IMG/VR virus record: IMGVR_UViG_3300010391_000160
Coordinates: 1-34,485 of that record
From: a virus
DNA length: 34,485 nucleotides
Direction: 5' to 3' (one strand)
In this document: positions 1 to 34,485 of the stretch, in pieces
Layout: each line of letters begins with the position of its first letter
Position numbering within the stretch: the stretch's first letter is position 1
Position numbers and translations under genes: made by a program
The notes under the pieces: model-generated
Database searches by the model: none
What the model saw: the letters and a program-made list of their open reading frames with translations, nothing else
Told to the model about the DNA's origin: nothing

Positions 1-1137
1 GCCCCGGCTGCTGCGCGCGGCGTGGCGAGTACCGCCCGGGCGGCAGGGCGCGCCGCGACAGCCCCAGGCATGGGCCAGATCGCAACAGGCGCAGGAGAGG
101 TTGTTACTGGCGCGGCCATGCTCCCCGTTCATCCCTACGGCGGCGCTCACACCATTCGCAGTGGCGTGACCGACATTCGGGCGGGCTTGGCCAAAAGGAA
201 AGTCGGCACGCCGTCAAAAGTCGTGCGCCCGGCTGAACCCCACCGCGTTGGCTTTGACGAGCCGGTTCCGCCATCGCTCGGCGACACCGCGTTCGGACGC
301 GCACCAGCCCAGCCGCGCATACTCAAAGGGACACCTGAACCGTGGGTAGAAATGGGCCAGAAACCGCCGCCCGTCGCGCCTCTCCCTTCTGCATCCCAGG
401 CGCGACAGGCTGGACGATTCGAAGCTCCACCAACGCCAGTGATTGCCGGAGAGCCGCGAATCCTCAAGGCCACGAAGGCCCAGCCAGCGCCAGCGCCCCC
501 GGCCTACCCCCTTGAGGACTTGACCAGCACGCTGCGTAATCTGGACATGGACGCAAAGAAGGCCAAGGGACTCGCCGAAATAGCGCGGTCTAAATACCCC
601 CAGGATTTCGATGCCGCCGTTCGCTGGGCGACCGGCAAACCAAAACCCACGAGTTCCGCCGGGGCGGCTCCGGTCGCGCGCCCGCCTGCCTCAGAGCGTT
701 TGCCTGAGCAACCGCGTGCATCAGTGCAGGCCACCGGCGATGTCGAGATGACTCCGCTGGAACCTACCGCCCGCTCACGCGGCGAGAAGCCCGGCCAGCA
801 GACTATGGGCCTCAGTTCGGAGTCCTACGCCTCGGCCAGTCGTGGTCCACGAGTGGTGGACTTCGCCAAAACGTTGCACGAGGAGGGCATATCGGAGCTT
901 TCGACCGTGAACGAACAATCCTGGGTCATCGTTTCCGATATGGTGCGCGCGCAAAAGATGGCCGATGTGGTCACTGAACTGGTTGCAGAGGGCGTCCCGG
1001 AAGGACTTGCGTCTGAGTTTGCAGAGCGCTTGGTAAAGCCTGTCAAGCCGCCCACCAATCAAGTGACCCTGGACTTGATCGCGCGAGAACTCGAACGGCG
1101 GCAGAAGATGTTGCCCATTCGACGAAAGCCCGGCTGA
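1..1137 (+). CDS. Virion-type protein, C-terminal part (5' end outside window)
   Basis: The frame is open from base 1, so the 371 codons after the GTG at 22 are probably the end of a longer protein. The first ~55 residues are Gly/Ala-rich and weakly hydrophobic with a basic end, as in hydrophobic segments of large phage ejection or internal virion proteins. Residues ~60-270 are Pro/Ala-rich and low complexity, with the short phrase PRILK occurring twice. The last ~95 residues look helical and charged. Its stop overlaps the terminase start by one base (TGATG), so it is co-translated with it. The assignment to an ejection or internal virion protein is inference from composition and position. 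No enzymatic motif is visible. Confidence 0.6.
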   Translation, partial: APAAARGVASTARAAGRAATAPGMGQIATGAGEVVTGAAMLPVHPYGGAHTIRSGVTDIRAGLAKRKVGTPSKVVRPAEPHRVGFDEPVPPSLGDTAFGRAPAQPRILKGTPEPWVEMGQKPPPVAPLPSASQARQAGRFEAPPTPVIAGEPRILKATKAQPAPAPPAYPLEDLTSTLRNLDMDAKKAKGLAEIARSKYPQDFDAAVRWATGKPKPTSSAGAAPVARPPASERLPEQPRASVQATGDVEMTPLEPTARSRGEKPGQQTMGLSSESYASASRGPRVVDFAKTLHEEGISELSTVNEQSWVIVSDMVRAQKMADVVTELVAEGVPEGLASEFAERLVKPVKPPTNQVTLDLIARELERRQKMLPIRRKPG

Positions 1138-2630
1138 TGACCGCCCTTGCACCCGTTGCAAACACCGAAGTCGAAATAGCTGATCTGTGCCAACGCTGTC
1201 ACCATGATCCGCTCAAGTTCGTGATGACCGCCTTCCCCTGGGGTGACGATGGCCCACTCAAGAACCAGGCCGGCCCGGACGACAACCAACGCGCGTTCCT
1301 GGAAGACCTCGGGCGCGAAGGCGTCGCGCGTAAGTTTAACGGCGTGGACCCGGTAATGCCGATCCGCATGGCTGCGTCCAGCGGCCATGGTACTGGCAAG
1401 ACTGTTTTAGGCGCCTGGATTGCCGTCTGGATTCTCAGCACACGACCTGAATCTATCGGCACCGTCACGGCGGGCACCGCCACGCAGCTTGAAGAACGCA
1501 CCTGGGCCGCGATTCAGTACTGGATGGGTCTGTCGATCACCGCTTCGTGGTTCGACATCATGCAGACCGGCATCTATCATAAACTCAAACCGAGGACGTG
1601 GAAGGTCATTGCTCAGACCTGCAAGGAAGAAAACGCCCAGAGTTTTGCCGGCCAGCACTCCGAATCGAGCACGTCCTTCTACATTTTCGACGAAGCCAGC
1701 GCCGTCCCCGATCCCATCTGGCACGTGGCCTACGGGGGGTTGACCGACGGCGAGCCCATGTTTTTCGCCTGGGGCCAGATGGAGCGCAACACCGGCGAGT
1801 TCCATAACGTCTCGTTCGGCCGCGATCAGGACCGCTGGAACCACCGGAGGATCGACAGTCGAACCTCGCGGTTCACCAACAAGGCCCTGATCGAGGAGTG
1901 GATCAGGGACTACGGCGAAGATTCCGACTGGGCGCGCGTGCGCGTACTCGGCCTGCCGCCGCTGGCGTCCGAGTTTCAGTTCATCGACCATGAGCGCATC
2001 CGTCAGGCGACGTACCGCCCGATCCGCGTGCTTCCGGATGAACCGCTCATCGCCGGCGTCGATATCTCGGGCGGCGGCGCTAACTGGAACGTGATCGCCT
2101 TCCGGCGCGGCATGGACGCTCGCAGCATGGAGCGCATCCGCATCCCGGGCGAAGCCATCCGGCACGACCGCGACCTGATGGTGGGTCGGCTCGCCGAGTT
2201 GCTGGCGGACACGCGGCCCGAGAAGCGTTTAGCGGCCATGTTCGTCGATTCCGCGTTTGGATCGCCCTTGGTCGAGCGTCTGCATGTGCTCGGATTCGCC
2301 AAGGTCCACGAGGTCAATTTCGGAGCCGCTTCGCCAGACCCGCACCAGCTCAACATGCGCGCCTACATGTGGAACGCCATGAAGGAATGGCTGCTCACAG
2401 GCGCGATTCCGCAGGGTGAAACCCTGTCGTACCAATTGGCGTTACCGGGTTTCCACCTGAATACGTCCAACAAGCTGGTGCTCGAATCGAAGCAAGACCT
2501 GACCAAACGCGGCGAGCGCAGCCCGGACGACGCCGACGCGTTGGCGCTCACCTTCGCGCGCAAGGTCGCCCCGCCGCGGGCCCAGAAAGGCGGAGCGCGG
2601 AGCCTATTTCCGCCCGGCCCCTGGAATTGA
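1137..2630 (+). CDS. terL: Terminase large subunit (TerL)
   Basis: This is the DNA-packaging motor, 497 aa, a usual length for the family. It pumps DNA into the prohead through the portal and cuts the concatemer. Residues 82-89 read SGHGTGKT (Walker A). Residues 182-186 read YIFDE (Walker B with catalytic Glu). The C-terminal RNase H-fold nuclease shows Asp309 in GVDISGG, Asp371 in FVDSAFG, and the DDAD cluster at 464-467. The ATG overlaps the upstream stop by one base. No small terminase subunit was recognised; it may lie left of the window or be one of the unassigned small genes. Confidence 0.95.
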   Translation: MTALAPVANTEVEIADLCQRCHHDPLKFVMTAFPWGDDGPLKNQAGPDDNQRAFLEDLGREGVARKFNGVDPVMPIRMAASSGHGTGKTVLGAWIAVWILSTRPESIGTVTAGTATQLEERTWAAIQYWMGLSITASWFDIMQTGIYHKLKPRTWKVIAQTCKEENAQSFAGQHSESSTSFYIFDEASAVPDPIWHVAYGGLTDGEPMFFAWGQMERNTGEFHNVSFGRDQDRWNHRRIDSRTSRFTNKALIEEWIRDYGEDSDWARVRVLGLPPLASEFQFIDHERIRQATYRPIRVLPDEPLIAGVDISGGGANWNVIAFRRGMDARSMERIRIPGEAIRHDRDLMVGRLAELLADTRPEKRLAAMFVDSAFGSPLVERLHVLGFAKVHEVNFGAASPDPHQLNMRAYMWNAMKEWLLTGAIPQGETLSYQLALPGFHLNTSNKLVLESKQDLTKRGERSPDDADALALTFARKVAPPRAQKGGARSLFPPGPWN

Positions 2631-2645
2631 GAGGAGGACCGTGAT

Positions 2646-3134
2646 ATGCTGAGCAGGATGAAAACATTCCGTGCGGTCTTTGTTCTGGCGATTCTGGCGT
2701 GCAGCAGTGCACGCGCCCAGAACGTCCCCGACTCCTTCAGCGCCTATATCGCCATCACCAACCCGTCCAGCCAGGCGATCACCCTCCAGAAGCCCACCGC
2801 CTCAAACCGGGTGATCCGGCCGCAGGCGGCGTGGATTCACTGCACCGTCGCCACCACGGTCACGCTCGAAGTGCGCGGGACGGCGGCCACCACCACCACA
2901 CTGGCGATCGTGCCACTCACCCAAGGCAGCACGACGGCGCAGGCGTTCTCCGCAAGTAACGTCGGAAGCGGTTCGACCGTGGGCGTCTACGAGATCGGTG
3001 CCGGGGGGCAAGGCGTCACAATTGATCTGACGGGTATTGCCTTGCGCGGCGGCGCCTCGACGGAAAACCTGACGTTGCGCCCGGCGAACTCGACCAGCAC
3101 TCTCAAGGTTCTCATATGGTTCAACGAGCAGTAA
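2646..3134 (+). CDS. Sec-exported small fibre-like protein 1
   Basis: This 162-aa protein has no recognised family. Residues 1-24 form a signal peptide: basic start, hydrophobic run FVLAILA, and a cleavage site of A-R-A before Gln25. A lipobox reading around Cys19 is possible but a poor fit. The mature part is Thr/Ser/Ala-rich and beta-like, typical of fibre or decoration proteins. The start at 2646 is preceded by AGGAGG with an 8-base gap; the internal ATG at 2658 has only weak Shine-Dalgarno. It follows TerL directly and its 3' end overlaps the next gene by 19 bases. A Sec signal is unexpected for an assembled virion part, so a role outside the capsid should be considered. Confidence 0.8.
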   Translation: MLSRMKTFRAVFVLAILACSSARAQNVPDSFSAYIAITNPSSQAITLQKPTASNRVIRPQAAWIHCTVATTVTLEVRGTAATTTTLAIVPLTQGSTTAQAFSASNVGSGSTVGVYEIGAGGQGVTIDLTGIALRGGASTENLTLRPANSTSTLKVLIWFNEQ

Positions 3135-3604
3135 CCGCCTTCGTGCTCCTGTCGATGCTGGCAGTAGGTATTCTATTGCCGCAAGTCCCCAAGCCAGGCG
3201 GCGGCGGCGGCGGCGGTACGGTGAGCGCGACCGGCGCGGCTGCAAACGATGTCGCCTGCTATACGACTGGCACGAACGTGGGTCCATGCTCGACGGGCAC
3301 GCTGACCGTTGTGGGCGGCGCGCTCACCTTGGTGAAGCAAGCCGACACCGCCAGCGCCGCAACCATCACGGTGGACAGCGGGAACTCGGTGGTCATCACC
3401 GGCACGGTCACCATCACGGCGCTGAACACCTGCAACGCTGCAAACGCAGGGCGCTTCGTGCTGTTGACCTTCGCGGACGCGCTCACCGTGACCGACGGCA
3501 GCAACCTACTTCTCGCTGGGAACTTCTCGACGACAGCGAATGACACGCTGTTTCTGTGGTGCGACGCGACCAACTGGCGTGAAATTTCCCGGAGCGTGAA
3601 CTGA
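3116..3604 (+). CDS. Fibre-like protein 2 with N-terminal hydrophobic segment and polyglycine linker
   Basis: 162 aa. Residues 4-22 are strongly hydrophobic after one Arg, consistent with a signal peptide or membrane anchor, although no clear A-x-A cleavage site is visible. A Pro-Lys-Pro stretch then leads into seven glycines (~residues 28-34). The remaining ~120 residues contain Val/Thr-rich strands and a closing NWREISRS phrase, like the small beta modules of phage tail fibres. It overlaps the upstream gene by 19 bases and ends in TGATG with the next, so the three genes 2646-4698 are one translational block. Function unknown; the fibre assignment is by resemblance. Confidence 0.75.
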   Translation: MVQRAVTAFVLLSMLAVGILLPQVPKPGGGGGGGTVSATGAAANDVACYTTGTNVGPCSTGTLTVVGGALTLVKQADTASAATITVDSGNSVVITGTVTITALNTCNAANAGRFVLLTFADALTVTDGSNLLLAGNFSTTANDTLFLWCDATNWREISRSVN

Positions 3605-4698
3605 TGAATCGAACGGCGTTGGTCCTTGCGTTGGCTCTCAGCCTCACGGTGGTGGGCATCGTCGCTTCGCGCTACGGTGCGAGCGCCCAGACCTACAACC
3701 CCGGCGGGGCGCTCCTGCCCGGCAAGGGTGGCGATCTCGCTTCCGCCGCGACCATCACGCCGACCAACATCTTCCATGACGTGACCGGCACGACCACCAT
3801 CAACACCGTCACGGCACCGGCGGGGATTCAGGCCGGTCAAAGAATTACGTTGCGTGCCAAAGGCCTATGGCTTCTAGGTACTTCCGGCAATGTTCAGGTG
3901 GGCGTGACAGCGGTCATCGACAGCCTGCTCGATCTGCTCTGGGACGGAACGAAGTGGAACCCGAGTTATGTGGTGGCTGGCGCGAAGGGCGGAACCAAGG
4001 GCGGCCAACCAGCAGCGACCACGGTCCCCGCCGGAACCTTGTACGTTCCGACAAACGACTACGTTTGGTCCCGCAGCGATGGAACGAACTGGGAAGCCTA
4101 CGGCCTAAAAACGCAGTTCGTGTTGCCAGTGAATGCGGACTTTGCCTGGGTCAACCAAGGGACTGCATCGGTTTCTACGAACGAGAGCGGCATCTTTTTG
4201 CGCGCGCCCGCGCCATCTCCGATATCGGAGCAATATCGGATACGAAAGAAAGCCGCGCCAGCAACGCCGTGGACATTGCAACTGACGTTCCTGCCGCACA
4301 TCCACGAATATAACGGGACGGCTCGGGTCGGCATTGTGCTCCGCGAATCGTCGACCTCGAAGATCACGACGTTTTCAATCGACAACGAGGCGGGCGTCCA
4401 TAAATGGAGCATCGCAAACTTTAACGACGAGTTCGGTGCTGGGGGAGCCTTCGTTAGACGACCGGCCAGCTATCAATTCTGGGACGGCGTGCTTCCTATG
4501 TTCGAGGTTTCGGATGACGGCACAAATCTCAAATTCGCGCTCTATGCCGATTACTTCAACCGGATCCAGGTTCACTCCGTCTCGCGGACATCGCACATGG
4601 CAGGCGGCCCCAATGAGATCGGTTTCTTTGTGAGTAACGGCGGTCAGGGGTTTGGCCTTGATATGGGCGGGACATTTTTTCATTGGAAGGTTACCTAG
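3604..4698 (+). CDS. Sec-exported fibre/lectin-like protein 3
   Basis: 364 aa. Residues 1-28 are a signal peptide with A-S-A before Gln29. Residues ~45-125 are a fibre-type beta module (TITPTN, VTGTTTINT, WDGTKW). Residues ~185-364 resemble the concanavalin/LamG-like jelly-roll domain seen at the ends of phage tail fibres: FAWVNQGTASV, IRKKAAP, GIVLRESST, SDDGTNLKF and the closing HWK. That domain usually binds surface glycans, so a receptor-binding or surface-adhesion role is plausible. The start overlaps the upstream stop by one base. The domain is recognised from its pattern; the link to a signal peptide is observed here. Confidence 0.75.
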   Translation: MNRTALVLALALSLTVVGIVASRYGASAQTYNPGGALLPGKGGDLASAATITPTNIFHDVTGTTTINTVTAPAGIQAGQRITLRAKGLWLLGTSGNVQVGVTAVIDSLLDLLWDGTKWNPSYVVAGAKGGTKGGQPAATTVPAGTLYVPTNDYVWSRSDGTNWEAYGLKTQFVLPVNADFAWVNQGTASVSTNESGIFLRAPAPSPISEQYRIRKKAAPATPWTLQLTFLPHIHEYNGTARVGIVLRESSTSKITTFSIDNEAGVHKWSIANFNDEFGAGGAFVRRPASYQFWDGVLPMFEVSDDGTNLKFALYADYFNRIQVHSVSRTSHMAGGPNEIGFFVSNGGQGFGLDMGGTFFHWKVT

Positions 4699-4701
4699 CA
4701 C

Positions 4702-4842
4702 ATGAAGCGAACGCGGACAGCCGATATCGAAAGTTCAGCCTACGATTGGCGCAAGCACCAGGGCCGCCCCAAGGTCGAGAAGGTCATGGGCGCGAATATT
4801 CCGGACTTAGGATTAACCATTCCTCACTTTGTGGCCCAATGA
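4702..4842 (+). CDS. Truncated DUF6496-like protein (46 aa)
   Basis: A 46-codon frame starts three bases after the previous stop and ends in an ATGA overlap with the next gene. Its middle, AYDWRKHQGRPKVEKVMG, matches almost residue for residue the centre of the protein encoded just downstream. Its last ~15 residues are unrelated to the downstream copy, so the conserved C-terminal half of the domain is missing. It looks like a tandem duplicate that has lost or replaced its end. It may still be expressed because both junctions are tightly coupled. Confidence 0.6.
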   Translation: MKRTRTADIESSAYDWRKHQGRPKVEKVMGANIPDLGLTIPHFVAQ

Positions 4843-5180
4843 GCGATTTTCTTGACCGCCTGCTTCCTTCGCGCAAACTGCTGCGGAAAGCTGCGGGCGA
4901 GAAAGAGCCAGAACCGGCCGCGCCGCCCCAGGACACCCGCTACATCAAGCGCCAGATCGAGGAGCACATGAAGAAAACCCGGCCGCCGGACATGGAGTCA
5001 CACGCCTACGACTGGCGCAAGCATCAAGGCGGGCGCCCCAAGGTCGCCAAGGTCATGGGCGAGTTCAAGGAAGGCACGCTCAAGAGCAGCAGCGGCGCGA
5101 AGGTGACGAAGCGGTCGCAGGCATTGGCGATTGGGATGAGTGAAGCGGGCCTGAGCAAGAAGAAGGCGAGCCGGAAGTAG
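4839..5180 (+). CDS. DUF6496-like small protein
   Basis: 113 aa, starting at the ATG in the ATGA overlap. Residues ~1-45 are charged and helical with an Ala/Pro stretch. Residues ~58-113 carry the conserved pattern KVMGEFKEGTLKSSSG, KVTKRSQALAIG and MSEAG with a lysine-rich end, which I recognise as the DUF6496 type found in many phages near the portal gene. Its function is not known; the basic tail suggests nucleic-acid contact. Only three bases separate it from the portal start. Confidence 0.75.
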   Translation: MSDFLDRLLPSRKLLRKAAGEKEPEPAAPPQDTRYIKRQIEEHMKKTRPPDMESHAYDWRKHQGGRPKVAKVMGEFKEGTLKSSSGAKVTKRSQALAIGMSEAGLSKKKASRK

Positions 5181-5183
5181 CCG

Positions 5184-7238
5184 ATGCCCAAAGACGAAGA
5201 CCTCCTGAAAGACATCAGGGCAAATTTCGACTATCAGATGGCCCATTGGCGCGAGGTCCGCGAAGAAGCGCGCACCGACATGAAGTTCGTCTCAGGCGAT
5301 CCCTGGCCGGCTGATGAACGCCGATCACGCACCGCCGCCGGACGCCTGTGCCTTACGTTCGACGAACTGAGTCAGAACGTCAACCAAACCGTCAACGAGG
5401 CCCGGATAAACAAGCGAGCCATCAAGGTCGCACCGAAAGGGGCTGGCGCAACTGACGAACTCGCCAACTTCCGCGCTGGCAAGATTCGGGATATCGAGTA
5501 CCGCTCGAACGCGCAGGGGGCCTACGCCATGGCCTTCCAGAACGCGGTCGAGCGGTCCTATGGGTATTTCAGGATCAGTGCGCGCCCCACCGGGTCGGGC
5601 ACCTTCGATCAGGAACTTGTCATCCTCCCTGTCCCGAACCCGGACGCCGTGTTGCTCGACTGGGACGCGCGCGAGCCGGATTTTTCCGATGGGCAGGAAG
5701 CCTTCGTGATCGACACGATCTCCACCAGCCAATTTGCGAAGCGCTGGCCGGATGCCGAAGCCAAGACGTTCACCGGCGAGATTGCCCAGCTTGCGCCGTC
5801 TTGGATCAAAGAGAACGGCATCCAAGTCGCCGAATATTGGCGCGTCGGGAGCAAGAGCCGTACTCTCCTGCTGTTGGCCAACCCGCCCGCGGAACCCACG
5901 AAGATTTACCTCGATGAAATCAAGGGCGCCCGGCTCCAGGGCAACATACTGGTGCTTCCCGATGGCAGCGAGCGCCAAGTGCTCAAGCAGCGCCGGACGC
6001 CCGACCAGACCCTCACACAGTACATCACCAACGGCATTGAGATCCTGGAACGCACCCCCTGGCGCGGCAAGTGGATTCCGATTGTCCCGGTGATGGGCAA
6101 GGAGATGTACGTCGATGCCGGGGCCGGGTCGAAGCGCGTGATCGAATCGCTGATCCGCAAAGCGCGAGAGCCGTTCCTGCTCTACTGCTACACGCGCACC
6201 TGCCAAGCCGAGTTGGTTGGCATGATCCCCAAGACGCCGTTCGTGATGTACCAGGGGCAGGACGAGGGGCACGAGGACGACTGGAAGGACATCAACAGGA
6301 AACCGCTGGGCTATATTACGGTCAAGCCGATGGTCGATGGGGCCCCTAACCAGCTATTGCCGCTTCCGTCGCGCCCACAGTATGACCCGCCTCTTCAAGG
6401 TCTGGAGTTGCTGGCTGAGGCCGCCCGGCGGGCTATCCAGGCGGCCATGGGGATCGGCGCGTTGCCCACCGCGGCGCAGCGCCAGAACCAGAAATCCGGC
6501 GTGGCCTTGGAGCGCATCCAGCAGGCGCAGGAGCGCGGGTCGTTTCACTTCATCGACAATTTCGACCGTGCATTGGCGCACGGCGGCCGGATTTTGAACG
6601 ACCTTCTGAAGTACTACTACGACAACGAGCGTGACGAGGCAATCCGCAAGCCAGACGATTCCGTGGAGCTCATCCACATCAACGGGCCGTACACGGACAA
6701 AGCCGGCCAGGAGTGCTGCTTGAAGATGGACCAGGGAGAGTTCGACGTGACCATCACCGCCGGGCCAAGCTACCAGAGCCAGCGGGAAGAAGCCGCCGAC
6801 TTCGCCGACACCCTGGCCAAGATGCCGGAAACCTTCTCGAAGATTGGCGATCTGATCGTGCGGATGCGTAACCTTGGCCAATGGGGAGACCAGATGGCCG
6901 AACGCCTCACGCCGCCGGAGTTCCGAAAGGACCGGCCGCCCATCCCGGCTGAGGTCCAGGAGGCCCTGCAGCAGTTGCAGGCTCAACTTGAGGCCGCCAA
7001 GCAGGCGCTCGCCCAGGCCGAGTTCGAGAAGAAGGCCAAGACCGCCGAGCTCGAGAGCAAGGAAGGGATCGTGGCCCTCCAAGAGCAGACCAAGCTGGTG
7101 GTCGCCACGCTCCAGGTTGACCTTCAGGCCGCCCAGTCCATGCTCCAGGGGGAGTTGGCGGCCATCCGGGAGCAGCTTCAGTTGTTCGTCAAGACCAGCG
7201 CCCTGGAGGCGAAGCCCGGGCCGGAGGCGGGGGCTTGA
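5184..7238 (+). CDS. Portal protein, P22 type
   Basis: 684 aa, close to the length of P22 gp1. The portal forms the ring at one vertex through which DNA enters and leaves, and docks terminase and tail adaptors. The N-terminal half shows the P22-portal style (FDYQMAHWREVREEARTDM, SQNVNQTVNEARINKRAIKV, SYGYFRI, FDQELVI). The middle holds the stem/wing region with GYITVKP and the helix around GIGALPTAAQRQNQKSGVAL. From ~residue 580 a long Gln/Ala/Glu-rich coiled coil replaces the P22 barrel helices. The start follows the DUF6496-like gene by three bases. Confidence 0.92.
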   Translation: MPKDEDLLKDIRANFDYQMAHWREVREEARTDMKFVSGDPWPADERRSRTAAGRLCLTFDELSQNVNQTVNEARINKRAIKVAPKGAGATDELANFRAGKIRDIEYRSNAQGAYAMAFQNAVERSYGYFRISARPTGSGTFDQELVILPVPNPDAVLLDWDAREPDFSDGQEAFVIDTISTSQFAKRWPDAEAKTFTGEIAQLAPSWIKENGIQVAEYWRVGSKSRTLLLLANPPAEPTKIYLDEIKGARLQGNILVLPDGSERQVLKQRRTPDQTLTQYITNGIEILERTPWRGKWIPIVPVMGKEMYVDAGAGSKRVIESLIRKAREPFLLYCYTRTCQAELVGMIPKTPFVMYQGQDEGHEDDWKDINRKPLGYITVKPMVDGAPNQLLPLPSRPQYDPPLQGLELLAEAARRAIQAAMGIGALPTAAQRQNQKSGVALERIQQAQERGSFHFIDNFDRALAHGGRILNDLLKYYYDNERDEAIRKPDDSVELIHINGPYTDKAGQECCLKMDQGEFDVTITAGPSYQSQREEAADFADTLAKMPETFSKIGDLIVRMRNLGQWGDQMAERLTPPEFRKDRPPIPAEVQEALQQLQAQLEAAKQALAQAEFEKKAKTAELESKEGIVALQEQTKLVVATLQVDLQAAQSMLQGELAAIREQLQLFVKTSALEAKPGPEAGA

Positions 7239-7249
7239 AACAGAAAGGC

Positions 7250-7278
7250 TTGAAAATGTTCCTGTGATGGTCTATAGT
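7250..7278 (+). promoter_or_regulatory. Internal sigma70-type promoter before the scaffold/coat genes
   Basis: TTGAAA at 7250-7255 and TATAGT at 7273-7278 are separated by exactly 17 bases, each 5/6 to consensus. A start near 7285 would give extra transcripts for scaffold and coat, the most abundant virion proteins, or a short leader RNA ending at the hairpin at 7345-7401. It lies in the longest untranslated gap of the late operon up to that point. Confidence 0.6.
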
Positions 7279-7284
7279 GGCAGG

Positions 7285-7401
7285 TGAACGAAGGCCAAGG
7301 CCCATGACGGTGGGCTGAGGCCAGTACCCCAGAGGGCAGCTTTCGAAAGGGCGGCCCGGGTGGAGCCTACCGGCTTCATTCGGCCGCCCTTTCTGCTTTC
7401 T
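7285..7401 (+). ncRNA. Candidate ~115-nt structured RNA or attenuated leader
   Basis: The stretch runs from the predicted start of the internal promoter to the T-rich end of the terminator-like hairpin. It holds a first stem GCCCA(7300-7304)/TGGGC(7311-7315), nested in GGCC(7293-7296)/GGCC(7319-7322), then the 12-bp stem at 7345-7393. No open frame explains it. It could be a free small RNA, or a leader whose hairpin tunes read-through into scaffold and coat. This is inference; no known RNA family was recognised. Confidence 0.3.
7345..7401 (+). terminator. Terminator-like hairpin between portal and scaffold
   Basis: GAAAGGGCGGCC (7345-7356) and GGCCGCCCTTTC (7382-7393) form a perfect 12-bp stem with a 25-base loop. 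The run TTTCTGCTTTCT continues to 7401. The tract is T-rich rather than pure T, so partial termination or RNA processing is more likely than a full stop. It lies just downstream of the promoter at 7250-7278. Confidence 0.5.
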
Positions 7402-7426
7402 GGGGGCAGGAAATGAGGAGAACGCA

Positions 7427-8446
7427 ATGCCCGACGTAGACGTAGCGGCATCGTCACCCGCAACAGCAGCACCGCCGCCAGCGGCCCCGGTCGAGGAATA
7501 TCAGACACCCGACCTGAGCACCCTGAGCGGTGAGCAGTACCAGAAGTGGCGGCAGACCGGGGAAGCCCCGGCCGTCGCGCCGAAACCTGCGGACTCGGCA
7601 CCCGCGAAGGACGCCGCGCCGAAAGGCGAAACCGCGCCGGCCACGGACCCGGAACCCAAAGTTGAGGAGCCGAAGAAGGCGAAAGGCGCCGAGGCGCGCA
7701 AGGAACAGCTACACCTCGAAGTCCAGGAAGCATTACGTGAACGCCGGGAGGCCCTGAGACAGCTCGAAGAAGTACGGGCCACGCTCGCACGGGAAAGAGG
7801 CGATAAGTCGGCTACGCCCGCCGCATCGTCCGAGCCAATAGGCGAACCGTTGCTCAAGGACTTCCTGGAAAATGCCGAGACCTACGAGGCCGGCCAGCAG
7901 GAGTTCCAGCGCGCGCATTCGCAATGGGCCATCGAACAGCACGAAGCCAAAAGGCAAGCGGCTGAACAAGAGCGCACCGTTGCGGAGCAGCGCGAGGCTT
8001 TCGCCCAGCGGGTCGAGAAAGACGCTGTCGGGATCGAGGATTACGACGCGGTGATGGCCGGGGCCAAGCGGTTGACGCCGACTTCGGCCATGTGGACTGC
8101 GTTCTACGAGTCCGAAATGCCCGGCAAGCTCATTTATCACTTGGCGAAGAATCCGCAGGAGTTCGCGCGGATCGCGGCGCTTAGCCCGGCAAAGTCGATC
8201 ATCGCACTCGGCAAGATCGAAGAAGGCTTGCTTTCCCCAAAGAACGGCACACCGGCTCCTCCCCTTAAACCCATCCAACATTCCAACGCCCCGCCACCGC
8301 CCACCGAACTCGCGGCCCGCAATATGGCCCCCGCAGACGAATCGGAGGCGGCGCTCGAAGAGGCCCGCAAGGGCGATCCGGGCGCTATGCGGCGCTGGAT
8401 GAGCTTGGAAAACGCGAAGGATCTGAAGAAACTCAGGGGGACCTAA
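7427..8446 (+). CDS. Scaffold-type protein
   Basis: 339 aa between portal and coat, where P22 encodes scaffold gp8. It should assemble inside the prohead with coat and leave before packaging. The first ~100 residues are Ala/Pro-rich and disordered, residues ~85-215 are highly charged and helical (long E/A/R/Q heptads), and the C-terminus ends in short charged helices (SEAALEEARKGDPGAMRRW), as scaffold proteins use to contact coat. The ATG has GAGGAGAA upstream. The call rests on position, length and composition, since scaffolds share little sequence. Confidence 0.75.
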   Translation: MPDVDVAASSPATAAPPPAAPVEEYQTPDLSTLSGEQYQKWRQTGEAPAVAPKPADSAPAKDAAPKGETAPATDPEPKVEEPKKAKGAEARKEQLHLEVQEALRERREALRQLEEVRATLARERGDKSATPAASSEPIGEPLLKDFLENAETYEAGQQEFQRAHSQWAIEQHEAKRQAAEQERTVAEQREAFAQRVEKDAVGIEDYDAVMAGAKRLTPTSAMWTAFYESEMPGKLIYHLAKNPQEFARIAALSPAKSIIALGKIEEGLLSPKNGTPAPPLKPIQHSNAPPPPTELAARNMAPADESEAALEEARKGDPGAMRRWMSLENAKDLKKLRGT

Positions 8447-9673
8447 GTGGCAAACATTTTCAAGGTAGCAGACTGGATCGCCGCACAGACCATGCGGATG
8501 CTGGTGAACAAACTGGAAGTCGCCGGGACCTTCCACACGGACTACGGTTCTGAGTATCAGCGGGACTTCGCCATCGGCGAGATCCTCCGCGTGAAACTGC
8601 CGCAGCGCTGGACCGTCCGAGAAGGTCTGGGCTATGTCCCGCAGGGCATCAATCGCCAGGAAACCACCATCACCATCGACCGGGTTTTCGGCATCGACTT
8701 CGAGTGGGATTCGCTGGAGCAAGCTCTGAAGTTGGAGCGCGGGCAGGACGCCATCAAGCGCGAATATGTGGACACCGCGGCGGCCGCCTTGGCGCAGTCC
8801 ATCGACTCACGCGCAGCCGAGTTCGCCTACCTCAACACCAACAACATCGTGGGCATCCTGGGCACCGACCCGACCACCACCAACACCGCCGGCGCGGCTC
8901 GCACGAGGTTTACCGAAAACGCCTGCCCGCCCGGAGTGCTGAACCTGATTGTCCGGCCGAAGCACATGGAGGCTGTCGTCAACGGCGGCACTGCCCTGTT
9001 CAACGACCAGGGCCAGATCGCCAAAGCCTTCAAGGAAGGCTACTACGGGCGGGCGCGCGGCTTCGACTGGACTCAGTCGATGTCGCTCTACTCGCACACC
9101 GCCGGCACATGGGCCGGTGCGGTATCCACCAGCAGCGCCGGACAGTCCGGATCGTCCATCGCTCTCACCGCGACCACCGGCGACACGTTCCTCAAGGGCG
9201 ATGTCGTCAACTTCGCCGGTGTGTTCAACGCCAATCCCCAGACTCGGCGGTCGACCGGGACGCTCAAGGAGTTTGTTGTCCAGGCTGACGTGACGGCGGC
9301 CGCTTCGGCGGCAACCATCAGCATCGCGCCGGCCATCGTCGGACCGGGCAGCCAGTACCAGAACGTGACTGCGCTCCCGGCCAACGCGGCGGCGCTGACG
9401 CTGTTTCCTGGAACCAGCTCGCCGAACGGCAAGGCTGGCACCCAGAACTTGGCAATCCATCGGGATGCTTTCGCGCTGATCGGCATCCGGCTGGGCCTTC
9501 CGAAAGCCGTCGAGTTTTCAGCCCAATCCAGGGACCCCGATACCGGGATCAACGTGCGAATCGTCCGGACCTGGGATCACGACGAATCGAAGTTCAAGAC
9601 GCGCATGGACGTGGTGCTGGGCTTCGGAGTCCTGTACGCCGACCACTGCGCGGTCCGCGTGTTGGGAGCGTAA
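8447..9673 (+). CDS. Major coat protein, P22 gp5 type
   Basis: 408 aa, close to P22 gp5 (430 aa). It forms the HK97-fold shell. Family-like features are the N-terminal arm, RGFDWTQSMSLYSHTAG in the middle, and the stretch KGDVVNFAGVFNANPQTR with the following strand EFVVQADVTA, which matches the P22-coat pattern; the end DVVLGFGVLYADHCAVRV closes the domain. Start is GTG directly after the scaffold stop TAA, so the two are co-translated. No separate decoration gene was recognised beside it. Confidence 0.9.
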   Translation: MANIFKVADWIAAQTMRMLVNKLEVAGTFHTDYGSEYQRDFAIGEILRVKLPQRWTVREGLGYVPQGINRQETTITIDRVFGIDFEWDSLEQALKLERGQDAIKREYVDTAAAALAQSIDSRAAEFAYLNTNNIVGILGTDPTTTNTAGAARTRFTENACPPGVLNLIVRPKHMEAVVNGGTALFNDQGQIAKAFKEGYYGRARGFDWTQSMSLYSHTAGTWAGAVSTSSAGQSGSSIALTATTGDTFLKGDVVNFAGVFNANPQTRRSTGTLKEFVVQADVTAAASAATISIAPAIVGPGSQYQNVTALPANAAALTLFPGTSSPNGKAGTQNLAIHRDAFALIGIRLGLPKAVEFSAQSRDPDTGINVRIVRTWDHDESKFKTRMDVVLGFGVLYADHCAVRVLGA

Positions 9674-9685
9674 GGAGAAACCACC

Positions 9686-10435
9686 ATGACCAAACTCAAG
9701 CGTGCATCACTGCAAACCATCCTGGGGTTGCTCCTGGCGGCGGTCGCCTACGGGCAGCCCACCTTCACGGCCACCACGTTGTCATCGGCCTACACCGCCG
9801 GCGACACGGTTATCAACGTGGCGTCGGCGACTGGCTTCACCGCCAAAACCACCGTGGCCCAAATCGGGCGCGAGCTCATGCAGGTGCTTACGGTGAGCGG
9901 CACCAAGATCGGGGTCCGCCCTGGGGCCTTCGGCACGCGCTCGACAAACCACGGGAACGGTATGCCGGTACTTGTCGCGGCCAACGAGAATTTCTCGGCC
10001 TGCGGCGGGGGCGGCGGCGGCGGTCCGTGCGGCTTCGCATACAACTCAGAGTTCAGCGGGGGGCCGTTCTACTCCGGCACGTTCCCCGTGACTCTCACCA
10101 CCGCCGGCGCGCTGACCTACACTGCCGGCCAGGTGCTTGCCGGGTTGATCTTGCGGGATCCGAACGGGGCAGCCAGGACCGACACGACACCTACCGCCGC
10201 GCTTCTGGTGGCCGCGGTTCCAGGGGCAATGAACGGGTCGAGCTTCCGGTTCACAATCCGCAACGATGCCGATGCGGCGGAAACCATAACCGTGGCGGCT
10301 GGCACCGGCGGAACAACCAGCGGCACTATGACCATCGCGCAGTCGAACAGCAAGGAGTTCCTGGTGCGATTCACGCGGGTGGACTCCGGCAACGAGGCGT
10401 ACACGATTTATAGCCTCGGAACCGTGGTCCATTAG
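9686..10435 (+). CDS. Sec-exported Gly/Thr-rich protein 4
   Basis: 249 aa, unassigned. Residues 1-23 form a signal peptide (KLKR, then ILGLLLAAVA, cleavage A-Y-G before Gln24). The mature part starts with a beta module (TINVASATGF type, with GTRSTNHGNGMPV), then a linker of seven glycines flanked by cysteines (~residues 110-119), then a second Thr-rich domain with TITVAAGTGG. Start has AAGGAG 8-9 bases upstream. It sits directly behind the coat gene, the usual place of a decoration protein, yet it is addressed to the Sec pathway. The two cysteines around the glycines could form a disulfide outside the cytoplasm. Confidence 0.75.
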   Translation: MTKLKRASLQTILGLLLAAVAYGQPTFTATTLSSAYTAGDTVINVASATGFTAKTTVAQIGRELMQVLTVSGTKIGVRPGAFGTRSTNHGNGMPVLVAANENFSACGGGGGGGPCGFAYNSEFSGGPFYSGTFPVTLTTAGALTYTAGQVLAGLILRDPNGAARTDTTPTAALLVAAVPGAMNGSSFRFTIRNDADAAETITVAAGTGGTTSGTMTIAQSNSKEFLVRFTRVDSGNEAYTIYSLGTVVH

Positions 10436-10455
10436 GTTCTTCCGTGCGACCACGA

Positions 10456-10500
10456 GGAGCGCCGACGTAAATCTCCTCCCCGAGTGCGCGTCGGCGCTCC
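10456..10500 (+). repeat. 12-bp inverted repeat (stem-loop) after exported protein 4
   Basis: GGAGCGCCGACG (10456-10467) pairs perfectly with CGTCGGCGCTCC (10489-10500) around a 21-base loop. No T-run follows, so an intrinsic terminator is unlikely; an RNA-processing or 3'-end-stabilising stem is a better reading. Together with the hairpin at 7345-7393 it brackets the scaffold-coat-exported protein block. Confidence 0.6.
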
Positions 10501-10515
10501 GCTGAAAGGAAAGCT

Positions 10516-10674
10516 ATGGAATACCAGGAATACCCGAAATGGATCACTACTTTGGCCGGGGAAAAGCGAATTGTCGAAAACCGAGCCGAGGAAGATGCTT
10601 GGACTCTACCACCGCCGGAACCGAAACCGCCGAAGCGGGGAAAGAAAGACGACCCTGACGACGACACCGCCTGA
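10516..10674 (+). CDS. Small acidic/basic phage protein (52 aa)
   Basis: A 52-codon gene with GAAAGGAAA as Shine-Dalgarno. It has an aromatic N-terminus (MEYQEYPKWI), a VENRAEEDAW centre, then a Pro-rich stretch and a KRGKKDDPDDDTA end. Its TGA overlaps the ATG of the next gene (TGATG). Short proteins of this shape, an aromatic start and a charged tail, occur after coat genes in many podovirus genomes. Function unknown. Confidence 0.65.
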   Translation: MEYQEYPKWITTLAGEKRIVENRAEEDAWTLPPPEPKPPKRGKKDDPDDDTA

Positions 10675-11342
10675 TGCCCTCGCTCACCACCATTGCCAAT
10701 GCGGCCGCTCGGAGTCTCGGAATCATGGACTCGGGCGGGTCGCTTTCTGCGGCGCAACTCACTGACGCCCTGACCGCCGCAAACCAGATTCTTGAAAACT
10801 GGAGCTCCGAAGGCCGGATGATCCTGACCGAGCTGCTGACCTCGTTCGCCCTGACCTCCGGCACCAACAGCTACACCATCGGGCCGTCCCAGTTCATCAA
10901 TATCGCCCGGCCAGTGCGGATCAACGCCGCGACCCTTCTGCTGACCTCCGGCCCGAGTAGCCCGGTCCAGGTGCTCCAGAGCGTAGCGGAGTGGGAAGCC
11001 CTGGAAGATCGCGAGTCCAGCAGTTTCAAGGTCGGGGCGCTGTTTTACGACCGGGCCAGCCCGACCGGCACGATCTATGTGGCGCCGAAGCCGCTGGGGA
11101 GCGCCAGCATCCAGATCGCCACCTGGGTCCCGCTGGCGCAGTTCGCCGACGTGACGACCTCGCTGACCCTGTTACCTGGCTACGAGTTGCCCGTCCGTCT
11201 TTCGCTTGCTCACATGCTGGCGCCGGAATACAGCGTCCTTTTCTCCAAGGAATCCACCGAGCGGCTGGCGATGGCCATGGCGACGCTGGAAAACCTGAAC
11301 GTGCAGCACTCGGCGGTGCCGGGTATGCCGGTGGCTGCCTGA
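10674..11342 (+). CDS. Head-tail adaptor, P22 gp4-like (copy A)
   Basis: 222 aa. The helical N-terminus (IANAAARSLGIM, LTDALTAANQILENWSSEG), the YTIGPS strand (~residues 64-69), RPVRINAATL, the FYDRASPTGTIYVAPKPLG hairpin and the closing PGYELPVRLSLAHMLAPEY are the pattern of P22 tail accessory factor gp4. This binds below the portal and closes the filled head. P22 gp4 is 166 aa, so this version is longer. It overlaps both neighbours by one base and is followed by a second, clearly related gene. Confidence 0.85.
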   Translation: MPSLTTIANAAARSLGIMDSGGSLSAAQLTDALTAANQILENWSSEGRMILTELLTSFALTSGTNSYTIGPSQFINIARPVRINAATLLLTSGPSSPVQVLQSVAEWEALEDRESSSFKVGALFYDRASPTGTIYVAPKPLGSASIQIATWVPLAQFADVTTSLTLLPGYELPVRLSLAHMLAPEYSVLFSKESTERLAMAMATLENLNVQHSAVPGMPVAA

Positions 11343-12091
11343 TGCCTACTGCCCGAACAGTCATCACCCACGCCTGCCGCCTGCTCGGCTACAGCCTTTC
11401 GGGAGCAACCCTGCCGGCGGACATCGAGACAGATGGGCGCAACGCGCTCAACGATATGATCGGAGTCTGGTTGAACGAGTCCCTGATGGTTTCCTCGATC
11501 CGTGAGGACATTTTCACGCTGACCATCAACCTGAAAACGTACACGATTGGTCCCAGTGGGGCAACCTTCACGGCGCCGCGCCCGGTCTACATCAAGGACG
11601 CGAATCTGATCTTGCAGCAGTCAACGCCCGTGGTCCGCTTGCCGATGCGGATTCTGCGCGATTCGGGCGAGTGGGCGAACATCGGCGTCCAGGACATCAC
11701 CAACTCGATCCCAGCCGCGCTCTACTACAATCCGACCATCCCAAACGGGACCATCAAGATACACCCACAACCGCTGCTGGCCTACCAGCTCGAGCTTTTC
11801 TCTTGGGCGCAACTCTCCTCGTTTGCGGACATCGCCACCACGAACTACGACCTGGCGCCGGGTTATGAATCTGCCCTGAAGTACAATCTGGCGGTCGAGC
11901 TGGCTCCCATGATCCCGGACAAGATGAAGCAGGGACGGCTCGCAATGGTGGTAACCCGGGCGCGGGAGTTGAAGGCGATTCTGAAAGGGAAGAACTCGAC
12001 GCCGCGGCGGTTATTTTCCGATGTGCCTGCCGGGGCGCGCGGCGGGGCTGATTTCGACTGGCGGACGGGGAATCTGAGGATGGCGGGGTAA
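11342..12091 (+). CDS. Head-tail adaptor, P22 gp4-like (copy B)
   Basis: 249 aa from the ATG in the TGATG overlap. It repeats the order of features of copy A: helical N-terminus with GYSLSGATLPADIETDGRN, YTIGPSG strand, RPVYIKDANLIL, GEWANI, LYYNPTIPNGTIKIHPQPL, FADIATTNYDLAPGYESAL and a helical end, plus a basic C-terminal tail not found in copy A. The two are paralogues by tandem duplication. They may form two stacked rings, or one may have taken a separate adaptor role. Confidence 0.8.
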   Translation: MPTARTVITHACRLLGYSLSGATLPADIETDGRNALNDMIGVWLNESLMVSSIREDIFTLTINLKTYTIGPSGATFTAPRPVYIKDANLILQQSTPVVRLPMRILRDSGEWANIGVQDITNSIPAALYYNPTIPNGTIKIHPQPLLAYQLELFSWAQLSSFADIATTNYDLAPGYESALKYNLAVELAPMIPDKMKQGRLAMVVTRARELKAILKGKNSTPRRLFSDVPAGARGGADFDWRTGNLRMAG

Positions 12092-12095
12092 GACT

Positions 12096-12815
12096 ATGCC
12101 TCTTGACAGCAAACTCGTAGGCGCAAACGAGCGGCTGATCTTCTGCTGGGGCGACCCGCTCACGGCCCAAGAAGCCGCTGTACTGAGCGTCATCGACGCC
12201 CGCAACCCGACCGGAAAGTTCGCCGGTCTGGTCCAGAACTTTGCATTGTTGCAAAATGCGGCCGGCACCTTCGACTTGGCGCGGGCGGCGGCCGGTACGA
12301 CCGGCATCCCGGCCGTCAACACCGAAGGCACCAAACTGAGCTATTCAGTCGGCGTGATCGACTTCCTGCCGGTGGCGACACCCACCGACTTCTGGAACCT
12401 CACCGGCTCGGCCACCAAGACCGTTCGGGTGACGCGCATCGTCATCAGCGGAATCGCCACTGCTGCGGCCAGCCGGGCCACGCAACTCATCAAGCGGAGC
12501 ACAGCGAACACCGGCGGCACGCCGACCAGCCTGACGATTCCGCCCCACGACTCGAACGACGCTGCCGCCACGGCGCTGGTGCAGACCTATGCCGCCAATC
12601 CGACCACCGGGACGAGCGTCGGCATTTTCGGAGCCGAGACTTTGAACCTGGGGGCGGCCGGAGCGGCTGGCAGAATTGAGTGGAACTTCACCACGCGCAA
12701 CAGCAAAGCCGGGGTCCTTCGCGGCGTGGCGCAATCCCTGAACCTGAACTGGGCCGCCGCTGCGGTGCCTGCCGGCACGCTGCTGGCGATCCAGGCGGAA
12801 TGGACTGAGGAGTAA
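12096..12815 (+). CDS. Unassigned phage structural protein
   Basis: 239 aa. The C-terminal ~160 residues follow a pattern I have seen in tail/structural genes of environmental phages: TDFWNLTGSATKTVRVTRI, LIKRSTANTGGT, PHDSNDAAATA, TYAANPTTGT and an IQAEWTEE end. No enzymatic motif. It lies between the gp4-like adaptors and gp10, which suggests a tail or neck component. Charge is balanced and there is no signal peptide, unlike several neighbours. Confidence 0.7.
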   Translation: MPLDSKLVGANERLIFCWGDPLTAQEAAVLSVIDARNPTGKFAGLVQNFALLQNAAGTFDLARAAAGTTGIPAVNTEGTKLSYSVGVIDFLPVATPTDFWNLTGSATKTVRVTRIVISGIATAAASRATQLIKRSTANTGGTPTSLTIPPHDSNDAAATALVQTYAANPTTGTSVGIFGAETLNLGAAGAAGRIEWNFTTRNSKAGVLRGVAQSLNLNWAAAAVPAGTLLAIQAEWTEE

Positions 12816-12821
12816 TCGAGT

Positions 12822-14303
12822 GTGCCGACCGCCCCGGACTTTGGCTTCTGCGGGCCGACCTACCAAGCGGTCTCGAAGGTCCTGGACGCTTCCCGCGCGA
12901 TAAACCTCTACCCGGAAGCCGGGTTCCCCACTTCCAAAAGCAAGGCCGCTCTCATCGGCACGCCAGGGGTGCTTCACTGGGCCACGTTGCCGTTCGGACC
13001 GGTGCGAGCGCTGTGGCCAGGCGTGGGGCGCTTGTTCGCCGTGGGCGGCACGCACGTCTACGAGCTGAACTCGCTCGGCGCGATCATCACGGATTTCGGG
13101 GCAATTCCCGGCAGCGACGGCGTCAGCCCGGTGCAGATTTTCACGGGCGGAACTAATTCTTCCAACGCGCAGTCGGCGCTGATGGATTCGAGCGTCCCGG
13201 CTATTTTTAAGGTCGGCCCAGGAATCGTATCGGTGCTCTCGAACGCCTGGGCGGTCGAGTTTCTGGACAGCTTCTACTTTGCTCTGGGGTCGCCCGGCAC
13301 AGAGCAAAATCGCATCAAGAGTTCGGACCCATTGAATCTTTCGAGCTGGCCTGTGCTGAACTTTGCTGATCGCAGTGGCAACGCCGACTTGGCCTTGAAT
13401 ATCGCCCAAGTCAACGGGCAGCTCTGGATTTTCGGAATGAAGAACCTGGAGGTCTGGGCCAATGCCGGGCTGTCGCCGTTCCCGTTGGAGCGCATCGCCG
13501 GTTCGACCATCAACACCGGCGTGTTCGCGCAGTACTCGATCCAGAAAGTCGGCAACATCATCATGTGGCTCGGCGCGAGCGAGCGCGGCTTCGGATCGGT
13601 CTATCGGAACGACGGCCTGCTTCCGGTGCGGGTTAGCCCGCCAGCCATCGAGAACATGATCGCCAGCTACCAGTTGGGCTCGGCTGGCGCAACCCAGGTC
13701 ACGGCCTTTACCTACGAGGAAGATGGCCACCTGTTCTACGTGCTGACCTTTCCGGCGACGTTGGGGAACCCCAACGGCTCGGCGCTGGCCTACGATCTGA
13801 CCACGGGCATGTGGCACGAGCGCGCCCACCTGAAAGACGATGGCGTGACCCTGGAGCGCCCGCTCTATCACTGCGTCGCCAGCTTGTCAAACTTCGGCGG
13901 CGGCGGCGCGACCCCCATCAACTTTGCCGGGGCCTGGAACAGCGGGAAAATCTATAAAATGGGCTTGCAGTACTTCAGCGACGATGGGAATCCCCGGATG
14001 TATGTCCGCACTGCGCCGCACGTCTCGGACGCGGATCGCTGGATGAAGCACGCATCGCTGCACGTCTCGGCTGACACTGGCGGCTCGACGCCGATGACGC
14101 TCGAATACTCGAACGACGGCGGCCGGACGTTCACGGGTGGACCGTACACCATCGTCCCGAGTGCCGAGGTCCCTCAGCGGTATAAGTGGTACCAACTCGG
14201 GCGCTCACGCGATCGGGTTTACAAGACGACGCTGGTTCAGTCGCACGCCGCCATCCGTCTCATCAACGCCTACCTCAACGTGGACCCTGGCACGGAGCCC
14301 TGA
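12822..14303 (+). CDS. Packaged DNA stabilisation protein, P22 gp10-like
   Basis: 493 aa, near P22 gp10 (472 aa). It sits under gp4 in the tail machine and plugs packaged DNA. Family features are the start FGFCGPTYQAVSKVLDASRAINLYPE (positions ~7-32), GTPGVLHWATLP, the FLDSFYFALGSPGTEQNRI strand pair, QLWIFGMKNLEVWANAG, IAGSTINTGVFAQYSIQKVG and a beta-rich C-terminus with ARTAP-like YVRTAPHVS and MTLEYSNDGGRTF. Start is GTG, seven bases after the previous stop. The antisense frame is also long but is a shadow. Confidence 0.85.
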   Translation: MPTAPDFGFCGPTYQAVSKVLDASRAINLYPEAGFPTSKSKAALIGTPGVLHWATLPFGPVRALWPGVGRLFAVGGTHVYELNSLGAIITDFGAIPGSDGVSPVQIFTGGTNSSNAQSALMDSSVPAIFKVGPGIVSVLSNAWAVEFLDSFYFALGSPGTEQNRIKSSDPLNLSSWPVLNFADRSGNADLALNIAQVNGQLWIFGMKNLEVWANAGLSPFPLERIAGSTINTGVFAQYSIQKVGNIIMWLGASERGFGSVYRNDGLLPVRVSPPAIENMIASYQLGSAGATQVTAFTYEEDGHLFYVLTFPATLGNPNGSALAYDLTTGMWHERAHLKDDGVTLERPLYHCVASLSNFGGGGATPINFAGAWNSGKIYKMGLQYFSDDGNPRMYVRTAPHVSDADRWMKHASLHVSADTGGSTPMTLEYSNDGGRTFTGGPYTIVPSAEVPQRYKWYQLGRSRDRVYKTTLVQSHAAIRLINAYLNVDPGTEP

Positions 14304-15685
14304 TGGCCGATGTCAACGTTCAAACGGAGTGCGTTCCACCGCTCACCACCCCGCACTTCACCGGGGCGTCGCTAACCCCCAACCCGAACGGCGAAGTGGG
14401 TTTGCTCACCTGGCCGTGGATCATGTTTTTCCGGTGTGTGGCCAAGAAGGTGGCCACCGGCGTCGTCGCCGGCGACCCAGGCACCGTCAACTTCACCCCC
14501 ACGCTGGCCGCCTACGGTATGATGAGCCTCAAGGACTTCACCCTGGGCGGTTCCGGAAAGGCCGATCTGGTCCACGTGGTCGTCTGGTACGTCGATGAGC
14601 CGGACACGCAGTATCTCTACGCCATCCTGACCGATTCGCTCAACTCGACCGACCTGACGCCCAGCCCCGGCGTGACCGTGTTCGCACGCGCCAAGGAGAT
14701 CGCCGGGGTGGTCCCCGCCTTCGCCACTGGCGACCTGGTGCTGATCGACGACTCTGGTCAGGACCCCGACGCTACCGACTTCCGCAAGTACGAGCTGGTG
14801 ACCCTGGGGACCATCACCGGCACGCAGCCGGGCGCGGTGACCTTCGCGCTGGCTTCGCGCGGGAACCTGGGGAGCACCAAGTCGGCCCACAACGCTGGCA
14901 CGCGGCTCTACAAGGTCAAGGCGGCCCACTTCGCCGTGCCGACCAAGGACAACACCGGGAACCCGAAGATCACCGGCGATGAAAGCGTGCCGCTGGCAAA
15001 CGCCTGCGTGGTGGCCATGGGCCTGGCGGCTTCCGATGTGGGGACCATCGGGACGTTCAACGTCAAGAACTGCTCGCGCCTGGCCTACCCGTTCCCTGGC
15101 ACGCTGACGCAGCGCAACCCGGCGCCGGGCTTCCGCACTTGCACCGGGGCCGAGTACACCATCCCCCTGGGCGGGGCGCTGATCGCCGGCCAGAGCTCGC
15201 CCTTCCGCTTGGTGGTATCCGAGAACGCCAGCCCGCGGAACGTGCTCGGCCGGGTGTTGGTGTCGCCGGAGGGTTCGATTGCGTTCTATGATGGGATCCT
15301 GGGCGGAGAAACCGACAAGGGGCTGATCGCCTACGTGCTGCTGATCGAGCCCCAGCAGGATGGGCTGCCCAACGGAGCGCGCCGGATAGCGGTGCTCGAC
15401 CAGCTTGCGATCATTGCGGGCGAGTTTGCCACGTTCCCGCAGAACGACGTGCTGGACTTCCGGCGGATGCCCTATCGCCCCGCCTGGCCCTTCCTGTGCC
15501 CGGTAATCGGCACCCTGGACAGCCTCTTTGACCCCGCCCTAGGGGCGCTTCGGACGGGCGTGCTGCCCTTCACGACCACCGGGGAGTTCTTGCAGATGGA
15601 GGAAGGCGGCGAGCTGGACGCGGTGATCGCCCGGGCCGGCTCGGACGTAGCGGGATCGCATTTGACTGTGACGGTGCAAACATGA
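14303..15685 (+). CDS. Tail protein, unassigned
   Basis: 460 aa from the ATG in the TGATG overlap with gp10. It opens with NVQTECVPPLTTPHFTGASLTPNPNG and a WPWIMFFRCVAKK helix, followed by beta-rich sequence with DSLNSTDLTPSPGVTVFA, LVLIDDSGQDPDATDFRKY and a SRGNLGSTKSAHNAGTRLY segment. The start resembles phage proteins that anchor fibres to the tail and then run into a jelly-roll or beta-propeller-like body. No catalytic motif is visible. It ends in an ATGA overlap with the next, exported protein. Confidence 0.7.
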   Translation: MADVNVQTECVPPLTTPHFTGASLTPNPNGEVGLLTWPWIMFFRCVAKKVATGVVAGDPGTVNFTPTLAAYGMMSLKDFTLGGSGKADLVHVVVWYVDEPDTQYLYAILTDSLNSTDLTPSPGVTVFARAKEIAGVVPAFATGDLVLIDDSGQDPDATDFRKYELVTLGTITGTQPGAVTFALASRGNLGSTKSAHNAGTRLYKVKAAHFAVPTKDNTGNPKITGDESVPLANACVVAMGLAASDVGTIGTFNVKNCSRLAYPFPGTLTQRNPAPGFRTCTGAEYTIPLGGALIAGQSSPFRLVVSENASPRNVLGRVLVSPEGSIAFYDGILGGETDKGLIAYVLLIEPQQDGLPNGARRIAVLDQLAIIAGEFATFPQNDVLDFRRMPYRPAWPFLCPVIGTLDSLFDPALGALRTGVLPFTTTGEFLQMEEGGELDAVIARAGSDVAGSHLTVTVQT

Positions 15686-17070
15686 AAAGACTGATCGCTC
15701 TGCTTCTCCTGTGCGGCCTGCACTCGATGCACGCCCAACTGGTCACCATCAACGAGGACCTGGTCGACGCCCAGGGCAACAACCTGGCCGGCTTCCTGCG
15801 GATCTCGACGCCGCCCTACCTGCTGCCGGTCGGCTCGGCCCTGACGATCACCGGCGCGACCAACGCCACCCCCATCGAGATCACCGCCACCGCCCACGGC
15901 CTATCCACGGGCCACACGGTCTACATCGTTGGGGTCCTGGGCAACACCGCGGCCAACGGGACATGGCGGATCACCAACACCGGGGCCAACACCTTCACCC
16001 TGACCAGTTCGGTCGGAAACGGCGCCTACACCTCTGGCGGCACGGCCCAGCGGCTCCTGCCGGTCGGCCCGAGCACGCGCCGGCATCCCACCAGCGGGAC
16101 CTTCAGCGGCAACATCAACCTGACGCTCGAGCCCACCACCACAGGCATCGCCATCCCCGGCGGGGCGGCGGCGGGGTTCACCCACCTGGTCAACTACGTT
16201 CTGAACGACGGGACCACCTTCAACGAGCGCTGGAACATCCCAGCCACACCGACCACCACCACCGTTTCTGCCGTGCGGGCGCCGGGGACGCTCAACCCGA
16301 CCGCGAGCGTGGCGCTCACCCAACTGGCCGACTTCGGGACCGACACCCGGAACAGCGTGATCTGCTCGGACGGAACCAAATGGACCCGGTGCCTGGTGAA
16401 CATCGCCAGCAACGCGAACACCGCGACCACCTACACCGTCGCCGACGTTGACCGGAACAAGCTGGTGACTTTCAGTAATACCAGCGCCGTGGCTGTGACC
16501 TTGCCGCAGGCGGGCGCCTCCGCACTGTTTCTTTCGGGCTGGTACGCCTGGTTCCGCAACATCAACACCGGCCTGGTCACGATCACGCCGACCACGTCGA
16601 CCATCGACGGCGCGGCGACCTTCACGCTCGGCAAAAGCCAGGACATCATGGTGGTGTCTGACGGGACCAACTACTCGGTCGCCAGAGGATCGAGCGTCCT
16701 CAGCCGCACGTCCAGTTTTTGCTCGGGCACGGCCACCAGCAGCGTCACGCTGTTCATGGTGCTGTGGCCGTCCGGGGCCTGCACCAATACGACTGAAGGG
16801 GTGACCACCGAGCTGCTGGTCAGCGCCGCCGGCACACTTCGCAATCTCCGAGTGAAGGCTGGCACGGCGGGATTCGCGGCGGGCAGCGGCGCCGTCACGC
16901 TGCGGATCAACGCAGTGAACTCGGCAGTCACCTGTACGGTAGGAACCGGCACCACCTGCTCGAACACCGCCAACGTGGCCACTGTGGCCGCCGGCGACCG
17001 GATCACCGCGCAGATCGTCACCGTGGCGACCGAGACCTTGGCGAATCTGCAAATTGCTTTCGATTACTGA
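15682..17070 (+). CDS. Sec-exported multi-module fibre-like protein 5
   Basis: 462 aa. Residues 1-18 are a signal peptide (MKRLIALLLLCG, cleavage M-H-A before Gln19). Residues ~54-115 contain an FCCH-like phage repeat: ITGATNATPIEITATAHGL, VYIVGVLGNTAANGTW, and NTFTLTSSVG with a GGTAQ end. Residues ~245-340 are a tail-fibre module (TYTVADVDRNKLVTFSNTSA, DIMVVSDGTNYSVARG). The last ~110 residues are Cys-containing and beta-like. The ATGA overlap with the upstream tail gene ties it to tail synthesis. The signal-peptide region itself carries a 23-base sequence repeated at 28455-28477. Confidence 0.75.
   Translation: MKRLIALLLLCGLHSMHAQLVTINEDLVDAQGNNLAGFLRISTPPYLLPVGSALTITGATNATPIEITATAHGLSTGHTVYIVGVLGNTAANGTWRITNTGANTFTLTSSVGNGAYTSGGTAQRLLPVGPSTRRHPTSGTFSGNINLTLEPTTTGIAIPGGAAAGFTHLVNYVLNDGTTFNERWNIPATPTTTTVSAVRAPGTLNPTASVALTQLADFGTDTRNSVICSDGTKWTRCLVNIASNANTATTYTVADVDRNKLVTFSNTSAVAVTLPQAGASALFLSGWYAWFRNINTGLVTITPTTSTIDGAATFTLGKSQDIMVVSDGTNYSVARGSSVLSRTSSFCSGTATSSVTLFMVLWPSGACTNTTEGVTTELLVSAAGTLRNLRVKAGTAGFAAGSGAVTLRINAVNSAVTCTVGTGTTCSNTANVATVAAGDRITAQIVTVATETLANLQIAFDY
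15712..15734. repeat. 23-base dispersed repeat, copy 1 (TGCA-CTCGA-TGCA core)
   Basis: Identical over 23 bases to 28455-28477 although the two copies lie in unrelated genes in different coding senses. The core TGCACTCGATGCACG also occurs at 27482-27496 and, with one change, at 22185-22199. The shared core is near-palindromic. Confidence 0.7.
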
Positions 17071-18038
17071 TGCCGCGCGACACCGACCTGTACGCTGACT
17101 CGTGCCACCGCGTCGCCACGACGCACATTATCGGGAGCACCGCGAGCGCCGCGGGTGTCGACGGCCTGATCGAAGAGCTGGCTGCTCAGTTGACGGCGGC
17201 CCGGTGGACCAAGACCGATAACGGCGTGTCCGGCGGGCACCCGTTCTACAAGTTCGTGTCGCAGCAGTCGCAATGGTGGGACGATGAGAACAACCCGCCA
17301 GCTGGCTACGTGGGCAAGGTGAAGGTGCACTTATTCGCCACGGTGAACACCGCAATGCAGATTCAGGCCATGACCGCCGACGACGCGATTCAGCAATCGA
17401 CGGCGGACAATCGGACCGCATTCAGCATCAACTTCGCCGATGGCTTTCAGGTTCGGATCATCGCGTGTCCCTACCAGTTCGCCCAGTTCTACCGGACCGA
17501 CTCGGCGGACTTCCATAGCATGTTGGTGAGCGCCCTGCATACCCCGCGTTTTCTCCAGGAGCGGCGAGAACTCAAAGAAACCCTGCTCGCCAGCAGGAAC
17601 GCTTTTCGGCTGCGGTTGGGGTCCGGTACCAACACGGTGTTTTTCTCGGTGGTCAAGGACAAGGTCGGAACCACCACCAACGACAGCATCGACGCGCGCG
17701 CCTGGGGTCCGTCAATCGTCGCGCCCTACGCCGGCTCCGGTGCGTTCGCGCTGGGGCGCGGCCTGAAAGTGGTCAACGCCAAAGATGACCCGACGTTTGC
17801 CGACCCGACCCTCTGGTTCCCGTTGGGGTCGCCGCCGATGGTGGCCTGGGGCAACGTGGTCCACGGTCTGAATGTGGTCCAGGACATCAACAAGCTCCGG
17901 GGCTGGCTCTGGGATGCCATCGTGCTCAGTGAGTCCTACCCGCTCGGCTACACCGTCACCATGCCAGACGGGACGATCTGGGAAGCCTACACCGATCCAG
18001 GGCTGTTGAACCAGACATTGTTCATCAGGAGCCTTTGA
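17070..18038 (+). CDS. Tail protein, unassigned
   Basis: 322 aa, starting in a TGATG overlap. It has an N-terminal helical segment (VDGLIEELAAQLTAARWTK), then mixed alpha/beta sequence with FYKFVSQQSQWWDDENNPP, FQVRIIACPYQFAQFY and a final IWEAYTDPGLLNQTLFI. No family was recognised. Its start and end overlap or abut its neighbours, and the following gene seems to be its partner: both begin with short helical headers and read like per-virion tail or baseplate parts. No signal peptide. Confidence 0.65.
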   Translation: MPRDTDLYADSCHRVATTHIIGSTASAAGVDGLIEELAAQLTAARWTKTDNGVSGGHPFYKFVSQQSQWWDDENNPPAGYVGKVKVHLFATVNTAMQIQAMTADDAIQQSTADNRTAFSINFADGFQVRIIACPYQFAQFYRTDSADFHSMLVSALHTPRFLQERRELKETLLASRNAFRLRLGSGTNTVFFSVVKDKVGTTTNDSIDARAWGPSIVAPYAGSGAFALGRGLKVVNAKDDPTFADPTLWFPLGSPPMVAWGNVVHGLNVVQDINKLRGWLWDAIVLSESYPLGYTVTMPDGTIWEAYTDPGLLNQTLFIRSL

Positions 18039-19451
18039 GTGTACTCGGCGGCGCAACTCTGGATGGATCGGGCAGCGTTCGGCGCCACGACGAATCTCTC
18101 GCGCCGCGACGATTGGGTTGAAAACGCCGCGAAGTTCTGCGCGGCCGCCGGCTGGACGATCCGGGTGAACGGGGCCATCTTCACCGTGACCACGACGACC
18201 ACGTTCATGTTGAGTTACAAGGTCTTTGCGATCCCGCCGGACGATGACGTGTTTTGGCGGATCATCCGCAACGACAATGGCCAGTTCATCCACGTGATCG
18301 ACGAGCCGAAGTCGGACGGGACACAGCCGCCGGGGCGAGTGCTACGAACTGGCCTCAACCCGTCGCCTGCAACACTGCACGCGAAGGTGGTCTTGGCGAT
18401 CATGATTTTGCTGCAAGACAAGGGGATCACCCCGACCCCCCTTGGTCCGCTCGATACCCGGATGACCACCGACTCACCCCGCAACGATTTCCTGGTGAAT
18501 ATGTCGATCGGCTCGTCGCTGCGGAGTGGAACGACCGACACACAGGCGTATGCCGGTTTTGTCTGCACCAGCCAGCCCAGTCGCAAACGCTACCTGAAGG
18601 GGGCCGCGCAGATCAAGACGGCAGGCGGCGACAACTACATCTCGATCTACCTGACTTCCAAGGTCGAAGGCGGCGGCGACTTCGACAACAACATGATCCA
18701 CGTGGCGGGGGCGAAATCGTTCGCGGCGTTTGCGACCGACACCCCGATCCTGGACGGGGAGCAAGCTGCTTCGACTTTCGGCCGAACAGGCGCCGGCGGC
18801 ATCGGGCAAAAGGGCTTGGAGCGCATGGGCCAGCTCGACATCGCCCGGACGATCGCGTTCGCCGATCCCTACCAGTTGATTCTCCATGTTGAGGGCGCAC
18901 CCGAGGCGTTCATTCACGCAGCCGCTTTGAAGCTGATCGACTTTCGGACCAGCGCGGCCGATGATCTTCCGGTCACGTCTGCGAACTTCTTTGCCGCCCG
19001 GCGGTCACAGTCGGGCGGTCGGAGCTTCCGAGCGTTTGGGGTCCTTGAGCCCAACGTGCTGCGCGTGGAAGTGAACAGCAAGGCGTTCTACGGCTCGCAG
19101 CCCAGCGAGAGCGCGAAGGTCCAGCTCGGCATCCTTCGGACCACGGGCGACAACGCCGTGTCGAAGTTAGGCGTGCGGTGGGGTGGCGACGGTGCGACCG
19201 ACGACATCGGTGAAGTCTGCGAGCCGTGGATCGTGATGAGTCCGAAGTCGGGCGGCACTGGTTTCGCGGCCGGCGAACTCTGGGATGCCATGTCGATCTA
19301 CGAGCGTACCCCGGAGCCGACCATGGGGCGATTCGTTTGGGACAGCCAGCCCTGGATTCGCTACACCAAAGACGCGCAGAGCCTCGCGGCCGGGGAAGTG
19401 CCGTTCACGCTTTGCTTGCGCGCAACCCGAAAGTTCATCCCACCAAAATGA
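18039..19451 (+). CDS. Tail protein, unassigned
   Basis: 470 aa with a GTG start immediately after the previous TGA. The N-terminus has ENAAKFCAAAGWTIRVNGAIFTVTTTTTF. The centre resembles the large beta-rich tail proteins of environmental podoviruses (NDFLVNMSIGSSLRSGTTDTQ positions ~152-172, YISIYLTSKVEGGGDFDNNMIHV, then RSQSGGRSFRAFGVLEPNVL). No enzymatic motif, membrane segment or signal peptide is visible. It is likely a structural part of the tail, by position only. Confidence 0.65.
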   Translation: MYSAAQLWMDRAAFGATTNLSRRDDWVENAAKFCAAAGWTIRVNGAIFTVTTTTTFMLSYKVFAIPPDDDVFWRIIRNDNGQFIHVIDEPKSDGTQPPGRVLRTGLNPSPATLHAKVVLAIMILLQDKGITPTPLGPLDTRMTTDSPRNDFLVNMSIGSSLRSGTTDTQAYAGFVCTSQPSRKRYLKGAAQIKTAGGDNYISIYLTSKVEGGGDFDNNMIHVAGAKSFAAFATDTPILDGEQAASTFGRTGAGGIGQKGLERMGQLDIARTIAFADPYQLILHVEGAPEAFIHAAALKLIDFRTSAADDLPVTSANFFAARRSQSGGRSFRAFGVLEPNVLRVEVNSKAFYGSQPSESAKVQLGILRTTGDNAVSKLGVRWGGDGATDDIGEVCEPWIVMSPKSGGTGFAAGELWDAMSIYERTPEPTMGRFVWDSQPWIRYTKDAQSLAAGEVPFTLCLRATRKFIPPK

Positions 19452-19452
19452 T

Positions 19453-19767
19453 ATGCCAGCCATCGTCCTGAAATCCGAGAAGCTGCGTCCGACCCTCTCA
19501 TCCGCGGGCGGCACGCCGGCGACGCTCGGATTCATGCCCTTCCTCGGTGTCCAGCTTGGGCGCGATGGGATCGACGATCCGCTGGTGGTGCTGCCTGCGA
19601 GCTATCGGATGCCCATTCCCAACGCCAACCAACCGTTTGCGAGCTCCTGGGTCTACGACTCGGTGCTGGCGCTGCCGCTGTCGGCTTGCGCGAAAGTTCC
19701 ACCGCCGCCCGATCTTCGGGCGGGCTTTCAACTGCCCCAGTACCGGAGGCCTAGGTTCCCGAGATAA
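19453..19767 (+). CDS. Small late-operon protein, unassigned (104 aa)
   Basis: 104 aa beginning at an ATG one base after the previous stop (TGATATG). It is Pro-rich, with PLVVLPASYRMPIPNANQPF and WVYDSVLALPLSACAK, and a basic end (YRRPRFPR). The sequence is not hydrophobic enough for a membrane protein. Family unknown. It closes the main block of tail genes; 45 bases separate it from the two small membrane proteins. Confidence 0.6.
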   Translation: MPAIVLKSEKLRPTLSSAGGTPATLGFMPFLGVQLGRDGIDDPLVVLPASYRMPIPNANQPFASSWVYDSVLALPLSACAKVPPPPDLRAGFQLPQYRRPRFPR

Positions 19768-19812
19768 TCCTTGCACCCGTGCATGGGCCGTGGCACTATT
19801 GGTCCTAGTACT

Positions 19813-20103
19813 ATGATTCCACGATTCGACTGGTCGCTCAACTTCGGGCATCTGTTGACCATGGTCACGTTTCTACTGGTGGCCCTTGGCTCTTTCTATC
19901 GGTTACGCGGAGAGCAGAGCATTCATAAGATGCAACTGGAGGCCATCTCGAAGTGGATCGACCAGCATGACGAAGTACTGAAAACGAACCTGAAAGACTT
20001 CCAGGAATCGAGACTCCAAGGCGCGCTCACAACTCAACTTCTGCAAACCTTGGTCGCCCGGGTCGAGCGGCTGGAGGCACGGCGCGCGGGAGTGGGAGGC
20101 TGA
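19813..20103 (+). CDS. Small membrane protein with coiled coil (holin/spanin-like architecture)
   Basis: 96 aa from the ATG at 19813; an in-frame ATG at 19771 would add 14 residues but has no clear Shine-Dalgarno. One membrane segment (~residues 12-29, HLLTMVTFLLVALGSFY) is followed by charged, heptad-like helix to the end (KMQLEAISKWIDQHDEVL, LLQTLVARVERLEARR). This is the layout of inner-membrane spanin subunits, XhlA-like proteins and DUF2730-type proteins. It precedes another small membrane protein by one base. A lysis-related role is inference. Confidence 0.6.
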   Translation: MIPRFDWSLNFGHLLTMVTFLLVALGSFYRLRGEQSIHKMQLEAISKWIDQHDEVLKTNLKDFQESRLQGALTTQLLQTLVARVERLEARRAGVGG

Positions 20104-20104
20104 G

Positions 20105-20455
20105 ATGGCGTTCGGGATAATGCTGGTCGCGGTCGTGTTTCTCGCGCAGGTCATCGCTGGTGTGCTGGAGCGTGAGGTCAAAGGCTTCGCGGACCTATTT
20201 CACCGGCACAGTGAGTTCGGTGCCATCGCCGTGTGGGTTTGGAGCGTGCTGTGCCAGGCGCTTCCGGCGCCGGGGAAAGGCGCATCCTGGGTGCAGACCA
20301 CGTTCTACAATCTCGCGCACCTGGCCGCGGGGAACCTCCGATTGATCGGCAAGCGCGCCGGCGGGGAAGGGTTGATCGACCGGCGGCTGGGTACTGGCAG
20401 CTTCACGAAAGAGGACTTGGCGCGGATGACGAAAGACGGAGCGCCGAAAGAGTAG
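20105..20455 (+). CDS. Small membrane protein, last gene of the late operon
   Basis: 116 aa; the ATG follows the previous TGA by one base. Residues 1-19 are hydrophobic (FGIMLVAVVFLAQVIAGVL), and a second weakly hydrophobic stretch (GAIAVWVWSVLCQALP) lies at ~40-55. The rest is soluble and basic, ending in TKEDLARMTKDGAPKE. A holin-like role is possible but unproven. Its 3' half overlaps, on the opposite strand, the lipoprotein frame at 20305-20535. Confidence 0.6.
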   Translation: MAFGIMLVAVVFLAQVIAGVLEREVKGFADLFHRHSEFGAIAVWVWSVLCQALPAPGKGASWVQTTFYNLAHLAAGNLRLIGKRAGGEGLIDRRLGTGSFTKEDLARMTKDGAPKE

Positions 20456-20535
20456 ATCAGCGGCGGCGGTTCCGGCTTCGATCGGCAAGCCGTGAGGGTG
20501 AGCGCCAGGGCGAGAGCCAGCGTGCAGCTTTTCAT
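20305..20535 (-). CDS. Candidate short lipoprotein (Rz1/o-spanin-like)
   Basis: 76 aa. It starts in an ATGA overlap with the gene upstream on the same strand. Residues 1-17 are a lipoprotein signal with lipobox LTAC, followed by RSKPEPPP, the Pro-rich start typical of outer-membrane spanins. From ~residue 27 onward the frame runs antisense to the convergent membrane-protein gene, so that part may not be under its own selection. With SleB and the coiled-coil membrane protein it could complete a lysis set, but the separate strands make this unusual. Confidence 0.45.
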   Translation of the reverse strand: MKSCTLALALALTLTACRSKPEPPPLIYSFGAPSFVIRAKSSFVKLPVPSRRSINPSPPARLPINRRFPAARCARL

Positions 20536-20852
20536 CCATACCGCTCCTTGGACCGCTTGACGGCCTCCAGGGCCTCGGCTATGGCGCGCTCCAGGCGGGT
20601 GGGCGGCGCTGGGGGTCCCTGAGTAGCCTTCGGGGCCCCTGGCGCAGACCTGGTGGGGGTAATGCGCGGCGTTGTGGGTTCTACGGCCATTCCTGGGGGC
20701 GGCGCGGACAGCTCCATCCGCCGCTTGCGCCCCTCGGCGGCGAACAGATAGGCGCTCTCCAGCCTGTCAAGCTCCTCCAGCCGCCCCAGGAGGTCCCGCT
20801 TGGTGCTCACCCGGTAGCGCAGATCGGCCAGGGTCGCTTTGCGGCGGGTCAT
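20532..20852 (-). CDS. Unassigned protein with N-terminal coiled coil
   Basis: 106 aa from the ATG at 20852, chosen because a longer frame to 21074 would overlap the neighbouring gene. Residues ~5-48 form a charged helix (VSTKRDLLGRLEELDRLESAYLF region), the centre is Pro/Thr-rich and disordered, and the end is again helical (LERAIAEALEAVKRSKERYG). The motif TGCA-CCAG-TGCA lies directly upstream of the start at 20859-20872. Family unknown. It ends in an ATGA overlap with the lipoprotein frame. Confidence 0.55.
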   Translation of the reverse strand: MTRRKATLADLRYRVSTKRDLLGRLEELDRLESAYLFAAEGRKRRMELSAPPPGMAVEPTTPRITPTRSAPGAPKATQGPPAPPTRLERAIAEALEAVKRSKERYG

Positions 20853-20880
20853 GGGGCCTGCACCAGTGCACGCTCGGGGA

Positions 20881-21462
20881 TCACGCCGCCTCCCGCACGT
20901 CCGCGACCGCGATGCCACGTTTCTCCCGCAGCAGCCGAGCAACTCGGAACGGGTCGGTCTTGCGCTTCCTGATCCAGCTTGTCCAGACCAGCTCCTTGAC
21001 CAGATGCCAGGTCCCCCGGGCCAGATCGTAAGGCGGGTACAGGTCGACGTCGATCTCGTACCAAACGCTTCCATCGGGTCCTACATGACGGATGATCTGT
21101 AGGGAGGGGTGACCGAAAGGTACAATCTCCCGCCAGCCGATCCGCGCCGTCGGCCCGTGGTTCTGGACCAGATCGTATCGGATGAACTTGTCGGGCGTCA
21201 GACCGAACTGGAGCAGATCGTAGAACACGCCGAAGTCGGTGCTGATCGAGCCGCCGTCGGCGAGCACGATCTTGGGTGGCTCAGCCCAGGGGCAGTAGTC
21301 GAAGTAGCGACAGCGGTCGGGCTCCGCTTCGATCAGGCGTATGATGGCCTCTGCCAGACACATCTTCGCTGGCTGGCCTACCAGCACAGGCACCTGATAC
21401 CGCCGCAGCACCGCGTCGATGTTCGCGGCGCACTGGGCGGCGGCGGGGGATTGGGGTTTCAT
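20881..21462 (-). CDS. Unassigned protein (193 aa)
   Basis: 193 aa. The N-terminal ~50 residues are helical with Cys (AAAQCAANIDAVLRRY, MCLAEAIIRLIEAEPD). The rest is mixed, with a Trp/Tyr-rich strand region (GSVWYEIDVDLYPPYDLARG, VKELVWTSWIRKRKTD) and a basic helical end. No catalytic motif recognised. It is coupled by an ATGA overlap to the gene at 21459-21680. Its place among the last genes of the - strand suggests an accessory role. Confidence 0.6.
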   Translation of the reverse strand: MKPQSPAAAQCAANIDAVLRRYQVPVLVGQPAKMCLAEAIIRLIEAEPDRCRYFDYCPWAEPPKIVLADGGSISTDFGVFYDLLQFGLTPDKFIRYDLVQNHGPTARIGWREIVPFGHPSLQIIRHVGPDGSVWYEIDVDLYPPYDLARGTWHLVKELVWTSWIRKRKTDPFRVARLLREKRGIAVADVREAA

Positions 21463-21680
21463 GTTCGCTTCCTCCGCTTCCGCTTCGACCTGGCCGAATC
21501 AGTGTAACGATCCCGCGCCCCGTCCCAATCACCATGGGCAGCCTCCAGACCTGGTCGGTCGCAGTCAGGTGTGCGCGGTAATTGCTTCAGGTTGTAGCAG
21601 AGGTTCGCCATCCGCGCACCGGCTAAAATCAAAGCCTCCACACACTTTTCTTTCTCCGTCACTTGCGCCTCCACGCTCAC
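21459..21680 (-). CDS. Small basic unassigned protein (73 aa)
   Basis: 73 aa, starting at GTG 21680. The N-terminal helix has two cysteines (KEKCVEALILAGARMANLCY), and the C-terminus is strongly basic (SARSKRKRRKRT), suggesting nucleic-acid contact. The stop overlaps the next gene (ATGA), and its start overlaps the end of a 33-codon frame (GTGA). Family unknown. Confidence 0.55.
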   Translation of the reverse strand: MSVEAQVTEKEKCVEALILAGARMANLCYNLKQLPRTPDCDRPGLEAAHGDWDGARDRYTDSARSKRKRRKRT

Positions 21681-21778
21681 GGTTTATCTGGGCGGCGCGT
21701 TTGTTCATCAACAGAATCATTCGCATTGTTTCCGTCCCTCCAGAATCTTCTTGCCACACGCGCAGATCGCCTCGCCAT
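21677..21778 (-). CDS. Possible micro-ORF (33 aa)
   Basis: ATG at 21778 is preceded by GGGGAGGA at good spacing, and its TGA overlaps the GTG start of the next gene. The product is Arg-rich (MARRSARVARRFWRDG). It may serve as a translated leader for the next gene rather than encode a functional protein. A competing frame over the same bases ends at 21717 with CACGKKILEGRKQC, which looks like a zinc-binding end but has no start codon. Confidence 0.3.
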   Translation of the reverse strand: MARRSARVARRFWRDGNNANDSVDEQTRRPDKP

Positions 21779-21991
21779 CGTGATTCCTCCCCTCCGCCGT
21801 CCCTCTCCCCCCACCCGATACGACGGCTACGGGCGAGGGGTCATGGCCGCTTTCCGAACTGGGTCTGTCATTTCGTGTTGGTCAGCTTTCATTGGGCATC
21901 AACCCCTCTCCAATGGGTAGGGGCCGGAGTGTTGGCGCGCCTACATCTGAGGCCCCACCTTCGGAGCACGCCAGCAGCCGACCCCGCATCC
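21717..21991 (-). other. Degenerate stretch with short coupled frames and no convincing gene
   Basis: No normal gene covers these 275 bases. Short - strand frames chain through it: 21882-21989 (35 codons, starting two bases after the previous stop) and 21827-21892 (21 codons). A start-less frame ending at 21717 has the zinc-ribbon-like end ICACGKKILEGRKQC. The stretch also holds GGGGAGAGGG-type sequence. It reads like the remains of one or two small zinc-binding genes broken by frame changes. Confidence 0.35.
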
Positions 21992-22165
21992 TCACAACTC
22001 TCTGCCCACACGTTCACGGAAGCGTTGGAGAGTGTCGGCCACATGGGCGATATCCTCTACTGCATCGCGGATTCGCTCACCCTCTTCTAGATGATCCACG
22101 TCGGCGTGTTCCATGATGGTTTTGACCGCTTCGCGTAGCCGTCGCTCAGCTTCCGATAGCTTCAT
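21992..22165 (-). CDS. Small helical acidic protein (57 aa)
   Basis: 57 aa from the ATG at 22165, chosen over the ATG at 22198 because GGAGAGGA lies eight bases upstream. The whole product is an amphipathic charged helix (KLSEAERRLREAVKTIMEHA, DAVEDIAHVADTLQRFRERV), as in small regulators or inhibitors. Family unknown. A TGCA-CCCGA-TGCA site lies 20-34 bases upstream of the start (22185-22199), between this gene and the previous one, where an operator could sit. Confidence 0.6.
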   Translation of the reverse strand: MKLSEAERRLREAVKTIMEHADVDHLEEGERIRDAVEDIAHVADTLQRFRERVGREL

Positions 22166-22201
22166 CGCCGTGATCCTCTCCGCGTGCACCCGATGCACGC
22201 C

Positions 22202-22798
22202 TCAGCGCGTCACGCTGAGCCTGCCGAACAGCACACCGAAATACAGATCCCGCTCCTCTCCAGGGGGGAGGTTGAGTGCTTGCCGAAGTTCGGACACTTC
22301 GACGGCCACGGCCGGGAACTTGGACCCCAGCGTGTTCTCGACGATGATGATGTCACCGACACCGCCGCGAATCCCTTCCCAGTGGGAATGGCGGAGCGCC
22401 CCGCGGATGAGGTCTGATCTCCGCTTCAGTCCCTCCGTCCACCGGATGGCCGTCAGTTCGTCGAACAGCGCATCTACCGGTCCGACGTACCTTCCCTCCG
22501 GCGTGATGGCCCACACGGACACCCCGGTGCTGCGTCCCGTACTGTGAAACCCCGGCGCGTTGGTGGTCTTGTACTCCCAATCGGCGGGCAGCTTCATGGC
22601 CGGGAACGGGTTGAACTCCTGAGCATCCATCAGGCGGTCGAAGTGATCCCGGTGGCGTCCGAAGGTTTCGTGGTCCGGTCGCTTGTTTCCGCGCGGGTCG
22701 CCAACCACGGCGGCGTCGAGCGCGATCAAGCAGACCTGATTGGTAACCGGTTCAACTGCCGGCACCGAAGCTGGAAGGCGAAATGGTCCGAGTCCCAT
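22202..22798 (-). CDS. Unassigned phage protein (198 aa)
   Basis: 198 aa, with GGGAGAG about nine bases before the ATG. The sequence contains NQVCLIALDAAVVGDPRGNK (~20-39), FNPFPAMKLPADWEYKTTNA, a TGVSVWAITPEGRYVGPVDA strand pair, and a C-terminal beta/alpha region around IIIVENTLGSKFPAVAVEVS. It is compact and soluble with no signal or membrane segment. No family or catalytic motif could be named. It is the longest gene between the DNA-metabolism genes and the end of the - strand set. Confidence 0.6.
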   Translation of the reverse strand: MGLGPFRLPASVPAVEPVTNQVCLIALDAAVVGDPRGNKRPDHETFGRHRDHFDRLMDAQEFNPFPAMKLPADWEYKTTNAPGFHSTGRSTGVSVWAITPEGRYVGPVDALFDELTAIRWTEGLKRRSDLIRGALRHSHWEGIRGGVGDIIIVENTLGSKFPAVAVEVSELRQALNLPPGEERDLYFGVLFGRLSVTR

Positions 22799-22845
22799 GT
22801 TGGTTACTCTCCCTTGGCGGGGTCACCGCCGATACTGCGGAGTTT

Positions 22846-22911
22846 CTAAGATGAGTTCCGCTGGCCGCAGCCGTGAGGTCTCCGTTTACAGCACGTCAGG
22901 GCCGCCGCCAT
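22846..22911 (-). other. Possible Cys-rich micro-ORF (21 aa) in the 22799-23033 gap
   Basis: The gap 22799-23033 holds no normal gene. It contains this 21-codon frame (start MAAALTCC, four cysteines) right after the 17-base repeat copy at 22914-22930, and the start-less Cys-rich frame described separately. Coding status is doubtful. Confidence 0.2.
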
Positions 22912-22931
22912 CAAGTCTCAGTTCCTCCGCT

Positions 22932-23033
22932 TCATCTCGAAGACCTCAGCCGTGCGGCCTCTGTGCAATATCGGGTCTTTTCAATGCACTGGGTGCCCCC
23001 GCAGCGAACCTTGAAGCCGCACGACTCAAAGTC
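22932..23033 (-). pseudogene. Cys-rich frame lying in frame behind a TGA
   Basis: Immediately after the TGA that ends the 52-aa gene at 23034, the same frame continues for 33 codons with a zinc-ribbon-like pattern (SCGFKVRCGGTQC, then RYC) up to a TGA at 22932. No ATG, GTG or TTG starts it. It is either the remnant of a separate small gene that has lost its start, or the product of reading through the TGA. The conserved-looking cysteine spacing suggests it was once translated. Confidence 0.35.
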
Positions 23034-23192
23034 TCAGTTCCTCCGTTTGCGCTTGCGCGTGTTCCTCTCGATCTTCCGCAGTTCCCTGCGAATATCCATG
23101 AGGACAGCGATACCCGCACGCTCCCAGCTCGGGCATTTCCCATGCTCGTCGATCACCGTCCAGTTCGTGTTCTTGCCTTGGCGGTCAACCAT
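23034..23192 (-). CDS. Small basic unassigned protein (52 aa)
   Basis: 52 codons from the ATG at 23192. The N-terminus is polar (VDRQGKNTNWTVIDEHGKCP), the centre helical (RAGIAVLMDIRRELRKIER) and the end very basic (RKRKRRN), consistent with nucleic-acid contact. The last codons lie in a 17-base sequence repeated 115 bases downstream. The frame continues past the TGA into a Cys-rich stretch. Family unknown. Confidence 0.55.
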   Translation of the reverse strand: MVDRQGKNTNWTVIDEHGKCPSWERAGIAVLMDIRRELRKIERNTRKRKRRN

Positions 23193-23287
23193 GGTCGAAC
23201 CCCCTCAAGCGGCCCCTCTCCGGCTGGGGAGAAGATACTGCGGGGCCGCCAAAACGGGTTCTGGTAGCTGTCGATAGCCTCACCCCC

Positions 23288-23332
23288 TCAGTCTTTCTCC
23301 TCCCAAACCTGGCCGACCTGAATCTCGTCCAT
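23288..23332 (-). pseudogene. Remnant of a small phage gene (14 codons left)
   Basis: The frame starts in a TGATG overlap with the zinc-ribbon gene and reads MDEIQVGQVWEEKD before a TGA. This resembles the first residues of a common small phage protein type starting with I-K-V-G-Q-V-W-E-D-x-D that normally continues for 50-70 residues. Here the rest is absent, and the following bases include CTCCCCAGCCGGAGAG, a repeat-like insertion-type sequence. It is probably a truncated gene. Confidence 0.4.
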
Positions 23333-23439
23333 CACCGTTTCCTCTGGCAGCGCGGGCACTTGGCCGCCCCGCCCGCCTTGCGCGTAGCCCATTCGTGCTT
23401 GCAGTTGGCGCATTTGATGATCTTCGGCTTGTTTGCCAT
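23332..23439 (-). CDS. 35-aa zinc-ribbon protein
   Basis: Two CxxC pairs, CANC and CPRC, separated by 16 residues (MANKPKIIKCANCKHEWATR, then KCPRCQRKR), make a minimal zinc ribbon with a basic end. The start at 23439 sits only about three bases after the predicted transcription start, so its mRNA may be nearly leaderless. Such tiny ribbons in phages may bind DNA, RNA or RNA polymerase. No specific function can be given. Confidence 0.7.
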   Translation of the reverse strand: MANKPKIIKCANCKHEWATRKAGGAAKCPRCQRKR

Positions 23440-23448
23440 TATCGTAAT

Positions 23449-23477
23449 ACCGTAGCACGTCGACGTGGAGGTGTCAA
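23449..23477 (-). promoter_or_regulatory. Promoter with palindromic operator in its spacer
   Basis: On the - strand a consensus TTGACA (23472-23477) is followed 17 bases later by TACGGT (23449-23454). The spacer contains the perfect 12-bp palindrome CACGTCGACGTG (23456-23467), ideal for a dimeric repressor that would block polymerase. Transcription should start near 23442, three bases before the ATG of the zinc-ribbon gene. The -10 is only 3/6 to consensus, so an activator is also possible. Confidence 0.5.
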
Positions 23478-23488
23478 GAGTTTTTCCC

Positions 23489-23896
23489 CTAGAGCCGGTA
23501 AAACCGAAACGCCCCGATGGTTGCCGTGAGCTTTGTCGGGTCTGCCCAGGACGGCTCCTGGCCTTCCGGCAGACTGTGGTAGTGGTTGGCCCACTCCTTC
23601 GCTTCTGGTAGCCCGAGAATCGGGCGTGTCGCCTGCACCACATCGCAGGATTCCAGCCATGCCGAATCCGCCGGCGTCGGGAACTTCCAGGAGTTCGGGT
23701 CGGTCTTGTTGAAGCTGCTGAATTGGAGCTTTTGTAGCACCACCTCGCCGGGGGTGTTCGGCCAGCGGGGGTCGGCGACGCGAGCGAAGATCACCTGGGC
23801 CACGCCAACCTTGGCCTCCCGGCTCTCGCCCCGGGCCTCCCGCCAGATACAGAGAGCGGCCAAGAAGAGGCCGTAATTCTGAGAGATGGGATTCAT
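23489..23896 (-). CDS. SleB-type cell-wall hydrolase (endolysin)
   Basis: 135 aa, matching the catalytic core of the SleB/Hydrolase_2 family, lytic transglycosylase-like enzymes that cleave peptidoglycan glycan strands. The key block is at residues 13-40: AALCIWREARGESREAKVGV with the E-A-R-G-E catalytic motif, AQVIFARV, then WPNTPGEVVLQ and QFSSFN. No signal peptide or cell-wall-binding domain, so it would need a holin to reach its substrate. It lies next to Dam in the - strand set rather than behind the late genes. Confidence 0.85.
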   Translation of the reverse strand: MNPISQNYGLFLAALCIWREARGESREAKVGVAQVIFARVADPRWPNTPGEVVLQKLQFSSFNKTDPNSWKFPTPADSAWLESCDVVQATRPILGLPEAKEWANHYHSLPEGQEPSWADPTKLTATIGAFRFYRL

Positions 23897-23898
23897 GG

Positions 23899-24408
23899 CT
23901 ATGCGCCCTCCGGGGCGCTCAGGGCGGTTGGTGGCCTACCGGGCTGCCCGTCCCCCCTCGGACCCGCCACAGCAAGCGCCTGCCCAGCCGTGGGGGCCTG
24001 TAGGGGAGTCAGCGCCACCATCCCGGCGAAGATAACGATCATGTTAGGGAAGGGCGCACCCGCCTGGGCATTCCCGAACCTGAGACGCCCGCGAATGAAC
24101 CGGATCTCCTTGGCCTTCGGCAGTACGGTGTCGTGGAACCAGCGCGTATCCGTTCGGGCCGGTAGCAGGAAAACGGCGAGTTCGGCTTCCAGCCCTCGTT
24201 CAAGCCAGCGTCCGATGCTACGTCCGTAAGGAGGATTGCAGTAAACCCGCTTCCCCCGCCAGGTGGCGAACAGTGTAGCAAGCCCGTCTTGGTCGCCTCC
24301 TATCGGGCAGGGGTCGTAGTTGAAGTGGAACTCCTGATCCAGCCTCGCATAGACGGCTTGCGGAGTCCCCCAGTCTACCCGCAAGGAGGAGAACAGCACC
24401 CGGTTCAT
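23899..24408 (-). CDS. dam: Phage DNA N6-adenine methyltransferase (Dam family)
   Basis: 169 aa from the ATG in the ATGA overlap with the DUF3489 gene. It transfers methyl from SAM to adenine N6. Family features: DWGTPQAVYARLDQEFHFNYDPCP (~12-34), the catalytic NPPY at 58-61, a FLLPARTDTRWFHD block and the closing FIRGRLRFGNA and FPNMIVIF. This is the short phage-type Dam, without a separate target-recognition domain. The ~35 C-terminal residues are Ala/Pro-rich. Likely role: protecting phage DNA from restriction or timing replication. Confidence 0.88.
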   Translation of the reverse strand: MNRVLFSSLRVDWGTPQAVYARLDQEFHFNYDPCPIGGDQDGLATLFATWRGKRVYCNPPYGRSIGRWLERGLEAELAVFLLPARTDTRWFHDTVLPKAKEIRFIRGRLRFGNAQAGAPFPNMIVIFAGMVALTPLQAPTAGQALAVAGPRGDGQPGRPPTALSAPEGA

Positions 24409-24926
24409 GCTGCAATGCGGTAGACCCGGCCCCTGGACTCCGACTTCTCGGCGATGATGGCCAGCCGATGCTTGCTGCGGAGCGTGCTGAGGAAGCCGCG
24501 CACAGTGTGACGCTGCCACTTCAACTCGTCTACCAACTCCGTGAGAGACACCCCGCGCTCCCGGTTGAGCAGGCGAACGATCTCCGCACCTTTGCTGTCC
24601 TTGCGGAAAGCACCGCCGTTATCGGCGACCGCCTTGCGACGCGCCGATTTGGCTGCGACTGTCGGCTCATTGCCGGGGATCAGTACTTGGATCGCCTGCC
24701 ATATCTTCTGGACGCCGTAGGGTCGGTTGCGAAAACGCTTCAGCGGCTTCAGCTTGCCAAACGGCGGCGCACCGGCGAAACTGTTCCAGATCGCCGTTAC
24801 CTCTTCCTTGGTCCACTGTCGCTGGTTCACCAGCGCCAGTAATTGGGCTTTGGTTGCGAAGGAGTCGCCGATGGCAGTTTCGCCCGGCGAGTAAGTGATG
24901 TTTTGGTCTTGGTCGATACTAAACAT
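24405..24926 (-). CDS. DUF3489-type protein
   Basis: 173 aa from the ATG at 24926, which has GGAGGG just upstream. The middle (ATKAQLLALVNQRQWTKEEV, WNSFAGAPPFGKLKPLKRF) precedes a C-terminal winged-helix-like DUF3489 domain (~105-173): KGAEIVRLLNRERGVSLTEL, WQRHTVRGFLST, RGRVYRIA. The family has no proven function, but its C-terminal HTH-like fold suggests DNA binding. The gene is coupled to Dam by an ATGA overlap and has its own predicted promoter. Confidence 0.75.
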   Translation of the reverse strand: MFSIDQDQNITYSPGETAIGDSFATKAQLLALVNQRQWTKEEVTAIWNSFAGAPPFGKLKPLKRFRNRPYGVQKIWQAIQVLIPGNEPTVAAKSARRKAVADNGGAFRKDSKGAEIVRLLNRERGVSLTELVDELKWQRHTVRGFLSTLRSKHRLAIIAEKSESRGRVYRIAA

Positions 24927-24943
24927 GATCCCTCCAGGCAGAA

Positions 24944-24972
24944 AGTCTAGCACGGATCATAATGGATCGCAA
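24944..24972 (-). promoter_or_regulatory. Sigma70-type promoter before the DUF3489-Dam-SleB genes
   Basis: On the - strand TTGCGA (24967-24972), a 17-base spacer and TAGACT (24944-24949), each 4/6 to consensus. Transcription would start near 24937, giving an ~11-base leader that contains the GGAGGG before ATG 24926. The - strand direct repeat GATCC, 24958-24967 region, lies in the spacer and could be an operator half-site pair. Confidence 0.4.
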
Positions 24973-24985
24973 GGTCTTTCTTCAT
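24947..24985 (-). CDS. Possible 12-aa leader peptide overlapping the promoter
   Basis: ATGA overlap with the stop of the upstream gene, GGGAGG as Shine-Dalgarno, product MKKDLAIHYDPC, stop within the -10 box. Translation of upstream mRNA would run over the promoter. Coding value unproven. Confidence 0.25.
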   Translation of the reverse strand: MKKDLAIHYDPC

Positions 24986-25155
24986 GCCTCCCGCGCTTCC
25001 GGCTTCCACTGACTGCCCCGTACCGCCCAGGGGCAGGGGAACCGGAGCATGCATCGTCTGCACGCCGCCCAGGGACCGCCGGCAAACATCAGGTCAGACG
25101 GCTCGCGGTGGAACAGGTTGTGCCAGGCGGTGCGGAGCCAGCGAGGTATTCTCAC
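24982..25155 (-). CDS. Small Cys/Trp-rich protein (57 aa)
   Basis: 57 aa from a GTG that overlaps the stop of the nuclease gene (GTGA). It has a basic aromatic start (RIPRWLRTAWHNLFHREPSD), and CRRC with a further Cys in MLRFPCPW suggests metal binding. The end is basic. The TGCA-TCGTC-TGCA site (25050-25064) lies within the gene, overlapping the codons for the CRRC region. Family unknown; co-translation suggests a partner of the nuclease. Confidence 0.5.
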   Translation of the reverse strand: MRIPRWLRTAWHNLFHREPSDLMFAGGPWAACRRCMLRFPCPWAVRGSQWKPEAREA

Positions 25156-25580
25156 AATTCCCTCACGTCCGGCAACCGCGCCCGATCGCGTTTTGGCGGA
25201 ATAGCCCGCATCACATCGTCGAGCGATCGAGCCTCGATGTAGAGCGCGCCCTCGCCTTCCGCGCGTGCCCGGAAAAACTTTTGCGCCAGACGCAACCTTC
25301 CACCGCCGGGCCTCTTGCATTCGATCCAACAGATGACGGCGACGCTGAAGTTCGCTACCAGCGGCCCCCCGTGCCAATGCACCCTTCGCCCAGTCGGAAT
25401 CTGGGCCACAATGTCCGGCGTGCCCTCCGGTGCCAGCAGTACCCGCCGACCTTCCCGCTCGGCTTCGCCAGCGTTCAGCCGGATCGCCAGGATGCCCTCG
25501 TAGCCGAGGTAGTCCAGGACGGCGCGCTGGACGTGGGCTTCCTTGATAGCCAATCGGCGCCAGCGGTCAGCGGTAATCAT
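25152..25580 (-). CDS. VRR-NUC nuclease
   Basis: 142 aa, close to the stand-alone viral VRR-NUC length. It is a PD-(D/E)xK-fold nuclease: GTPDIVAQ (~54-61, catalytic Asp), CWIECKR (~83-89, the ExK motif) and the downstream helix with Gln (RLRLAQKFFRARAEGEGALY). Phage VRR-NUC proteins are thought to act on branched DNA or in recombination. Start is ATG 25580 with GGAGG before it. Coupled to a small Cys protein downstream. Confidence 0.82.
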   Translation of the reverse strand: MITADRWRRLAIKEAHVQRAVLDYLGYEGILAIRLNAGEAEREGRRVLLAPEGTPDIVAQIPTGRRVHWHGGPLVANFSVAVICWIECKRPGGGRLRLAQKFFRARAEGEGALYIEARSLDDVMRAIPPKRDRARLPDVREL

Positions 25581-25611
25581 CCTGACCTCCGTAGCGGGCC
25601 GTGCGTCATGT

Positions 25612-26478
25612 TCACTGGAGCGTCTCCATAGCGGTCAGGTCCATCACCATCGGCCGCTCCGAGTGCTGGCGGTGTTTGTCCGGGTGGCACTCCTGCCAGC
25701 ACAACCCCACCAAATTGTCTGGGTGATCCGTGCCGCCGTGCGAGCGGAATTGCCTGTGGTGTTTGCCGAGTGCCCGTATTTTCCCGCAATGCGCGCACTT
25801 CCAGCCTTGTCGCTCGCAGATCAACCGGTCGAGCGGGTCCATCAGGGCAAGCTGCTGGGCCAGGTCAGTGGTGATCGTGGCCGTGACCAGCTCGACCAGC
25901 CCGCCGCGCCCACCGACGTAGGCTATAGCCTCGGGCGTCGCCAGGACTTCAGCCAGACCCGCGAGCTGTTCCACCGGCGCCACAGAAAACATATCCACGA
26001 TCTTTTGCAGCGCCTTCCCCGCCGTCACGTCCGCCAGCCACTTGGTCACCAGCACGCCCTTGCTGACCCCGTGGGCCTCGCGGAACTCCTTGCGGTCCTG
26101 GGTCTGCGCCTGCTCGATGATGGCCGGGGTGAGCGCGCCGGCCGCCTCCATCCGCACGATGTCGCCGACGTTCCGGCGGCCTGCAACCGCTGCACGCTGC
26201 TTCGGGGTCATGGCGGCCAGGGTCGCGCTTTGAGCTAGGCCGATGGCATAATACGCCGTTCGCCAACGGAGACCAGTCAGCCGGGGAAAACCTTCATCAC
26301 GTTGGAGGAAGTCCTGCCAAGTGCGGAAACCCAGATGCTCGCCCTTGTATAACTCGTCCCTCTGGATCTCCAGCAAAGCGTGACCCATGGCGATATACTC
26401 ATCGAGTAGGTCGGCTACCTTCCGACAGATGCGCTCGCCGTGGCCTACGAGTCTGGACATTGCTGGTTCTGGTGTCAT
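25612..26478 (-). CDS. HNH-domain protein with N-terminal helical domain
   Basis: 288 aa from the ATG at 26478, preferred because an upstream start would overlap the next gene. Residues ~15-200 are helical: RICRKVADLLDEYIAMGHAL, GFRTWQDFLQ, GLRWRTAYYAIGLAQ, KQRAAVAG, similar in style to ParB/DUF3102-like DNA-binding proteins. Residues ~232-272 form an HNH nuclease with structural cysteines: CERQGWKCAHCGK, HHRQFRSHGGTDHPDNLVGL and a closing C-x-x-C-H. It could be a site-specific nickase for replication or packaging, or a free-standing HNH enzyme with its own binding domain. Confidence 0.8.
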   Translation of the reverse strand: MTPEPAMSRLVGHGERICRKVADLLDEYIAMGHALLEIQRDELYKGEHLGFRTWQDFLQRDEGFPRLTGLRWRTAYYAIGLAQSATLAAMTPKQRAAVAGRRNVGDIVRMEAAGALTPAIIEQAQTQDRKEFREAHGVSKGVLVTKWLADVTAGKALQKIVDMFSVAPVEQLAGLAEVLATPEAIAYVGGRGGLVELVTATITTDLAQQLALMDPLDRLICERQGWKCAHCGKIRALGKHHRQFRSHGGTDHPDNLVGLCWQECHPDKHRQHSERPMVMDLTAMETLQ

Positions 26479-26491
26479 GGGGTTCTCTCGG

Positions 26492-26734
26492 TCAATTATG
26501 GCAGTGTCGCTCGTGCTTTGGTATGAGAAACAACAGTGGGCGCAAAGTGCCTTCGCAGGCATCGCGCAACTTATGTACTGGCTCCGGCGCCTTCTGCATG
26601 AACTCTTGATCTGTCAGCATCAAATAGACGACGCCGAGTACGGCTAGAAATCCTTGCATGGGCGTGCAGTTGGCGGCGTTAAGCACGTCAATGATGCTCG
26701 AGGCGAGCTTATCAGATGTTTGGAGGCTGGTCAT
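26492..26734 (-). CDS. Small unassigned protein (80 aa)
   Basis: 80 aa, ATGA overlap with the gene upstream. Two helices (SDKLASSIIDVLNAANCTPM, GFLAVLGVVYLMLTDQEFM); the second is hydrophobic but short and interrupted for a membrane segment. The end is basic and His-rich. Small soluble helical proteins of this kind are common in phage early regions. Function unknown. Confidence 0.6.
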   Translation of the reverse strand: MTSLQTSDKLASSIIDVLNAANCTPMQGFLAVLGVVYLMLTDQEFMQKAPEPVHKLRDACEGTLRPLLFLIPKHERHCHN

Positions 26735-27018
26735 GGGGTTGCTCCTTGGGCTTCCCGCTCCTGCGCTCGAGCCATTATCCTGCCCGCAATTCTCTCTGCC
26801 GCTTCTTCGCCAATCAGCATACTGTCTCGCTCCGCCTCAGCGTTAGCGATATCCCCGCACGCTTCGCGCTCCTCCAGTCGCCCCCGCTGCTTCCAGGCGA
26901 GCAGCAGATCGATCATCGCGTTCTGGGTCGCCTTGGATATTTCCAAGTCGCCGAAATTGTTGTCGAAGAAGTACGTCGCATCCCGCAGCGCCTCTTGCCG
27001 GTCGGTGTCGGTGGTCAT
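26731..27018 (-). CDS. Small unassigned helical protein (95 aa)
   Basis: 95 aa from ATG 27018, preceded by AGGGGGAGCCG. Mostly helical: RQEALRDATYFFDNNFGDLE, MIDLLLAWKQRGRLEEREA, then IGEEAAERIAGRIMARAQ. No motif recognised. The bases around its start are nearly identical to those at the next gene upstream (27197-27212), so the two starts share a duplicated initiation region. Confidence 0.6.
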   Translation of the reverse strand: MTTDTDRQEALRDATYFFDNNFGDLEISKATQNAMIDLLLAWKQRGRLEEREACGDIANAEAERDSMLIGEEAAERIAGRIMARAQEREAQGATP

Positions 27019-27200
27019 CGGCTCCCCCTGGCTTTCCCCTTGCATTTCCAGCAGACAATCATCTTCCGCTGTGGTCTGCGGTTGGCGGTGATCGAAACGT
27101 CGTGCCCGCAGTCCAGAGCCAAAACCCAAACGCGCTCGTTAAGCGGCGACTGCCTTACGCTCTCCACGCGAGAAGCCAGCACGGGGCGATCATCGGTCAT
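27015..27200 (-). CDS. Small Cys-containing protein (61 aa)
   Basis: 61 aa, with the same AGGGGGAGCCG-ATGACC initiation region as its downstream neighbour. A beta hairpin (ERVWVLALDCGHDVSI) is followed by RKMIVCWKCKGK, so Cys-x-His and CxxC together may form a zinc ribbon. This single-CxxC layout is common in small phage proteins. Overlaps both neighbours through ATGA. Confidence 0.65.
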   Translation of the reverse strand: MTDDRPVLASRVESVRQSPLNERVWVLALDCGHDVSITANRRPQRKMIVCWKCKGKARGSR

Positions 27201-27502
27201 CGGCTCCCCCTTGCGCTCCGCTTGGGCGGTGTACTCCAGTCGTTGCCTTTACGGGTCCAGCCGGCCGCCAGGAGTCGTTTGTGCCGTCGCCGCTCCGCTT
27301 GACGTGTGCGCCGCTGGACGCGGGGATGGTCGGCGCCGTCCACACCCGCTAAGGCATCTCGCAACAAAGTCCTGGTCACGCCCAAGCTGTCGGGACCATC
27401 CAGGGCGTAGCGAATCATCCAGCGCAGGCGGCGAATCTCCCGGCGTGCTTCTCGCAAAGCACGGCAACACAGCGGGCGACCTGCACTCGATGCACGTTTC
27501 AT
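27197..27502 (-). CDS. Basic unassigned protein (101 aa)
   Basis: 101 aa from the ATG overlapping the stop of the gene upstream. Very Arg-rich (REARREIRRLRWMIRY, QRRTRQAERRRHKRLLAAGW), ending in a W-T-R-K-G-N-D-W motif and a basic tail; nucleic-acid binding is likely. A TGCA-CTCGA-TGCA site (27482-27496) lies across its first codons, encoding ASSAG, just past the ATG. Confidence 0.6.
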   Translation of the reverse strand: MKRASSAGRPLCCRALREARREIRRLRWMIRYALDGPDSLGVTRTLLRDALAGVDGADHPRVQRRTRQAERRRHKRLLAAGWTRKGNDWSTPPKRSARGSR

Positions 27503-28035
27503 GCCGCCGCTCCTTTCCTCGCCATCCCCCTCGGGCAGGTACACGGCTTGACCGCTGAGCGGGGAACGTCGATCTTCCGCAGAACCTCGCCGGTGTCGCT
27601 GCACTTCTCGCAGCGCACGCCCCGCGCCGCGGCTTGGCTCATGCGGTTCGCTCGGCCGTAATGTGGCCCCTTAAGCAGCTTGCCGAACTCGCAGACGCAG
27701 AACTCGTAGACGTTTTCGGTGTGCGGAATCTCGATAGGCACGAAGCCGGTGTTGTCGCAGAGCGGGCAGTCGGGGAGAGGTTGCAGCGCCATCAGCCTTG
27801 CTCGGTTGTTGGTGACTCTTGCGGCCTCGCGGACCTCACGAACCGTGGGGCAGGCGACCCATTGCAGAAACCCGCGGGCTGCATCGCTGGCCGCCTCCGG
27901 TGTCGGATAGCTCTCGACGAACTCAGCGATCAGCGCGGCGCGGGCACCCTCTTCCCACTTCGGGAACTTGTCCATGCCGGCCAGCATGTCCACGGCGGCG
28001 GTTACTGCGGCGACGTTTTCTTTACTAGATTGCAT
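27499..28035 (-). CDS. Protein with DnaJ-like Cys clusters (178 aa)
   Basis: 178 aa from ATG 28035, overlapping the upstream gene by 11 bases. The N-terminal ~90 residues are helical (AAVTAAVDMLAGMDKFPKWE, ASDAARGFLQWVACPTVREV). The C-terminal half has four Cys pairs: CPLCDNTGF, CVC, CEKCSDTGE and CTC. These resemble the CxxCxGxG zinc centres of DnaJ. It is probably a DNA-replication accessory or loader-type protein, but no family could be fixed. Confidence 0.65.
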   Translation of the reverse strand: MQSSKENVAAVTAAVDMLAGMDKFPKWEEGARAALIAEFVESYPTPEAASDAARGFLQWVACPTVREVREAARVTNNRARLMALQPLPDCPLCDNTGFVPIEIPHTENVYEFCVCEFGKLLKGPHYGRANRMSQAAARGVRCEKCSDTGEVLRKIDVPRSAVKPCTCPRGMARKGAAA

Positions 28036-28348
28036 GGGGTCGGACCAAGGTGATTGCGAGCCGCGCGCTACCAGAGCGCAACTCGGCAATCTCTTTCGCG
28101 GACAACTTGCGCGCTACCTGATAATCTTCTGGTTCCCAGCAGGCTTCGGAAAAGAACTGGAGCGCTGTTTTCTCACTGCGTATGTCGAACGCCGTAGTAA
28201 CCACTACCGCAGCCCAGCATTCTTGCGCGTAGAATCGGTGCTTCTTGCCAGCTCGACAAGGTTCCGCTCCTTCCTTGCTGTCTTCCTCCATGAGACATTC
28301 CCCGCACGTCCTGGGTTGCTTCGCTGGATCGGGAACTCTGTTTTTCAT
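28025..28348 (-). CDS. Small Cys-rich protein (107 aa)
   Basis: 107 aa from the ATG in the ATGA overlap with the replication gene. Cysteines at CGEC, PC and QECW suggest one zinc site in the N-terminal half; the C-terminal half is helical (WEPEDYQVARKLSAKEIAEL). Family unknown. As the next gene after the replication protein it may be a replication accessory. Confidence 0.6.
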   Translation of the reverse strand: MKNRVPDPAKQPRTCGECLMEEDSKEGAEPCRAGKKHRFYAQECWAAVVVTTAFDIRSEKTALQFFSEACWEPEDYQVARKLSAKEIAELRSGSARLAITLVRPHAI

Positions 28349-29313
28349 GTGTGTGCCTGCCTCCCCTGGAGTATCCGCATGGTGGCCTCTGTCACCCGCG
28401 CCTTGCCCGCGTCGATGATCTGCTGGCGTCGGTTCGTGGGCGGCCGATACCCGTTGCGGCCTGCACTCGATGCACGCGGCTGCGACCCGTGCTCGGCCCG
28501 ATATCCCTGGACCCAATCGAAAGCGAACTGCCCGATGCTGCCCGGCAGGTCGGCCAGCGCGAACCGCTGTAGCCCGGCTACCAGCGCCGCCCGGAACCTC
28601 TCGGGGTTTGGTTTTTCGTCGCGCTCGAGTTGCTCGAGCATCGGCTGGCTGAGGGTTCCCAGCCGCTTGAGGCGGGCCTTACTGAACAGGCGCCGGCAGT
28701 GCCGCCCTATGACCACCTGGAGGGAGCCGGTCAGGTCGAGTCCTAGCCCAGGCGGAAGCCCCACGCTCGGGTCTGCTGGGATGAACTTCGGGTCCGGCTC
28801 TGGTAAACCCTTCCCGAATCCTGCCGGGGGTTCGGTTGGCTCGTGGGGGGTATGGGGGGTACTCTCTCTCTTAACTTCTAAAACTTCTACTTCCTTATAA
28901 CGGTCGGACACTTTTGGTACCAAATCTGTCCTACCACTTTCCGAGTGGTCGGCCAAATCTGTCCTACCACTTTTGGTCTTTCGGAGACTGTCTTCCAGAC
29001 CGGAGGACCAGAGTAACCGGTACCGGTTTACCTCTTGGCCGCAGGTCTGATCCCGCTCTATGTAGCCAGCCGTCGCCAGTTCATCGAGGTACCGCCGCGA
29101 CTGGCGCTCACTGACTCCGATAGCGCCGGCGAACTCCACGAGGCCCAGGGAGAACCAGTATCCGCCATCTTCCGAGAGATCGCGGGCGAACCACGAGAGG
29201 CGGCCCCAGGCGAGTTTGGCGGCTGCTGAGAGTCCCCGGTCGCGGACCATGCTGTCGGGAATATAGCACCCGCGAAACAGGCCCCTCGGGTTGAATGGTT
29301 CGCCGACGTTCAT
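28345..29313 (-). CDS. Winged-helix replication-initiation-like protein
   Basis: 322 aa from ATG 29313 (GGGGTGA upstream). Residues ~10-110 are a winged-helix domain of the phage replication-organiser type: LSAAAKLAWGRLSWFARD, FAGAIGVSERQSRRYLDEL, AGYIERDQ, VNRYRLLW. A disordered linker (~115-180) with two copies of SGRTDL follows, encoded by the iteron repeats. The C-terminal ~140 residues are helical and basic, fit for helicase-loader contact. The design copies lambda O: DNA-binding N-terminus, origin inside the gene, partner-binding C-terminus. It is co-translated with the short HTH-like gene upstream. Confidence 0.7.
   Translation of the reverse strand: MNVGEPFNPRGLFRGCYIPDSMVRDRGLSAAAKLAWGRLSWFARDLSEDGGYWFSLGLVEFAGAIGVSERQSRRYLDELATAGYIERDQTCGQEVNRYRLLWSSGLEDSLRKTKSGRTDLADHSESGRTDLVPKVSDRYKEVEVLEVKRESTPHTPHEPTEPPAGFGKGLPEPDPKFIPADPSVGLPPGLGLDLTGSLQVVIGRHCRRLFSKARLKRLGTLSQPMLEQLERDEKPNPERFRAALVAGLQRFALADLPGSIGQFAFDWVQGYRAEHGSQPRASSAGRNGYRPPTNRRQQIIDAGKARVTEATMRILQGRQAHT
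28455..28477. repeat. 23-base dispersed repeat, copy 2
   Basis: Identical to 15712-15734; here it lies within the C-terminal part of the replication gene. Core TGCACTCGATGCACG at 28462-28476. Confidence 0.7.
28863..28978. other. Candidate replication origin: AT-rich block plus iterons
   Basis: Bases 28863-28900 are an A/T-rich, pyrimidine-strand tract (TTAACTTCTAAAACTTCTAC) in otherwise GC-rich DNA. Next come the palindrome TTTGGTACCAAA (28913-28924) and two identical 21-base repeats (28920-28940 and 28953-28973, both beginning CCAAATCTGTCC) spaced exactly 33 bp, about three helical turns. The 10-mer CACTTTTGGT recurs at 28909 and 28969. Iterons beside an unwinding element inside the initiator gene is the lambda-type origin plan. 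Confidence 0.55.
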
Positions 29314-29317
29314 ACGG

Positions 29318-29446
29318 TCACCCCGACTCGGAAAGTAGTTTCTGCGCCCTTCCGTAAATTGCAACGGCCAGCGCCAGGAGCACCAGCCGATCACTGCCTT
29401 CAGACTCAGAGTGGTCGAACACCCAGGCCATAACCTTGACGCTCAT
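29318..29446 (-). CDS. Short HTH-like protein (42 aa), possibly truncated
   Basis: 42 codons, starting in an ATGA overlap with the gene upstream and ending five bases before the replication gene. MSVKVMAWVFDHSESEGSDR and LVLLALAVA match the first helices of phage replication/HTH proteins, which normally continue for 60 or more residues of winged helix. Here the frame stops after LLSESG. It may be a shortened copy of the N-terminus of a replication protein placed in front of a second, complete one. Confidence 0.6.
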   Translation of the reverse strand: MSVKVMAWVFDHSESEGSDRLVLLALAVAIYGRAQKLLSESG

Positions 29447-29664
29447 TCTTGTCCATCCTCTGACAGCCCGGCCCACTGGAGCCACGCTTCAGCGTAGATA
29501 CCAGTGGCCTCTATGGGTAGTTCACCAGGCTCTTTCAATGGATATAGTGCCGCCGTCACAACGCCATTCACCGTTTTGCGCCGGACAGATTTTACCCAGC
29601 GGACGAAAAGGACTCCATCCGCATTCACAGGAAGAAATCCATTTACAAGCTTGATCTCTTTCAT
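29443..29664 (-). CDS. Small unassigned protein (73 aa) under leader control
   Basis: 73 aa, first gene behind the promoter at 29779-29807. The product is beta-rich (KEIKLVNGFLPVNADGVLFV, VKSVRRKTVNGVVTAALYPL), with an acidic, aromatic end. GGAAGGAG lies upstream of the ATG, and the nine bases just before the ATG can pair with the leader, so its translation is probably the regulated step. Function unknown. Confidence 0.6.
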   Translation of the reverse strand: MKEIKLVNGFLPVNADGVLFVRWVKSVRRKTVNGVVTAALYPLKEPGELPIEATGIYAEAWLQWAGLSEDGQE

Positions 29665-29766
29665 TGATCGCCCTCCTTCCAGGGCTTGCGGGCGGGGCGA
29701 TCAGGGAAGGCTGACCGCCCGCTGCTCCCGCTGCAAACAGGTCGACTCGAACGGGCTCGAGCCGAC
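29665..29766 (-). promoter_or_regulatory. Structured 5' leader with two alternative hairpins over the start site
   Basis: In the - strand RNA, stem 1 pairs 29757-29766 with 29741-29750 (10 bp with one G-U, 6-base loop). Stem 2 pairs 29711-29720 with 29695-29704 (10 bp, one G-U, 6-base loop). The second arm of stem 2, 29695-29703, is also perfectly complementary to 29665-29673, the nine bases directly before the ATG. The two pairings exclude each other, the usual logic of a translational switch. The ligand or protein, if any, is unknown. Confidence 0.5.
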
Positions 29767-29778
29767 GCGCCGTTGAGA

Positions 29779-29807
29779 ATATTATGCCATACCGGGGCGC
29801 TTGTCAA
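29779..29807 (-). promoter_or_regulatory. Strong sigma70-type promoter for the replication genes
   Basis: On the - strand a consensus TTGACA (29802-29807) precedes TAATAT (29779-29784, 17-base spacer) or CATAAT (29781-29786, 15-base spacer). The -35 box overlaps the stop codon of the upstream gene. Transcription would start near 29772, giving a leader of about 108 bases that folds as described. Confidence 0.65.
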
Positions 29808-30017
29808 GGGGAAAGATCCTTCGGGACCAACTGCTTCTGCTCGACCATGTTGATGGCCGCGCGAATCTTGTTGGCCATGTCCGCTCCTGGATACGAACTC
29901 CCGTGGGGTTGCTCTCGAAGTTGAGCAATGAACCGTCGCCAGCAATCCACCGTCATCGTGAACGTCATGGAAAGCTCGACCTTTTTCAGGCTCCACAATT
30001 ACTGCTGTGACTTTCAT
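29804..30017 (-). pseudogene. Small protein gene split by a one-base frame change
   Basis: The ATG at 30017 overlaps the stop of the SbcC-like gene (ATGA) and reads MKVTAVIVEPEK. The natural continuation ELSMTFTMTVDCWRRF...LVPKDLSP lies in the +1 frame and ends at 29804. The two join into one 70-residue protein if one A is removed from the A5 run (29982-29986 on the + strand as T5). In the present sequence the first frame instead runs on through the promoter to 29661 with unlikely sequence. A sequencing error, a mutation, or programmed slippage on the A-run would each explain it. Confidence 0.6.
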
Positions 30018-31741
30018 GTGATTTCCTCCACCCGTGCCGTTTCGTCGTTGCCCCGCATGATCCAGTACCGCTTCACGGTCTCGGAAGGTGGGCCCTCCTT
30101 CGGCCGCATCGCCAGGGTCCAGGTCTGGATCACCTGCACGCCGGCCGATTGCAGCGCGCGACCGAGCAGGCTCTTGTTGATGTCGTCGACCGGGGCGTCG
30201 TGGTCGAACACCACCAGGCCGACCCCGGTGTGGTGCGCCACGGCCACCCGAAACGCCGCCTCGAACAGCATGGCGCCCTCGCCGCGGGATACCCAATCGG
30301 CCGGCAGGTCGCCCACCAGGAAGCCCTGGTTGTAGTCGTAACGGATCGCTGGGAACACAAACGGCAGCAGGAACTCATTCATCCGGCCCAGGAAGCTCTC
30401 GGCGCCGGTGGCGACAATCTGCTCGCGCATCCGGTCCAGTTCACCGATCACGCGCTGGACTTTGGGGATCTCGAGGGCCATCAGATCACCTTGCCGCTTC
30501 GCGGTCGCCTCGGCCGCCGCCAGCGCCCGGTTGTACGCCTGAATCTGGGCGAGGATGCCCTCGCCCTTGGCGATGCGCTGGTCGATCTCGCGTGTTTCCA
30601 AATCGTTGTCACTGAGGTGTATCACAGCTTCCGCCAGCTTGGACTCTAGGCCCTCGCGCGACGGCTCCTTCGCCAGCGCCGCTTGGACCTTGACCGCCGT
30701 CCGGTGGGCGGCCATAGCCTCGCTGATGGCCTTGTACTCTTCGCGCTTCGCGGCCAGCGCCTTTTGCAACTGCGCCAAGTGCGCTGTCAGGCCGGCGAGT
30801 TCGCGTGCATCTTTCGGGCAGGAGCATGTCTTACAGTGGGGCAACTCCTTGATGAACACGATTCCTGCTTGGCAAGCTCGGCTCAGTTCTTCCAGGGAGC
30901 TGATCTGCTCGTCGTTGTCCTTACTCCGGACCTGCAACGACTGCACGCCCGCATCGTCGAGCAGGCCCTCGAGGCTCGGCAGCGGCGCGTCCAGCGCCTT
31001 CATGGTTCTGGCCTTCGACTCCGCCATCCTACTGCGCGCTGCGATCAGCTCGTCGCGCTTCGCTCGCAGCTTCGGCAGCAGCTCTGTGGCCTGCGCCTCG
31101 GTGTGCCCGGGGAACGGCCATTCCGGTGGTTTCGCCGTGACGGCCTGCTCGAGTTGCCGCAGCTCGCGGTTCAGATCGCGCAGCTTCTCGGTTTTCCATT
31201 CCTCCCGCAGCTTGTCTAGGTGCTCGACGCTGAGAATCTGCCGGATGCCCGCCTCGACCAGCACGAGCGTCGGCTTGATCTCCGGCGGCCGCAGCACGCG
31301 CAGCATGATTTCTTTCTGCTCGGCCGGCGAGCGCGAGAGCAAGGGCTTCGCGTCCAACAGCGCCAGCAGGGTTTCCTGGGGGACGTTCAAGTGCCGCAGC
31401 AGGAGCGCCTGGTTGGTCGCGGGGTTGCTGTCCTGCGCGCTGGGTATGACCAGCGAGGTCTTGCCACCCTCGCGCCCGCGCTCGATGATACCCCAGTCGG
31501 CCCAGTCCAGGGTGACCATGAGGCTTTTTGCGCCGCGGCGGACCATGCGCTGCGCCATCTTGCCGTCGGCCGTGGTCAGGTGGTTCGCGCCGGCCAGCGT
31601 GTAGGCGATGGCGTCCAGGATGCTGGTCTTGCCGGCGCCGTTCGGCCCGAGCAAGATCGTATACGGCGCGCACTCGACGCGGGTCTGTCGGTGATTGCGA
31701 AAGTCCCGGAGTTGGATAGAGCGGATCAGTAGAGGTCCCAT
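30014..31741 (-). CDS. SbcC/Rad50-like SMC-type ATPase
   Basis: 575 aa, short for SbcC (~1000 aa) but usual for phage homologues. Residues 32-39 read GPNGAGKT (Walker A). Two coiled-coil arms flank a zinc-hook-like CKTCSC near residues 301-306. The signature-like SRGEGAML lies near 485 and the Walker B-like LVVFDHDAP near 510. The Asp-Glu pair expected in Walker B reads Asp-His. It should tether or process DNA ends, normally with an SbcD nuclease; no SbcD is visible. It is co-translated with the RecT-like gene by a 16-base overlap. Confidence 0.82.
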   Translation of the reverse strand: MGPLLIRSIQLRDFRNHRQTRVECAPYTILLGPNGAGKTSILDAIAYTLAGANHLTTADGKMAQRMVRRGAKSLMVTLDWADWGIIERGREGGKTSLVIPSAQDSNPATNQALLLRHLNVPQETLLALLDAKPLLSRSPAEQKEIMLRVLRPPEIKPTLVLVEAGIRQILSVEHLDKLREEWKTEKLRDLNRELRQLEQAVTAKPPEWPFPGHTEAQATELLPKLRAKRDELIAARSRMAESKARTMKALDAPLPSLEGLLDDAGVQSLQVRSKDNDEQISSLEELSRACQAGIVFIKELPHCKTCSCPKDARELAGLTAHLAQLQKALAAKREEYKAISEAMAAHRTAVKVQAALAKEPSREGLESKLAEAVIHLSDNDLETREIDQRIAKGEGILAQIQAYNRALAAAEATAKRQGDLMALEIPKVQRVIGELDRMREQIVATGAESFLGRMNEFLLPFVFPAIRYDYNQGFLVGDLPADWVSRGEGAMLFEAAFRVAVAHHTGVGLVVFDHDAPVDDINKSLLGRALQSAGVQVIQTWTLAMRPKEGPPSETVKRYWIMRGNDETARVEEIT

Positions 31742-32874
31742 GGGGGCTCCTCGGTTTTCGTTGTTTCAACGGCTGCCGATGCTGTCGGCGTCGGCTTCGG
31801 TGCGGCCTGGGCCGTCTCGCTGGCCTTCGCCTTCGGCTTGCGGCCGCGTTTCGGCCGCGGGTTGTCCTCGGCCTCTTTTTGGAACAGCAAGATCGCGTCT
31901 TGCACGCGCCGCTTGCAAAACTCGTGAAGCGCCTCGGGAATCATACCCTCGCGCTTCGCGTCGGCCAACTCGGTCTGCAAGTCGAGCAACTGATCCGTCG
32001 CCCAGCCCTGGGGCTTGCCAGCGTCGTGGGCGGAGTCCCGGTAGCACGACTCGAACTCCGGCGGGATCAGGCTTTCGCTGATGGCGCGCGGCCCGGCCTT
32101 GGTTGTGACCTCCGGAGGGAGCGGTTGCGGGATAGGACTTTCGCTGATGATGGCGGTGGGTGCCGGCGCGGGCGCGGGCGGCGCTGCGGTCGCAGGCGGC
32201 CCAATATACAGCCGTACAGTCCCCGGCGGCGGCTCCGGTTCCGGCGCGGCGCGCTCGATGGCCTCGGCCCGGCGCTTCTGGCGCTGCCCGGGGGACTCCG
32301 GCGGCGGGTCGGCGTGCGCCAGGATCTCCTCGATCTCGTCCTCGCTGTAGACCCCGCCCAACACGTCGGCGGCGATCACACGCGCGGTTTGCATCAGCGC
32401 ACGCCAGCGCAGCATGACCTTCGGGTAGGCCTTCCAGTTGTACTTCGGGTTGCCGTCCCGGCCCTTATTGATGCCGGCGCGGTCAGCGTCGGCCATCGTG
32501 AACACGTCCTCGAACACCTGCCCCTCCGGGCCGGGCCGCGTGATCTTACAGCGGCACTCCTGCTCGGTGCTCACCGGGAACTCGACCCGAAAGCCTTTGG
32601 ACACCAGCAGCGCCAGCGCCGCGTCGCCCTGGATGCCGACTTTCCCATCGGGCGTGACGTAGAGCGAGCGCAGCGCGTGTGTGCTGGTCAGGCCCATCTC
32701 GCGGCCGGTCATCAGCATGAGAAAGACTGCGCGTGCGTCGGTGCGGATGCGCTCGGGCAAAAACGTGCAGCCCGCCACCAGTTTGGCGAAGGCGTAGGTT
32801 TCCGCGACGCCGGGGCCGCTCAGTTGGGCCACGTCCATCGCCTGAAGCGGTACTGCTACTGCGGTGTCACTCAT
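31726..32874 (-). CDS. RecT-like single-strand annealing protein
   Basis: 382 aa from ATG 32874. The annealase core (~35-190) shows AVFLMLMTGREMGLTSTHAL, LYVTPDGKVGIQGDAALALL, FTMADADRAGI, KYNWKAYPKVMLRWRALMQT and ARVIAADVLGGVYSEDE, the pattern of phage RecT proteins. Residues ~195-280 are Pro/Ala-rich, ~290-340 helical, and the basic KRGRKPKAKA stretch leads to an acidic/aromatic tip EEPPWDLY, reminiscent of SSB C-termini. It pairs complementary single strands during recombination-dependent replication and is coupled to the SbcC-like ATPase. Confidence 0.8.
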   Translation of the reverse strand: MSDTAVAVPLQAMDVAQLSGPGVAETYAFAKLVAGCTFLPERIRTDARAVFLMLMTGREMGLTSTHALRSLYVTPDGKVGIQGDAALALLVSKGFRVEFPVSTEQECRCKITRPGPEGQVFEDVFTMADADRAGINKGRDGNPKYNWKAYPKVMLRWRALMQTARVIAADVLGGVYSEDEIEEILAHADPPPESPGQRQKRRAEAIERAAPEPEPPPGTVRLYIGPPATAAPPAPAPAPTAIISESPIPQPLPPEVTTKAGPRAISESLIPPEFESCYRDSAHDAGKPQGWATDQLLDLQTELADAKREGMIPEALHEFCKRRVQDAILLFQKEAEDNPRPKRGRKPKAKASETAQAAPKPTPTASAAVETTKTEEPPWDLY

Positions 32875-33094
32875 GGGATTCTCCTGTTCTGTTCTCCTGC
32901 TCGGTTTCGGCTGCGCTGAGATCGGCGACCAAACACACGGCCCTGGGGCCGAACGGCTTACCCATTGGTACCAAGTCGGCCTTGACGGGGTAGACGCGAT
33001 CGCCAACTTGAACGCCGATTTGCTCGTCGCCGTAGCCGCCAAGGTTGGGGCTGGCGAACGCAGCAAGTTGAATGTATAGCTGAGTAAGTGTCAT
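32867..33094 (-). CDS. Small unassigned protein (75 aa)
   Basis: 75 aa between the MBL gene and the RecT gene, overlapping both by a few bases. Helical start (TLTQLYIQLAAFASP) and a beta centre (IGVQVGDRVYPVKADLVPMG) with a polar, Glu-rich end that overlaps the RecT start. No motif recognised. Its fixed place inside the recombination block suggests an accessory role. Confidence 0.6.
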   Translation of the reverse strand: MTLTQLYIQLAAFASPNLGGYGDEQIGVQVGDRVYPVKADLVPMGKPFGPRAVCLVADLSAAETEQENRTGESHE

Positions 33095-33846
33095 ATCTCG
33101 TAGACCCCTGTCGGTTCGCCTTGGCTCGCGGCCACCAGCACCACCTCGCGCTCGCCCAGTGCGGCGCGGGCGGTGTCGAGTGCAAGCTGTTGGTCGTTGT
33201 TCTGTTGACTCAGATGCACGAGCATGACGATCTTCGCCGCGCCGTCCAAAGTTTTCAGGTAAGCCGCCGCGCTCGGATTGCTCAGATGCGTGGCGGCCAC
33301 GCGCTCCACCAGAAAATCAGGATACGGCCCAGTGGCCAGCATGTTGCGATCGTGGTTCGATTCGATCAGAACGGCCTGCGCCCCGCGTGCAGCGAGTGCA
33401 AGCTCGTCGGTGATCCGCTGAGTCTCAAACAACAGCGCCAACGTCGCGCCGCCCTGCTCGACCATGAACGTCACTGCGCCGGTCGAGTTGTGAACCACCG
33501 GGACGGTCCGGACCGTGAACGGCCCAACGCTGGCCACGTCGCGCATCCCGATGGGGCGGTGGATTTTCTCATGGAGCCGCAGGAACTCGACAGCTTTAGC
33601 GGTCGGATGCGTTGCGTAGATCGGCAGGCCCCAGTGCTCAGTACAGAGCCGCAGTCCGTCGACGTGGTCGCCGTGCGCGTGCGAGATGAAGATTGCCTGA
33701 AACCACTCCGGGCGGATGTCGCGCAGGCGCAAGCGGCGAATCGTCTGGCGATAGCTCAAGCCGCAGTCGATGAACAGGCCGCGGTCGCCGTGCCAGATGG
33801 CCAGGCAGTTGCCGTCGGAGCCGGAGCCGAGGTAGCAGAACTTCAT
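33091..33846 (-). CDS. Metallo-beta-lactamase-fold hydrolase (WalJ/YycJ-like)
   Basis: 251 aa, family length. GSGSDGNC (~8-14) opens the fold, HAHGDH at 56-61 is the metal motif, and further metal ligands are expected at His119-type VHNSTG (~116-121), the ESNHDRN stretch and ATHLSN. This matches WalJ/YycJ, whose members act as nucleases or phosphodiesterases. In the coupled block with RecT and the SbcC-like ATPase it is the only visible candidate for the DNA-end nuclease. That role is inference. Confidence 0.8.
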   Translation of the reverse strand: MKFCYLGSGSDGNCLAIWHGDRGLFIDCGLSYRQTIRRLRLRDIRPEWFQAIFISHAHGDHVDGLRLCTEHWGLPIYATHPTAKAVEFLRLHEKIHRPIGMRDVASVGPFTVRTVPVVHNSTGAVTFMVEQGGATLALLFETQRITDELALAARGAQAVLIESNHDRNMLATGPYPDFLVERVAATHLSNPSAAAYLKTLDGAAKIVMLVHLSQQNNDQQLALDTARAALGEREVVLVAASQGEPTGVYEI

Positions 33847-34082
33847 CCTGTGCCGGTCGTCGGCGGTACGGTCTGGTCGTCGAACACGATTATTAGATCA
33901 GCGTTGTACTCGAACTGGCGCACGTATCCGGCTTGGGACACTGCAAATTGCCCAGTGTGAATCCTCGCGGCCATAGTTCTCTGTTTGCCGCCGAACGTGT
34001 GGATCAACTCCTTTTCAAACTGGTTCTCAGGAGTGAGCACGATCTGCTTGAAGTCGGTTCACACGATGAGCATGGCCTTCAT
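33843..34082 (-). pseudogene. Small protein gene with an in-frame TGA at codon 8
   Basis: The ATG at 34082 overlaps the stop of the upstream gene (ATGA) and reads MKAMLIV, then TGA (34059-34061), then in the same frame TDFKQIVLTPENQFEKELI onward to 33843. The KQIVLTPENQFEKEL style is common in small phage proteins and must start before the TGA. As it stands, a 65-aa product could start at GTG 34040, losing the first 14 residues. Mutation, sequencing error and stop read-through are all possible. The end overlaps the MBL gene (ATGA). Confidence 0.6.
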
Positions 34083-34315
34083 GTTTGGTTCTCCTTGGCC
34101 CAGCCGTTCCGGTGCGCGGGCTCTTCGCCGCCGGGAACGGGGTAAACGCTGATAAGTCCCATTGGTTCCCACCCTTCGCGCTCGGCGTGAGGCAGGCACA
34201 CGTAACATGGCCCAGCCACGTAAACGAGAACAGCGTTGCGCGCCGAGTCGGGGCAATGGGCCACCACCAATTCTCCGGTCAGTTCCGAGCGCGTGATTTC
34301 GGTGTACGTCATCAT
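34079..34315 (-). CDS. Small unassigned protein (78 aa)
   Basis: 78 aa from tandem ATGs at 34315/34312. A beta-rich core (GELVVAHCPDSARNAVLVYV, GPCYVCLPHAEREGWEPMG) has three cysteines and two histidines, possibly a metal site; the end is polar. Unknown family. It is coupled to the broken gene downstream by ATGA. Confidence 0.6.
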   Translation of the reverse strand: MMTYTEITRSELTGELVVAHCPDSARNAVLVYVAGPCYVCLPHAEREGWEPMGLISVYPVPGGEEPAHRNGWAKENQT

Positions 34316-34317
34316 GT

Positions 34318-34372
34318 CCTGTCACCCGTTCCGCTCTAGCGGCCAGGACGCCAGAGCGGGACGCGAGACAGG
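34318..34372 (-). repeat. Nested inverted repeats upstream of the 78-aa gene
   Basis: CCTGTC (34318-34323) pairs with GACAGG (34367-34372), and inside it CCGCTCT (34331-34337) pairs with AGAGCGG (34353-34359). The outer arm ends three bases from the ATG, so the hairpin could limit ribosome access. The stretch 34316-34382 has no gene. Confidence 0.45.
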
Positions 34373-34382
34373 GGCGGTGCTG

Positions 34383-34485
34383 TTACATTGGGCCTCCTGA
34401 AATCGTGAGCATTTGCCGCAACACTGCGGTCATGGTTTTGTGCTCGGCGGCCTCGGCGGCCTCGGCGGCGGCCCAGGCGGCGGCC
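34383..34485 (-). CDS. C-terminus of an Ala-rich protein (5' end outside window)
   Basis: The last 33 codons of a - strand gene, stop TAA at 34383-34385. The visible part is a helical Ala-rich repeat (WAAAEAAEAAE) followed by HKTMTAVLRQMLTISGGPM. Ala-rich helical repeats with such an end occur in several unassigned phage proteins. Nothing more can be said from the visible part. Confidence 0.5.
   Translation of the reverse strand, partial: AAAWAAAEAAEAAEHKTMTAVLRQMLTISGGPM

Follow-up and report, generated by a model that had tools for sequence, protein, structure and literature searches.

Tailed phages are taken to put their virions together inside the cytoplasm; the late operon analysed here has several products that begin with predicted Sec signal peptides. 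The window analysed here, a stretch of 34,485 nucleotides, is by its gene content a P22-like podovirus, with both a P22-type portal and a P22-type coat protein (PF16510, PF11651), and the relatives of this virus in host genomes lie within Acidobacteriota, among them L131, a prophage of Acidicapsa dinghuensis 4GSKX. The initial annotation had ascribed Sec signals to late-operon proteins starting at 2646, 3604, 9686 and 15682, and a hydrophobic N-terminus to that at 3116. We scanned 20 late-operon ORFs for n-, h- and c-regions with our own rule set rather than SignalP, and the scan picked the same five and no other (Table 1). The scorer recovered 14/14 well-known E. coli signal peptides, rejected the thr leader and called 1.2% of shuffled N-termini positive. 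Additionally, none of 303 portal, scaffold, tail-accessory, head-closure and terminase proteins of relatives was called, which rejects a chance origin of the calls; three major capsid proteins (MCPs) that were flagged proved to have wrong upstream starts. Because of these two backgrounds, the flagged share of 5/20 is far above chance.

Table 1. Late-operon features of the window, with the basis for each assignment (SP, signal peptide; the arrow marks the predicted cut).
Feature	Position	Strand	Basis
Terminase large subunit (TerL), no SP	1137..2630	+	phrog_2 E=9e-28
Small beta-rich protein with predicted SP (residues 1-24, ARA↓Q)	2646..3134	+	L002/L028 relative 74% identical, also SP-bearing
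Tail-fibre-like protein, weaker SP or hydrophobic N-terminus	3116..3604	+	phrog_33904; clean SP in L002 relative
Fibre- or lectin-like protein with predicted SP (residues 1-28, ASA↓Q)	3604..4698	+	phrog_19068 E=6e-10
P22-like portal, no SP	5184..7238	+	PF16510 E=2e-116
Scaffold-position protein, no SP	7427..8446	+	position before MCP; family of 75, 0 SP
Major capsid protein, P22 coat family, no SP	8447..9673	+	PF11651 E=5e-23
MCP+1 capsid-decoration-like protein, 249 aa, predicted Sec SP	9686..10435	+	SP at locus in 55/72 distinct relatives
9686 SP, residues 1-23, cut AYG↓QPTF	9686..9754	+	n/h/c scan
9686 beta domain (TTLS.A..RG..GT...H..G), residues 28-100, common to phage tail proteins	9767..9985	+	8vjh minor tail protein, 8rk3 tip attachment protein J
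9686 C-terminal decoration domain, residues 135-249	10088..10432	+	phrog_673 E=4.6e-36
Head closure Hc3 (gp10-like), no SP	12822..14303	+	phrog_578 E=1e-62
Fibre-like protein with predicted SP (residues 1-18, MHA↓Q) and E1_FCCH-type tail domain	15682..17070	+	n/h/c scan, domain search

The features of a Sec/SPase I substrate (positive n-region, uncharged h-region, small residues at -3/-1) are clear in three of the proteins, acceptable in 15682 and weak in 3116. The signals of 2646 (MLSRMKTFRAVFVLAILACSSARA↓QN), 3604 (MNRTALVLALALSLTVVGIVASRYGASA↓QT) and 9686 (MTKLKRASLQTILGLLLAAVAYG↓QP, score 14.0) are textbook cases, and the A-x-A or A-x-G↓Q ends described earlier hold for these. They do not hold for 15682 (MKRLIALLLLCGLHSMHA↓QL), which has good n- and h-regions but Met at -3 and a lower score. 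The N-terminus of 3116 is hydrophobic but lacks a clear cleavage site in the window; its relative in L002/L028 carries a clean one, MVQRAKIVLIAVLAGVLLSG↓QVPR (LSG↓Q). The single distinct relative of 2646 is likewise signal-bearing. Translational coupling, proposed for all five, is seen where ORFs overlap their upstream neighbours (15682 by 4 nt, 3116 by 19 nt into 2646, 3604 by 1 nt into 3116), and not for 2646 and 9686, which follow TerL and MCP after gaps of 15 and 12 nt. No canonical lipobox with Cys at +1 occurs in any of the five window proteins; 2646 was considered as a lipoprotein and rejected, its lipobox being loose and the Cys absent in the L002 relative.

The trait is conserved at the sequence level and reaches far beyond this contig. 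With the MCP as the anchor for finding relatives, a cleavable Sec signal was predicted on the gene directly after it (MCP+1) in 55 of 72 distinct relatives, which are sequence relatives and not independent samples. The MCPs of these relatives are 41-74% identical, and the signal sequences diverge while the n/h/c shape and the Q at +1 are kept. The minority without a signal comprises 13 decoration-only and 4 full-length relatives. One signal-less orthologue (L112) has MANPTFTITTLSAAI as its first residues, which correspond to the mature N-terminus of 9686. Start-codon error was rejected for L112, L134, L161 and L194, where the sequence upstream either is too short or lacks an open frame and the ATG in use is preceded by a Shine-Dalgarno of its own. 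Loss of the hydrophobic N-termini in close relatives had been named as a finding that would refute the idea. A minority (L112, L134) does show this loss. In these the remainder of the protein is retained at the same position, so that the signal acts like a module that was added, and not like noise.

By gene position, and by a domain shared with signal-less MCP+1 proteins, 9686 is classed as an MCP-adjacent, capsid-decoration-like protein. Other phages have its C-terminal domain at MCP+1 by itself and without a signal (L005 and L177, 60% identical; L128, 34%). The AF2 model (pLDDT 85.5) matched tailspike 24qj, the Pa223 capsid spike 9ny6 and the VP1 capsid 9in6 in Foldseek, by similarity of fold; a search of solved structures with the decoration domain by itself returned nothing significant. 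No recognised virion-binding domain is present in 15682, 3604 or 2646, and for 15682 and 3604 annotated phages yielded no close homologues, only domain-level or partial matches. Residues 20-122 of 15682, from the cleavage site on, show about 50% identity to domains within the tail-tip proteins of other phages. Against solved structures (PDB) 15682 gave no match, the head-binding domain included; other tail-type domains do match.

Tail spikes of the relatives carry a predicted signal as well. Their predicted cut falls immediately ahead of a domain with homology to the head-binding domains of solved tailspikes: a profile of the signal-bearing spikes matched PDB 7eeq, 'Tailspike head-binding domain', with E=3e-14, as well as the tail spikes 9vyg/9vyh. 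The mature N-terminus is 42-53% identical, measured against the first row of the alignment, to signal-less tail spikes of proteobacterial and other phages, and the spike CDS of Xanthomonas phage PBR31 begins where the mature signal-bearing spike begins. Of 98 genes with this domain, 78 have their start ATG at the domain itself, and in 15 a signal peptide stands directly before it. Three Acidobacteriota genomes (G001-G003) hold one head-binding-domain spike each, which is signal-bearing and the sole such spike present; G244 and G284 likewise have one, with a signal.

The trait also exists in culture. Tunturi 1 is a cultured, plaque-forming podophage of Acidobacteriota with Tunturiibacter psychrotolerans X5P2 as its host, and the main text of the paper describing it makes no mention of signal peptides (PMC11924767). 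In Tunturi 1 and 2 the predicted signals fall on gp12, gp13, gp16, the annotated tail spike gp14 and gp17, which is annotated as a virion structural protein, whereas portal, MCP and gp9-11 have none; the five genes of Tunturi 1 lie in its spike/fibre cluster. The cultured phages Tunturi 3 and 4 are without signals and, since a minority of the relatives also lacks them, export is not obligatory for phages of Acidobacteriota.

Cysteine counts bear on the compartment in which these proteins may fold. Mature MCP+1 proteins have an even number in 50 cases and an odd number in 1 (n=51), and other signal-bearing proteins in 22 and 5, versus 98 even and 107 odd among the core (cytoplasmic virion) proteins. 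The median is 10 cysteines in signal-bearing spikes vs 1 in signal-less spikes. A conserved MCP+1 cysteine pair is present in 44/48 signal-bearing rows and lost in 3/4 signal-less full-length orthologues. The predicted cleavage sites follow the host's own style, with Q at +1 in 11/15 signal peptides of host Acidicapsa and in 40/51 of the phage MCP+1 signals.

We propose that these podophages of Acidobacteriota would assemble head, portal and DNA in the cytoplasm as usual, and would make the outermost parts (MCP-adjacent decoration protein, tail spikes or fibres) as Sec pre-proteins. Signal peptidase I would cut off the leader at an A-x-A/G↓Q site in the style of the host. In the periplasm the mature appendages would fold, form disulfides and wait until the inner membrane is breached by holin and endolysin. 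They could then mix with the cytoplasmic particles and dock through ordinary virion-binding domains, a last assembly step during or after lysis; the heads of P22 take up tailspikes in vitro. We regard this course, with export of the appendages, disulfide formation in the periplasm and joining to finished particles at lysis, as probable. Export is well supported; incorporation into virions we infer. What is read directly from sequence is the signals, their restriction to appendages, the domain placement and the cysteine statistics, and from these we infer actual export, cleavage, disulfides and docking after the membrane breach. The broader generalisation has slightly better than even standing: two-compartment tailed phages, with cytoplasmic heads and DNA, with capsid decoration proteins and receptor-binding spikes that are secreted into the periplasm, become oxidised and are stored there, and with final assembly triggered by lysis. 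In this view the signal peptide would be a module open to evolution, with at least seven gains or losses at one locus, and the trait would have arisen in at least two unrelated lineages of Acidobacteriota podophages.

Four fates had been suggested earlier: display of adhesins on the infected cell, receptor blocking, seeding of debris and attachment of fibres after export. The last is best supported, by the appendage families involved, by signal-less orthologues that start at the cleavage site and by the sole spike being signal-bearing in three genomes. Stable surface display has no visible mechanism, because no consistent lipobox or outer-membrane anchor was found among the exported proteins, and no outer-membrane barrel, autotransporter or sorting Pfam domain in the window proteins tested, the signal-bearing proteins of relatives or Tunturi 1 gp12-14 and gp17. 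The main rival, which we consider unlikely, is a non-virion job, in which released spikes and decoration proteins degrade host glycans for release, block receptors against superinfection or are shed as decoys. Exclusion lipoproteins encoded near tail genes, such as T5 Llp, lend it plausibility, as does a signal-bearing spike (L178 8390-10855) that is a pectate-lyase-like depolymerase. Moreover, a bacterial enzyme of tailspike fold, Pantoea WceF, has a Tat signal followed by a P22-like head domain and yet does not form part of a virion (PMC7949094); possession of a head-binding domain is thus by itself no proof of virion incorporation. Against this job stand the missing anchors, the signal on the only head-binding-domain spike of G001-G003, and the inclusion of the capsid-adjacent MCP+1, which has signal-less orthologues in other phages at the decoration-protein position.

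Export might also be incomplete, with a cytoplasmic fraction, its leader kept or trimmed by another protease, entering virions and the exported fraction being a by-product or serving a second role. Late phage expression could overload Sec, the spike has to get into the virion by some route, and tailed phages as a rule assemble in the cytoplasm; yet we find this dual fate quite improbable. Even cysteine numbers, and a cysteine pair lost with the signal, point to selection for folding in an oxidising compartment, and a kept leader would probably block the N-terminal head-binding region. A cytoplasmic form from an internal start was rejected, since none with a Shine-Dalgarno lies near the cut in 52 genes; 43/52 have one at the signal-peptide start. 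Least credible of all is that the N-termini are uncleaved helices anchoring the proteins in membrane or virion. The unclear site of 3116 and the Met at -3 of 15682 would suit such helices, but small -3/-1 residues and Q at +1 are conserved and match host secreted proteins, and orthologues begin exactly at +1.

If export followed by late joining is correct, the infectious particle would be finished only at lysis, with host secretion and disulfide machinery, and spike supply would be tied to lysis. It would explain disulfide-stabilised outer surfaces in phages of acid-soil bacteria. The recognition and expression of receptor-binding proteins would change as well, as pipelines may set signal-bearing genes aside as host or moron genes. 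With a cultured phage that has the trait, the export model is testable at once.

We found no precedent for signal peptides on tailed-phage virion proteins in the open-licence PMC literature, and the data suggest a route not known for tailed phages. Elements of it are found elsewhere. The coat proteins pIII and pVIII of filamentous phages are virion proteins with cleaved Sec signal peptides, but filamentous particles are assembled at the membrane and extruded, whereas the present phages are tailed, lytic-type and have cytoplasmic heads. The superinfection-exclusion lipoproteins T5 Llp and phi80/N15 Cor are likewise exported products from structural regions, encoded near tail genes, but they are small and have a lipobox or outer-membrane targeting, whereas here no consistent lipobox occurs and virion-binding domains are present. 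Pantoea WceF has an export signal before a head domain, as here, but the signal is Tat rather than Sec and the gene is a bacterial exopolysaccharide gene outside a phage late operon. Decoration or cement proteins of P22-like phages share with 9686 the position after MCP, the C-terminal domain (alone at MCP+1) and fold matches (9ny6, 9in6); the 9686 type adds a signal peptide, a tail-type beta domain and a cysteine-bearing linker. P22-like tailspikes, with a head-binding domain and beta-helix (PBR31, PDB 7eeq), share the homologous N-terminal virion-binding domain, but the known members begin at this domain and are made in the cytoplasm, whereas in the spikes of the relatives, which have numerous cysteines, it follows a predicted cleavable Sec signal.

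The window is a viral contig of 34,485 bases. Profile matches identified a P22-type portal (PF16510, E=2e-116) and a P22 coat protein (PF11651) in the window, where portal, coat, terminase and a gp10-like head-closure protein all lie within a single rightward operon. Twenty late ORFs of the window were scanned for Sec signal peptides with a rule-based method, and those flagged were exactly the five proteins, starting at 2646, 3116, 3604, 9686 and 15682, that the initial annotation had named. Three leaders are textbook, 15682 has a methionine at -3, and 3116 is weak, its leader being clean in a relative. The scan recovered all the known E. coli leaders tried, flagged 1.2% of shuffled N-termini, and found no signal peptide in the core virion families of relatives (0/303). 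In the 84,980 bacterial and archaeal genomes searched, relatives of the window's major capsid protein (MCP) occur at three Acidobacteriota loci, including the isolate Acidicapsa dinghuensis, with a fourth, weak match of 71 residues in a different phylum; viral contigs hold at least 434. The 2646 protein has a single distinct relative, and no close relatives of 15682 and 3604 were found.

Of 86 loci, near-duplicates included, 65 carry a signal peptide on the gene directly after the MCP gene (MCP+1; 9686 in the window); among distinct relatives, 55 of the 72 whose state could be called carry one. These leaders diverge in sequence, keep their shape and are followed by Q after the cut. Mapped on the capsid tree, the signal requires at least 11 changes of state, at least seven of these changes being forced by well-supported branches; it is thus gained and lost as a module while the MCP+1 gene persists. 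Four relatives encode the full-length protein without a leader, starting at the mature N-terminus (MANPTFTITTLSAAI, MALTTTTLSAAV, MTTTLTQTTLSAAV and MPASIVNTNLAVAI), each with its own Shine-Dalgarno and none with an upstream frame able to hold a leader. A conserved cysteine pair, kept in 44 of 48 leader-bearing rows, is lost in three of these four.

The AlphaFold2 model of 9686 (pLDDT 85.5) consists of a leader helix, a beta domain (28-100) similar to domains seen in phage tail proteins of known structure, a disordered linker that holds two cysteines, and a C-terminal domain, which by itself makes up the leader-less MCP+1 gene in other phages (60% identity in loci L005 and L177, 34% in ctNMl277). 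In a Foldseek search the model aligned with a tailspike at E=4e-6 and with the Pa223 capsid spike at 9e-5; a match to the VP1 capsid (1.4e-3) fell short of the customary cut-off. We interpret the product of 9686-10435 as a protein that decorates the capsid. PHROG 673 is labelled 'head scaffolding protein', but what it matches here is this protein's C-terminal domain, and the scaffold position lies before the MCP gene, not after it; the label is probably an annotation error passed on within a family of decoration proteins.

The same pattern recurs, more sharply, in the tail spike. In signal-bearing spikes of Acidobacteriota prophages, a domain (beginning QVAVSPWKSPHVTFSDQNGVPLAGGCVFTYLGGT) starts right after the predicted cleavage site and is homologous to the virion-binding domain of the PBR31, ctNMl277, P26218 and DSL-LC05 tail proteins; these lack a leader and open with MAV.SP or a comparable sequence. 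Against solved structures, its profile matched 7eeq, 'Tailspike head-binding domain' (E=3e-14), and the tail spikes 9vyg/9vyh. In 78 of 98 genes with a head-binding domain the reading frame opens at the domain itself, and in 15 a leader immediately precedes the domain; none of the annotated phages fetched, mostly of Proteobacteria, has one there. Three Acidobacteriota genomes carry exactly one such spike each, leader-bearing; two more genomes agree, and one, G196, does not. Leaders occur on both MCP+1 and spike in contig IMGVR_UViG_3300044797_000021 (L179, L242) and in the prophages of L130, L131 and L132.

Loci and features recorded in the window and elsewhere
Locus	Position	Strand	Feature
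Window	23492-23896	-	Cell wall hydrolase resembling endolysins (PF07486), away from the rightward late operon
L178, phage	8390-10855		Pectate-lyase-like tail spike (PF12708, phrog_7458), clean signal MRVIGLLLLACSAFA cut before QTAV; MCP+1 also signal-bearing
L218, Acidobacteriota genome G244	13693-18001		Three signal-bearing genes in a row, the first a head-binding-domain spike
L219, genome G284	13584-14426		Spike gene near-identical to that of L218
L308, Tunturi 1 (PP887698)	8322-8960		gp9, likewise after the capsid gene, also named 'head scaffolding protein'
L308, Tunturi 1	10371-23028		Signal peptides on five spike/fibre-cluster genes (gp12, gp13, gp14, gp16, gp17)

Cysteine number is even in 50 of 51 mature MCP+1 proteins and in 22 of the other signal-bearing proteins (five odd), versus 98 even and 107 odd among portal, MCP, tail-accessory, terminase and head-closure proteins at the same loci; nominal p-values make the case look stronger than it is, the relatives being non-independent, and the contrast with same-genome core proteins is still large. 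The median is 10 cysteines in signal-bearing spikes vs 1 in signal-less ones. Q follows the cut in 40 of 51 phage leaders and in 11 of 15 sampled Acidicapsa leaders. Together, the cysteine statistics and this host-style cut site argue, from sequence, for the predicted export to an oxidising compartment being real.

The podophages Tunturi 1 and 2, which form plaques on Tunturiibacter (PMC11924767), have a capsid protein that looks unrelated to the window family. The five Tunturi 1 signals are kept in Tunturi 2, and their Tunturi 1 proteins are cysteine-rich; among them are the annotated tail spike gp14 and gp17, an annotated virion structural protein with 32 cysteines. The scan found no leaders on portal, capsid or gp9-gp11 of either phage, or in the annotated late regions of Tunturi 3 and 4. 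The trait is therefore present in at least two podophage lineages, not universal, and compatible with productive infection.

In the simplest reading of these sequences, appendages would be exported and oxidised in the periplasm while particles assemble in the cytoplasm, and would dock onto them when the inner membrane fails; the PF07486 cell-wall hydrolase is the window's lysis candidate. P22 tailspikes join heads in vitro as the last step, so late addition of appendages is physically plausible. The strongest reason for caution on a virion role for exported head-binding-domain proteins is WceF (PMC7949094), an exported bacterial enzyme whose head domain is P22-like. The gp40 protein of Xanthomonas phage PBR31 is reported to be an esterase similar to tail-associated hydrolases and to carry a signal peptide at its N-terminus (PMC10975493); it may represent a further instance of the trait, or a lysis helper.
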